Source: Notolepis coatsorum (lineage: Eukaryota; Chordata; Actinopteri; Aulopiformes; Paralepididae). Taken from it: a DNA stretch of 64,000 nucleotides. Both the position numbers and the translations under genes were made by a program. The first letter of the stretch is position 1. The number at the start of each line of letters is the position of its first letter. Below, one piece after another: positions 1 to 64,000 of this stretch. The DNA is taken from NCBI GenBank assembly GCA_963971535.1, contig OZ020589.1, positions 82,980,860 through 83,044,859 of the forward strand. Direction: 5' to 3'. The notes beneath the pieces are model-generated. The model was not told where the DNA came from and did no database searches. It worked only from the letters and a program-made list of their open reading frames with translations.

Positions 1-933
1 AACCTCTCAAGCTGGCCCCAGGTGTGTCCCATCTTCTTGGCATCATCTTCCAAGTCTCTGCGCCAGGTGTTTCATGGTCGGCCTCTCTTTCTTTTCCCTT
101 GGGGGTTCCACCTGAGAGATTGTCTTGTGATGCTCAGGGATGGTTTACGGAGTGTATGGCCAATCCATCTCCAACGCCGTTGGAGAATCTCTTTCTCTGC
201 TGGCTGTTGTTGTGTTCGTTGCGACAGGTCTTTATTGCTGATGGTGTTAGGCCAGAGAATCTGGAGGATTCGGCGCAGACAGGTGTTTAGGAAAACTTGT
301 AGTTTATTGGTTGTTGTGACAGTGGTCCTCCAGGTCTCAGCGCCATAGAGTAGGACTGACTTCACGTTGGTGTTAAAGATCCTGATCTTGGTTGTGATGG
401 AAATGTCTCTTGAGCTCCAGATGTTTTTTAGTTGGAGAAAGGCTCCTCTGGCCTTGCCAATCCTGGCTCTCACATCAGCATCTGTTCCACCTTGCTTGTT
501 AACCATGCTGCCCAGGTAGGTGAAGTTGTCTACCTCTTCCAACGCTTCTCCTTCCAGAATGATGGGTGATGTGTTGTCAGAATTGATTCTCATGACCTTG
601 CTCTTCCCTCTGTGGATGTTAAGCCCAAGCCGAGTAGAGTTGTCAGCGATGGTACTGGTCTTTTCCTGCATCTGCTGCTCGGTGTGAGTGAGAAGGGCCA
701 GGTCATCTGCAAAGTCGAGGTCTTCTAACTGCGTCCATAATGTCCATTGTATGTTTCTTTTGTTTCTCTGCCGTGGATTGCTTCATGACCCAGTCTATTG
801 CCAGCAGGAACAGAAATGGTGACAACAAACAGCAACCTGCCATGCAATGAACAAAACACCTTTCAAGCTGTGTGTGTGTGTGTGTGCATGTGCGTGTGTC
901 TGACCACAGTCTAAGAAAGGTGTGTGCCGCCAA
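1..933 (-). mobile_element. Degraded non-LTR retrotransposon (LINE) reverse transcriptase, C-terminal half
   Basis: This is a broken LINE ORF2 piece read on the minus strand and running off the window edge. RT motif B is visible around 770-835 ([16 protein letters not shown]), and the catalytic FADD box lies at 702-713 ([10 protein letters not shown]). These two blocks are in different frames, so there is at least one frameshift between about 715 and 770. Downstream, 671-72 is open for 199 residues with the connector/thumb words [11 protein letters not shown] and LLYGAETW, then [13 protein letters not shown] and a basic KRKRGRP end. The AIDWVMK...LEDLDFADD pattern is typical of an endonuclease-bearing LINE common in fish and marine invertebrates; the clade (RTE- or I/Nimb-like) is not certain. 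No 3' tail is seen, so the copy is truncated or continues beyond base 1. Not expected to be functional. Confidence 0.85.
866..900. repeat. Short (TG)n microsatellite
   Basis: TG dinucleotide run with a few interruptions next to the LINE relic. Confidence 0.8.
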
Positions 934-2274
934 CTGACCTTTTCCTTGTGGGATGATGTCATCATTTATGAACCCTTTGGTTGCCGAAAACGTAGACCTA
1001 CGTTTGTGTCGTTATTTCTTTTATTCGCTATTGCCATTCATAATCCATCGAGGCACCTTGTGCAGGCTGTCCTGAATGTGTCTGAGATCTCAAACGGCCA
1101 ATTCCGCCGCCTAACGCCTTGCGGACGCTATTGCACTCCATTTGAAATTATGTGGCTTGGCGTCTGGGCCGTGGGGGCGGGGTCTGAACAGTTGGGCAAG
1201 ACAAGCGGTTACCACAGTTGCCTCGACGAGGCCCTCCCGCCCCGTTCATATTCATTGCTGGATTACGTTGGAAACATGATCGCAATGAGTATTTGGAATG
1301 GCGATCAGATAATTGGATTATTCTTTTTGCAGTACATCATAGACAAGGTAAGGGCTATATATTATCAATCTTGTGTTGATCCGATAATTTTTTCCCTGCG
1401 ATCGGGGCGTGTGTCTGTGTGTGTGTGTGCCGGTGTCCCGTTGGTGGCGATTGAAGCATAGAAACATGACCCCCCCCCCCCCCACGCTTTCTTGCATGCA
1501 TGAGGAAACATAATACAGATAATCTAGTGTTGATTTCAGATTGATCATTGATCCAGGCAAGACATGGGACGATTTATAGTGAAATGCAGATAAACACTGT
1601 TTTGGCTGTGTTCCCTGGCATTACACAGAATCGCTCTGGAACTATGCTCGTATTCACCACGGTATAAAACGGAAATGTATGGATGAAAAAATTATCTGTT
1701 TTTTGCATGTTGACCGGAAGAAACTCACTGACAAACGACGGTGTTATTAGATCCATATATTTAATATAGGTTTAGCACTGGAAAACACCGGCATTTATCC
1801 CATTGAACCAGTAGCGGCTGCTAGTTTTCTCTCCACTAGGGGCACTATACCAAAACATTTTGCAAACATGTACAGTACCACGCAACCGACTCATGGCAAG
1901 ACGTGAGCGATTCGACTCGCGCTCACGGCAATGAATCGGCTCTTATGAACGAGTCGCTCAGCTGTTACTACAACAACACACAACCAGTCAAATAAAGTAT
2001 AGTCTAATTCACAACTTGAAACACAATATATAAATAGAAAAGTTATAAACAAAACTCGCTCCGTCTCCAAACACACGCAGATCTCTCCTCTCTCTCCTTC
2101 TCTCTCTCACACACAGCGCGACGTGGAATCGATTCGTTAAACAATCAGACCTAGTATATGTAGTATTATATACCAAGAATAACTTCAGTATGAGTACAGG
2201 GCTGTACACATATTTTGCATATTGTTAAACGAGCCAAGGCTAGCTATTAAACTATCGATATGAATCGAAAATCT

Positions 2275-2405
2275 GGGACCCTGATGTAAACAAGACAAAC
2301 GTCTTCTCTGGTCTGCATCCCTTAACAATTGTGTGTATTGAGCCGTACTGTATTGTACCCATTCTGCAATCTGTTAATAAAGTTTTCATTCATTCATTCA
2401 TTCAA
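2275..2405 (+). mobile_element. 3' tail of the CR1/L2-group LINE seen at 11.6-13.2 kb
   Basis: From GGGACCCTGATGTAAACAAG to GTTAATAAAGTTTTCATTC, this stretch is nearly identical to the last 160 bases of the LINE ending at 13211. It ends in (ATTC)n where the long copy ends in (AATC)n. It is either a severely 5'-truncated LINE copy or a SINE borrowing that tail; no tRNA-like head is seen upstream. Confidence 0.75.
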
Positions 2406-2451
2406 ACATAGACGATATTGAACAAGCCATAATCCACGTATTTTCAATCCA

Positions 2452-2454
<3 letters not shown>

Positions 2455-2539
<85 letters not shown>

Positions 2540-2552
2540 CGTTAGCTGAGTG

Positions 2553-2608
<56 letters not shown>

Positions 2609-2635
2609 AGAGAGAGAGAGAGAGAGAGAGAAAGA
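2455..2635. repeat. (GA)n microsatellite
   Basis: About 180 bases of GA repeats with one interruption (GCGTTAGCTGAGTGGCTG near 2540-2556). Confidence 0.95.
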
Positions 2636-3561
2636 TCGCTAATCTACCTTGTTGTTGGCAGAAGGGCTTGTTGATAAAGTATATCCACTCCATGGCATTG
2701 TCCATCCAGCCTGTGTTGATGTCCATCCATTGTCCATGCATGTCCCTCCACACTGCATCCATAATATAGCTTGTTGTTGTTGTGAGTGCCTTTGTCCATG
2801 TCCGCCTCGAACAGCCTGCAAACTACCTGGTGTTCTATCGCCATGCTCTAAGACAAACTCTAACCTTAACCAACTTTGAAAGAGTGCCTAAGCCTAACCG
2901 TTGAAAGAACTCCAAGACACGCTCCAAGACAAATATCTGCATCACACAACACAACAACAGCATAAACTCACTTTGTTGAACTCATGTTGCAAACTGCGGT
3001 TACGGGAAAGTACCACGTCGGCCAATCAGAGAGCTTTTAGACGCTCGGCTGCTTGCTGAGGTCGCTTCAAACCAGCGCCCGAGTTCCATCATAATACATC
3101 ATATTCAACGCACATCGCGTGGCTGCGACGGATACAGCGATGAACCAGTGCACGGCGGGCACGCGCACTCCAGGCGCAATTGCGCCTAGCCCAGAGAGAA
3201 ATACGGCGAGGAGAAATGCCTGCGGCTACGGTAATGAAAAGGTCTATATCAGACAGAATTCGTCACTTCCTGTTCAGGAAAACTATTATTAATCTTTGTA
3301 AAATTAAGTTATATTGTGCATTGGAAACACAAACATACTTAAAATGAGTAAATATTATTCATTTTAAATATGTTTATATTATTTATAGGGCTATAAAACA
3401 AAAAACAAAAAGATAATTTGTCTTGTTCTACTCTCATATAACCAGGGGCCTGAGGGGGGCGGCGCCCGTGCGCCCCTAGTGGCGAGCCGCCACTGCATTG
3501 AACAGAGCGCTGGCACTCACGGCCCACAGCGCCCCCTGCTGAACGGCACTTGATGTGTTAA

Positions 3562-3964
3562 ACCGTTTGCCTTCACCTGAAAACACAACCGGGGCAAACT
3601 GTGGACTGCATTGGTACCGTATAGCCATATCTTCACCACCTGCCCCACAGACTCCATTCACTACCCTGCTATTTATATACTTACTGTTATATCCTCCATG
3701 CTGCTTCTCATGTGTTGTGCTTGTAGGTCATTCATCGTAGTTCTAGCTTTGACCATTAAAGCTTCCTTTCTATCAGTGAGACCTTTTTTGTGATATTGCA
3801 CTTTAGTACAATAAAACAAACAAAACAAACATTGGTATTACTTTGGTATTCTTAACCTCTATCTTCTGCACATGTGACATGTGACACTATCTGCATTCCA
3901 GCTTTGATTCCAACTCTCTAAATTCATGATGAAAACAGACTGAGTGAGTCATAAAGACACTGTC
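3562..3964. other. No recognised feature
   Basis: AT-rich sequence with only short open frames. No gene, RNA or repeat family was recognised. Confidence 0.5.
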
Positions 3965-4312
3965 GTCAACACCAACACCTTCATCACACCAACACATTCA
4001 TCAACACAGACCACAACACCTTCAAAACACCAACACATTCTTCAACACCGACCACAACACCTTCATCAACACAGACCACAACACCTTCATAAACACCGAC
4101 CACCACACCTTCATCAACACCGACCACAACACCTTCATCAACACCAACACATTCATCAAAACCATCAAAACCGACCACAACACCTTCATCAACACAGACC
4201 ACAACACCTTCATCAACACCGACCACAACACCTTCATCAACACCAACACATTCATCAACACCAACCACAACACCTTCATCAACACCGACCACAACACCTT
4301 CATCAACTTGTC
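3965..4312. repeat. 24-bp minisatellite
   Basis: Around fourteen tandem copies of a roughly 24-base unit (ACCTTCATCAACACCGACCA plus ACAAC). Because 24 is a multiple of three it stays open in several frames (HQHRPQHL-like peptides). This is repeat read-through, not a gene. Confidence 0.92.
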
Positions 4313-4500
4313 AAGTCTGGTTGTGGTCGCATAGCAACGCCATACAAAGAAAAGAGCGCACTAATGATTCTACGCTCCGCGCTTCTCCTAGTTCTGCCCA
4401 GCGATGCACCTTGCATCTTAAAGCAATGTGATCTGGCCCTTCATTTAAATCCCTGGTCAGGTTTCTGTCAGCCTTCAGGGGTACAAACAAGGATGTCAGA

Positions 4501-4659
<159 letters not shown>

Positions 4660-4740
4660 GAATAACCAGAGCATTTGACACATTGCCCATGGCCAATTAG
4701 GTTAACAGCTACAGTAGATCAGGGATCATTCATGTTTCAG

Positions 4741-4821
4741 TGGCAGAGAGAGAGAGAGAGAGTAGCAGGAGAGACGTTTCTACCCACACAGACTCTCTCT
4801 TTCTTTCTCTCTCTCTCACTG

Positions 4822-4910
<89 letters not shown>
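4741..4910. repeat. Compound GA / TC / TG microsatellite
   Basis: (GA)n at about 4745-4763, then TC-rich sequence at 4793-4818 followed by a pure (TG)n run to 4910. A looser TG-rich stretch follows at 5025-5130. Confidence 0.93.
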
Positions 4911-4912
<2 letters not shown>

Positions 4913-5024
4913 GTAGGCAGGTGAGGGAGTGGTAATCACTGTGAATATTAGATTTGGTCGACAGGGATGACAGCTTCTGAAATATTAAATACCACAGAGG
5001 GAACAGGAAATATGTCTGTGTGAA

Positions 5025-5130
5025 AGTGTGTGTGTGTGTGTGTGTGCATGCATGTGTCTGTGTATGTGCGTGTGTGTGAGCGTGCATGCGTCTGTGTGAG
5101 CACACGTGTCTGTATGTGTATGTGTGCGTT
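5025..5130. repeat. Imperfect TG-rich repeat
   Basis: GTGTGTGTGCATGCATGTGTCTGTG-type alternating purine-pyrimidine sequence. No gene. Confidence 0.8.
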
Positions 5131-5398
5131 TGTGATACTGTACAGTATATGTTAGTATAAGCTCACTGTGAGATAGAGTGACTATAGTATACACATTGAG
5201 AAGTACATCAATGACAGTAAACGTATTGCAAAATATCACAGTAAAGTGTAGCTTTTGATAACGCATGATACATACAATTATCTATTTAGCTTCCAACTAC
5301 GTGCACCAGCCTCCATATACCATACAAAGGAGAATGTGTCAGGATTGGGGGTGGGGGGGTGTAGCACACACACGCAGACACACACAAAAAGGGGAATC

Positions 5399-6346
5399 TT
5401 AACACATTCGGGGCCATTGGGATGCGTCTAATAAATCTCTAGAAGAGGACCAGCAAATGTAAACAGACTTGGGGCTGTTTGTAGAGCTAAATCTATACTT
5501 TATAGTATTGCTATCTGTCCATTCTCATTGTCAATTGGGACCATAAACCGTCCCTTCAAAATGGCTTAAAGAAAAAAAGAATTCATCAATACGTTCTCAT
5601 TTTATAGCGCCGTGAATATAAGCGTTATACGGCATTTGGGCTAGTATATTTCCTGGAAGGCTAGATAAAGGGCTAATAGCTACTAACTTTATATCCAATG
5701 GCATTTCCGTTATACATAAGCTACAGTTAAAACTCAAACTGCATATGATCGGCACGATCCTCAAGCATGTATGCATGAAAGGGGGGGGGGGGGCGGGGGA
5801 CGTTGTTTCTTATTATTGATTACCAATAACCGTGTTCGTCTAAGTAGCCACATACGCTGATCGTATCGTATCATAACAAGGCCCGATCAGCATGTAATTT
5901 ACGTGAAAAAGATCTTACCATGCGCCGGTTGGATCCCCCCGAGCATTTCCCCGTTATCGATCGCCATCTGGTAGATCAATATGTCCATTGGCTGATGATA
6001 AATCCCCTTATTGCATAGTGAAATCTGCGACCCAAAACGTAATCCAAGCTACAGGCTGCACATCCAGAATCCAGCTAACTGAAAACTCCATTGAAAGTCA
6101 AAAAAAATAATGCTCCGTTCAGCCACAGGGCACACTGCATTATCGCGATAGCGCCCCTAAGAGGATCTGGCCTGTAATACACTTTCTCGAATTCAAAGAG
6201 TAGGGTACATCTGCAGTGCAGCTCGGCGACCTTGAATAGGTTATTAAAATGGAATAAAAGCAAAAACAACTTTATATCCGTCCTTCTGTCCTTTAAGCAT
6301 GGATTCGAAAGCCGGATATATCCGTGCTTGGGCACCATTGTGTTAA
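5399..6346 (-). mobile_element. piggyBac-like non-autonomous element, copy B
   Basis: Bounded by TTAA at 5399-5402 and 6343-6346. The ends are inverted: TTAACACATTCGGGGCC on the left and the complement of GGCACCATTGTGTTAA on the right. The whole element is an inverted relative of copy D (34658-35694). Shared words include GGTTATTAAAATGGAATAAAAG, GCGATAGCGCCCCTAAGAGG and CGTTATCGATCGCCATCTGG. A G-run lies at about 5781-5792. It has no transposase; the family is assigned from the TTAA target and ends. Confidence 0.82.
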
Positions 6347-6689
6347 AGTTACCCCAGAGGGCTGTAGGAAACACAAAACACCAGTATAAAAAACCCAAAA
6401 TTCCACCACTGGCTAGCAGTTGAAAACAAACAAGAAACCAAAATCACTATATATAGAATCATGAGCTTGAGACACTCCTCTACTATTGAGGCACTGCACA
6501 CCTGACACCAATCAGGTTGCAATCAAGCCCACACACCTGCCTTGCCGCATGGCAATTAACGTTAGGTTATGTATATAACCAAGTTCTGTGAGTTATGGTG
6601 ACGCTCAGCATCATACAGCACTGTACTTCACTTCGTGCACGAGCACTGAATAAAAGATTCCACCATGACCGTGGTGCCTCAGAGGCTAG

Positions 6690-7245
6690 TGTACCCCGCC
6701 GAATCATCACCCTGTCACTCGTCACAACTACAGGTTGTGGAGCACGGGTGATCGTACACACTGCCAATACATCTGGGAGCAACGGAGCAAACATATCAGG
6801 GCACAAAACAGTAGGGCGATCCAAAACCTCAACACATGGCATAACTCTGCCACCAGCGATGTTATTACCCAACAAAAAGGTGACACCTCCCACTGGTAAT
6901 GATGGGCGCACGCCCACCTTGAACACCCCCTTTGCCAACCCGCAGGTTAAATGTATCTGATGGAGGGGCACCGACACAAAGCCCATGCCGATCCCCTGCA
7001 CCAACACACTAGAGCCAGTCGATGACTCATCACAAAATGGTAACATGTCTGATAGGATAAATGATTGTGCTGCCCCAGTATCCCGCAGTATGCGTACTGG
7101 ACGCTGGTCCAACTCACTGCCACTGAGCGAGACCAACCCGTCCGACATAAACGGATCGTAACTGGGACCTGGGACGTCACACACTGTCTGGACCAAACCA
7201 ACCGCTTTAGGTCGTCCATCTGTCTGAGACTGCTCCTTGCGTCTC
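6690..7245 (-). pseudogene. Aspartic protease region of the Gmr1-like element
   Basis: A retropepsin-like domain follows gag, with the active-site block ILRDTGAAQSFIL, flap-like region VLVQGIGMGFVSVPL and the FLLGNNIAGG block that corresponds to the conserved hydrophobic-Gly motif. It is fused downstream of the CCHC knuckle. Fossil sequence. Confidence 0.82.
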
Positions 7246-7249
7246 AGAA

Positions 7250-8544
7250 CAACACAGTCACTTATTACGTGGCCCACTTGATGACAGTAAAAACACTCCC
7301 GCTCCTCCTTGTAGCGGGGAGATACTGAGCGGGGCGGACTAGTCTGTCCAACATAGCCACTGCGGTGGATCTGCGGCGGACTAACATGTGACCTAGCTGG
7401 AGTGTGAGCAGAGGGATAAAAGGTCCTACCCTCATGTCGGAGAGTACCAAAAGTTGGTCAGCACAAACTCGTCAGAGAGCACTGCAGCCTGAGCTAACGT
7501 ACCCACTTTTTGCTCATTCAAATATGTAGCCAAACGGTCAGACAGACTACCTTTAAACTCCTCCAGCAACAGTAACTCAGACAGTGAATTAAAATCAGAC
7601 ACGTCACTCGCCTTACACCACCGAAAAAATAGAGACTCCTTATCACGAGGGAACGCCACAAAAGTACTGCCAGGTAACTTTCTGTGAGCTTGGAATTTTT
7701 GCCGATATGCCTCCGGCACTAACTCGTATGCTCGAAGTACAGCCGTCTTGATTACGTCATAAGACAAACTGTCAGTCAGAGGGAGGGCAGACAAAATTTC
7801 CTGGGCTTTTCCCGTTAGCTTACATTGCAGTAAGAGAGCCCAGACCTCTTTAGGCCACTTTAAAGATGTAGCCACCCGCTCAAACGCATTAAAATATGAG
7901 TCTACCTCCGCCTCACGAAATTGAGGTACAAGAGAAATTAGTCTACTCACATCGTAAGCCCCCACCGCCGTGGAAGAGGGTTGAGCAGGACTCCCAATTT
8001 TAGCCGCTTCAAGCTCCAGCTGCTTCATCTTTATTTCAGCGTCTATCCGGTGGCTGTCAGCGTCTAGCCGGCGATTTGAGACCTCAGCCTCCAGCTCCAT
8101 TCTCCTAACAGCTAACCTGTATTCCCTCTCCTTCTCCTTTTCCTCAAACTGCAACCGTGCCAAACTCAATTGTAGACTGGCCTCTTCAGTACTCCCACTA
8201 GGGAAAGGTGAAGCATGTCTGGGCACTGGAGACGTGACACCCGAAAGGGGAGGCTTATCCTCTACCCCGTCCTTAACCGGGTCTACCACCGGAGGTACCT
8301 CTCCCTCCCGCTCCTCGTCTGAGACTGGAGGGGAAGAAATAAAAGATGCCCCCTCACCCATACCGAGCACCTTTTTCCACACTAATATGCGCACCACCTC
8401 TTCTCTCAGGTCAGCCTTAGCCAAACTTTTAGCAAGGGTGACCTAAAAATGCGAGGCGATAGCGCATAAGTCCTCCTTCCTACATTGATCCAAACGATCA
8501 ACCGAGGGATCAAGTAGAAACTCCTCCACCTCAAAAGACGACAT
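7250..8544 (-). pseudogene. Gag region of the Gmr1-like element (SCAN-like capsid, CCHC)
   Basis: It starts near MSSFEVEEFLLDPSVDRL (about 8544). A Pro/Glu-rich section and a long charged coiled-coil-like helix follow, then the SCAN-related capsid fold (FNAFERVATSLKWPKEVW, LPGSTFVAF, RWCKASDVSDF) and a nucleocapsid CX2CX4HX4C knuckle. In vertebrates the SCAN domain of zinc-finger proteins derives from this type of gag. Part of a fossil element; no host function is implied. Confidence 0.8.
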
Positions 8545-8676
8545 GCCTACCCCGACACCAGTGCAAACACACCCCAAAACACACTGAACAAACTACCACC
8601 CAAAACCTAAACCAAACAACGTGCCCACCGCACACCAACACCAACTGTCCGTCGCCCACTAACGAGCCCCCATTTA

Positions 8677-9476
8677 TGTTACGTACCCCCGTGGGGAGAC
8701 GCAACACAAGGCCACAGACAGGGTAGGTGAGGGTGCAGTGACACAAAACACCAGAGACAGATTGAAATAAATAATAATATTTATTTCACAAATGAGGATC
8801 AGCAACACAGAGAGCAAAGAGGACCTACCAGTGAGCACCAAATCAAATATTAAAAGGAAACAAAAACCCACCCCCCCCCTTTACAGGCGCGGACGCCCCA
8901 AAGTACAGGTGGTGGTGCTCACTCTAAAGCTGGTGTCTTTAACAGTAGTTCTCCTACGTGATACAGAATGTAGACCCAGGGTATCTTCCTGCCCTCAATG
9001 TCCCTGTGTGCGAAACAAAAGATTAATAACAAGAAAACAATCACCATAGGCTGGGTGACAAACAAATATACAAGGGATTAAGGTTAAACAGAAATGTACT
9101 ACAAACACCAAAAGACACAAGGATTCCAATAAAGAACTATCCACCAAATAGTTCTTACTCAAAAGTAGCTCTACCTACAAAAGCACAGAGACATAGTTAC
9201 CACCAACACAGACCAAACGAACCAGGGAGCTAACTAACACTGAAACAAAAAGGGTATATGAAGGGAGAGTGGATGTTGATTGCAGAACGAGTCTCAGCTG
9301 CCGCTGCACCGGGGTGAGTTGCTGATTGACCAGCTGCTGCTGCAACTGGGAACCTGAGAGTGGGATATGTAGACACAAGAGGGAGACAAGACAACAACAA
9401 ACAAAACATGCCTATATATACAACATAAGATACATTACTCCCTCTATATACATACATAAGGACACCGTCCGTAACA
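8677..9476 (-). repeat. LTR of the Gmr1-like element
   Basis: An 800-bp segment with inverted TGTTACG/CGTAACA ends. Gag lies immediately inside and element A sequence immediately outside. Only one LTR copy is in the window. Confidence 0.75.
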
Positions 9477-9679
9477 ATGTACCTTTACATCCCAGCATTC
9501 GTCTGGCCACACCCCTTCATAAGCAGGTGTGTGGTCACCTACTCGCTTCCTTCCCAAACTTTCACCACAAGGCGAGATCAAGGGCCGCAGCGGTGTCTGA
9601 TGCTGAGCGTCACCATAACTCACAGAACTTGGTTATATACATAACCTTACGTTCTGTTTCGTTATGGATCTCGCTCAGC

Positions 9680-11150
9680 ATCATACTGCACAAGGGAGGC
9701 AGAGCGAGAGCCATAGCCCGACAAATGTACCCCGCTGAGGCCCCCCACAACCATCAGACCGGGGAGGACCGAGCCCCCCCGACCCTGCCTAATGGAGGAT
9801 ACCCCCCCTATTGGAGGCTTACGGGAGGGAGACGGATCCGACCGTGCAAAGAGGAACTCAAGCAACTCAACGCACAGGGTGAGCAGACCGTGGCTTGACC
9901 CCACGACTACACACACGCACAACCCGCATGCCACCAGGAAACGAACGGAAGGAACAACCTTGTTACTGCCCCCAAAATCACGGGGTCAAGAGCAAACCCA
10001 ACCCTGTGGCAAGGCTGTAGCAGCGGAGCGCGAAGGAAGACCCAGACCCACTGAAGGGACTGGATCCCCTGGAAAAAGGGGGCCCGGAGAGGTCAATGAC
10101 GCCAGGCATCAAGACCCCACCAGGTGGTCACTTAGTGACACCGCCCCCCACATCGCCAGCGTATTCGGATAAGGCCCCTCCAAGAGCGGGCCCTTTCCCC
10201 CCAAAAGCACACCGCCTGGCACACTGACCCTGCAGAACAGGCAGTCAGCATGGCTGTAAGCACTCAAAAAGGTTAACCAATGGAAGCAGGCAGCGCACCG
10301 GGGAAACCAGGCAGCAGGCTGTAACCTGAGCCTGGAGCACTGCGGACGAGACAGGCGCCAAAGGAGTCAGCTGAAAACAGCCCCCCCGGCGGAAGGGGCG
10401 TATGCTGGCGTTGTGGATCACCATGACAAAGCCTCCATCAAAAAAAACCCACCCAGAGGGGTCGAGGCAGAGAAGGCTGACATGATTGGCAGACGTCATG
10501 AACGTGCAGGGGCACACTCAACCGGGCAACCCGGGAGTTGACACTGCTCCAACATACCAGGGAATCAACTACCCTCTCGGTACAGACGGTGGTTGTTCCT
10601 ATAACCCCTCAAGAAAAAAGGGTTATCCCAGGCCTACGGTATCAACAAAACTTTACTTCGGACCGGGCCCGGCGGCTCGGGAAGCACACAGTGTTACCAG
10701 AGGAGGTCCAGAAGACCACCCCAACAGCCCCCTCTTCGCCATGCGTGAGAGAGGAGCGAAGAAAGGAGAACCAGCCCCTTATGATAGTGCCAGGTACAAA
10801 AGAGTACCCAACAAGGGTCTCCATAACGCCTAACCCTGTGACACCCGGGCCGACCCGGCATTTTTCCCCCTGAAAAAAGCCCAAGTCCCTCAGGGTACCA
10901 GAACAGCAGATCTGCATCCCCGGCGGACAACGGGTTAACTGACCTGGACCAGCGTGACCAGAACCAGTCCTGTGCCCTAACCACGCCGACATGCCTACTC
11001 CAGGAGAAGGGGCAGATATGCGTGTTGATCTAAAACATAAAAAGAGGGCGCCACCCAGACGGGCCGGTTTGAACCGTGCTCGGTGGCCCACCCCAAGGGC
11101 GTGAGACCCCTCTACCTATGTTCTGATCCATTCCGTTAACATCCCCCAGA
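9680..11150. other. C-rich interior of element B, no recognised gene
   Basis: Strongly C/G-skewed sequence with many CCCCC runs and open frames on both strands (10486-10833 plus; 10642-11091 minus) that show no recognisable domain and proline/arginine-biased composition. Probably a non-coding transposon interior. Confidence 0.5.
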
Positions 11151-11560
11151 TATGAACGAGAATTCATCGAGACAACCTAGTAAACTGGCGCTCGGAAGAG
11201 ACAAAACTCCATCCCAGTTGCCCTATAAAAACGCTGTTTTAATAACAAGCAACCAAGGCGCACTTAGCTCCTGCGTGATTCCCATCAGAAACACCCAGAG
11301 CCAGCACTTACATACGCGTCGAGACCCAAACACATCAATGGATAGTCTAGCAAGACACCAAACATTGTTCCTCCAAGTCGCCTGGGAGAACGACAAGGAG
11401 CCGTCGTGCTTCATGTTCCTTCCTCTTTTTATTCAAAAAAGAAAGAAACACAGACTGACATGAATCCCACGTGACGCAGCTGAGGGTAAATTTTTTTAAC
11501 ATTTTTACATCCCACCACAGGGAGGAGACGGAAATCCCCAGAGAGACTTCCCACGCGAGC

Positions 11561-12688
11561 TTGTCAATTCTGATTGACAAGCTAAAAGCAATTGGTTTTG
11601 ATAGTCTATCAGTGAGCTGGATGCAATCCTACCTTGAGGGGAGGGAACAGATGGTGGAGGTAAACGGTACCCTATCCCCCCCCCTCACAGTGAGCTGTGG
11701 TGTTCCACAAGGAAGCATACTAGGACCGCTACTGTTCCTAATTTATGCAAATGACATGTCGTCAGCTTGTGACTGCAACTTGTTCCTGTTTGCGGACGAC
11801 TCAGCCCTGCTGGTCTCTGACAAGAACAAGTTACAGGTTGAAAAAACCCTCAGCTCGGAACTAGGCAGAATCTGCATATGGCTCGCTGATAACAAACTAT
11901 CATTACACATGGGCAAAACAGAGTCCATTCTCTTCGGTTCAAATAACAAACTCAGCAAGACAGACGGCTTCTCAGTTACAGTGGGTGACAATATTGTCAC
12001 AAGGAAAGATGAAATTACCTACCTGGGTTCCATCCTAGAGGCTAATCTCTCCTGTGACAAAATGGCATCCAATGTAATAAAAAAAGTCAACCAACGAACT
12101 CGATTCTTGTACCGGATCTCCTCTCTGGTAAACAAGAATACCCTGAAGACTCTGGCAGGAGCACTCATTCAGGGGTACTACGACTATGCTTGCACCTCAT
12201 GGTACCAAAGCACCTCAAAGGCGCTAAAAACAAAATTACAAACATCTCAAAACAAACTGGTCAGACTACTGCTTGACCTTACTCCTAGAACCCACCTCAC
12301 CCCTGCCCACTTCGACAACCTAGGATGGCTTAGCGTAGACGACAGAGTACAGCAACTTGCAATGGGCCTGGTCTACAAGATACACTACACGACCAAGGTA
12401 CCCATGTACATGTCAAAATACTTCCCAAAGGTCAGTGAATACCACGATCACAACACCAGAGGGAGCTCCACAAATCATGTTAAACCCAGATTCGGCTCAA
12501 ATAAGGGACTAAACACGTTTCGCAATTATGCCACATCAATGTGGAACGCCCTACCCAAAGCTGTAAAGGAATGTGGATCACTACCCACTTTCAAAACCTC
12601 TCTCAAGGGACACCTACGGGAGCAATTCAACACTGGCCCCTGTAAATATCCTAACCCAACCCCCTCCAATGTACAGTCATTTACCTAG
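11561..12688 (+). pseudogene. LINE reverse transcriptase, C-terminal 376 residues
   Basis: One uninterrupted frame. RT motifs in order: the SILIDKLKAIGFD helix, block B CGVPQGSILGPLLFLIYAND (about 11693-11753), catalytic FADD at 11789-11800, then ADNKLSLHMGKTESILFGS and YLGSILEANLSCD. The connector and C-terminal domain carry YYDYACTSWY and the closing FRNYATSMWNALPKAVKEC block typical of CR1/L2-group LINEs. The endonuclease and RT fingers are missing, so the product could not mobilise itself. The frame opens upstream at 11471, but bases 11471-11560 look like flanking element B sequence. Confidence 0.88.
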
Positions 12689-12689
12689 T

Positions 12690-12900
12690 ATGGTTTTGTC
12701 AATAGTCCAATGTACAATTTTGTTTGTTTGTACAGTGTCTCCCCCCCCCCCCCCCCCCTCAATGTACAGTTTTGCTTGTATATACAGTGTGCCCCCCCCC
12801 CCCCCAACCACCTCCAATGTAGATTACCCAGTATGGTTGTCAATATCCCAGTGTACCCAACCCCCCCCCACCCAACCTCCTCCAATGTACAGTTTCTACG
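12690..12900 (+). repeat. Poly-C / CAATGTACAG degenerate tandem repeat in the LINE 3' UTR
   Basis: Four to five units of CCAATGTACAG(T) separated by C runs of 8-18 bases. C-run lengths in an assembly here are unreliable. Confidence 0.8.
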
Positions 12901-13165
12901 TCAAATGTATATACTCCCTTTTCCTGACTCCTTCTGTATCACAAACAGTACTGTATTTGCAAATCTGGTATGTCATAAATGTATAGATGTAGCAGTACTG
13001 ACTATCTGTATGTCATGTATGTCATATATGTCCTGATGAATTGAAAATGGGGGACCCTGATGTAAACAAGACGAAAGTCTTTCTCTGGTCTGCATCCCCT
13101 TAACAATTGTGTGTATTGAGCTGTACTGTATTGTACCCATTCTGCAATCTGTTAATAAAGTTTTC

Positions 13166-13173
13166 AATCAATT

Positions 13174-13210
<37 letters not shown>

Positions 13211-13211
13211 G
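13166..13211 (+). repeat. (CAAT)n LINE tail
   Basis: About eleven CAAT repeats directly after AATAAAGTTTT. This is the 3' tail microsatellite of the CR1/L2-group LINE. Confidence 0.92.
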
Positions 13212-13355
13212 CTGTATAGATTGAAAAGAATATATTGCAATATTGAGCTATGTAACACTTGGTTCAGGGCTCTCCGAGGAGGAGGCACTGAACCAATACA
13301 CACTCAACAATCGAATTGAATCGAATACACACACAATAGAGCAGAACTCCTTTTT

Positions 13356-13900
13356 TTTTTTTTTTATAAAATTTTTATTATTATTCACATGAAACAAGAC
13401 AACACATTAACCACAATCACAATACATAGAACTTCACAAGAAAATAACAAAAACAATAATAATAATACAGACTAACAATTATACAGACAAGAGAAAAGAA
13501 AACAGAGTTCAACCTTCTAAATTTTAATTCCAAGGGGTACTATCTAATAAATGGTCTTTCCCAGTGTTCAGCCCTGATTCCCGGCCGTGTGACCCTATAT
13601 TAATAAAACGTACATCTCCAATCCACCACAAGGACCATTTTTTGCGAACACGACCCGAAAACAGAGCAATGAACCTTCATGAAAAAACAAAAACCTGTAG
13701 AGGTGTTCCATAGACTCACAGAGACCGTGTAAAAGTGGCCAAACAGTGAAGAAATAGTTAAATAGTTAAATAGCTGCCCCCCCATAATATCCCCAGCTAA
13801 ACTCAAGATGACAAGACAAAAGACAAGACAGACAAAAACATTTCCTCCTCCCCCTCCCAAGAGACCGCCGGACTCACCCGAACACGCACCCCAACCCCGC
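13356..13900 (-). other. L1 3' UTR and A-rich tail
   Basis: A 545-bp untranslated region from the ORF2 stop to the T-run (plus strand) at 13351-13365. It carries C-rich patches near 13845-13880 and no coding signature. Confidence 0.8.
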
Positions 13901-16900
13901 TCAGCCGCACACTGCGGTCTTTACCTTCTCAGCTGCTGCGAACCACAGGTCAATTCCAGCCTGCCCCACCCCAATCACCCGGGCTGTGGATATCTCAAGA
14001 TAAATCACATCCAATAGAGTTAGGGACCAGTTAATCATTGTAAGTTTCTCAGGCTCCTTCCATCTCATTGCTATTAGCTTCTTCGCTGCTGTGACGCCCG
14101 CTAGGACAACCCTTTTCAGTTGTACGGACGCGGGTAGTGTCGTTATATCGTTCAGGAGTAGCGTAACAGCTGTGAATGGGATAGTTAAGCCACACAGATC
14201 TGAAAGTTTGTCCGTTATTGACCTCCAGAAGCGGGCCACTGGTGGGCAATCCCAATACATATGCATATAAGTGCCAGTGGCCTTTTGAGAGCACAAAGTA
14301 CACCGAGAGTCGGTTATCAGTCCCATAGCATACAGCTTCCTAGGTGTAAGATAGGTCCTATGAATATAATTAAAATTAATTTGCTGGTGATTGGGGTTGC
14401 GGGAAGATAATGCCACATTTGCCCAAACATCATCCCAGTCAAACTCGGGGTCCAACTCCGGGATATCCACACGCCAGATTGTATCCAATGATACATTTTT
14501 ATACGTGGATTGAATTAAGAGCGTATAAAAGTCGGAGACAAACCCTCTGGATGTCGTCCTGTCCACTCTGAGCCTGAGGAAGGGGTGTGGGTGCAAGGCT
14601 TGAGCCCACGGTACGCCATGCGCCCTCAGTGCTGACCTTAGTTGAAGGTAAAGAAAGAAGGACTCGCCGGGAAGATCATAAAATTCTCTTAAGTCCTGAA
14701 ACGCACGGAGGCCGTTCTTATCATAAATATCCTCCAGAGTATGCACTCCCCTCCTTTGCCATTGAGGAATATTAACCGGCTTGTGTCCAACAAGTAATTG
14801 CTGGTTATTAAAAATTGGAGAGTCCAGGTGCCAAGGGCATTTAACCCCACACGACCTCTGCACATTACGCCACGTTTGGATCACGTGAGTTATGATCGGT
14901 CCATACCTCAGCCGGCATTTAGAAATAGAGACAGTGGAGTACACTACATCCTGCAATCTTAGCGGAGATACCGCCGCCGCTTCTAAGGAGCGCCACGATA
15001 CAGCCTCTACAGGGTCTAGCCAGCACATCAGAGGTCTCAGTGAAAAGGACCAGAAATAAAGTTTAAAATCAGAGATTGCGATGCCCCCATCTTGTTTTCT
15101 ACGTTGAGTAGTAGCCCTTTTGATTCTCGGGCGTTTGTTATTCCAGATAAACTTAGATACCATCGATTGTACCTTGCGCCAGTGGTCTATTGGAGGGGGC
15201 AGGGGGAGCATTGAGCTAATAAAATTTATCCTAGGCAGGATGTTCATTTTGATTATGGAAGCCCGGGCTTGTAAGGAGTTAGGAAGGGACGACCACCTGT
15301 CTAGATCCTGGCGTATTTTATCATAAGTACCCGTGAAGTTGTACTTAGTAGTTTGGTTCAGCGTGGGGAATATCTCTATGCCCAAGTATTTAAAATGTTC
15401 TACTATGGGGATATCAGCTGGTAGTCGTACCGCCTTGGCCAGTTCATTAAGAGGTAGGCAGGCTGATTTGTTCCAGTTAATCTTAAAACCTGACAATTTA
15501 CCAAAGTCGTCGATTATCCTCAATAATTTTGTGGCCGACCGGGAGGGGTCGTCCATGAAAATCAGCAGGTCATCCGCATAGAGAGCAATTTTGTGTGGAG
15601 TATTGTTGACCATTATGGGGACGATGTCCTCCGATTGCCTAATAAATTGGGCCAAAGGTTCGAGGGAAAGCGCGAACAGTCCCGGGCTCAGAGGGCAACC
15701 CTGTCTAGAAGATCTGGAGACTGGAAAGAGTGTGGAACAGTTTTTGCCTGTCAGTATCATCGCAGACGGCGAGGCATACAGGACTTTAATCATATGAATA
15801 AAACTCTTTCCAAGACCCATGACCTCAAGTACCTTCCACAGGTATGACCACTCAAGTCTGTCAAACGCCTTCATGGCATCCAAAGACAGAACTGTGGACG
15901 GAGTTGTATTGTCTTTACTGTTATCGATTACATGCAACAGCCTCCTAAGATTATCTGCAGCCAGACGCCCCGGGATAAAACCAGTTTGATTGCAGTGTAC
16001 CAATACAGACATAAATCTCTGCAGGCGACGGGCCAGCACCTTGGCAAACACCTTTAAATCGGCCCCGAGAAGACTCAAGGGTCTATAGCTACCACAATCA
16101 TTGGGATCTTTGTCCTTCTTGAGAAGTAAAGAAATCAACGCCATATTGACATCTCTTGAGAACTCCCCTTGTTCGATAGCGTAATTGATCATATCGAGCA
16201 TCAATGGACCCAGTTGGTCCCAGAAAGCTAAATACACTTCGGGTGGAATACCATCCCAGCCTGGTGCCTTACCCCTCTGCATTTCAACAATCGTCTCCCT
16301 CAATTCTACGAGAGTAATCGGTCTCCCCAGTTCCTTGGCCTCTTCCTCAGAAATGTGGGGTATCTCAAGCCCGCCAATGAACGATTCAAATTTAGAGTCA
16401 TCAAGATTACCCTCTGAGCTATATAACTGTGAGTAAAACTCTTTAAAAGTGTCATTGATCTTTTTCGAATCAGTAGTGACTGCACCCTGGCTCGTTCTAA
16501 TCGAGGGGATATCGGAGAAATGATCATTTGAGCGTATTTTCATTGCCAATAGATGGCTAGGTCTGGAGCCGTGAAAATAGTAATTTTGTCTTGTCCTATG
16601 TATCAAGAACTCAGACTGTTGTTTAAGTATGGAGTTTATTTCTTTTTTGACTATCTTACGTTGTGTGTTTAGTCGTTCATTATAGTTAGTTTGCAAGGAT
16701 GCGTATAGGTCCGCATATAATGATTCCAGTCCTTCTAGCTTTTTTGACCGGGATTTTCGCAAATTGGAGGCAAATAGTGTGACATGACCCCTGATAAATC
16801 CTTTCAATGCGTTCCACAGGACCCTGGGGTCTTCTACTGTGCCAACGTTGATCTGCAAAAATTCAGCTAGTTTACCCCTGAACTCAGAACAGAAGTCATC

Positions 16901-17671
16901 GTTCTTTAGCAAGGTCGAATTAAAACGCCATCTGGGAGCTCTTGTGGAGAGCCTGCCAAAGGTTGCCGTAAGGAAAATCCCCTTGTGGTCTGAGAGAGCC
17001 AAGGGAACCAATGAGACATCGAAACTATCAAACATATTAGGGGACGCGAATGCATAGTCAATTCGAGAGAAGCTTTTGTGTCTGGCTGACAGGTGAGAGT
17101 AATCTTTGAGGGTGGGGTTGCATAAGCGCCAAAGGTCTGTGAGCCCCGTGTCTTTGGCCCACATCCTAAGGGCCTTAGAGGCCCGTTTTTGGTCGCTCGT
17201 TTCAGAGGGCCCGGACCTATCCATCTCCGCATCCCAGCACGCATTAAAATCGCCACCCACAATGAGAGCGTATCCATTAAGTTCCAACATATTCTTTGTG
17301 ATTGTATTATAGAACGCTGAATCAAATGTGTTAGGAGCATACAATGCTATTATAGCCATCTTCCTATGCAAGAATTCAACTTTTGCTATAGTAATCCTTC
17401 CCTCCGTGTCCGACCATACATCCAAGATTTTTATATCAAGGTTACGTCTTGTAACTATGACTACTCCTTTCGTCTTATCATCGGCTGAAGATGAGGAGAT
17501 AACGTGATATTGCCGATTTGCCAGTCTTGACACGTCACCTACCAATAAATGCGTCTCGCTAAGGAGAGCAAGGTCAATATTTCTCCTCTTCAATAGCCAA
17601 AGGACACTGGCACGCTTGTGTGGGGCGTTAAGCCCTCCTGCGTTCCAAATTAAAATATTCAATTTAGCCAT
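13901..17671 (-). CDS. L1-group ORF2 protein: AP endonuclease, reverse transcriptase, C-terminal zinc knuckle (1256 aa)
   Basis: It nicks target DNA and reverse-transcribes its own RNA in target-primed retrotransposition. The N-terminal APE domain carries N10 (WNAGGLN), E39 (SETH), YAPN 111-114, GGDFNA 139-144, SRIDYAF 202-208 and SDH 227-229, so every catalytic position is present. In the RT, GWDGIPPEVY, QTGFIPGRLAADNLRRL, LSLDAMKAFDRLEW and RQGCPLSPGLFALSLEPL precede catalytic YADD at residues 698-701 (15569-15580). The C-terminal CTLC...H...C knuckle (MYWDCPPVARFW) is intact. The length matches L1 ORF2 (about 1275 aa in human). The start has a strong context (GACCATGG). No internal stop is seen. 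Clade assignment within L1/Tx1 is not certain. Confidence 0.95.
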   Translation of the reverse strand: MAKLNILIWNAGGLNAPHKRASVLWLLKRRNIDLALLSETHLLVGDVSRLANRQYHVISSSSADDKTKGVVIVTRRNLDIKILDVWSDTEGRITIAKVEFLHRKMAIIALYAPNTFDSAFYNTITKNMLELNGYALIVGGDFNACWDAEMDRSGPSETSDQKRASKALRMWAKDTGLTDLWRLCNPTLKDYSHLSARHKSFSRIDYAFASPNMFDSFDVSLVPLALSDHKGIFLTATFGRLSTRAPRWRFNSTLLKNDDFCSEFRGKLAEFLQINVGTVEDPRVLWNALKGFIRGHVTLFASNLRKSRSKKLEGLESLYADLYASLQTNYNERLNTQRKIVKKEINSILKQQSEFLIHRTRQNYYFHGSRPSHLLAMKIRSNDHFSDIPSIRTSQGAVTTDSKKINDTFKEFYSQLYSSEGNLDDSKFESFIGGLEIPHISEEEAKELGRPITLVELRETIVEMQRGKAPGWDGIPPEVYLAFWDQLGPLMLDMINYAIEQGEFSRDVNMALISLLLKKDKDPNDCGSYRPLSLLGADLKVFAKVLARRLQRFMSVLVHCNQTGFIPGRLAADNLRRLLHVIDNSKDNTTPSTVLSLDAMKAFDRLEWSYLWKVLEVMGLGKSFIHMIKVLYASPSAMILTGKNCSTLFPVSRSSRQGCPLSPGLFALSLEPLAQFIRQSEDIVPIMVNNTPHKIALYADDLLIFMDDPSRSATKLLRIIDDFGKLSGFKINWNKSACLPLNELAKAVRLPADIPIVEHFKYLGIEIFPTLNQTTKYNFTGTYDKIRQDLDRWSSLPNSLQARASIIKMNILPRINFISSMLPLPPPIDHWRKVQSMVSKFIWNNKRPRIKRATTQRRKQDGGIAISDFKLYFWSFSLRPLMCWLDPVEAVSWRSLEAAAVSPLRLQDVVYSTVSISKCRLRYGPIITHVIQTWRNVQRSCGVKCPWHLDSPIFNNQQLLVGHKPVNIPQWQRRGVHTLEDIYDKNGLRAFQDLREFYDLPGESFFLYLQLRSALRAHGVPWAQALHPHPFLRLRVDRTTSRGFVSDFYTLLIQSTYKNVSLDTIWRVDIPELDPEFDWDDVWANVALSSRNPNHQQINFNYIHRTYLTPRKLYAMGLITDSRCTLCSQKATGTYMHMYWDCPPVARFWRSITDKLSDLCGLTIPFTAVTLLLNDITTLPASVQLKRVVLAGVTAAKKLIAMRWKEPEKLTMINWSLTLLDVIYLEISTARVIGVGQAGIDLWFAAAEKVKTAVCG

Positions 17672-17975
17672 GGTCGAGCTTGTATAAATGCGTAGAGAAC
17701 ATACCAGTGCAGCCAGGCTGAGTACAGAGGTGCTGATCCCGGCGGGCCCGGACGGTCAATCCCAGGAGTTCAGAGGAGGAACAATTACACACATTTAAGA
17801 CAACAGTACATAAAACACATAAAAATACCACCCCAGCTACAGCCCCCCCTCCTTCTACTCTAAACCCTACCCCACCCGTCCTATTATAAGGCCCCCTATA
17901 CCCACTCTCCAATCCCCACCCTATGCCCCATCCACTGAGGATGGTCATCTTCCTATCACTTCCCACTAGAGACAT
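17664..17975 (-). other. 103-codon open frame ending inside the ORF2 start
   Basis: An open frame upstream of ORF2 whose TAA stop overlaps the ORF2 initiator in ATGGCTAA. No domain is recognised and composition is Gly/Val-rich, so it may not be a protein. The geometry could permit termination-reinitiation onto ORF2, as is known for overlapping stop-start junctions in some other LINEs. Inference only. Confidence 0.25.
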
Positions 17976-18059
17976 GGATCAATAAGACGCTCCCCACTCC
18001 AACCCCCCTCTAAATAAACCCCTGAGTAAACCCCCACTAGTCCAATAAACACAAATAAT

Positions 18060-19080
18060 AATAAAAATAAAATTCAATAAAGATATCGGTCGAAACCCAC
18101 CTGAGCCCTGGCCCCAACATGAGACAACCATAATGGTAAAAATAGCCATTATTAAATAATAACTCCACATCAACCTGCAACCATCTATTTCCGAATCTGC
18201 GCTTCAACGTCGCATTGTAATAGCCCAAAAGGTTAGGAAAATTCAAAACAAAATTAAATTAAAGCATCCCAGCCGATAGTCTAAGGCAGGATCGGGTCAC
18301 AGGTTAATTGTGCAAAATTGTGTGAACAATGTCAATTAAACAATGAAAAAAAAAAAAAAAAAAGGAAGGGAAAAAAAAGGTGTTATGGTCAAAGTGCACC
18401 CCTCTAGCTGTCCCTCTGATCAGGCACAACGGCTGAAATGACATAACCTATGTAAGAATAGAATTAAACACATTCATTAATTAATTAATTAATCCGGGGA
18501 TGGTAATAGGCAACACCTGACACCACCTGTTATCATACATTGTTTCAATAAAGATATCGGTCGGAGCAGTTAGTCCAAGGTAGGATCGAATCACAGTTAA
18601 ATTGCTCATTCAAATGCCATTAAAACAGCGACAATAATTATTATATAATTACTCAGCATCAACCCTGTAACCATCTACCTTGGAGTCTGCATATTAATGT
18701 CGCAACGTTATAGCATAAATGGATCACGGAAAATTCAAAACAAAATTAAGGCAAACCAGCAGTTAGTCCAAGGTAGAATCGGATCACATTTAAATCGCGC
18801 ATACAGATGACATAAAAACAGCGACAATAAGAAAGAAAAAAGAAAGGAAAAGAGGGGCATGGCTAAAGTGCAAGCCATATAACCATATAGCCATGAAGTG
18901 CAAGCCATACCCGACCCAACCTGTTATCATATATTGTATATGCATATTCAACCGACCTTGGCTTCTACTATGGATCCCAAAGTTCAAAACAACCTGGATA
19001 TAAAAATAAAAGCATACCAGAAGTTAGTTAGGGATTCGATCACTCTTGAATTGTGCAAACCAATGTCCCTTTGAACAGCA
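18060..19080 (-). repeat. Degenerate tandem repeats in the L1 inter-ORF spacer
   Basis: Repeated words include AAAGATATCGGTCG (18080, 18549), ACCATCTA...GTCGCA with AAATTCAAAACAAAATTAA (18178-18265, 18668-18752), and GTTAGTCCAAGGTAG..TCG (18570, 18763) with looser copies at 18275 and 19023. The larger period is roughly 470-490 bp, with shorter sub-copies. No protein is encoded. Confidence 0.75.
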
Positions 19081-19430
19081 ACAGCAACTAAAATACGTAA
19101 CCATTAACGGGTCTCGAATGTCTCAGCGCAGACTATAGACGAAGCCCGCTGGTTAGCCCGAGGCTAGCGCGTAAGCTAGTGATGAATCCGGATAGCACGT
19201 TAGCCTATTATGTACATTGTTCAGCTAGCTCGTTAGCTTCCAAAGAGGCGATACACAAGTACGACCATGAGGTCAGCTTTAGCAAGTAACAGAAGTCATT
19301 GGGAAGCACCGCCAGTTGGATGGGCATTGGGCAGTTAGCATGTCTGGGCATGACAGCAAGTATTTGTGAACAGTCGGCCTAATCAATGCATATAGGCCCA
19401 AACCGCCAAGTCACTCACCCGCCATAGATA

Positions 19431-20345
19431 TCAAGCAACAGACTCGGGTGTCTCCGCGAGATATTCCTTCGCTCTAGCCAACGACCAAAACAAACGCTGA
19501 CCACTGACCTTCTCCAACACAGATAATTTCGCGGGAGCGAATAACGTGGGCCTCAGGCCTAGTTTCCATAGCTTAGTCAGGACCACCTTGTATTCGGCTC
19601 TCTGTGCTTGAACCTCCGGTGTAAAGTCCTCGAAAATGGCCACTTTGTGATCGCCAAGCCTCAGATTACCCCTTCTGGTACGAGCCGACCGCATGATGAG
19701 ATCTCTCTGCTGGAGTCTGTTCAGCTTGACTATGATGGGCCTCGGCTCTTTGTTCACGCCGGGAGAAAACCTGCCCGCTCTGTAGGCCGATTCACAGATA
19801 GGAGGCAAAGGGAGGACGTCCGTCCCTAGTATCTTCTGCAGCAGTTCGGGCACGGTCTCAGAGAGACGGCCCTCACCGCTGGTCTCCGGTACTCCAACAA
19901 TCCTGACGTTGTGGCGTCTATCCCGGGACTGCATCTCCTCCATTGCCGACTGTAGTTTGTTGACTTCAGCCTGCCTAGCCAGCAGGGCGGATTCGAGACC
20001 CGCCATCTTCTCACACTGTAATGATACCTCCGTCGTTAGCATGGCTATTTCGTTAGCATTAGCCGATGAGGCAGCGTGAATCGTCTCCATCTTGTCTGTC
20101 AGCGGGACTACCGCCAGCCGTATTTCTTCTGATATCTCACGACGGAGGCTGACACAGAAATCCGCCAACACTTTCTTCTGTGCTTCAGCGATGCGTGTCT
20201 CAGAGTCTGCGTGTAGCTTGGTCATGACCAAGAGCACAGCTTCGCTTAACTCCCCGACAGCGGGAGACGGTGTGGCTAGGCCCGGCGGTGACGGCTTGCT
20301 GGTTGTGGCGCATGGTTTCATGGCTCTGGTTTCCACCCCCGTCAT
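19431..20345 (-). CDS. L1-group ORF1 protein, RNA-binding chaperone (304 aa)
   Basis: It coats the element RNA and forms the RNP with ORF2. Residues 1-30 are Pro/Thr-rich, about 32-140 form a heptad-rich coiled coil (EAVLLVMTKLHADSETR to NKLQSAMEEMQSRD), and the RRM begins with RRHNVRIVGVPE at 143-154, the hallmark of L1 ORF1 (Transposase_22 family). The C-terminal domain has REPRPIIVKL-like (KEPRPIIVKLNR), RRGNLRLGDHKVAIFEDF and LFAPAKLSVL blocks. Length is close to that of mammalian ORF1p (338 aa). The 5' UTR upstream is only about 170 bp. No disruptions are seen. Confidence 0.93.
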   Translation of the reverse strand: MTGVETRAMKPCATTSKPSPPGLATPSPAVGELSEAVLLVMTKLHADSETRIAEAQKKVLADFCVSLRREISEEIRLAVVPLTDKMETIHAASSANANEIAMLTTEVSLQCEKMAGLESALLARQAEVNKLQSAMEEMQSRDRRHNVRIVGVPETSGEGRLSETVPELLQKILGTDVLPLPPICESAYRAGRFSPGVNKEPRPIIVKLNRLQQRDLIMRSARTRRGNLRLGDHKVAIFEDFTPEVQAQRAEYKVVLTKLWKLGLRPTLFAPAKLSVLEKVSGQRLFWSLARAKEYLAETPESVA

Positions 20346-20532
20346 CGTAGAAAGTCGAAAAAAGTCGATGAATGTATACTAAACACGACGACTTAGCAAA
20401 CAAATAAAAAACAAATAAAAATAAAATAAAGACTAATGGGGAGAAACGTATATTCAGCACGGTAGAAGGGAGCTCATGTGAAACACGTCTACTCCATGAT
20501 CGCTCAGCTCCGCCCTAGCAGAACTCCTTTTT

Positions 20533-22565
20533 GAAGTTCTACTCACCTTGACAATCTAAGGAGGAGGCTCTGAAACTCTGAGGAGGCCCCCTCACAGGGA
20601 AGGAGAGTCCGAACTCACAGAAGCACTTCTCCCCGAGGAGGAGCTTCGTGAGGAGGAGCTCTGACAACTCCCTGAAACAGATCCATAACATGGACATGAA
20701 CAACCCACGGAAGTCTTACCAACAGAGACGCGCTCAGTGACATACTCTATGGCGGGGGAATTTCCGCGGTGCACACGCCCAATCTTCCAGGGCGTGGGAC
20801 CAGGAAACTACCCTCCCCCCCCCCCCTCTTACCCTGTAACGTGCCGAACAGCAACGTAACAGGAACCTTGAAGGACAGGAGGTTTTAACCCCTGACCAAT
20901 CAGAAAAGGGGAGGAAAGGATTACCAGTTCACCCCTTTACGACCCCACACCCATGATACGATGTAATGACAAGTAGAGCATGACACAGTCATAGCCTGCT
21001 ACATGAAGCATCGAAAAGCCTCACATAGCTCATGTGCTAACCTGCTATCTGATTTTTACTAAGGAAAAAACACAGAACAGAGAGGGCCCCCTTTAAGAGC
21101 CCCGGTACCAGACTTACATATGTGCTTCTGTGGGCCAAACCTAACCCAGTTGTAGATCACAAGACACACACAACCCTTCATCACAACAAAAAATGGCAAA
21201 AGTACACTCTTGCTACAGAGGAACGCCGTTTTTCATAACGAGAGAATACAGAATCCTCGATTACGTATTGGCCACAGGCCTTGCCAAGCACACATGATAA
21301 GTGACCAAACAATCTTTTCTTTAGGAAAAAATAGTTTCTCAAGCGGAAAGCACAACCCCAGGAATTAAGCAGAGGGTTACATTGTATCCCCACAAACAGT
21401 GACACAATATATTGTAAACAACATGTCTGAGAGGAGGGTGGGGAAGCCCCAGGGAAACCGGGGGGACCACCCCTCCTTACTTACCCTTGATACGACCAAG
21501 TTGAACAGGTAACCCTGTTAATATGTGAACACACTGTTCATTGTCATTACAGGCTGAGAAAAGAATTCATTCCTCAATCACATGTCACTAAGCATAGCTT
21601 CATAGGTCAATTAACCCCCTTAGTTGTGAGTTCACGTTACATGAACCCACATGTTCTCATCACAACTAACCAGATCATTTTTACACATGTAAACAACAAC
21701 CCGATTTCAATGGAGAGAGAAGCTATACCAGTGACAAGACAATTCACACACAACACGCGTCGTATCCTCAATGTATTGCAGCAACACACGTTTTGGAAAA
21801 CATTGTTATTACAAAACATTTAGAATGGAAGGAAAGAAGAAGTGTTTAAAGTCCGGTCGGGACCTTCCTACCCTGAGCGCAGGCCAAGAGAACTGCAATC
21901 TGGCTAACGGGACACCGAAGTTGAACACAGCATCTCCTGTGTTGGCGACGAGGGTAATGTCGCTGCGCCACCCAGCCGCTACGTTTCTCCATGTTGACGC
22001 AGTCCTCGCTGGCAGGGCTCCCGGTGTAGGTTCGACTAACATCCTCTGTCAAAGATGACGTCGTAGTCAGAGTGTTTAAGGCATGTTATAGTCATAGAAA
22101 ATGTTCAACAGTGTAGCATTAAGCTAACAGCCGTCCGACTGATAGCAACAAGCTAACGTTTACTAGCCTGGTAAACACAGCGAGCTAGCGCCGCAGCTAA
22201 CAGTTGACTGGCTAACACAGTAGGCCACAACTAGCACGCCAGCTAAGCAGCTATCCGACTGATAGCAACAAGCTAACGTTTACTAGCCTGGTAACACAGC
22301 GAGCTAGCGCCGCAGCTAACAGCTGACTGGCTAACACAGTAGGCCACAAACTAGCACGCCAGCTAAGCAGCTATCACCTGAACTGTACACAACGACATAA
22401 CAACCCACACTTCAGACAGGCCGCTGTCCAAGTCCCTCCCCTAAGAGGGAAAAGAAAAAGAATGTCAAACACAGTTTTCAACGGTGATCCAGACATACAG
22501 CGGGGCCAGCACAATTCCCATTTCGGGCTGCAGCCGACTTTGAGCATGGAACTCCCGATAAAGAA
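20533..22565. other. Element B interior, no recognised gene
   Basis: Mixed-composition sequence resuming directly after the L1 target duplication. Open frames are short and lack domains. It includes a GC-skewed stretch near 20.8 kb and the 120-bp tandem duplication at 22134-22375. Confidence 0.5.
22134..22375. repeat. Two-copy 120-bp tandem duplication rich in GCTAAC/GTTAGC words
   Basis: TCCGACTGATAGCAACAAGC starts at 22134 and again at 22254. The second copy differs by a few bases. The unit holds many AGCTAAC, GCTAGC and CTAACA words. Confidence 0.9.
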
Positions 22566-22570
22566 GATCC

Positions 22571-22730
22571 TGTAACATATTAGGGTTCTTATGATCTATA
22601 AGAATACTCCGGAGACAGATACGTGCTTCATAGCTGGTTTAATGGTTCTAGACTGCACGTAATACAGGGCATGATAATAGTGGCCAGTAGATGGTGCTGA
22701 CACTCTATATGTAATATCCAATACATTACA
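22571..22730 (-). repeat. 3' LTR of the Mag-type element
   Basis: 160 bp, TGTAACATATTAGGG...CCAATACATTACA on the plus strand; identical by eye to 27202-27361. Confidence 0.95.
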
Positions 22731-22946
22731 CTCCTTCCCTGTAAATACAAACTTGTACTGTTTCGTTTTTATTTTCCTTTGTTATCCCCATAACCAAAAT
22801 CACTTCAACAATTACTGGCATAACTTAATACGTTATAACAACGCCCGTATCTTTAAAGTGCCTTTTGTTCTATTAAAACATTCCCAGAACATAACATCAC
22901 TAATACGAAAGAACATTCGTTTCTCTTTAACCCGCTTGAGTCTCAT

Positions 22947-25900
22947 CTAATCATTCTTGAACCTTGCTGGTGTCCTGTGCGCTCTTTGCGGGTACCGGCG
23001 CAGGGTAGGACTGCTTGCTTTAACAGGTGTCGGCAGAGTGTCTCTGGGTTGAGCTGTACTCTGCGATGGTTTATGCTGTGTTGGGCTTTGCTGCAGCTGC
23101 GGTGGTGGTGGCGGTTCAGGGCTGTCATTTGCAGGCCTCCTCGGAGTGTGAGCTGGTCCTGGTGTGGACTCCCTGGTGATCTGAGTCTCTTTAGTGGTTG
23201 GTCTGACAGACGGCTCTGTGCAATCCAGAGTCTGTGTCACATTTTCACTGGTGTGTTGGTATGGTGTTTCTTCTCTGGAGAACAGTAAGTGGTCAATATG
23301 GACTGAGCGCTGTCTCCCTCCATCGTCGATCAGGTACCTGACTGGTCCGAGGCGCTTTACCACTGTTGCTCTTAACCACTTTTCCTTTCCCTCACGGAAG
23401 TTTTTTACACGCACTTGGTCACCTGGCTGTAGGTCTCTCAGCTTTGTTGTTGTTTTGTCATGGTAGGTCTTTTGCTTTAGTTGTTTCTCTTCAACTGTTC
23501 TCGCCAGGCTTGGTTTGAGTAGACTGAATCTGGTTCTCAGTTGACGTTTTAAGAACAGCTCCGCTGGTGTGACTCCTGTCACCGAATGCGGTGTGCTCCT
23601 GTACATCAACAGGAAGTTTGCCAGTCTGTGTTGTAGTGACAGTTTGGTCTGCAGAACCTCTTCTCCAATAACCTGTTTCATGAGTGCTGCTTTAACGGTT
23701 TGTACGGACCTCTCCGCTGCCCCGTTCGAGGCGGGGTGGTATGCTGGCACCAGTGTCTGTTTGATACCGTTGCTCCTCAGAAACTGCTTGAACTCACAGG
23801 ATGTAAATTGTGGTCCATTATCTGAAACCACTTCTTCTGGTAGGCCCTGAGAAGCAAATATGTTCCGGAGCACGTCAATGGTCTTCACTGCTGTAGTGGT
23901 TGTCATGGGAACAACTTCGAGCCATTTTGAGTGACTGTCAACGAGTACCAGGAAGTACTGTTTGTCTTTCTCACAGAAGTCTATGTGTATCCTCTGCCAT
24001 ACACGGGCTGGCCACTGCCAACAGTGCAGCGGGGCTGCGGCGGGCAGTGTTCTCTCTGACTGACACGCTCCACAGTGCTGTACTGTTTTCTCAATGTCAT
24101 TATCCATGTGGGGCCACCACACATACGATCTTGCGAATGCTTTCATACGGCAGATCCCCGGGTGTCCAGTGTGTAGATCACTCAGTAGTTTGGCTCTGTG
24201 CGCTGCAGGAACAATAACTCTCCTGCCCCACAGAACACATCCTTGCTCTTCAGATATCTCTGTCCTCCTAATGAAGAACGGTCTGAGAGCCTCATCCTCA
24301 ATGTGGTCTGGCCAACCATTTAAAGTGATCTCTCTGACTTTGCTCAGCACTGGATCTTTGCGAGTGCTCCGTGCTATGTTGCTTGCATGCACAGGGAGGT
24401 CATCTACTGCTGAGAAGTAGAAGATGTTTTTATCTTCAGCCGTTTTGTCCTTGTCACGTCTCGGCAGCCTGGATAACGCATCAGCGTTGGCATGATCGGC
24501 AGATCTGCGATATTCAATGTCATAATTATACGCCATGAGTATCAGTGCCCACCGCTGCATTCTCAGAGCAGCCAGGGTAGGAATGTCTGACTTTGGGCCC
24601 AGGATCACCAAGTGCGGCTTGTGATCTGTGATCAGGGTGAACTTTCTTCCATAGAGGTATTTATGAAATTTCTTCACTCCGAAAATGATGGCTAGAGCCT
24701 CTTTCTCAATTTGCGCATAATTACGCTCTGCATCCGTCAGGGTGCGTGACGCAAATGCAATGGGCTTTTCTTCTCCATTTTCCATGATGTGCGATATCAC
24801 CGCACCCACCCCGTAGGGTGATGCATCGCATGCTAGCCTCATTGGCTTCTTGGTGTCATAATGTACAACCGCTGTGCTCTCTAACAACTGGTTTGTCGCC
24901 TTTTTGAACACTTGGTCACATTCCACTGTCCACTTCCAAGGTCTGTCCTTCTTCAGTAGTGCATACAGTGGTTGTAACAGAGAAGACAGGTTCTTTATGA
25001 ACCTCCCATAGTAGTTCAATAATCCAATGAATGAACGGAGTTCCGATTCATTTGTGGGGCTTGGAGCATTCATTATCGCTTCTACCTTCTCTTTGGTGGG
25101 GTGGAGTCCTTCGCTGTCCACCATGTGCCCTAAATACTCCACTCTGCTCTCCATGAATTTGCACTTAGCACGTTTCACTCTGACGCCATATCTCCCCAGA
25201 CGACTCAGGACCTCGTCCAGCATTTTCAAGTGGTCCTCTTTAGACTCCGCTGTGATGAGAATGTCATCCAGAAAACATGTCACGTGGTCTAGCCCTTGCA
25301 GGATTTGATCCATCACTCCCTGGAAGATGGATGGCGCGCTGGAGACTCCATATGAGAGACGGTGATACACATACAGTCCCCGGTGTGTGTTCACCGTGAG
25401 ATATTTTTCAGAGTCTTTATCCAGTTCTAACTGCTGATATGCATGTGACAAGTCCAATTTGGTGAACAACTTTCCTCCAGCCAATGTTGCGAACAGATCC
25501 TCTGTGTTCGGTAGTGGGTATGTTTCTTCCTCCACACTCTGGTTTATGGTTACCTTGTAGTCACCACAGATCCTGATTGACTTATCCGGCTTTGGGACTA
25601 TGACTATGGGCGACGCCCACTCACTTCTGTCAACCTTGGATATGATGCCTAGTCCTTCCAGTCGATCCAGCTCCTTCTCAACTGGTTCTTTGAGGGCATA
25701 TGGCATCGGTCTAGCCTTCCTGATGATGGGCTGGGCTCCTGGCTTTACTCTGATAGAGGCTTTGAACTCACGGATTGTGCTGGGGCCTTCCTCAAACACA
25801 GCCTTGTGTTTCTGTAACAAAGCCTCCATGTCTCCATCACTGTCACTGCTGGCTCTCACCGTGAATATTTCTCTCCAGTTCAGCCTGAGTATCTTCAGCC

Positions 25901-27038
25901 AGTCACAACCTAGCAGCGCTGGTCTGTCTCCCTTCACAATCACCAGGGGCAACTTGTCTGTCTGTCGCTCATATTCTACATTCACTGTCACTTCTCCCAG
26001 CGTGGGGATTCTCTCTTCCGTAAAAGTGAACAGTTTTGTGTTGCATTTCCTCAGGGTTAGATGAGCTAACGACTTTCTGTAAACAGTCTCTGACACTAGA
26101 GTTGCTTGAGCTCCTGTGTCCAGTAACATATCCACCACCCTGCCTTCAACTGTAACAGGGATGTGAATGCCATGTGTTTTGTTAGCAGCAGTGTACACTG
26201 TGTACACAGAAAGCTCTTCATCTGTATCGCTTTCCCCAGCCTCCTGTTGTACATAATGCGTCTTCCTGTTCCTACACATCCGTGCAATATGTCCCACTTT
26301 CGAACAATTGTGGCACTTTTCATCCTTGAATTTACATGCCTCGTGTGAATGCTGCTTACCCCCACATCTGTAGCAAGGCTTAAACTCCTTCTGGTCACCA
26401 TCTTGTTTTGGTTGCCAGCTCTTTTGTGTACGGTGTGGCTCAGATTTCTTTTTCCACTGCCTTTTTTCATTTTCCCTCACACTGTTTACATTCCCTGTCT
26501 CCTTCAGCTTGCTTGAAAATTCTTGTGCATTGAGTGATGCCATCTCCATTGCTAATGCAGTCTCACATGCATCCTTGAACGTCAGCGCTTGCCGCGATAA
26601 CAGTCTCCTTTGCACTTCTTCGGCTTTTAATCCACTCACAAAACGGTCGCGAAGTGCATCGTTCAAATGTGCAACAAAATCACAGTGAGTTGACAGTTGC
26701 TTTAATGCTACTACATACTCCGCAATTGACTCACCATCCTGCTGATTTCTCTTTTGAAAACGGAATCTTTCCATAATCACGATTGGCTTTGGCTTGTAAT
26801 GCTCACTGAGCGTATCACATAGCTCCTTGTACGTCTTTGCACTTGGCTTGTCAGGACTGAGTAGATTTTTCAAAAGTCTGTATGCTTCTGCTCCAATGGC
26901 TGTTAGGAACACACCGACCTTCTTTTCCTCATCCACTTCATTTGCCAACATCCACATGTCCAGTCTTTCCAAGTAAGATTCGAAATCCTGTTGTCCCTCC
27001 TTATATTCCGATAAGTTACCGATCCTAAACATAGCCAT
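22947..27038 (-). CDS. Mag-type gag-pol polyprotein (1363 aa)
   Basis: A single frame encoding capsid (residues about 1-200, YLERLDMWMLANEV, FRFQKRNQQDGESIAEYV), two CCHC knuckles (CYRCGGKQHSHEAC near 221, CHNCSKVGHIARMC), protease (MLLDTGAQATLV near 306), RT (WASPIVIVPKPD, FTKLDLSHAYQQ, catalytic FLDD near 589), RNase H (RLACDASPYGVG near 736; ITDHKPH), integrase with HHCC region (about 955-990; HCGACQ) and DDE core (HIDF near 1017, DNGPQF near 1074, NGAAERS near 1107), then a Pro/Thr-rich tail. Gag and pol fused in one frame is common in this clade. Belongs to the mobile element, not the host. Confidence 0.95.
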   Translation of the reverse strand: MAMFRIGNLSEYKEGQQDFESYLERLDMWMLANEVDEEKKVGVFLTAIGAEAYRLLKNLLSPDKPSAKTYKELCDTLSEHYKPKPIVIMERFRFQKRNQQDGESIAEYVVALKQLSTHCDFVAHLNDALRDRFVSGLKAEEVQRRLLSRQALTFKDACETALAMEMASLNAQEFSSKLKETGNVNSVRENEKRQWKKKSEPHRTQKSWQPKQDGDQKEFKPCYRCGGKQHSHEACKFKDEKCHNCSKVGHIARMCRNRKTHYVQQEAGESDTDEELSVYTVYTAANKTHGIHIPVTVEGRVVDMLLDTGAQATLVSETVYRKSLAHLTLRKCNTKLFTFTEERIPTLGEVTVNVEYERQTDKLPLVIVKGDRPALLGCDWLKILRLNWREIFTVRASSDSDGDMEALLQKHKAVFEEGPSTIREFKASIRVKPGAQPIIRKARPMPYALKEPVEKELDRLEGLGIISKVDRSEWASPIVIVPKPDKSIRICGDYKVTINQSVEEETYPLPNTEDLFATLAGGKLFTKLDLSHAYQQLELDKDSEKYLTVNTHRGLYVYHRLSYGVSSAPSIFQGVMDQILQGLDHVTCFLDDILITAESKEDHLKMLDEVLSRLGRYGVRVKRAKCKFMESRVEYLGHMVDSEGLHPTKEKVEAIMNAPSPTNESELRSFIGLLNYYGRFIKNLSSLLQPLYALLKKDRPWKWTVECDQVFKKATNQLLESTAVVHYDTKKPMRLACDASPYGVGAVISHIMENGEEKPIAFASRTLTDAERNYAQIEKEALAIIFGVKKFHKYLYGRKFTLITDHKPHLVILGPKSDIPTLAALRMQRWALILMAYNYDIEYRRSADHANADALSRLPRRDKDKTAEDKNIFYFSAVDDLPVHASNIARSTRKDPVLSKVREITLNGWPDHIEDEALRPFFIRRTEISEEQGCVLWGRRVIVPAAHRAKLLSDLHTGHPGICRMKAFARSYVWWPHMDNDIEKTVQHCGACQSERTLPAAAPLHCWQWPARVWQRIHIDFCEKDKQYFLVLVDSHSKWLEVVPMTTTTAVKTIDVLRNIFASQGLPEEVVSDNGPQFTSCEFKQFLRSNGIKQTLVPAYHPASNGAAERSVQTVKAALMKQVIGEEVLQTKLSLQHRLANFLLMYRSTPHSVTGVTPAELFLKRQLRTRFSLLKPSLARTVEEKQLKQKTYHDKTTTKLRDLQPGDQVRVKNFREGKEKWLRATVVKRLGPVRYLIDDGGRQRSVHIDHLLFSREETPYQHTSENVTQTLDCTEPSVRPTTKETQITRESTPGPAHTPRRPANDSPEPPPPPQLQQSPTQHKPSQSTAQPRDTLPTPVKASSPTLRRYPQRAHRTPARFKND

Positions 27039-27201
27039 CTTGTTAGCTTGTTAGCTCCGTCAGCTAGCTTTAGCTTACTCCGTTAGCCTCCTCTTCTTCA
27101 GAGCTACAAAGTCCACGGAATTAACTAACTTAGTTGCTAGTTTGCATGTTGTGTCTCCTCCCAGGTATATTCTTCTTAGAATTCACCGTCCTCGTCGCCA
27201 C

Positions 27202-27361
27202 TGTAACATATTAGGGTTCTTATGATCTATAAGAATACTCCGGAGACAGATACGTGCTTCATAGCTGGTTTAATGGTTCTAGACTGCACGTAATACAGGG
27301 CATGATAATAGTGGCCAGTAGATGGTGCTGACACTCTATATGTAATATCCAATACATTACA
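27202..27361 (-). repeat. 5' LTR of the Mag-type element
   Basis: 160 bp. The primer-binding site lies at about 27187-27201 just inside. It would carry the promoter, but no clear TATA box was picked out. Confidence 0.95.
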
Positions 27362-27366
27362 GATCC

Positions 27367-27985
27367 TATGCCCACATTTCCTCGTTAGGGTGTACTTTCA
27401 TTTTTATATGAAAGGTGGGACCTGCACGGGACAGAGAAGCATCCGCTCGAGAATCCTGGGTTCACCAGGACCTGGTCGCGGCCCACTAGATTGACCATCA
27501 TGGGCGTCAGACCAAGATCCTCCGACCGCCGTTTAAGCCGAGCAGAGGACCCCAGCCTGGAGTCTGCGTTTCGTGAATTGTCAGCTAACCCCCACAGCAT
27601 CAACAACAACCAGAGCTCGCAAGCAAAACAGTACGTACCCCATCCTGGAAACAACCGCTTCTCACAACAGTCGGTGCTTCCCACAGTCCAGCTGTGTGGC
27701 CGGAGGGCAACCCCATCCAGCCGCAGCAAGGAGGACTGTAGCTGGGGAGCATGTCAGCGGCGTGAGCTCCTAATACGAAAAAGCCGTTGAAGGTCAGAAT
27801 GATCATCATCTTCCAGACACTCCAGTAACGAAGACAATATCGCCGTATTTTCTCGAAATAGTGAGAGAGAAAATAAAGATATGATGTCAACGTATCTTCC
27901 CGTTCTTTTGTTTTCCAAGTTTCTTCTACTAACAACCACGTCAAGTGGGGATCTACCGAAGGCACTTCCTTGTGGTGAAAGTGAA
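27367..27985. other. Element B interior, no recognised gene
   Basis: Resumes immediately after the gypsy target duplication. Short overlapping frames on both strands, none with a recognisable domain. Confidence 0.5.
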
Positions 27986-28148
27986 GAAGGAGGCGAGTAG
28001 GTGACCACACACCTGCTTATGAAGGGGTGTGGCCAGACGAATGTTGGGATGTAAAGGTACATGGTGGAATTTTTTATTCAGTGCTCGTGCACGAAGTGAA
28101 GTACAGTGCTGTATGATGCTGAGCGAAATCCATAACGAAACAGAACTG

Positions 28149-28815
28149 GTGTCCAGTGATTGACAGCTCACCAGAGAAAACCCAAAATACATCCAGAGCA
28201 GACAAGAATAAACTAAAATCAAACCCACATAAACCGTGATCCATCACAGAATGTCATTGATTGAAATCCCTTTCCCTATCCGGGGGAAAACACCTCCATA
28301 AACCTGCCCTCGCCTCCAGGCCACACATCCCATGCCTTCTCATCAGTGATCTCTCAACACACTATATACAATAGATGTGGAATAGAGTAAACTCCTCTAA
28401 TCAAATATGGCTACAGATTATATAATTATATGGTGCATTTTGATTCACACCAAGATTGGATATCTGAAATGGTTTGCATCTGTTGATATCTAGAGGGATA
28501 GTGGTCAAGGGGCTTTAGTCAGTTCACAAAACCAACAGTTCTAATATTTTGGGTAATTTCACATCAACATACCTTCTGTAAAAATGCAATGCGATTGAAA
28601 AATCACAATTGTATTGTATCTTATAATGTGCATATAATGTGATTTATAATGTGTTAAGAGTTCCTAAAGGCTTGTTTTCCATGTGTATATATATACATAC
28701 ACGTATATACCTACAATAGATGTATATATTATTGTATTGACGAAGCAAACACACTCTGGATTGATAAAGCAAATGCACGCACTGTGCCAATGTGGATAAC
28801 TGATGGGGATCATCC
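28149..28815. other. No recognised feature
   Basis: AT-rich, with a short TATATATACATACACG stretch near 28690. No gene or repeat family recognised. Confidence 0.5.
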
Positions 28816-29074
28816 CTATGTTCCCCGGGTCCTATCTTCCCCGGGTTCTATGTTCCCCGCTTTGATTGATTAATAGATTGAACATTTTATAAATTTGTAT
28901 TATTTTATTAATTATTAATGTCTGCCTTGTTTCGAACGGTTAAGCTTAGGCTCTCTTTCGAACTGGTTAAGGTTAGAGTTTGGAATCAGGGCTGGTGGTC
29001 TAAAATGTTCAATCAATCAATCAATCAAAGTGGGGAACATAGAACCCGGGGAACATAGGACCCGGGGAACATAG
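28816..29074. mobile_element. Palindromic MITE with triplicated terminal motif
   Basis: The left end has three tandem versions of CTATGTTCCCCGGGT, then CGCTTTGATTGATT and GATTGAACATTTTA. The right end is the inverse, TAAAATGTTCAATC(AATC)n, CAAAGTGGGGAACATAG and two more GGGGAACATAG copies. Total 259 bp with a short AT-rich loop and no coding capacity. No clear target duplication. Superfamily unassigned. Confidence 0.85.
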
Positions 29075-29261
29075 ACTTGCTCCCAACTGATGCACGGTGG
29101 AAACGCTTGAAAAGACAACATCACCAACACAGAACTTTTTTTGAAGAATAGAAACCTGGCTCCTGACCTAGTTGAGCTGTCTGCTGAGTTTTGGCACAGT
29201 GACTACAGTAGCTGTGTAGCCGGTGTGATCTTGTCTGCGTTGTGTTAAGTCGATTCGACCC

Positions 29262-29345
29262 CTGTTAAGGGATCGCCCTGAGTGGGAGTTGAACCCCGGA
29301 CGCCCGCATCGCAGGTGGCATCACAGACCACTAAGCAAGAAGTGA
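29262..29345 (-). mobile_element. tRNA-derived SINE head (fragment)
   Basis: On the minus strand an A box (TTAGTGGTCTGTGATG, 29334-29319) and B box (GGGTTCAACTCCC, 29296-29284) are spaced as in a tRNA gene. The rest does not fold into a good tRNA, so this is a SINE head, not a functional tRNA. Confidence 0.6.
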
Positions 29346-29360
29346 ATTCACTTCTTGCTT
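29333..29360. repeat. Perfect 28-bp palindrome
   Basis: AAGCAAGAAGTGAA followed by its exact complement TTCACTTCTTGCTT, with no spacer, at the 5' edge of the SINE head. Confidence 0.95.
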
Positions 29361-29469
29361 CCGGGTCTGGATGCCTCTGGGGAGTGAGTTTACTTGCAGT
29401 ACCGCTTAACGTCCACAGCCACTTCACGACTTGTACCTCGTGACTGTGGATATACTGCGGTACCTCCGT

Positions 29470-29815
29470 TACAGCTGCATCGTGGTGAGTTTGGCACAGT
29501 GGCTAAAGTAGCTGCATCGTGGTAAGTTTGGCTCAGTGGCTACAGTAGCTGCGTCGTGGTGAGTTTGGCACAGTGGCTACAGTACAGTAGCTGCGTCGTG
29601 GTGAGTTTGGCACAGTGGCTACAGTACAGTAGCTGCGTCGTGGTGAGTTTGGCACAGTGGCTACAGTATCTGCGTCATGGTTAGTTTGGCTCAGTGGCTA
29701 CAGTAGCTGCGTCGTGGTGAGTTTGGCTCAGTGGCTATACAGTAGCTGCATCATGGTGAGTTTGGCTCAGTGGCTACAGTAGCTGTCTGGTGAGTTTGGC
29801 TCAGTGGCTACAGTA
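29470..29815. repeat. 35-45-bp minisatellite
   Basis: Nine or so copies of GTGAGTTTGGCACAGTGGC followed by TACAGTAGCTGCGTCGTG, with GCACAG/GCTCAG variants and an occasional extra TACAG. Confidence 0.92.
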
Positions 29816-30373
29816 GCATCTTTGCCTTATGTGAAAATGTGCCTAAAACATGATATATTCGTTGGCTACTTATTGTGATTCTGGGTGAGGTGGAATATAA
29901 TGCATCATATCTGCAGAAACCTCATTGTTTGCTGTTTCATTCAGTATATGACATGTCACTGTATCATTATGCTGTAAGATTTTAGGGTTGAAAAGTAATC
30001 AGAAAATGGCTCTTGTGTGCGCAGGGTCTCACCATTTCTTGCACCCCACAATATTTCTTGAGAGCAGTGACACATTTAAGTCACAGAGAGATAATTTGTG
30101 CGTCAGAGAGGCATGTTTCAGTTTATGTCCAAGGCCCGCTTTACATTCTCTATAAACCCTGACACTCAAAGTCATCTATAGTATGGTTGTTTTACTTTTT
30201 ATTTCACCTTTTTTTTAATTTTACTGCTGCACAAATAATTCTTTGAAGACACAGGCGAGAAAACCTTTAGGGACAATAGATGAACATTTGCATTTGTGCA
30301 ACAATCCTGCATGTTTACATCTGTATCCCTTTATGAACATGCCTTGTCCCTATCCAATACAACCAACCTTCTG
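29816..30373. other. No recognised feature
   Basis: AT-rich single-copy-looking sequence without a gene or known repeat. Confidence 0.5.
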
Positions 30374-30800
30374 CTATGTCACAGACACCCTCGGCAGTGT
30401 GATGTCACCCATCATTCGAATGCCCAGCATTTGTGGCATACAGTAGAGATAACTGGATTTTGCAATTGGATTGAGGAAAGGTGAATAGGGTGGATGTAAC
30501 TCCATCAGCATCCGTGGGGCGAACAGCAAACCATTCCCTGACAAGAATGGAGCAGTGAAAATGGACATTATCCCTAATGACCAAATCATTTATCAAGTCA
30601 GGCCTCACCTCTCCCTCTTGTTCTCATCAGTGCACTGTAGAGAAGGCTGTGAGGTCCAATGGTGGGAACATGGTGGATTACGCCATTGTTGGAGATGGCA
30701 AACATTATTACCCCATGCTGGCCTTGGAGAGAGGTCATGTTCCTGCCTCGTCTTCTGACTTTGTTGAGGTTGAATTCTGTATACTGGACCAATAAGAACA
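30374..30800 (-). pseudogene. DDE transposase relic (IS630/Tc1-mariner superfamily, DDE_3 type)
   Basis: Conserved blocks appear in order on the minus strand but in more than one frame: EFNLNKVRRRGRN (about 30780-30740), FAISNNGVIHHVPTIGP (about 30700-30650), RDNVHFHCSILVREWFA (about 30580-30530) and LHPPYSPFLNPI (about 30508-30473). The DNV-H and PPYSPFLNPI motifs mark the second Asp and the segment before the catalytic Glu; the Glu itself is not convincing and the first Asp block lies at the edge. The spread over frames shows at least one or two frameshifts. No terminal repeats were found. Non-functional. Confidence 0.75.
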
Positions 30801-30831
30801 ATGATTATGATATGAAGATACCTCCCCTTAA
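30783..30831. repeat. First part of a ~65-bp tandem repeat split by two transposons
   Basis: ACTGGACCAATAAGAACAAT...GATACCTCCC here continues after the piggyBac-like element as TATCAATATTCATACAGG (31759-31776) and GACAAATAAGAACAA. It resumes after the LINE at 36816 (GAACAATGATTATG...TACAGGACCAATAAG to 36875). This gives an undisturbed copy of the piggyBac target site at 36841-36860. Confidence 0.85.
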
Positions 30832-31754
30832 CACTTTGAATGCCCAAAACGACATAACACGTTTTATCAGCCCGCCCCCTGAATGCCCACCACGACAATT
30901 AGCGTGATTTTTTTTTTATTAGCGATCTGAATTCATATTTCATCAACCGAGTCTACCGTTGGGAAACCAGCCCCATCAGGAGCTCAGATGTGAAAAAAGC
31001 GCCCCCTATGGTCTCCCAGATGGTAATGCACCCTTTTCGAATGGACTCAATGAAAATGGATGAGAAAAGAAAAATCCGGAATCCACATTTTACTTCTGAC
31101 GCATGTAACCGGAGATGATCCCAGTCATTGTGGACCATCAGAACAGCGTGTAATATGTGTTTACAGTATGTAGCGTTGGATCAATAAAAGCGCTCGATTT
31201 TTGGAATGGCGATCAGGAATTGAAATAATCTTTTTGGATAATATCTGATCTCAGGTAAGGAATCTATTTGACCAGTCTTAGGATAATCAGACCTGTTTTC
31301 ACGGAGATATAAGCTTTCCCCCTATGTGTGATGTGGCTGTTTGGCTGTGCGAGTGATCAGGAAATATATCAGATCAGATATCAGATCGATATAGCGTGCA
31401 TACGTACACATAATTATACTATCGATAACCTAGCGTTTATTTGAAAACGATTCATAAATAGGCCGAAAAAATTGAACGTTTTTGTGTATTCTAGAATATT
31501 CTGTTTATTATGGAATCTTTTTATTTTCCTTGAAAACGAGGGCTTTTCAAGATGCTATAAAACGGAAATGAACCGATAAAAAAACAATCCGCTTCGACAA
31601 TGTTGACTGGAAAATGAGTCATTGATAAGCGACGGGCAGATTAGACACATAGCCATAATTTAAAACATAGATTAGGCGATATTAACGCTAACATTGAAGT
31701 GGATGGTGGGCATTCAAGCACTAAATCGTGCGCCCCCTGCTGGCACTGAAAGAG
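30832..31754. mobile_element. piggyBac-like non-autonomous element, copy C (complete)
   Basis: A 923-bp element between TTAA at 30828-30831 and 31755-31758. Ends CACTTTGAATGCC and the complement GGCACTGAAAGAG are inverted. The empty target is preserved in a neighbouring tandem copy, where CCTCCCATTAATATCAATAT (36841-36860) runs through a single TTAA. The interior is related to copies A, B and D (GCGCCCCCTATGGTCTCCCA; GTAATGCACCCTTTTCGAAT). No transposase. Confidence 0.9.
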
Positions 31755-31972
31755 TTAATATCAATATTCATACAGGACAAATAAGAACAATAATAATAAT
31801 AATACATTTTATTTGGGGTGCCTTTCACGACACCCAATGTCACCTTACAGATCATAAAAACAAAGCAAGACAGTTGAAAGTTGAGGTTAAAAACAAGACA
31901 AACAACAGGAAGTATAAAACAGTGAAGTTAAAAAACAAAACAAACAAACAGCAGGGGGAACAGTGGCACAGG

Positions 31973-32131
31973 TTACAGTGAATATGCAAGTTTAAACATA
32001 TCGGTTTTTAGTTGTGATTTAAATGATGATAGGGAGTCAGACTGCCGGACATGTGGGGGAAGGGAGTTCCAGAGTCTGCGAGCAGAGCAGCTGAAAGCAC
32101 CCATGTTACTGTGAGGCATGAGCTGGGGATG
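31973..32131 (-). pseudogene. L2-group LINE ORF2 C-terminus
   Basis: LHPQLMPHSNMGAFSCSARR then LWNSLPPHVRQSDSLSSFK and SQLKTDMFKLAYSL, the conserved end of L2-group proteins, followed by the 3' UTR. Confidence 0.85.
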
Positions 32132-32139
32132 GAGAGGAG

Positions 32140-33030
<891 letters not shown>

Positions 33031-33050
33031 GAGAGGAGTCCAGTAGACTC

Positions 33051-33236
33051 GCAGTGCTTCCCAATCCTCTCCTCGAAGCACCCCAGCCGTTCCATGTATT
33101 TGTTAAATTCCACCACCAGCACACCTGATTCAACTTAACAAGCCCTTTATTAGTTGAATCAGGTGTGCTGGTGGTGGAATTTAACAAATACATGGAACGG
33201 CTGGGGTGCCTCGAGGAGAGGATTGGGAAGCACTGC
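33051..33236. mobile_element. 186-bp near-perfect palindromic MITE
   Basis: GCAGTGCTTCCCAATCCTCT...CCAGCACACCTGATTCAACT is mirrored by AGTTGAATCAGGTGTGCTGG...GATTGGGAAGCACTGC around a loop of roughly 15 bases. CAGTG/CACTG ends suggest a hAT MITE; the flanks AGTAGACT and AGTAGAGG are an imperfect duplication. Confidence 0.88.
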
Positions 33237-33400
33237 AGTAGAGGATGAGCAGAGGGAGCATCCATAGTACTGAGGCATAAGCTGCGGATGGAGAGGAGTC
33301 CAGTAGAGGATGAGCGGAGGGAGCACCCATGGTACTGAGGCATGAGCTGGGGATGGAGAGGAGTCCAGTAGAGGATGAGCGGAGGGTGCGGGAGTGGGTG
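33221..33400. repeat. 65-bp tandem repeat within the LINE
   Basis: GGATGGAGAGGAGTCCAGTA recurs at 33286 and 33351 (period 65 bp), with an older copy near 32129 and a partial copy at 33031. The LINE coding sequence itself has been amplified. Confidence 0.88.
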
Positions 33401-33659
33401 TATTCCTGGAGGAGGTCAGTGATGTAGATGGGGGCTAGATTGTGTAGGGCTTTGAAGGTGAGTAGGAGGGTTTTGTAGTCAATCCGGTTGATGAAGGAAT
33501 CTATGTTTTTCAATGTGTATATAATGTATATATCGGTGGGTGACAGCATCTACTCAGACGGATCTATAGATCTTAAAAGTAGCCGGCAGCCAGTGTGTGT
33601 TTCCACGGTAGAAAGCAGCAAGCAGGGTGTGTGAGTGCCGGGTGTGTGAGTGTCTCCTC

Positions 33660-33880
33660 TTAGAGAATGAGTCTGCCGCCCTCTAGTGGTGGGAGGGGGT
33701 ATTGCATGAAAGTTTCCATCTAGAGGACGAGTAGGTCGCCACCTAGTGGCGGAGTGGGGTAGTGCATGTATTTAAATATAGGTATCTGCTACCATCTAGT
33801 CACTGGCGTAGTTTGGTGATGCAGGGGAATATTTAAATATAGGTATCTGCTGCCATCTAGTGGCATAGTTTGGGGATGCA
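33660..33880. repeat. Degenerate CCATCTAGTGGC minisatellite
   Basis: GCCGCCCTCTAGTGGTGGGA (33669), CGCCACCTAGTGGCGGAG, CTACCATCTAGTCACTGG and CTGCCATCTAGTGGCATAG recur every 55-75 bases. Confidence 0.75.
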
Positions 33881-34029
33881 GGGAGGTGTTGATTTAGGAC
33901 GGAGCTGAGGAACCCAGCGTTCGTTGTTGACTATTGCTGAGACACAGTAATTGGTCGTGGGAGAGAGATAAGTCATTGGTAAACCGAGACACAATGATTA
34001 TGACGTGTATGAGTGTGTTGGGAACCAGA

Positions 34030-34460
34030 GAGACAACACAGTGTAAGGAACAGGGAACCAGGAAGATACGGTAACACTTTATAATAACACTCAGTTATAA
34101 GACCTTTATAAGGTATTTGTAGATAATGAACTAATCATGAACAAATCATTTATATACATTCATAAATTATTATTAAATCATTTATAACTATATTTGTATA
34201 ACATTTACAAATTAGTCCTACATTATTTATAACTCATTATCAACATTGTTTGTACTTGATTTGTTCATCATTAAATAATGTTGTTTAATGTGTAGTAACA
34301 CATTTGTAGATGCTTTGAAAAATGGATATGAAAAAACTACTATACTGTAAAACTGTTTGTGTGTGTATACACGGTGTAAGGAACAGGGAACCAGGAAGAA
34401 ACTGTTTGTGTGTGTATACACTGTGTTTAGGAACAGGCAACCAAGAAACTGTTTGTGTGT
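34030..34460. repeat. ~50-bp minisatellite split by a short DNA element
   Basis: GAACAGGGAACCAGGAAG plus ACTGTTTGTGTGTGTATACA recurs at 34047, 34379 and 34430, and resumes after the hAT element at 36015. Between the first copies lies an AT-rich piece (34072-34345) starting GGTAACACTTTATAATAACA, a common fish MITE end. Confidence 0.7.
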
Positions 34461-34544
34461 GTACTAGGGCTTTCCCCGACTAAGGATTTGGATAGTCGAC
34501 TTTGATTGGCCGAAATTAGCCGATAGTCGACTATGAAAAAAAAA

Positions 34545-34623
<79 letters not shown>

Positions 34624-34657
34624 TTTTTTTATCATTCCATTTGGGCTGTGGGGGTGC

Positions 34658-35694
34658 TTAACACAATGGTTAATGGACCGAAGGACGGATATATCCATGG
34701 CAAGTTGTTTTGGCTTTTATTCCATTTTAATAACCTATTCAAGGTCGCCGAGCTGCACTGCCGATGTACCCTACTCTTTGAATTAGAGAAAGTGCATTAC
34801 CGGCCAGATCCTCTTAGGGGCGCTATCGCGATAATGCAGTGTTCCCTGTGGCCGAAGTTGTCTTTTTTTTTTTTTTATCTCTAATGTAGTTTTCTACTCA
34901 CCTGAAGCGATAGCTATTGTCTGTTGCACGGAATACATTTTGATAATGCAGTGTTCCCTGTGGCCGAAGTTGTCTTTTTTTTTTTTTTATCTCTAATGTA
35001 GTTTTCTACTCACCTGAAGCGATAGCTATTGTCTGTTGCACGGAATACATTTTGGATTGCGGATTTCACTATGAAATAAGGGGATTTATCATCAGCCAAT
35101 GGACATATCGATCTACCAGATGGCGATCGATAACGGGGAAATGCTCGGGGGGATCCAACCGGCTCATGGTAAGATCTTTTTCACGTAAATTACATGCTGA
35201 TCGGGCCTTGTTATGATACTCAACCAGGCGATTAGCGTATGTGGCTACTTAGACGAACACGGTTATTGGTAATCAATAATAAGTAACGACGTCCCCCGCC
35301 CCCCCCCCCCCATTTCATGCATACATGCTTGAGGATCGTGCCAATCATATGCAGTTTGAGTTTTAACTGTAGCTTATGTATAACGGAAATGCCATTGGAT
35401 ATAACATTAGTAGCTATTAGCCCTTTATCTAGCCTTCCAGGAAATATACAACTAGACCAAATGTCGTATAACGCTTATATTCACGGCGCTATAAAATGAG
35501 AACGTATTGATGATTTTTTTTTTTCTTTAAGCCATTTTGAAAGGACGGTTTCTGGTCTCAATTGATAATGAGAATGGACAGATAGCAATACTATAAAGTA
35601 TAGATTTAGCTCTACAAACTACCCCAAGTCTGTTTACATATGCTGGTCGTCTCTAGTGATATTAGACTCATCCCAGTGGCCGCCAATGTGTTAA
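34658..35694 (+). mobile_element. piggyBac-like non-autonomous element, copy D
   Basis: TTAA at 34658-34661 and 35691-35694 with ends CACAATGG and CCGCCAATGTG. An inverted relative of copy B over nearly its full length. It is longer because a ~110-bp segment (GATAATGCAGTGTTCCCTGT...) is tandemly duplicated at 34832-35054. No transposase. Confidence 0.85.
34832..35054 (+). repeat. Two-copy ~111-bp tandem duplication inside copy D
   Basis: GATAATGCAGTGTTCCCTGT starts at about 34831 and again at 34942, each followed by the same T-run and TGTCTGTTGCACGGAATACA. The copies are almost identical, so the duplication is recent. Confidence 0.9.
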
Positions 35695-36021
35695 TGTCTG
35701 AAGGAGTCAATGGAAGGCTTCTTGTCCTCTGCAAAAGCATGCAATTGGTCCACTGATGGATACATCTTGATATTTGTCTAGTCTAGTGTGTTCATTAGAT
35801 GGGTGAAATCCTCTTTCAGTACCTCTGTGCCTGTTTTATTAGGCAGTTAGCCTCTGGTATGCATGCCATTAACGTTAGCCACGCTTCTAGGCCTCTTTTC
35901 TTTTGGAAAGAATGATACAAAAAAAAGAATAATAATAATAATAAATATTTATGTAAAAAAAAAAATTTGCATTCGACTAAGAGGTTGGCAGTCGACTACG
36001 GCTCCTTTCGGCAACCGAGAA

Positions 36022-36500
36022 ACTGTTCGTGTGTAGGTATTAAGGTATGTATGTAGGTATGTAGGAGCATGTAGGGGGAATATTAATATATAATAATAAT
36101 ATTGGTATACAGGTTAATTAAATAGAGTTTAATTATACAATGGATTAAATAAGAACTTCACAGAGAGATAAGGTGCAGTTAATTAAAGAGTTTAATTATA
36201 GAATGGAATAAATAATATTTTCACTGTCATCGGAGACAAAGTTTGAAATAAAGAGGGATTTAATTTACAGCTGCTCATTCTCACACCTTAGAAGGTAGGG
36301 CCAGGGAGTACACAGTCACCAGCAGAACTAGCGCGCGGGGTAGCGTGAGTAGCGCGGAGATGGTATCGGAAGGCTGAGTGTCGCAACGGGAAAAATGACA
36401 GGGAACCGCCCTGTAGGGACAGAAATGGGTGTTGAGAAGGTGGTGGAATAGTGATAACGATAGCGCCATGTGCTGTATGACACAGAGGCTTTTAACTTAG
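36022..36500. other. No recognised feature (LINE interior or flank)
   Basis: Contains a loose repeat of TTAATTAAATAGAGTTTAAT (36114, 36178). No gene recognised. Confidence 0.45.
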
Positions 36501-36815
36501 AGGGAAAAGGGTACAGGGAAGCTGTTGATGGTGATGTTTGGAACTGGGGTGTTTTGTCATTTGGTGAGGGTGGATTTGGAGCCGATGAGCAGGGCCTCAG
36601 TTTTGCTGCCATTTAACTTCAAGATGTTTCTGCTCATCCAGCTCCTGATGTCCTCAAGGCAGGTGGTGAGGGAGGTGGGGGGAAGGGCAGTGGTGGGTTT
36701 GGAGGAGATGTAGACCTGTGTATCGTCTGCATAGCAGTGGAAATGGACCCCATGGTGACAGAGGATTGTGCCCAGGGGAATGAGATAGATAGGAGGGGAG
36801 CCAATACTGACCCTT
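36500..36815 (-). pseudogene. L2-group RT fragment with catalytic region
   Basis: Reads QGSVLAPLL, HHGVHFHCYADDTQVYI-like (YADD around 36725-36735) and LNGSKTEALLIGSKSTLT in more than one frame. 5' truncated at the QGSVL block. A decayed LINE. Confidence 0.8.
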
Positions 36816-37225
36816 GAACAATGATTATGATATGAAGATACCTCCCATTAATATCAATATTCATACAGGACCAATAAGAACAACGCTTCAAATCCAAACA
36901 AAGGAAAACACACACTACAATTTGCATGGACATTGGTTGCAAGATAAGATGCATTACAATGTATTTGTAAAATGTTATAGATATTTTTGGGGATTGGGTT
37001 TGGGGATTGATGTGTGGGGTGTCAAGTCAGTCAAGTCAAGTCAAGAGTTTTATTTGTCACGGCATACAGTGAAATGCGGGGGGTCATGCCCGCAGCGATT
37101 GTGCAATAATACAAGTAATAAGAATAGGAATGAGAATAGGACATTTGTGCAATAATACAAGTAATAAGAATAAGACATGACAGGTATAATGTACATACAA
37201 TTTACAAAAAGTATGGTAAGACATG

Positions 37226-38617
37226 TGAAGTCACAAAGGGGCTATATTCTGTTCTGATGAATCAGAACTGGCCTGCTCTGCGTTGTGTATTATCCCTTAA
37301 AAGCCCTATGTACTTTCAAAAACCAGCTAAGTGGTTTAAAGCGATGACAAAGAGACGGCGGTTGGAAAAAGGAGTCAGAGAGGAAGTTATTGTACGGATC
37401 CGGTTTTAATGGAATCCCAACGTTAATAACAAAAGATGTGAATGAAAAACAATGCAATGAAACCCAAACATGCCCGATACTGTGCCATCGACCGTGAGTT
37501 TCAGACTAAAATTCACTTAAATTAAAAGAATCTCTCTCGGCTCCTCCTCGTTGGTTCGCTGGTGCTCGTCTCAACGCGTCGTCGTCCTTCTCGTCCAGTA
37601 GGGGAAAAGCAAGCTTCTGGTCGTGTTGTTTACTGTTGTGTTTTTTTCTCTGTCTCTGAACCGCTCACTTTAAAGACTAACTCCTCCCCCAGCATTACGT
37701 CAGGAAGGGCGGACCTTTCTATGAGAGAGAGAGCTTCCAATTGGAGGACCAGTGTGGCGGTCGTTTTTAGCCCACCCACACTTTTGATTGGGTGAACCTA
37801 GGTAGCAGCCTTTTTAGCTTATCTACCAGGATATGTCCTTATTAAGGCATAGGTTGGCTCTTAATAGCCTGACGGAAATGCCCTTATAAAGGCATAGGTT
37901 GGCTCTTAATAGCCTGACTGTGTATTGCTGTTTAGAAGATTCTTCAGTGTTTGTTCATAGTTAAACTATATATTTCTGAAGTTAGTTTGCCCGCTTGGCA
38001 GAAATGTGTCTAAACAAGTGTTTCTCTATTGATTGTTTAAGATTAACAAGACTATACGTGAGGGTAAATGTGTGTCATTCTCTGAGTCATATCACTAAGT
38101 ATTTATCTGTTTTTGCTTGCTTATCTAGCATAAGAGTCCTATAGTCCAAATGTTTGTGAAGCCACCTGGCCACCGTCTGTTTGAGGTGTTGGTCTCCCCC
38201 ACCATAGAGAGAGGGGGGTAGGTGGGTATTTCCACTCCGCCTGGCGGGTGTTTCTTCCTGTTCCTGATTGTTCTATTGAGACTGGTTCACTATAGCCGGC
38301 TATAAATCAACATCATATCTATTCAGAATCTATCTTTAACTTGCCAACAGGATCTTGGGACCTTTGATATGCTAAGTTACTCTGTCCCCCGGCCTAGGCT
38401 GTGTTTACTATTGCAGAGAGACTGCCTGAGTATCGTCCTTTTACAACTCTGTGTTAATCCAACCTGTGTCCCCTCCACCCCTCCTCTCCAGGCGGGGGTT
38501 GGAGACACCGCTTGAATCAGAATGTGTGATGCACTGTTACCATGTTCAACAACGACTCTGTAGCGGACGGCAGCCCTGTACATAGGTTATACATTTTGCT
38601 TGGGAAATTCCACCACA
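37226..38617 (-). repeat. 3' LTR of the provirus
   Basis: About 1.39 kb; TGAAGTCACAAAGG...AATTCCACCACA on the plus strand. It holds a two-copy tandem of GGCATAGGTTGGCTCTTAAT (37847, 37891). Confidence 0.95.
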
Positions 38618-39178
38618 GTTCCCCGGTTTGGGGATTCTATATCCCCAATATTCTTGTTAGTATTTTCTCAATCAAACTGTTCGTACATTGTACAAATACC
38701 TTAACCTTTTAACTGTTTAGCCAAATCACATAAAAACCAAAAATTTAAAGAATCCTCTAACGCACAGTTCATTTTTGTTAGTGCCAATGCTTTCAACACC
38801 CTCGTTAGTTCACTCACACAATTAACAATTATCGGTTAGTTGAAGTTAACACAATTCTAAGTTCACTCACACGATTAACAATTATCAGTTAGTTGAAGTT
38901 GACACAATTTATCAGTTTTATCAGTTATTTAAAGTTGACATCCGTCTAGGTCCGTTTCTGTATACAAAAAGAACATCGGACCAGTTATCAGCTTTTTGCT
39001 ATACTTATGTATAGTTAACCAAACATGTCTGTTTTGTGCGGCTAACTCTGAAAGAAAAGATTATTGCATCGCATTAAAATTAAACATCTCTAAGAAAGGA
39101 GAGAGCTCAAAATCAAAAAATCTAAAATATATACACGCTCTCTCCATGGACTATCATTTAGCTTTTCCTCACTTTTTC
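38618..39178 (-). other. Spacer between integrase and 3' LTR
   Basis: About 560 bp, AT-rich, with a two-copy ~60-bp repeat (GTTCACTCACACRATTAACA, 38809 and 38862). A purine-rich AAACCGGGGAAC abuts the LTR in polypurine-tract position. No protein recognised. Confidence 0.75.
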
Positions 39179-40050
39179 CTATGTGTACCTTAGAGGTTTC
39201 TTAATAACTCGTTGCGGTCGAGAATCTCTTTCCGGGCTTGTGCTAAGCACGGTTCCCTCCGGTATGATTTGAGGTGTACTCGGCCTATTCACCTCCTCCC
39301 CGGTTTCATGCTCCTGTCTACTGGAGACATGATCCAGAATATTTTTGTGGATCTTTGACATGTATTTCACGTACTCGCGCATATCATTGTCCAGGATGTC
39401 CAAACTTGGACCTTTGCCTGTCGCGCGCAAGCCTGGCACTACCATGCAACGACCTAACATCATTTTGTGCGGTGTCAAACGCAGACCGCGAATTTCACTC
39501 GAACGACACGCCATCAATGCTAATGGGAGAGCGTTTAGCCAATTCAAACCTGTGTGTTGACAGATCTTAACCAATTTGTTTTTTAGTGTCCCGTTCATGC
39601 GTTCCACCAACCCCTGGCTCTGCGGATGATAAACGGCCCCCAATCGCTGTTTTACGCCTAAATGTTGGAGTAGTAAACGTACAGTTTTGTCGACAAATTC
39701 TTTTCCATTGTCCGAGCTGATTCTGTCCATTATTCCAAAACGGGGACACACCTCTTGGCATAAGAACTTGGCCACCGATGCTGCATCCTTGTGCCGGGTG
39801 GCACACGCCTCCACCCAGCTTGAAAAACGACAGACAACGACAAGAATATATCTCTTCTGATTAATTGGTTTAATCATGTCAATGTAATCAATTACAAGGT
39901 CTCGCATTGGGCCATTGGGCGTGGGGATATGCCCTGGTGACACACTAATCCCCTTACGTATATTATTTTTCAAACATCTCTTCATACAGTACATCTCTGT
40001 ATCACATGATCAATTTGACTGGTTAAATCTGGCGCCCAAAAGCCATATTC
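39179..40050 (-). pseudogene. Integrase region of the provirus
   Basis: The catalytic core is PMRDLVIDYIDMIKPI (first Asp), RISSDNGKEFVDKTV (second Asp) and YHPQSQGLVERMNGTLK (Glu). A C-terminal region with LRLTPHKMMLGRCMVVPGL follows, then a polar tail. It ends about 560 bp before the 3'LTR with no env between. Confidence 0.9.
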
Positions 40051-41178
40051 TTAGATTTTTCTCCTCACCTCTCCCCGATGAGCATGACAGAAGTCATGAG
40101 CCGTGTGGATCAGCAGTCCGACCAGGCCAGCAGGAGCCACCACAAATCCACTGTGGCTGCGCCATAAACCTAAAACATCCTGACTAGCCCCCCTGGTTAC
40201 CCAGAGGTTTCTTTCTACCTGACTAGCCTCCTCCTGGAAAGTCAAAACATCCTTGTAAGTTATCTTGTCCTCTAACTCAACTTTGTGTGTGATAACCAAG
40301 ACCTTACCTGCCCTGTCAGCACCTGTCACTTCCTTGGCAGCTTCATCTGCTCTATTGTTTCCTCGAGTTATTTTGGACTCGTCTGACTGATGAGCAGCAC
40401 ACTTGATTATTGCAATCTGCTTTGGTTTCATAATTGCTTCTAACAAATTCTTAATCTGGCTACAATGTTTTATGGCGCTTCCATCGGCTTTCTTGAATCC
40501 TCTCCCTTTCCATACCGTGCCAAATAAAAATGCGATTCCTTGTGCATATGCCGAGTTGGTATAAATATTCACAGTTTTGCCCTCTGCCATTTTACATGCT
40601 TCAGTCAGTGCAACTAATTCTGCTAGCTGAGCTGAGCAGGGTTGTGCTAAAGCTTCGGCCTTTTCTACCACAAACCCTTCGCCCTGTGACCTTATCACGG
40701 AGTAGCCTGCTTTTTGTCCCTCACCAACTCGATAACAAGAGCCGTCAGTCCATAGTTCCAGATCTGGACTGCTAAATGGAAAAGCCTGCAAGTCTGCTCT
40801 GAGTTTAGAGTACCTCTCGGCTTCGGCCACACAGTCGTGAGGTTCTCCATCCTCAGGCGTAGGGATGTCCGCTGCCGGGTTCGTTATGGAACACCTGACC
40901 AGAGTCACATCTTCCTGTTCCAAAAGCCTGTAATAATGTCTAATGCGAGGCATCGTTAGTGCATATTTACCGGACTCCAACAGACTCTTTAAGTCATGCC
41001 TCACCATGATATCCACTGGATATCCCATCATGATACTTGCGGCTTTCTCGTACATTGTATAGACTCCAGCCATTTCCCGGTAGCAGGGAGCCATCCCCAT
41101 CTCGACTTCCGAGTAGGCAATGGAGTAGTACGCCATCGGCTGTGGTCGTGCCCCCACCCCGGTGTCCTGGGTCAACAC
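40051..41178 (-). pseudogene. RNase H region and integrase zinc-finger start of the provirus
   Basis: Thumb/connection (MAPCYREMAGVYTMYEKAAS) is followed by RNase H with LELWTDGSCYRVGEG (first Asp), ALAQPCSAQLAELVALTEA (Glu), VNIYTNSAYAQG and NNRADEAAKEVTGAD (last Asp). HTAHDFCHAHRG at the end is the histidine half of the integrase HHCC finger. Confidence 0.88.
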
Positions 41179-41193
41179 CGCGCATGCCTGCTT

Positions 41194-42399
41194 CTAATCT
41201 GGAGAGGAAGAGACGTATAATATGAATTTCTTGGTATAGTTAGGCAAAGCCAGGGCTGGCGCTTCTAACAGTCGGGACTTGATTGTTTCAAACGCCCGTA
41301 AACCATCCTCAGTCCAAACCACTTTACTACTCAGCTTATCAACCGCCTCTTTCATCATGTCTCTTAATGGTTTCACTATTTCAGTATAGTTTTCGACCCA
41401 TGGAGAACTGTACCCTGTGATACCCAAAAATCCCATCATTTGTCTTACCGTCACAGGTTTGGGAGCCGTCTTAATGGCTACCAAATGTTCTTCCGAAATA
41501 GCCCGATGGCCCTGTGAAATTGTTTGTCCTAAATAGATCACTTTAGGTTTACAATACTGCAATTTCTTCAAAGACACTTTGTGGCCTTTTTCTGCCAATA
41601 GCTGCAACAGTTTTACGGAGTCGCGATGACATGTTGTCTGATCGTCTGCACACAGTATAAGATCATCCATGTACTGAATGACCCTAGAGGTCAATATTGT
41701 ATCCAACCCGTCTAAGTCCTCCCTTAGGATTTTGTTAAATATGTGTGGCGAATGCTTTAGTCCCCGAGGGATTCTAGTATACTCATAATGCTCATTTTTA
41801 TAGGTAAAACCAAAAAAATGCTGGCACTCCTTGCTCAAGGGTACACTAAAATATGCACTACACAAATCTATAACCGTAAAATATTCAGCTTGCAATGGGA
41901 TAAATGTCAATAGCGTATGGGGGTCGGGGACATCCGCGGGATAGTCAAGTAAAACCTTGTTGACAGCCCTCAAATCGTGTACCAACCGGTACGAGGTATC
42001 AGGTTTCTCCACGGGTAGCAACGGCGTGTTGCTCCGGGGATTAGTTGTTTTCTGTAGGACTCCCGCTGTCAAAAGTCCTTTGATTTGTGGCTCTATTCCA
42101 GCCACCGCTTTCTCCTTCAGTGGGTACTGATTTTTCCAAGGCAGGGTGGCCCCCGGTCTAAGCTCCACTCTCACAGGTTGAGCGGACTTGATTAATCCAA
42201 TGTCAGTGCTGTTTTTTGACCACAGCTTCTCTGGCACCGCCTTCATCATGTCCTCCTGGAGGCTCAATGCGTTAGGGAATTCTCCCATTGTCTCTTGGGA
42301 TAATTGCACAGTTTGGGGGCGACCCATCCCTGTGCCTTGGACCATGATCTTAATAAACCTTTTGTCGGGGCTTATCCAGATCAGTTTGTTTTCTTTCAT
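41194..42399 (-). pseudogene. Reverse transcriptase region of the provirus
   Basis: Retroviral RT: PWKNQYPLKEKAVAGIEPQI, LLPVEKPDTSYRLVHDLRAV (block 2), YFTVIDLCSAYFSVPL (first Asp), PRGLKHSPHIFNKIL, catalytic YMDD (about 41665-41676; VIQYMDDLILCADD), LKKLQYCKPKVIYLGQTIS. YMDD and the LPLD-type spacing fit gamma/epsilon-type retroviruses better than Ty3/gypsy. Fossil element. Confidence 0.9.
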
Positions 42400-42417
42400 C
42401 TGTTCAAATTGAATTCC

Positions 42418-43153
42418 TTACGCTTTTTTCATCATCTCGCCAATGTGCTGCTGATCGCACGAGTTGGCTACCTTTAAAGTCACATGGGGAACACTGTCCG
42501 CAATCTCGTGTTCTTTATGCAGATATTCGCTCCGTGCAATACGTAGCGCTGCTCCTTGCGGCCCCAATATGATATTGGTAGCATTAAGCTGTACTTTGTC
42601 TGGTTGCACGCTCAGCCACTCCTTAGTCTGTGACGAGTCTGCATCTTTATGGTATTGCAGAGTGCAATGGTATGGTGTCTTTGGATCACTTGCTTCAGGC
42701 ATGTTGGCGGTGATAAATGTCTCCCATTCCAAGGCTGAACCAAGCAACTCTTGGTCCAGTCCCCCTAGACAATAGATTTCCGGTGGTCGGCTATCGATTC
42801 TTTGTACCATCTGATAGTAATGGTCTTCTCGTACATTTATGACACACCCATCCGCTGTACATTTAATGTCCATTCCCAGTAACCCCAGCCCATCTCGGCC
42901 AAGTAAGTTAATGGGTGAACTTTCCGAAACCAGCACGGGAAGAGTCGCTTCCCTGCCTCGATATCTCAGGGTCACAGGGTCGGTCACAGGCGTCAGCTGT
43001 TTTACTCCCTCAAATCCAATTGTCCGTACGTATCGACCGGACAGGGTTAGGTGCGTCGCGTCTTGGGGTTGCACTACCGTATAGGCCCCGGTGTCTGCCA
43101 TCATCGCGACAGATTTGTCATTCACCGATACGCACACAATAGGCTCCTCCCTT
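42418..43153 (-). pseudogene. Aspartic protease region of the provirus
   Basis: Retropepsin motifs: VAMMADTGAYTVV (active-site DTGA), ALRI-type strands, and INLLGRDGLGLLGMDI (the conserved GRD-L block). It lies between gag and RT, as in retroviruses. A SINE inserted just upstream separates it from gag. Confidence 0.85.
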
Positions 43154-43170
43154 AAAGACGACATTGACAG

Positions 43171-43654
43171 AGGGCGGCTAGGTGGTGTAGTGGTCTAAGG
43201 CACTCGCCACCAGTGTGGAGACGCTAGGATTCGCGTGTTCGAATCCAGCTCTCCACATTGTTTTTCAGTTTGGCTGGTCGTCCGCAGTAATACACATTGG
43301 CCGTATTACGGGGAGGGAAAAACTGAAGGGTGGGGATCGAACGTGGTGAACAAGCGACTCCTACAAGTCGGTTGGTGCGCCTGCGCAGTAGAATCAGGAA
43401 GTGTCGGGGGCAGCGTGAGCCTCCCACGCGTTACTCCTCGACACTGAGAGATCGAGCTGCGCAGGTGAAAAGATGCGACTGCTGTTACCTCAAGTACCGG
43501 AGGGGACTTGTGCTATGTATGACTTAGTCCTCACTGCAGCCGGCTTGTGGGAGGCAAGAAACAGCGTTCGTGACAGGGGAGGGTTGAATTGGATGATACG
43601 AAATTGGGATGGGAGAAAATATAGAAAATGGGAGAAAAAGTGGATCAAAAAAAA
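43171..43654 (+). mobile_element. tRNA-derived SINE inserted in the provirus, 17-bp target duplication
   Basis: AAAGACGACATTGACAG flanks it at 43154-43170 and 43655-43671. The head is tRNA-like with an A box (about 43181-43193, GGTGGTGTAGTGG) and a B box (GTTCGAATCC, about 43237-43246), so RNA polymerase III would read it on the plus strand, opposite to the provirus. It ends in an A-rich tail (from 43647). At 484 bp it is long for a simple tRNA SINE. It post-dates the provirus. Confidence 0.93.
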
Positions 43655-43704
43655 AAAGACGACATTGACAGCTGACACCTCCCCATTGGACTCTCTGGGC
43701 CTCT

Positions 43705-46306
43705 TCAGAGTGATTCGTCTGGCCCTCTTGATGGATTCACCGGGCCATAGTTCTCACTCGGGTGCTGGCCTTGGTTTGGGCCTTGGTTTTCATTCTGGGT
43801 CTGGCTTTGGTTTGAGCCTTGGTTCCGCCAATTTCCACCTTTTCTCCTGTTGTTCCATCGAGGTCCCCCTCTTGTGGGCTGAGGACGGTACTCTCCTCCT
43901 CGGGGTTGATATCCTTGGTCACAGTCCCTAGACATATGCCCGAAATTTCCGCACGGCCAACACTCCACTGACCCTGGCTGAGGTCTGGATCCATTCGATC
44001 CTCCTCTTTGACGTTCATTCCCTCCTCGGAACTGCCCGTTCGCTCCCCTCTGGCTCTGTTGTTGTTCTGGCGCAGGACCCCCCTGTGTCCCCAACTGACC
44101 CCGTCTCTGGTCATTTGGTTTCCCGTTGGAGCCCATCTCCCCTCTTGGTTGTGGGGACTGGACTAAGGCTTGGAGGTATTCCACTATCTTCCCTGCATCG
44201 GTTGGCTGTTGATACAGGATCCTTCGGTGTTGTTCCGCATCCTTATCCTTTTTGTTTTGCTCCCTCTTCCGATATAGGTCAACTTGATGGGCCACATTAT
44301 CAGTATAATAGTTTAGGGGGAGGCTTGACAGAGACACCACCTCAGCCAGTTTTTGCCTCACCTCCATGGGGAGGCCGTTTTCAATCTTTCCTCTTAGCAC
44401 GGCTTCCCACAGGGGGTCCTGTTCTACATCCTGGCCAGTTGTATCCCTCCAGGCGGCGTAGGCTTTTTGTACATACTGCCTAGGGTGGGTGTCCCCCAGG
44501 GTACCAATGTGGATTTGGTCTGGGTGCATCTTGGTCGGGTAGGTTTCTCAGAGGGCCAGCCACAGTACTCCCCTGTGCCTGTACGAACAGGTCCGCATCC
44601 TGCGCTCCAGTCCCCACATGGTTTCCCATGCCAGCCTTCTCCAGTACTTTTTCCATGCCCGCTTTTCCCATCACGGTTGACAATAGTCTTTTTACATCCC
44701 CCATCGCCATCTCTTGGCGGATCATTAGTTCCTCCAATTTGGCAATCCACGGATTGGCCCCATTCTGGAGGGGCGGCAATTTCTCAGATACTTGAGTCAT
44801 GTCGGACGCCTTCCAGGGGTGATATTCCAAGTCCTGTCCTCTTATTATCACGGGAGCTATTTTGACGGGGGCCTGGTTGTGGGGTTGAAGACTTTTCGTC
44901 TTTGATCTGGTCACCATTCCACTCCTCACGTCCTCTTCCATCTTCTCAAGGGCCTTTTTCTGCTCTTCTTTTTTGGCTTCCAGGACCTGTCGTTTTCTCT
45001 CAACCTTTTCCCATATCGCGCTGATCGTTTTATACTCCTGCGTATCTTTGCTCTCTTTGTTGTCTTTGTCATTTACCCGCACTGCTATTGCGACATGGTC
45101 ATTGCTCAATTCCAAGAGCTGCTGGTCTATGTCTACCAGAGCGTCCCTTATCCTTACCATCTCCTGGACAAGTTCAATACCCTGTGAGGAAGACATTTTT
45201 AAATCAGATTCCTTACCTCTTAGTGCTGTTTCGGATTTTCCCTCTCGACTTCCCGTTTCTGTTGATATATCCATTCTCGTGGATGTTTCGTGTTTCTTCA
45301 TCAGCGCCCACTCGGCTAGCGTGCTGCCAACCGGGGAACTGTTTCTTATTTCATACCGGCTGGAATCACTTGAGGGGGGGCGACCTCTTTGATACTCGCT
45401 CTGGCAGTCAGACGAGTCTGGGGTGGGGCCGTGTCTTTCCATTAGCTTTTCCCACTTTTTCCGTGATACCATCTCCTCATATTTGCTTTGTCCTTCCACT
45501 TCAGCCGTACGGATCTTCCTGGCTACTTCCGACATATATCCAGTCTTTTCCCCTTGATGCTGTGAGGGCACATATTCCCTCTCTGAACAAGTCAAGGGTT
45601 GAATGTCTTGTGGCTCAGGTGTCAGGTGAATTTCTGTTCTTGCTTGTCCCGACTCTCTATTCCCCCGATCGTCTGTTAAATGATAAGGGCTGCTCATTTG
45701 TATTACAGGCAGAATAGGGTACACTCGTTCCCCATTCCTACTGTCATATGGTGGGGGTGCTAAAGCTCCCTCGACTCTTACCTGTTCTACTCTTGGGTGG
45801 GACACTGGGGTGAGTGAGGCTACCTGAGCTGCACTTTGGACGATGACAGTTGTTGTGTTAGGGGCCAGGGGAGTTATGGTGACCGGGACTACCTCCTCTG
45901 CTGGTTTGGCCGCTTCATTGACAGTTGCACTGCCCTTCTGGTCACTATTTCTCCTCTCTGCCTCCCGTGCGTAGGATTCTATCATCGTAGTTTCTTGCAG
46001 AAGTTTCTTTGCCCTTGCCTTTTCACTCCCGTGGTGTTTGTATGTCTTAATTAGCACTCTTATGTCAGCTATTAGCTCCAAATCAAAAGAACCTTCGATG
46101 GGCCAAGGGTTTGTAAGATGTTCCCATATTTTGTTCCATTTTTTCGATATTCTATCGACTTTTTCCAAATAATATGTGTTATCTTTTGTGTGGGGGTGAC
46201 TGTTGGTGATAACCTGTACTGGACTTTCTTCTATCCAACCAATTAGGGTCGACCTATCTGAGTGGGTTGCGACTTCCATTTTCCTATATGAGATCTTATT
46301 TCCCAT
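43705..46306 (-). pseudogene. Gag region of the provirus
   Basis: It starts MGNKISYRKMEVATHS; the MGNK start suggests N-myristoylation of a matrix domain (WIEESPVQVITNSHPHTKDN, WNKIWEHLTNPWPIEGSFD). A Pro-rich stretch and a long charged helix (KVERKRQVLEAKKEEQKKAL) follow, then a capsid C-terminal part (YVQKAYAAWRDTTGQDVEQD, LPMEVRQKLAEVVSLSSL) and a nucleocapsid with one CCHC knuckle (CWPCGNFGHMSRDC) and Gly/Arg/Asn/Gln-rich tail. A single knuckle recalls gamma/epsilon-type gags. Fossil. Confidence 0.88.
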
Positions 46307-47262
46307 TTACTAGAGCTCCCCTTTCCTTTTGATTTTGTAACAATGGCAACAGGCAAAAAAGTGTTTTCTGTATTCCCTGTCTAAATGTAGGTGTCTATGC
46401 TTTTTGTGACTGACTCCTACTCGGACAGCCAATAGTGGCACTGTAGGCCCTACCTATTCTCTTCTGTCCCTTTTTCACCTGAAATTCCTATTCTTACCCG
46501 ATTTGTGGTGTTCCGTGGGCCCAATGGAACTGCTGGAGATCAGAGCACACAAAAGACAACAGTTCTTGTTAATTTATCAACTGGACTTGTACTTTACTCT
46601 GTCTTTATAATCAAATTTTTTGAGAGGTTCTTTTCATTAACTGCATGAGTTTCTTTTTACTTCCTTCATACAATTTTTAAAAACGAGATATTTGTAATTG
46701 ATACATGTGTTTGATGTCGCCAGTTTCTACTCCCTGATTTTCTTCCCGTTCGATCTCCGTCAACACACTGGGTTCCTATTTTTGTCGAATCTCGGCTCTC
46801 CACTATTCCTCCTTGATTCTACTCCAATTCTGATATCCCTCGGGAAACAAAAACATCTTGATTAGTCTTTCATTACATACATTCTTTCATATTTTTTCCA
46901 TTATTCAGTACCATTCCCCCCAGGGGACACTCGTCATCCAGACTCGTGTCCACGAGAGATAATCTAAAGAATGCATCGGACACCGCGCCCTGCACGCCGT
47001 GAGGTGTCAGCCCCTGTTTTCTGAAGAGTCCATAACAGACCCTCCACATAGGTCAGAACACACCCCACCACAGGTACAAAGCAGTCAGCATCCAAGCATC
47101 TTATCCCACCATCCAAGCTATCATCCCCAGAATCCAGTGCCCTGCCGGACAGCCATGCATAACCGACCGGACCCAACACCGAACCCTGGGTACACAGCTC
47201 CATATAATACAGTCATCACTCACGTACCTACTATGGGAAAAATAAAATTGCATACACATCCA
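45253..47262 (-). repeat. Internal 2.0-kb tandem duplication of the provirus, copy 1
   Basis: A 2010-bp unit repeated at 47271-49280 (offset 2018), separated by eight extra bases. It spans the end of env, the env-gag spacer and about the first 350 codons of gag. I saw only about ten differences between copies. Confidence 0.93.
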
Positions 47263-47270
47263 TACAACCA

Positions 47271-49280
47271 ACGTTTCTGTTGATATATCCATTCTCGTGG
47301 ATGTTTCGTGTTTCTTCATCAGCGCCCACTCGGCTAGCGTGCTGCCAACCGGGGAACTGTTTCTTATTTCATACCGGCTGGAATCACTTGAGGGGGGGCG
47401 ACCTCTTTGATACTTGCTCTGGCAGTCAGACGAGTCTGGGGTGGGGCCGTGTTTTTCCATTAGCTTTTCCCACTTTTTCCGTGATACCATCTCCTCATAT
47501 TTGCTTTGTCCTTCCACTTCAGCCGTACGGATCTTCCTGGCTACTTCCGACATATATCCAGTCTTTTCCCCTTGATGCTGTGAGGGCACATATTCCCTCT
47601 CTGAACAAGTCAAGGGTTGAATGTCTTGTGGCTCAGGTGTCAGGTGAATTTCTGTTCTTGCTTGTCCCGACTCTCTATTCCCCCGATCGTCTGTTAAATG
47701 ATAAGGGCTGCTCATTTGTATTACAGGCAGAATAGGGTACACTCGTTCCCCATTCCTACTGTCATATGGTGGGGGTGCTAAAGCTCCCTCGACTCTTACC
47801 TGTTCTACTCTTGGGTGGGACACTGGGGTGAGTGAGGCTACCTGAGCTGCACTTTGGACGATGACAGTTGTTGTGTTAGGGGCCAGGGGAGTTATGGTGA
47901 CCGGGACTACCTCCTCTGCTGGTTTGGCCGCTTCATTGACAGTTGCACTGCCCTTCTGGTCACTATTTCTCCTCTCGGCCTCCTGTGCGTAGGATTCTAT
48001 CATCGTAGTTTCTTGCAGAAGTTTCTTTGCCCTTGCCTTTTCACTCCCGTGGTGTTTGTATGTCTTAATTAGCACTCTTATGTCAGCTATTAGCTCCAAA
48101 TCAAAAGAACCTTCGATGGGCCAAGGGTTTGTAAGATGTTCCCATATTTTGTTCCATTTTTTCGATATTCTATTGACTTTTTCCAAATAATATGTGTTAT
48201 CTTTTGTGTGGGGGTGACTGTTGGCGATAACCTGTACTGGACTTTCTTCTATCCAACCAATTAGGGTCGACCTATCTGAGTGGGTTGCGACTTCCATTTT
48301 CCTATATGAGATCTTATTTCCCATTTACTAGAGCTCCCCTTTCCTTTTGATTTTGTAACAATGGCAACAGGCAAAAAAGTGTTTTCTGTATTCCCTGTCT
48401 AAATGTAGGTGTCTATGCTTTTTGTGACTGACTCCTACTCGGACAGCCAATAGTGGCACTGTAGGCCCTACCTATTCTCTTCTGTCCCTTTTTCACCTGA
48501 AATTCCTATTCTTACCTGATTTGTGGTGTTCCGCGGGCCCAATGGAACTGCTGGAGATCAGAGCACACAAAAGACAACAGTTCTTGTTAATTTATCAACT
48601 GGACTTGTACTTTACTCTGTCTTTATAATCACATTTTTTGAGAGGTTCTTTTCATTAACTGCATGAGTTTCTTTTTACTTCCTTCATACAATTTTTAAAA
48701 ACGAGATATTTGTAATTGATACATGTGTTTGATGTCGCCAGTTTCTACTCCCTGATTTTCTTCCCGTTCGATCTCCGTCAACACACTGGGTTCCTATTTT
48801 TGTCGAATCTCGGCTCTCCACTATTCCTCCTTGATTCTACTCCAATTCTGATATCCCTCGGGAAACAAAAACATCTTGATTAGTCTTTCATTACATACAT
48901 TCTTTCATATTTTTTCCATTATTCAGTACCATTCCCCCCAGGGGACACTCGTCATCCAGACTCGTGTCCACGAGAGATAATCTAAAGAATGCATCGGACA
49001 CCGCGCCCTGCACGCCGTGAGGTGTCAGCCCCTGTTTTCTGAAGAGTCCATAACAGACCCTCCACATAGGTCAGAACACACCCCACCACAGGTACAAAGC
49101 AGTCAGCATCCAAGCATCTTATCCCACCATCCAAGCTATCATCCCCAGAATCCAGTGCCCTGCCGGACGGCCATGCATAACCGATCGGACCCAACACCGA
49201 ACCCTGGGTACACAGCTCCATATAATACAGTCATCACTCACGTACCTACTATGGGAAAAATAAAATTGCATACACATCCA
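47271..49280 (-). repeat. Internal 2.0-kb tandem duplication of the provirus, copy 2
   Basis: Carries an extra gag start (MGNKISYRKM at 48324) that runs to about 47280 and then meets the duplicated env-end sequence. Near-identity with copy 1 suggests a recent event or an assembly artefact. Confidence 0.93.
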
Positions 49281-50580
49281 CTCGGCATCAACGGGACGCC
49301 CACATCCGCCCGGCCCCCCTCCGCGTCATCCCTTACTATCATCATCGCAAACGCAGGTGCCGCCGAGCAGTGTGACCTCTCAATCGCAGGACCAGCCGCG
49401 CAGAGAGTCCTGAATATATACATAATACACACCTTGATCACAGCCACACAGACAACTATAACTGCAAACATCACCACGGCATAAAACAGATACTTAACAA
49501 CAGACCACCCCACATAGCCCAGTTGTACATGACCCCAGTCATCCCATGAGTCCTCCCGAGAGTCATGCATATCCCTAGTAATGTTCTTCAAATGCTCAAT
49601 TACGGCTGGCAAACCCATTTCATCATTGGCTGGTATGAATGTGCAGCACTCCTGACCAATCAACGCACACGTGCCCCCCGACGCCGCCAATAGGAAGTCC
49701 ATAGCTGCTCTCGTCTGCAACTCCATCAGTCGTAAGGACCGTAACTCCTGAGCCTCCAGGCTCAAGCCCCTCGCTGTCGTGGCAGCCATGTCCTCAAACA
49801 ATTTAGCCAAATGATCCAGTTCTCCCATGTTTGCATATGCCCCATACCAGGGAAAAAATGGTCCGCATCCCGTGTCTTCTTTGTCTTGGGAAACGCCGGC
49901 AAAACATCAGACACCCTCATAGCCGGTACTAAGTAACCCAACGCACATCTTCCCCTCCAGTCAATTGGCAACGAGGCATACGCAAATTCACCACAAATCC
50001 AAAACGCCCCAGGCGGAGCTGGCGCCTCTGAATCCCTGCCCCAGACCCCATTATCCCCCAGGCAGCCGTCCAAGTACCCCACGACTTTACCATTCGATTT
50101 ACCCTCCACACACTTCTCAAACCCTGCCGACCTATATGCTATTGGAATGGGGCCAGTGTCTAACAGCCCACCTATCTTCATTTTATTCTTCATTAACCCC
50201 TGCCCCAGATATCTCTCAATCCTTTCCGATCCCACCCCGTTACACAGGTCAGGGGTAGGCAAATCCTTTAACACGTTGGCATGACACTTCGTTATAGGGT
50301 GTGCAATCAGAGGAAGGCCCGCGGCGGCCGCCTGTGGGGACAGGCCGCACACATAGCAATCTGATTTATTAGCTACCTTCGCCACCGCCCTTGCCATCCC
50401 CAGAAACAGATTACCGTGACGGTCTGGCAGCAACCGTTTACCCACTACCACCACCTCTGGCAGCTCAGGCTGTCGGAGTGGAACATATAGCATCATGCTA
50501 GCCAACATACACAACCAAACCATTGATATAGCACACCCCAAAAGCACCCGCCTTCTACTTTCACTCAAACCAGGAACCAT
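49238..50580 (-). pseudogene. Retroviral-type envelope region (surface and transmembrane parts)
   Basis: The 5' part begins MVPGLSESRRRVLLGC with a hydrophobic signal-like segment (ISMVWLCMLASMMLYV) and ends with FWICGEFAYASLPIDW and RGRCALGYLVPAMRV, a block typical of surface subunits near the SU/TM junction. The 3' part has a heptad-rich helix, MELQTRAAMDFLLAASGG, then CALIGQECC, the CX6CC motif of gamma-type transmembrane subunits, and a membrane span (YLFYAVVMFAVIVVCVAVI). The surface part is short for the family. It lies 5' of gag, which is not the order of any retrovirus genus I know. Fossil; not intact. Confidence 0.88.
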
Positions 50581-50749
50581 GTTGAGTGTTCCGTCCTCCT
50601 CCGCGTTCCTCCTTCACCGGCGCGTGTCCTAATATGTCCTGCAACCCCCACAAACAACAACATGTCTTTATAACAACACGCCCCACAGCCAACAGCCTAC
50701 TGAAGTGAGGACCCCAATTTAAAACAGAGAGGCAGGACGCACCGGAACC

Positions 50750-51660
50750 CCTGAAGGGTAGGAGAGAGGGCGTACCAGAACTAAAGGGAGGCCAAGAGAG
50801 GAAAGGGCTAGGGGGGGTAGGTGTAGGGGAGACTAGGGAGGGAAGAGGGAGGTCAGGGCAGGAGAGAGGGGCAGGTTTAGGGAAGGCAGGGCAGGACCAG
50901 GGACTAGGGTAGGCCAGGGCAGGTCTAAGGGATTGGGGTCGACTAGGGTAGGTTAGGGGAAGCTAGGGAAGGTTTAAGGGATTAGGAGAGAGGGGCAGGT
51001 TAGGGGAGGCAGGGTAGAGAGTAGGTCAGGGGAAGCAGGGGAAGCTATGGAAGGCTTAAGGGATTAGGAGAGAGGGGCAGGTTAGGGGAGGCAGGGAAGG
51101 AGGGGGGAGAAAGAGAGGGAAAGTAAGGGAGAGAGAGAGGGAAAGAGGGAGGGAGAGAGAGAGAGAGGGGGGGGGGGGAAGAGGGAGGGGGGGGGGGCAG
51201 GTGGTGAGTGAGTGAAGGAGGGAGGGAGAGAGAGAGTGGAGAAAGGGAGGTAGCGAGAGAGAGGAGGGAGGGAGAGAGAGAGAGAGAGGGGGGGTGAGTG
51301 AAGGAGTGAGGGAGAGAGAGAGGGGGGTAGGGAGAGAGAGGGGGGGGGGTGAGTGAATGAGGGAGGGACAGAGAGAGAGTGGGGGGGTGAGTGAAGGAGG
51401 GAGGGAGAGAGAGAGAGGGGGGTAGGGAGAGAGAGGGAGAGAGAGAGAGAGGGGGGGGGTGAGGAAGGGAAGAGAGGGAGGGAGAGAGAGAGAGAGGGGG
51501 GGTGAGTGAAGGAGGGAGGGAGATAGAGAGGGGTAGGGAGAGAGAGAGAGAGAGAGAGAGAGAGGAGGGGGTGAGTGAAGGAGGGAGGGAGAGAGAGAGA
51601 GAGGGGGGGTGAGGAAGGGAGGAAAAGTAAGAGAGGGAGGGAGAGCGAGAGAGAGAGAGG
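50750..51660 (-). repeat. 900-nt homopurine/homopyrimidine tract upstream of env
   Basis: GGGAGGGAGAGAGAGAGGGG-type purine repeats on the plus strand, so pyrimidine-rich (CTCTCCCTCC) in the sense of the provirus. Units of about 45-60 bases containing GGTGAGTGAAGGAGGGAGG recur. The Ser-Leu-Pro frame across it is repeat read-through. Confidence 0.9.
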
Positions 51661-52309
51661 GGTCCTAAAAGAGGGACATATATCGACACGTCCGTGGCTT
51701 CCAAAACGTCACCACTGCCCATTAATCTAACCATACCGCCAACGTAATAAGCCACAAACGACATAAACGAACTGCACCAGCTAAACACCTCCTGTATCTA
51801 CCCCAGGATGGCAGTCCAAATGATGCCTCCACCGCCCCCTAGCGCAGTTCCAACCACATCGCTTTGAAAAAATGAACCCCTTACAATGGCTACCCCTTGC
51901 CCCATCTAAAATGGCGACCACGGCGCTCCACCTAAGACGGCCGCGCACCGCGAGACATCCCGAGAATCCCCTCAAGCCACGTAGGCAGCAGGACGGGAGC
52001 CCTAGGCATGAATCTGGTGCCACCCAGTGTACTTTTAACCACATACCACCCATTCTGCTCGCTCGCTTCACACACCACACATATCGTCCTTTCAAGCCAG
52101 TGCGCATGCGCAAATCTCTCATACGGCCTACCAATTCAATTTAACCATTATTATCTTTCGTACTGCGGCCCACACCACGCATTCAGCATTAATACTAACA
52201 TTAGCCAATACTGCAATTCACACGACGCATTCAACATCAATGATAATTCAGTTACACTGTAATACCATCCCATTCACAACATACAGTATTGAATAACCCT
52301 AGCAACATA

Positions 52310-52575
52310 TTAGCACGCAGCCAGCCAGTCGCTAGCCACGGCTAGCGGGCCATATAGCATGTAGCTAGTTAGCCGCTTAGCTACGACGAGCGGCCTACTA
52401 CACACCTAATAGCCTACGAGCTACGACGAGCGGAACATATTAGCACACAGCTAGATAGCCGCTTAGCTACGACTAGCGGGCCATATAGCATGTAGCTAGT
52501 TAGCCGCTTAGCTACGACTAGCGGCCTACTACACACCTAATAGCCTACGAGCTACGACGAGCGGTCTATAATGTC
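52310..52575. repeat. GCTAGC/TTAGC-rich tandem repeat in the leader
   Basis: AGCATGTAGCTAGTTAGCCG...CTACGACTAGCGG recurs about every 125 bp (52354, 52486), and GAGCTACGACGAGCGG recurs too. Confidence 0.85.
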
Positions 52576-53966
52576 GAAGCAACTTTAATCTCAATATAAG
52601 CGCTAGTGTACAGATTTAATCCCTTATTTTATTAATCAATGTACAATATAACAATAAGTCCTTATGTTATGTCAGTCATTCCTAACCTCTAACAGTCATT
52701 CAAACATACACATTATTGATAAAATTCAAACATCCATTCAGATTTTGATCTCATGCTATTGTTATCAGAGCGCCCGCGCGGCCATCTTTAAAGATTCACA
52801 TTCTATGTTACAATTTTCAATAGCTTCCGCGCGTCCATTTTCAATTTGCTCAAGCGCATTATTATACTATAACCGCAAAGGACGTTTACCTTGCAAAGAG
52901 CATATTGAAACGAATATTTTTACTAATCGCTTTTTTTAATCGCCGTCGCAGGCCGAGACAGTGGAATTGGGCATCCAGGCGAGCATGCCCTCTCAGGATA
53001 TGTACCGAATATTTAACCTGTTTTGAACTCGCTTTCTCAGGGCCAGCCAGGCAATTCGATCCCCCTAACCAAGCTCTAACACGGCCAGATTATGGTAGGA
53101 TAGCTGCTACGTTTAGTAAAAAATCCCCGCCTGTAGAAACACCGGGTATCGGCTAGACCGAACGAACCTCTAAGCTAATTGCATGCTCACCCAAAACTCA
53201 GCCGCCGTCCGCCTATCCCCACCATCTGGGAACCCCGCGACTCGCAACGAACTATACCATATTAGCACCCTCTAACATAACCACCCTTTCCCGCGGCCTG
53301 CAACGGTGTTGAACTGAAACCTGGAAACTCCATTCGCATTCTTGCCGACGTCCTGTACCCCTGCTTTCTGTCGCTTGAGAGGCGCCAGTAAACAAAGGCA
53401 CGGCGTTAGCCCTGCAATCGCAAATATCAAGGCCCACTCACCGTATACAGAACACGAAAAACACAACTCATCACTACACACCCTGGAAGACGACCCACGA
53501 TTGACTGAGCTAGCCGGGGCCAGTCATATCCAGAGCTGCACACTAATGTACCTACCCATCACATAGATAATTTAGCAGTGATCAAACGCTATTTATCCAG
53601 TGCGGCACGTCCCCTTCTATTGAAGCGGAATACCTTGAACCCCCCGCTTCAAATCGATGCTCCCAATATGATAAACGAATGTTACGAATCCCCATTATAA
53701 TCATTGCGCCCACCAAGAACCCTGCGACTGCCACGGAGCCCCGGCGGGCGTCCTCAGCAAGACTATTGAGTCATACATCTCTAATGCAACCCCCGTTCGA
53801 CCTGAACGCCTCGTACTTTCATTCATCACGGCCCCGTGTTCACTCACCTGTTCTCTTTGTAGATTCGCAGGAGACTGTCGTGATGAGTTTCCCAGGCACC
53901 GATTAGCCGAGAGTCAGAAGAAAAAAAATTCCTGGCGCATCAGGACAAGGGTCAAGACACCACTTT

Positions 53967-55355
53967 GAAGTCACAAAGGAGCTATATTCTGTTCTGATTA
54001 ATCAGAACTGGCCTGCTCTGCGTTGTGTATTATCCCTTAAAAGCCCTATGTACTTTCAAAAACCAGCTAAGTGGTTTAAAGCGACGACAAAGAGACAGCG
54101 GTTGGAAAAAGGAGTCAGAGAGGAAGTTATTGTAAGGATCCGGTTTTAATGGAATCCCAACGTTAATAACAAAAGATTTGAATGAAAAACAATGCAATGA
54201 AACCCAATCATGCCCGATACTGTGCCATCGACCATGAGTTTCAGACTAAAATTCACTTAAATTAAAAGAATCTCTCTCGCCTCCTCCTTGTTGGTTCGCT
54301 GGTGCTCGTCTCAACGCGTCGTCGTCCTTCTCGTCCAGTAGGGGAAAAGCAAGCTTCTGGTCGTGTTGTTTACTGTTGTGTTTTTCTCTGTCTCTGAACC
54401 GCTCACTTTAAAGACTAACTCCTCCCCCAGCATTACATCAGGAAGGGCGGACCTTTCTATGAGAGAGAGAGCTTCCAATTGGAGGACCAGTGTGGCGGTC
54501 GTTTTTAGCCCACCCACACTTTTGATTGGGTGAACCTAGGTAGCAGCCTTTTTAGCTTATCTACCAGGATATGTCCTTATTAAGGCATAGGTTGGCTCTT
54601 AATAGCCTGACGGAAATGCCCTTATAAAGGCATAGGTTGGCTCTTAATAGCCTGACTGTGTATTGCTGTTTAGAAGATTCTTCAGTGTTTGTTCATAGTT
54701 AAACTATATATTTCTGAAGTTAGTTTGCCCGCTTGGCAGAAATGTGTCTAAACAAATGTTTCTCTATTGATTGTTCAAGATTAACAAGACTATACGTGAG
54801 GGTAAATGTGTGTCATTCTCTGAGTCATATCACTAAGTATTTATCCGTTTTTGCTTGCTTATCTAGCATAAGAGTCCTATAGTCCAAATGTTTGTGAAGC
54901 CACCTGGCCACCGTCTGTTTGAGGTGTTGGTCTCCCCCACCATAGAGAGAGGGGGGTAGGTGGGTATTTCCACTCCGCCTGGCGGGTGTTTCTTCCTGTT
55001 CCTGATTGTTCTATTGAGACTGGTTCACTATAGCCGGCTATAAATCAACATCATATCTATTCAGAATCTATCTTTAACTTGCCAACAGGATCTTGGGACC
55101 TTTGATATGCTAAGTTACTCTGTCCCCCGGCCTAGGCTGTGTTTACTATTGCAGAGAGACTGCCTGAGTATCGTCCTTTTACAACTCTGTGTTAATCCAA
55201 CCTGTGTCCCCTCCACCCCTCCTCTTCAGGCGGGGGTTGGAGACGCCGCTTGAATCAGAATGTGTGATGCACTGTTACCATGTTCAACAACGACTCTGTA
55301 GCGGACGGCAGCCCTGTACATAGGTTATACATTTTGCTTGGGAAATTCCACCACA
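53967..55355 (-). repeat. 5' LTR of the provirus
   Basis: Same sequence as 37226-38617 with around fifteen differences and one short length difference by eye. It shares the internal 44-bp tandem (54588, 54632). Confidence 0.95.
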
Positions 55356-55581
55356 CATGCTAAGGTCCTGCGATAGTGCAATACAATGTTAGCTACAGAT
55401 GAGACACTGGGTCTTATGTACACTACTATACAATGCTATACTATACAATCTACATTTATACTATGTGTCCTTATGCTAACTTGCTATATCCATCTATTTA
55501 CTATACAAGAACCACTCCCGTTCTTGCTAAAGCGACTGTTAGTGTGTGAGCGTATACAGTGTGTGTGTGTTATATGTGTGC

Positions 55582-55850
55582 TCATGTGTGCTTGTGTGTG
55601 GAGAGTTCAGTTTTCAAGACTCTGATGGCCTGAGGGAAGAAGCTGAGCCGGAGTCTCTCTGTCCTAGTTGCTGTTGTTCGCAGGCGTTTGCCTGACAGCA
55701 GCAGCTTGAACAGGCTGGTGTTGGGGTGGTGAGGGTCTTTCATTATTCTGCAGGCTCTGGATTTGCACCTCTTGTTATATAAGACCTGCAGGGGTGGTAG
55801 TGCAATACCCGTAGTATGCTCAGCTGAGCGCACCACTCTCTGTAGGGGGT
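55582..55850 (-). pseudogene. C-terminal end of a fish LINE ORF2
   Basis: A short conserved block: SRACRIMKDPHHPNTSLFK then LLLSGKRLRTTATRTERLR and SFFPQAIRVLKTEL. The rest of the protein was lost by 5' truncation at insertion. Confidence 0.7.
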
Positions 55851-55871
55851 GGGGATTGATATGTGGGGTGT

Positions 55872-56115
55872 TTGGGGGACTGGCTGTTCCGGGGGGGTTC
55901 ACTTGCTTTTGAGTACCTATTCTTATGTCTGCACTTTCTACATTGCACTACTTTTATTGTCTTTTTATACCTATTCTTTATGCATTGTTTTTATTCTGTC
56001 AACTGTATGCAAATTTTTTGCCTATGTTCATTTTATGCTATTTGCTGTGAAGCACTCTGAGCTGCAATCCATGTATGAAAGGTGCTATATAAATAAAATT
56101 ATTATTATTATCCTC
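55872..56115 (+). mobile_element. L2-group LINE 3' end
   Basis: GTGAAGCACTCTGAGCTGCA then GTATGAAAGGTGCTATATAA and ATAAAATTATTATTATTAT, the typical L2-group 3' terminus, in plus orientation. It was the target of the LINE now split by the provirus. Confidence 0.8.
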
Positions 56116-56760
56116 TACAAAATATAGAAAAACACAGCGGCTCACATCTCTCTCTAATACAGGACAACATGGAATGTAAAACAGAACATTTCACTGTAAA
56201 GCACATGAACTGTGGCTGAAAGTATAGACCACCGCAACACTTCTGGTATTTTCAGCTTATGGGGGGGATACAATTTATGAATGTTGATGAGAGCCTTAAC
56301 ATAAGTGATTATAGCTACGGCTGTCAGGAGGCTGCAGATCCAATATACTTTTTTATACGCCTGAGTGAGTCTCCTGAACACGGAGAGACCGACCCCAAGT
56401 CAATCAGCACTTTCTCGGCCGAGCTATAGTCACTTTTCCGCACCTACTCCCCAAACTCTGCATGCACAGATTGATAAACCTAGATCTCTGGACAATCCCG
56501 AGAGACTCACTGGGAAATCTGTGCATGCCAATTGTCTAATTGTCACGTTTGTGAGGATAGTGTTCACAGTTTGCCCCCGTGGGATGGAGTTGACGTGCTC
56601 TTTGTTACTCTTCAAACATGTTGAAGAGAAGTTACTCTCTCCACTCAAGCTGCCTTATCTTCTGTACAAACACAAGGCTCATTGTACATCGTGTTCTGCA
56701 TGCAATGATTTACCCAACAAACAACTGTGTCAATTAACTGTGTTAATTCTGTGTGACCCA
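56116..56760. other. No recognised feature
   Basis: Frames at 56365-56772 (plus) and 56154-56381 (minus) are open but show no known domain or splice context that persuades me. Confidence 0.45.
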
Positions 56761-56960
56761 ATGAGAAGGTAAATAGTGTGCTGGTCAGCTGTCCTAATGG
56801 TGTCAACACAATGAGAATGTAAATAGTGTATTGGTCAGTTGTCCTAATGGTGTCAACTCAATGAGAAGGTGAATAGTGTATTGGTCAGTTGTCCTAATGG
56901 TGTCAACACAATGAGAAGGTAAATAGTGTATTGGTCAGTTGTCCTAATGGTGTCAACACC
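56761..56960. repeat. 50-bp minisatellite, four copies
   Basis: ATGAGAAGGTAAATAGTGTR then YTGGTCAGYTGTCCTAATGG and TGTCAACACA start at 56761, 56811, 56861 and 56911. Confidence 0.95.
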
Positions 56961-57077
56961 AACTTACAACTAACCGACTTACAAGTTCTGTACAACAAGT
57001 CAGCAGGAGGGGTACAACTCTAGCAGCTAAGGGTACGTGATATTGTTCATCAAGTGTTGAATGTGAGTGTTAAACTC

Positions 57078-57260
57078 TATAATAATAATAATAATTACTT
57101 GCATTTATATAGCGCTTTTCTAGACACTCAAAGCACTTTACAATGTAGGGTGGAAATTGCCTCCTTCACCACCACTGGTAGCACCCAACCTTGGGCTATG
57201 CAGGCTCAATGGATACCATACACTGGCACCCAGCACACATCACACTATGGCTGAACGGCT
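57078..57260 (-). mobile_element. LINE/SINE 3' end (ATATAGCGCTTTTCTAGACAC type)
   Basis: (AAT)n followed by TTGCATTTATATAGCGCTTT and CAAAGCACTTTACAATGTAG, a very common fish retroposon terminus read on the minus strand. Confidence 0.65.
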
Positions 57261-57472
57261 CAGGAGACAGGGATTGATATCAGCCAATTAAGGGGAAGGG
57301 ATGATTAGGTGAGTGCATAGTAGTCTAGACATAATAGTAGGTAGTAATATAGGCATAGTATATTACTTAGTAGCAAAGTGCATAATAGTAAAAGACAGTA
57401 AGTACGTGTGTTCTTAGTCAACGGTGGAACATTGGCTGGGTTTCAGCTGTCCTGACTGTGGTGGGAAGTTTT

Positions 57473-57600
57473 TGATTTGATTTTATTAGGGATCCCCATT
57501 AGCTGGTGCCATAGCAACCAGCTAGTCTTCCTGGGGTCCACACACAAAAATACAAAAACAATTATTATTGCAAAAACAAAATTATTAAAAGTCAGTACAC
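57473..57600 (-). mobile_element. Fish retroposon 3' end (TTTTATTAGGGATCCCCATT type)
   Basis: TAGGGATCCCCATTAGCTGG and CTTCCTGGGGTCCACACAC match a widespread teleost LINE 3' UTR motif; the family is not assigned with certainty. Confidence 0.5.
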
Positions 57601-57761
57601 ACAATGCATACCCAGATAGCAAAAAATGAGTGAATCAACGTTGAAATAGGGTTCAGCAGAAATATTGAATCTATGTTGAAGCCTGACATCTAAATTATAT
57701 AGATCGTTGTCTATGACCCTAACGTTGAATCAACGTTAGGTGTCAACCATAGCTGATACTA

Positions 57762-57965
57762 TATCAATGTTGATTCAACCATCATCTAAATGGTAATCTA
57801 CATGCACATTTTAGTTGATTTTATATTGAATCAATGTTAGACATCAATGTTTATTCAACCATAATCTAAATGGTAATCTACATGCACATTTTAGTTGATT
57901 TTATATTGAATCAATGTTAGACATCAATGTTTATTCAACCATAAGCTAAATGGTACTCTACTTGT
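57762..57965. repeat. 80-bp tandem repeat
   Basis: ATCATCTAAATGGTAATCTA at 57781 recurs at 57861 and (diverged) 57941. Units contain TTGAATCAATGTTAGACATC; looser GAATCAACGTTGAA words start at 57632. Confidence 0.9.
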
Positions 57966-58507
57966 ACATTTGTAACTTGTACATCTACTTGTAACTTGTA
58001 AAGTTAAGGAATCAATACTGATTAATGTACATTTTACATTAAAATATTGCTGCTGATATGTATACATCATAACATTACATGTTTTTTTCCTGCTGTTAAA
58101 CACACTATTGTTAAATAAATAATAATACAATTCTTATATGACCATATTTCCAAAAATGTGTGAACAAAAATGACAACATGGCTTTTAAAATGAAAATTCT
58201 TTTTTTTCTAGGGTATCAGAACTTCCAGTGACTAAAACTTTACAAAAAACAAATAACAGACCTTATAACAGGCTTTCATTAACAATATAGCCACTGCCAG
58301 AATAGTGACACACATATTGTGTGTGGTGAGCACACGCATTCATGCACAACGAAGACAAGATTGCAATCATTTTAACTATAAATTTATGAGCTCAAAGTAT
58401 GAGCTCACTACTGACTGAAATGTCCAACAAAAAGCATCAATTGTCAAATAATATTGATCACATTAACTAGACTAGATGTTTGAGGAAATTAGAAAGGGAA
58501 CAACAAC
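57966..58507. other. No recognised feature
   Basis: AT-rich sequence with no gene seen. Confidence 0.5.
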
Positions 58508-58880
58508 TTAACCCTTGTGTCTGATCAGATTCGTATTTGTTTGATAACTTTGCAGTGATGAGCCAACATAATATGTGGCATAATCTTTTAATTATCTTGT
58601 ATTTTTTTTTTTACTCTTCATAAATTGTTTATTCCACTTCAGCCCGATCATAACCACCACATATTCTTTTTTTTGTCATATTTAACAACTCTTTTCAGAA
58701 AAGTGGGAGTATTTCATTACAAAAATAATATAAAAAATGGTTATGATCAGGGCTGAAGTTGAATAAAATATTTATGGAAAAGAAAGTGGGAAATTATTTC
58801 AACATAATCTTTTTATGGAGTTTTTCAATTTAGTCCCATAATAAGAGTATAATACTTTAGTTTTCAGACACAAGGGTTAA
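58508..58880. mobile_element. piggyBac-type MITE with perfect 17-bp terminal inverted repeats
   Basis: TTAACCCTTGTGTCTGA at 58508-58524 and its exact complement TCAGACACAAGGGTTAA at 58864-58880, both including the TTAA target. A second inverted pair lies inside (TTCCACTTCAGCCCGATCAT at 58633; TGATCAGGGCTGAAGTTGAA at 58745), so the whole element can fold. No coding capacity. The ends are unlike those of copies A-D, so this is a separate family. Confidence 0.9.
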
Positions 58881-59110
58881 ATATAAACAATGGCATAGGA
58901 TTTGAATTTAAACACAGTGGAGCTTAGATGATCTACAGTTGTCCACGACTTATCCTCCAAGGCATCTGCTATATAATAATCTTCAGATTTACTTAAGTGT
59001 TATTAGTAGGTTACAGCAGTAAGCATTAGTTTGCTCAGTCAATTATGGCCAATTCGTTTTATATTGTTTAATACAGTTAAATAAATAGATAAATGAAAAG
59101 CAATTTTTTT

Positions 59111-59218
59111 TGGATTACGCCCCCCCCCCCCCCCACTGTACCGAAAATAATACCGAACCGTGTCTTCAAAACCGAGGTACGTACCGAACCGTGGATTTTG
59201 TGTACCGTTACACCCCTA
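59111..59218. mobile_element. hAT terminus fragment
   Basis: ACCGAACCGTGGATTTTGTG and TACCGTTACACCCCTAA form the usual right end of a widespread teleost hAT family (TTAGGGGTGTAACGGTA on the other strand). The left end was not found. A poly-C run lies at 59120-59136. Confidence 0.75.
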
Positions 59219-59239
59219 ATGTTTCTATAACTCTCTCCC

Positions 59240-59810
59240 ATATAACTCTCTCCCATACCCTTAACACCAACCGCTGAAGTGCCCTTGAGCAAGGCACTAA
59301 ACCCCCAACTGCTCCAGTGGAGTTGCTCAGTGGCCAACAGTGTCAGACTGTGGTTGTACTGGGGCCTAACAAAATTAATAGTTGGTTTCAGGTTGGTTGT
59401 CAGTTTGGCCATGGGTAGGTAGGGAATTTATTTAATTTTATTTTTTTATTTTATTCTTTCCCACGGCGACTATGGATAGGGAATTTCTTTATTTAATTAA
59501 AATGTTCACAACAACATGGATGCATGTACTCTGCCAGCATGTTTAATATCCATAATACTAAATGTTTGACTATTAAAAAAAAAAAAAAAAATTCTAAAAA
59601 CTCATAAAATATATTGGGTCGCACCTAAATCGGCAGGGTCGGTCGGCAACCTGAAACCAACTATTAATTTTGTTAGGCCTGGGCAGCTCCCAGGTGTGAA
59701 TGGAACTCTGTGAATGTGAAGCAGGGCGTAGCTGAAAAAGAGCATCTGTGCTCAGCGAACCTACCCTGGGTAAATAAAGGTTAAAATTAAAAATAAAAAA
59801 AATAAACACT
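59240..59810. mobile_element. Fish retroposon 3' region (GTGCCCTTGAGCAAGGCAC type), split by a MITE
   Basis: AGTGCCCTTGAGCAAGGCAC then CAACTGCTCCAGTGGAG continues after the MITE as GCAGCTCCCAGGTGTGAATG and CTACCCTGGGTAAATAAAGG with an A-rich tail. This is a common teleost SINE/LINE 3' body; family not assigned. Confidence 0.6.
59364..59678. mobile_element. MITE with ~31-bp inverted repeats and 5-bp target duplication
   Basis: GCCTAACAAAATTAATAGTT followed by GGTTTCAGGTTG at the left and its inverse at the right (59647-59678). CTGGG is duplicated at 59359-59363 and 59679-59683. The flanking retroposon joins seamlessly if it is removed. It has a T/A-rich interior and no coding. Confidence 0.9.
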
Positions 59811-59812
59811 GC

Positions 59813-60320
59813 AAGAACAGGCTGAAGCATAAGTCATTCAAGTAGATGCCGTCCATGGAAGAACAGTGTCCAGGGTAATTCCTTGTACTGTATGAACCAG
59901 GGAAACAGTGTGCTGGGGTACCCCAAGTTTGACTCTGGTTCGCTTGACAATTAAGTTTGGGTCACTTCGGTTCCAAGAACAGGCTGAAGCAGCATATTCA
60001 AGTAGATGCCGTCCATGGAAGAACAGTGTCCATCAGGGTAATTCCTTGTACTGTATGAACCAGGGAAACAGTGTGTGCTGTGCTGTGCTGGGGTAGCTGT
60101 GCTGTGCTGGGGTACCCTAAGTTTGACTCTGGTTCGCTTGACAATTAAGTTTGGGTCACTTCGGTTCCAAGAACAGGCTGAAGCAGCATAAGTCATTCAA
60201 GTAGATGCCAGGGTAATTCCTTGTACTGTATGAACCAGGGAAACAGTGTGTGGTGTGCTGTGCTGTGCTGGGGTACCCTAAGTTTTACTCTGGTTCGCTT
60301 GACTTAAGTTTGGGTCACTT
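59813..60320. repeat. Three-copy ~165-195-bp tandem repeat
   Basis: AAGAACAGGCTGAAGCA starts at 59813, 59976 and 60170. Units contain GTAGATGCCGTCCATGGAAG, ACTGTATGAACCAGGGAAAC and TTTGGGTCACTTCGGTTC. Confidence 0.92.
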
Positions 60321-60324
60321 CGGT

Positions 60325-60429
60325 TCCTTGAGATGCCTCCCTCCCGGTCTGGCGCATAACGAAGCCACTTCTTGACAGTTTCGCTGTAGTCCTGGTCGGT
60401 CAGCTTGGGGTCAAACTGTCGAGCAGCAG
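60325..60429 (-). CDS. Possible host exon (about 35 codons), gene not recognised
   Basis: On the minus strand a pyrimidine tract and TGTCTATCAG (60439-60430) form a convincing splice acceptor. The following frame reads AAARQFDPKLTDQDYSETVK then KWLRYAPDREGGISRN, with balanced, charged, non-repetitive composition unlike the surrounding repeats. The 3' limit merges into the tandem repeat at 59.8-60.32 kb, and a donor site is not obvious (GAA|GTGACC is one weak option). I do not recognise the protein. It could be a real terminal or internal exon of a gene extending outside the window, or a captured exon; it may also be chance. Confidence 0.35.
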
Positions 60430-62268
60430 CTGATAGACACAAAAATAAAAAAGGGAGGAAGAGAGGTGGGTGAGATGATGTACGATGATAAGAGCACCCG
60501 GCCCTCACTTCACACGAGTGCGATTTTTTTTAATCACTCAATTACTCACTCTGTAGGTCTACAGTAACAAGCTACAGTCAGCATCCAGTTAGACTGGACA
60601 GGAAAGAGAATTAAGCAATCGCCTAGCCTGACACCATCTAGGCAATACAATGTGTATCCATGCACTTCTAGATCTATCACAGTGTTTAGAGGGTCTATCA
60701 CACCCTCTAAACACTGCTAGACCCTCTAAACACTGTGACAGACCCTCTAAACACTGATAGACCCTCTAAAGACTGTGATAGACCCGACAAACACTGTGAT
60801 AGACCCGACAAACACTGCTAGACCCTCTAAACACTGTGATAGACCCTCTAAACACTGCTAGACCCTCTAAACACTGTGACAGACCCTCTAAACACTGATA
60901 GACCCTCTAAAGACTGTGATAGACCCGACAAACACTGTGATAGACCCTCTAAACACTGTGATAGACCCTCTAAACACTGTGATAGACCCTCTAAACACTG
61001 TGATAGACCCTCAAAACACTATGATAGACCCGACAAACACTGTGATAGATCTATCACAGTGTTTAGAGGGCCCTCTAAACACTGTGATAGACCCGACAAA
61101 CACTGTGATAGACCCGACAAACACTGTGATCTGTCAGTGTTTAGAGGGTCTGTCCCAGTGTTTAGAGGGTCTATCAGTGTTTAGAGGGTGTGATAGACCC
61201 TCTAAACACTGTAATAGACCCTACAAACACTGTGATAGACCCTCTAAACACTGATAGACCCTCTAAACACTGTGATAGACCCTCTAAACACTGATAGATC
61301 TATCAGTGTTTACAGTGTTTGTCGGGTCTATCACAGTGTTTAGAGGGTCTGTCAGTGTTTAGAGGGTCTATCAGTGTTTAGAGGGTCTATCACAGTCTTT
61401 AGAGGGTCTATCAGTGTTTAGAGGGTCTATCACAGTGTTTAGAGGGTCTGTCACAGTGTTTAGACGGTCTGATACAGTGTTTAGAGGGTCTGCCACAGTG
61501 TTTAGAGGGTCTATCAGTGTTTAGAGGGTGTGATAGACCCTCTAAACACTGTGATAGACCCTCTAAACACTGTGATAGACCCTCTAAACACTGTGATAGA
61601 CCCTCTAAACACTGTGACAGACCCTCTAAACACTGATAGACCCTCTAAACACTGTGATAGACCCGACAAACACTGTGATAGACCCTCTAAACACTGTGAT
61701 AGACCCGACAAACACTGTGATAGATCTATCACAGTGTTTAGAGGGTCTATCACAGTGTTTGTCGGGTCTATCACAGTGTTTGTCGGGTCTATCACAGTGT
61801 TTAGAGGGTCTGTCAGTGTTTAGAGGGTCTGTCCCAGTGTTTAGAGGGTCTATCAGTGTTTAGAGGGTGTGATAGACCCTCTAAACACTGTAATAGACCC
61901 TACAAACACTGTGATAGACCCTCTAAACACTGATAGACCCTCTAAACACTGTGATAGACCCTCTAAACACTGATAGATCTATCAGTGTTTACAGTGTTTG
62001 TCGGGTCTATCACAGTGTTTAGAGGGTCTGTCAGTGTTTAGATGGTCTATCAGTGTTTAGAGGGTCTATCACAGTCTTTAGAGGGTCTATCAGTGTTTAG
62101 AGGGTCTATCACAGTGTTTAGAGGGTCTGTCACAGTGTTTAGACGGTCTGATACAGTGTTTAGAGGGTCTGTCACAGTGTTTAGAGGGTCTATCAGTGTT
62201 TAGAGGGTGTGATAGACCCTCTAAACACTGTGATAGACCCGACAAACACTGTGATAGACCCTCTAAAC

Positions 62269-63198
62269 CAGACCTGGGCATTGTACGGCCCGCGGGCCGG
62301 ATCCGGCCCGCGGGATGATTCTGACCGGCCCGCGCAAGATTACATGATAATAAAAAAAAATTTAAAAAATATAAAAAAAAATATTTTTTTTAATATTTTT
62401 TTTTTTTTACTTTTTTTTTCGTGTCAACGTTCACACGCACAGTATACGCTTAGGAGACATGCTCAGAAGATGTTGGTTCTCTTTGGATCCACCTACATAT
62501 GTGAACAGACATTCTCAGTCATGACATTTACCAAGTCCAGGTACAGATCCTCTCTCACTGATGAACATCTGGCAGCTGTGCTTCGCATCTCCACCTCAGA
62601 CATGCAACCTGACTTTGATGGACTTGTTAAAGCTCAACAGAGACTGGATTTCTCACACTGAATGAAAAAAAAAGAACTGAAGAACACTAAAATGTGGAAA
62701 TATAACAAGTGAAATGGGACACTTGATATTTTTTTTTCTTTTTTTTTGCACAGTTCTGAAAACATTAAATGTTTAATATAGGCATGTAAAGTAAAAAAAG
62801 GCTACAAAACTGGGACACTTTTCTTTACACAGTTCAGTGACATGTCTTGTTTATTTTTGCTATAAGATGATGTGATGTCTTTAGAAAGCTAAGAAAATCC
62901 TTGTTTCAATAGTATATGAAACTCAAATGCCCTTTGTTATTAATGTTTCACATTTTGTTTATCATTTTGGAAATAAATTCTATTTGAATAAATGATATTT
63001 TTGAAAGCTAACCTCACCTTTTAATTGCCAAATAATAACATACACTCTTACCAGGGGTCAAAACAATGCAATTTACTGCTTTTTATATAGAAATAAAATG
63101 TATATTATGCATAATTGAGTTTGGAATTTTGGCCCGGCCCCCCAACATATTTTCAGTTGCTCATTCGGCCCCCCGGGAAAAATAATTGCCCACCCCTG
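62269..63198 (+). mobile_element. hAT (Charlie-like) internal-deletion derivative with 8-bp target duplication
   Basis: Ends CAGACCTGGGCA and TGCCCACCCCTG are inverted, with CTCTAAAC duplicated at 62261-62268 and 63199-63206, taken from the satellite unit. Subterminal GGCCCGCGGGCCGGATCC sequence is typical. It retains only the transposase C-terminus (62420-62661). Confidence 0.95.
62420..62661 (+). pseudogene. hAT transposase C-terminal dimerisation domain (hATC) remnant
   Basis: The last ~75 residues of a hAT transposase: FGSTYICEQTFSVMTFTKSR, YRSSLTDEHLAAVLRISTSD and MQPDFDGLVKAQQRLDFSH, the hATC signature (CE..FS.M...K...RS.L.DEHL). The zinc finger, catalytic RNase H-like core and most of the gene are deleted, so it cannot catalyse transposition. 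The same family gave rise to the ZBED- and GTF2IRD2-related host genes in vertebrates. Confidence 0.9.
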
Positions 63199-64000
63199 CT
63201 CTAAACACTGTGATAGACCCTCTAAACACTGTGATAGACCCGACAAACACTGTGATAGACCCGACAAACACTGTGATAGATCTATCACAGTGTTTAGAGG
63301 GTCTATCACAGTGTTTGTCGGGTCTATCACAGTGTTTGTCGGGTCTATCACAGTGTTTAGAGGGTCTGTCAGTGTTTAGAGGGTCTGTCCCAGTGTTTAG
63401 AGGGTCTATCAGTGTTTAGAGGGTGTGATAGACCCTCTTAACACTGTAATAGACCCTACAAACACTGTGATAGACCCTCTAAACACTGATAGACCCTCTA
63501 AACACTGTGATAGACCCTCTAAACACTGATAGATCTATCAGTGTTTACAGTGTTTGTCGGGTCTATCACAGTGTTTAGAGGGTCTGTCAGTGTTTAGAGG
63601 GTCTATCAGTGTTTAGAGGGTCTATCACAGTCTTTAGAGGGTCTATCAGTGTTTAGAGGGTCTATCACAGTGTTTAGAGGGTCTGTCACAGTGTTTAGAC
63701 GGTCTGATACAGTGTTTAGAGGGTCTGTCACAGTGTTTAGAGGGTCTATCATAGTGTTTAGAGGGTCTATCAGTGTTTAGAGGGTCTGTCACAGTGTTTA
63801 GAGGGTCTGTCCCAGTGTTTAGAGGGTCTGTCCCAGTGTTTAGAGGGTCTATCAGTGTTTAGAGGGTGTGATAGACCCTCTAAACACTGTAATAGACCCT
63901 ACAAACACTGTGATAGACCCTCTAAACACTGTGATAGACCGTCTAAACACTGTGATAGATCTATCACAGTGTTTACAGTGTTTGTCGGGTCTATCACAGT

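What the first reader, a model, noticed from the sequence alone, without database searches (positions are those of the whole stretch)
37226..55355. Provirus with env 5' of gag and no env at the usual place
Both LTRs, a matching CATG target duplication and all coding regions lie on one strand, yet the order is LTR-env-gag-pro-pol-LTR. The env assignment rests on a CX6CC motif with membrane span and an SU-type block; gag rests on MGNK start and CCHC. There is only about 560 bp between integrase and the 3'LTR, and no LTR-like sequence between env and gag, so a simple tandem of two proviruses does not explain it. If the order is fixed in a family it would be a new retroviral genome plan, with env nearest the promoter and gag-pol probably needing a splice or internal initiation. 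The alternative is recombination in this single copy.
Basis: partly seen in the sequence, partly recalled or inferred. Interest (0 to 1): 0.88.

Follow-up and report, generated by a model that had tools for sequence, protein, structure and literature searches.

The report
Retrovirus family with envelope gene first
A fish-type genome carries a large family of retroviral insertions in which the envelope gene sits before the core and enzyme genes instead of after them, and copies that have diverged from each other keep this order and an intact-looking envelope gene.

Summary
Minus strand of 37226-55355: 5'LTR, 3.4-kb leader, env, spacer, gag, pro, RT, RNase H, integrase, 0.56 kb, 3'LTR; LTRs 98.7% identical, CATG target duplication. 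It is not a single-copy accident. The host genome (3.42 Gb, unnamed) has 150 scored env places, a capped list. Of 47 other env loci read, 46 have the same spacer and 42 have gag downstream of env on the same strand; none shows a plain pol-env-LTR order in the stretch read. Of 140 scored integrase places, 38 (window included) have a listed env within 20 kb: env is 5', same strand, in 38 of 38. Env is gamma-type (Syncytin-2 E 2e-12; one of three copies above Pfam's TLV_coat cut-off) and evolved under constraint (24 uninterrupted frames, dN/dS median 0.27). Best reading: a class I ERV lineage with a stable env-gag-pro-pol plan, env and gag probably read from separately spliced mRNAs. Splicing is inferred; no RNA was seen. 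Two relatives of its pol have an env motif after RT. The window copy is dead. Open: whether other species carry the plan.

The parts
53966..55355 (-). 5' LTR; outside it CATG (55356-55359)
   Evidence: 98.7% identical to the 3' LTR, TG...CA ends
53945..53962 (-). primer-binding-site position, 3 nt after the LTR; 3 of 3 other copies read there have TGGTGCCGTCGACCC (recalled: near the tRNA-His type)
   Evidence: tRNA assignment recalled, not computed
53847..53848 (-). splice donor SD1 candidate CAG|GTGAGT
   Evidence: best-scoring donor of the element (8.5; best antisense site 5.4, weights recalled); same CAG|GTGAGT in 2 of 3 other copies, deleted in the third
50581..53965 (-). leader, 3.4 kb, 60 ATGs, with a minisatellite 52306-52568
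50780..51660 (-). C+T-rich tract upstream of env; its richness varies between copies and some lack it
50639..50640 (-). splice acceptor SA1 candidate (TTGCAG|G), 58 nt before the env ATG
   Evidence: T[GA]CAG there in 38 of 40 other copies; acceptor scores alone are not above the antisense control, and this site is not among the 30 best
49762..50580 (-). env, SU part (CYVC; GAFWICG..LPIDWRGRC stretch)
   Evidence: Syncytin-2 E 1.8e-4
49238..49906 (-). env, TM part, in another frame in this copy (CALIGQECC, hydrophobic stretch); about 140 nt present in most other copies read are missing near its end
   Evidence: PDB 9x3j 'Envelope glycoprotein' E 8e-8, Syncytin-1 E 2.6e-7
48325..49237 (-). env-gag spacer; composition changes sharply at 48923 (interval 48914-48938)
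   Evidence: homologous spacer in 46 of 47 other env loci
48551..48552 (-). splice acceptor SA2 candidate (CTCCAG|C), 226 nt before the gag ATG
   Evidence: AG in 41 of 42 copies, window included; exact CTCCAG in 33 of 41 others
48514..48515 (-). splice donor SD2 candidate (CAG|GTAAGA) between SA2 and gag
   Evidence: GT in 42 of 42 copies, window included; CAGGTAAG in 39 of 41 others
47101..48324 (-). truncated gag copy made by the tandem duplication
   Evidence: gag homology down to 47272
47272..49280 (-). tandem duplication, first unit
   Evidence: 99.45% to 45254-47262
45254..47262 (-). tandem duplication, second unit
44480..46306 (-). gag (MGNK start), interrupted here
   Evidence: 72 scored places in the genome, window's two included; open frames up to 882 aa
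43705..44547 (-). gag continuation with CCHC knuckle
   Evidence: zf-CCHC 21.6 bits, cut-off 20.8
43154..43671 (+). tRNA-type SINE-like insert with 17-nt target duplication (43655-43671, 43154-43170)
   Evidence: ARAGORN found no tRNA; box reading by eye
42418..43194 (-). protease frame (its first residues lie in the insert)
   Evidence: RVP 21.3 bits, cut-off 20.7
41194..42417 (-). reverse transcriptase
   Evidence: RVT_1 5e-26; 4hkq RT E 1e-59
40051..41193 (-). RNase H
   Evidence: RNase_H 2.5e-22
39179..40009 (-). integrase
   Evidence: rve 3.5e-17
38618..39178 (-). 3' tail, no env; 75-79% similar tail in 4 of 5 other 3' pieces read
37226..38617 (-). 3' LTR; outside it CATG (37222-37225)

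Best explanation
A multi-copy class I (gamma/epsilon-like) endogenous retrovirus lineage whose genome plan is LTR-leader-env-spacer-gag-pro-pol-tail-LTR. Shown: the order, its fixation over diverged copies of one genome, the gamma-type nature of env, constraint on env. Inferred: the 5' LTR makes one full-length RNA; its 3.4-kb, ATG-rich leader is unsuited to scanning, so env is read from an mRNA spliced SD1 (53848) to SA1 (50639), and gag-pol from an mRNA in which leader and env are spliced out (SD1 to SA2, 48551), leaving a 226-nt stretch with no ATG in the window copy. Unspliced RNA would then serve mainly as the packaged genome. Env moved to, or was acquired at, this place before the subfamilies split; relatives with an env motif after RT suggest that the usual order is ancestral.
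For: Order: 42 of 47 env loci with gag downstream, 46 of 47 with the spacer; env 5' of IN 38/38, env 5' of gag 54/55, IN 3' of gag 27/27, env 3' of the leader 6/6. Two of five IN copies without a listed env, when read, also show env-spacer-gag. No env match between IN and the 3' end in L051, L052, L054, L055. Co-diversification: distances of SU and TM correlate with those of gag, r 0.88 and 0.90, permutation maxima 0.21 and 0.23. Constraint: 24 of 49 loci have a 440-475-aa env frame; 272 of 272 pairs with dS above 0.02 (of 276) have dN/dS < 0.5, median 0.27. Env identity. Splicing: SD1 the best donor, SD2 GT 42/42, SA2 AG 41/42, 9 ATGs in 8,999 nt after SA2 (40 copies) against 802 in 30,758 nt of spacer before it (45 copies).
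Against: No RNA data. Acceptor scores do not beat the antisense control and SA1 is not among the 30 best. The ATG-poor stretch before gag runs to about 325 nt, some 100 nt beyond SA2, a second ATG-poor zone follows at 400-525 nt, and shared ATG positions are inherited, not independent. SD1 was read in only three other copies and is deleted in one. 34 of 40 leader places have no listed env within 20 kb, 17 of 72 gag places none, 102 of 140 IN places none, so many copies lack env or fall below the list cut; of five such IN copies read, three showed no env at the expected place. gag N-terminal dN/dS is 0.63 (13 copies). L040 has pol fused in front of env. Only one genome was searched.
Confidence: 0.8

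Rival explanations
1. Recombination in this single copy only.
For: The window copy is rearranged: tandem duplication, frame interruptions, insert.
Against: Same env-spacer-gag junction in 42 of 47 other loci; env places on 26 contigs at 72-98% identity; env 5' of IN 38/38.
Confidence: 0.01
2. The order is real and fixed, but gag-pol is expressed without splicing: internal ribosome entry, reinitiation after env, or an internal promoter in the spacer; env alone is read from the LTR transcript.
For: Acceptor motifs are not stronger than chance; the ATG-poor zone overshoots SA2; composition changes sharply inside the spacer at 48923.
Against: 24 ATGs between env stop and gag in the window copy argue against reinitiation; SD2 and the AG of SA2 are kept in 42/42 and 41/42 copies, SD1 in 2 of 3.
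Confidence: 0.25
3. A chimeric, trans-mobilised family: a canonical or env-less ERV picked up an env block in its leader once and spread as passenger copies, env having no role in its spread.
For: Leader and env differ in base composition from gag-pol (A 0.22, G 0.32 against A 0.30-0.35; break at 48923); many copies have no listed env.
Against: Env dN/dS 0.27 over dS up to 1.05; env and gag diverged together.
Confidence: 0.12
4. Assembly or segmental-duplication artefact.
For: The window's tandem duplication could be a false duplication; some listed copies lie in local clusters (e.g. C30:127.68-127.73 Mb).
Against: Env places on 26 contigs, env distances up to dS 1.05.
Confidence: 0.02

Closest known systems
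Gamma/epsilon-like (class I) fish endogenous retroviruses
   Same: LTRs, CCHC gag, PR-RT-RNase H-IN, gamma-type Env with CXXC and CX6CC; RT relatives named from many teleosts, best identities 65-67%
   Different: Env precedes gag; in P0020 (Hemibagrus wyckioides) and P0052 (unnamed) an SU motif follows RT, and P0050 shares P0052's stretch after RT
Epsilonretrovirus (walleye dermal sarcoma virus)
   Same: Recalled: fish host, an extra frame (orf C) between the LTR and gag, tRNA-His primer; the family's PBS looks similar
   Different: Recalled: its env lies after pol; no reference sequence was compared here
Lokiretroviruses (PMC9040795, abstract and passages seen)
   Same: Endogenous retroviral lineage found in fishes among others
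   Different: Their Env resembles Mononegavirales fusion proteins; here it is gamma-type
MDG1-group LTR retrotransposons with a FAST-like small protein upstream of gag (PMC11952523, passages seen)
   Same: A putative entry/fusion factor is encoded between the LTR and gag
   Different: Insect elements with an unrelated small protein; here a full retroviral env
Spumaretroviruses
   Same: Recalled: pol is read from a spliced mRNA
   Different: Recalled: gag is still read from unspliced RNA and env lies after pol

Membership tests
Retroviridae / ERV | paired LTRs with TG...CA and target duplication | tested here: met
   (window copy)
Retroviridae / ERV | gag with CCHC, PR, RT, RNase H, IN in that order | tested here: met
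Retroviridae / ERV | retroviral env | tested here: met
Retroviridae / ERV | gene order gag-pro-pol-env | tested here: not met
Class I (gamma/epsilon-like) ERV | RT nearest to gammaretroviral RT among solved structures | tested here: met
   4hkq E 1e-59 (recalled: a gammaretroviral RT), MMLV RT 1mml 2e-40, Ty3 1.6e-27, HIV-2 4e-19
Epsilonretrovirus | RT clusters with WDSV/WEHV | not tested
   no reference sequences held or typed
Epsilonretrovirus | tRNA-His primer site (recalled) | tested here: inconclusive
   TGGTGCCGTCGACCC in three copies; not matched by computation; the window copy differs
Lokiretrovirus | Mononegavirales-like Env | tested here: not met
   gamma-type Env
MDG1 group | Ty3-type pol with FAST-like protein | tested here: not met
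   RT nearer MLV-type than Ty3; env TLV_coat

The most novel reading that the evidence does not exclude
Founding example of a retroviral clade with an env-first genome, in which both env and gag-pol are made from different spliced mRNAs, so that the full-length RNA is a genome that is hardly translated, and packaging and translation are separated at the RNA level.
Probability: 0.5. Interest if true: 0.95.

Novelty: new variant of a known kind. Interest (0 to 1): 0.87.

Why it matters
Gag-pro-pol-env order is treated as a constant of retroviruses, and surveys can build it in: a screen of 2004 vertebrate species kept elements with gag-pro-pol-env structure (PMC10435555, passages seen), so an env-first lineage would be missed there. 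A diverse family with this plan shows the order is not obligatory, and makes it testable how Gag is translated and how genomic RNA is told from mRNA when env stands in front.

Tried and rejected
Tandem-provirus or circular-permutation origin within this copy: no LTR or 3'-tail sequence in the spacer, no env remnant in the tail. Env block as a young insertion with its own target duplication: no direct repeat beyond chance at the block ends; the 5' composition break is not well placed (a wide test is significant, interval 53812-54294; a narrower one is not). The idea that the block was recently captured was dropped when env proved constrained and co-diverged with gag. Protein searches for TM (456 candidates) and gag (996 scored) found nothing at E <= 1e-3; RT gave 61 hits. 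IMG/VR scans with RT, gag and TM found no relative. Rfam at gathering scores: none. Paper searches aimed at an env-first retrovirus (background) listed no such report; I saw only 30 of 134 and 5 of 3,904 papers, and the library is open-access only. Papers: passages seen of PMC8672886 (with abstract), PMC9040795 (with abstract), PMC10996621, PMC10435555, PMC7599744, PMC4977317, PMC12642411, PMC12992720, PMC11952523, PMC3621094, PMC12440569; none read whole. The passages of PMC8672886 (zebrafish ERVs) name no env-first element. Corrections of my own notes and scripts: a note says spacer 47 of 47, the count is 46 (L028 lacks it); one search paired 71 gag places with only 45 of the 140 IN places (26 of 26), and one search used shortened env and gag lists; one search repeats both with the full lists. 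Rows dropped: two short gag pieces (74 rows, 72 used); four env pairs with dS 0.02 or less and one such gag pair. In one search two env places have their nearest listed gag 5' of them, in both cases on the opposite strand.
Full report
WHAT IS THERE. The minus strand of 37226-55355 is one provirus: LTRs 98.7% identical over 1392 columns, TG...CA ends, CATG on both outer sides. Along it lie a 3.4-kb leader, an SU-like frame (50613-49762), a TM-like frame (49906-49238), a 913-nt spacer, a truncated gag (48324-47101), spacer and gag again (46306-44480), a CCHC frame, protease, RT, RNase H and integrase, then 561 nt and the 3' LTR. The doubled gag start is a 2009-bp tandem duplication (45254-47262 = 47272-49280, 99.45%). 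Because both units hold the env-spacer-gag junction, env stood before gag before the duplication. A SINE-like insert with a 17-nt target duplication separates gag from protease.

IS IT ENV. The SU part matches Syncytin-2 (E 1.8e-4); the TM part matches a chain named Envelope glycoprotein (9x3j, virus not stated, E 8e-8), Syncytin-1 (E 2.6e-7) and, more weakly, filovirus GP2. An uninterrupted 448-aa frame from another copy matches Syncytin-2 at E 2e-12. Of three other copies scanned, one passes Pfam's TLV_coat cut-off (35.3 bits against 22.5) and two stay below it (19.9 and 18.6). CXXC (CYVC) and CX6CC (CALIGQECC) are present.

IS THE ORDER FIXED. The window lies in an unnamed 3.42-Gb genome. 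The TM query gave 150 scored places of 2444 candidates, 72-100% identical, on 26 contigs. I read 47 other env loci (seven best with 1.5-kb flanks; forty chosen down the list with 1.8 kb before and 2.9 kb after TM). The spacer follows env in 46 of 47 (L028 lacks it), and gag follows on the same strand in 42 of 47. The five without gag are L020, L021 and L047 (spacer, then nothing recognised), L026 (env-spacer-tail) and L031 (env-spacer-IN-LTR). No locus showed integrase, then env, then LTR; L040 has a PR-RT piece fused in front of env, followed by the usual spacer and gag. Coordinates of 140 scored integrase places (of 22,536 candidates) against the 150 env places: 38 pairs within 20 kb, env 5' on the same strand in 38 of 38, 23 of them 7.3-8.8 kb apart (the window is one). 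Of 72 gag places (the window's two included), 54 have env 5', one has env 3' (that env is followed by its own gag), none on the other strand, 17 have no listed env. IN lies 3' of gag in 27 of 27 pairs, and env 3' of the leader in 6 of 6. In all, 73 of 150 env places have a listed gag or IN 3' of them on the same strand.

COPIES WITHOUT A LISTED ENV. 102 of 140 IN places had none within 20 kb. Five were looked at: L058 and L060 carry env (TM 65-70% identical), spacer and gag at the expected place, below the list cut; L059 showed nothing recognisable in its 3 kb; C8:79097226 has part of the spacer and gag but a hAT-like frame and minisatellite where env would be, and no match to its own 3' LTR stretch in about 11 kb upstream, part of which reads N; C23:17031800 has no env in the upstream piece read, which belongs to another ERV. 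So the plan reaches deeper subfamilies, and env-less or damaged copies exist too. 34 of 40 leader places lack a listed env.

AGE AND CONSTRAINT. 24 of 49 loci hold an uninterrupted env frame of 440-475 aa; 272 of their 276 pairs have dS above 0.02, with median dN/dS 0.27, all below 0.5, dS up to 1.05. For 13 gag N-terminal frames the median is 0.63 (77 pairs). Pairwise distances of TM and SU correlate with those of gag (r 0.90 and 0.88; permutation maxima 0.23 and 0.21), so env and gag have diverged together. Open gag frames reach 882 aa; open frames with integrase reach 1560 aa, and about 39 of 140 (hand count) are 1400 aa or longer, which points to recent activity of the lineage. The window copy itself is interrupted in env, gag and pol.

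ORIGIN. RT relatives are mostly fish elements (61 hits, with two frog and one plant entry among the named); the nearest solved RTs are of the MLV type. In P0020 (Hemibagrus wyckioides, 43% RT identity) and P0052 (59%) an SU motif follows RT in one predicted protein; P0050 (50%) shares P0052's stretch after RT. These env parts hit the window's SU weakly at the right place (P0052 E 0.019, P0020 E 0.23). A neighbouring foreign ERV in the same genome (L055/L056) shows integrase followed by an env-like frame with CYVC (my reading; SU match only E 0.026). So the usual order is probably ancestral, and env was moved or acquired anew. Leader plus env are A-poor and G-rich compared with gag-pol; the break at 48923 is sharp (gain 64 against at most 22 in 60 block shuffles) and is seen again in the second unit. 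This fits a different history of the two halves but does not prove capture.

HOW IT PROBABLY WORKS (inferred). The leader holds 60 ATGs before env, and 24 more lie between env and gag. SD1 (GAACAG|GTGAGT) is the best donor of the element, above every antisense site, and is kept in two of three other copies. 58 nt before the env ATG lies TTGCAG|G; T[GA]CAG is there in 38 of 40 other copies. A C+T-rich tract lies upstream in the window and many, not all, copies. 226 nt before gag lies CTCCAG|C, AG in 41 of 42 (exact CTCCAG in 33 of 41 others), followed by SD2 CAG|GTAAG, GT in 42 of 42. From SA2 to gag there are 9 ATGs in 8,999 nt over 40 copies, against 802 in 30,758 nt over 45 copies just upstream. 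Against this: acceptor scores are within the antisense range, SA1 is not among the best-scoring sites, and the ATG-poor zone does not end at SA2. I therefore hold separate spliced mRNAs for env and gag-pol as likely, not shown. The role of SD2 is unknown; it may be the old major donor or feed a further transcript.

COMPARISON. Every retroviral part is present, so it is of the retroviral kind by its parts but fails the gene-order criterion. A small FAST-like protein before gag is reported in insect MDG1-group elements (PMC11952523, passages), an unrelated protein in unrelated elements. Extra frames before gag are reported in bat betaretroviral ERVs (PMC3621094, passages). No report of an env-first vertebrate retrovirus was seen in the searches named in Tried and rejected.

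LIMITS. One genome, its species not named to me (fish inferred from RT relatives); list searches score only the best candidates; no RNA; independence of insertions is inferred from places and divergence, with target duplications read only for the window copy.

Noticed in passing
window 43154-43671: Antisense SINE-like insert with tRNA-type promoter boxes (by eye), T-run and 17-nt target duplication between gag and protease.
   Followed up: partly
window 23538-25862, minus strand: A second, distant retroelement: RT (24% identical) and integrase (30%) matches.
   Followed up: no
window 60702-64000: Large array of a 21-bp unit (ACCCTCTAAACACTGTGATAG) that also occurs in the reverse orientation.
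   Followed up: no
L055 and L056 (G000:C23:17028700-17043200): A copy of the family lies next to or inside another ERV with its own gag, pol and a downstream env-like frame, i.e. the usual order in the same genome.
   Followed up: partly
L053 (G000:C8:79086700-79091900): A copy with gag and part of the spacer but with a hAT-like frame and a minisatellite where env would be.
   Followed up: partly
L040 (G000:C27:105444966-105450244): PR-RT piece joined to SU, then env-spacer-gag; two env places 6.3 kb apart on this contig.
   Followed up: no
window 48514-48515 and 41 other copies: A donor-like CAG|GT between SA2 and gag is kept in 42 of 42 copies aligned; its use is unknown.
   Followed up: partly
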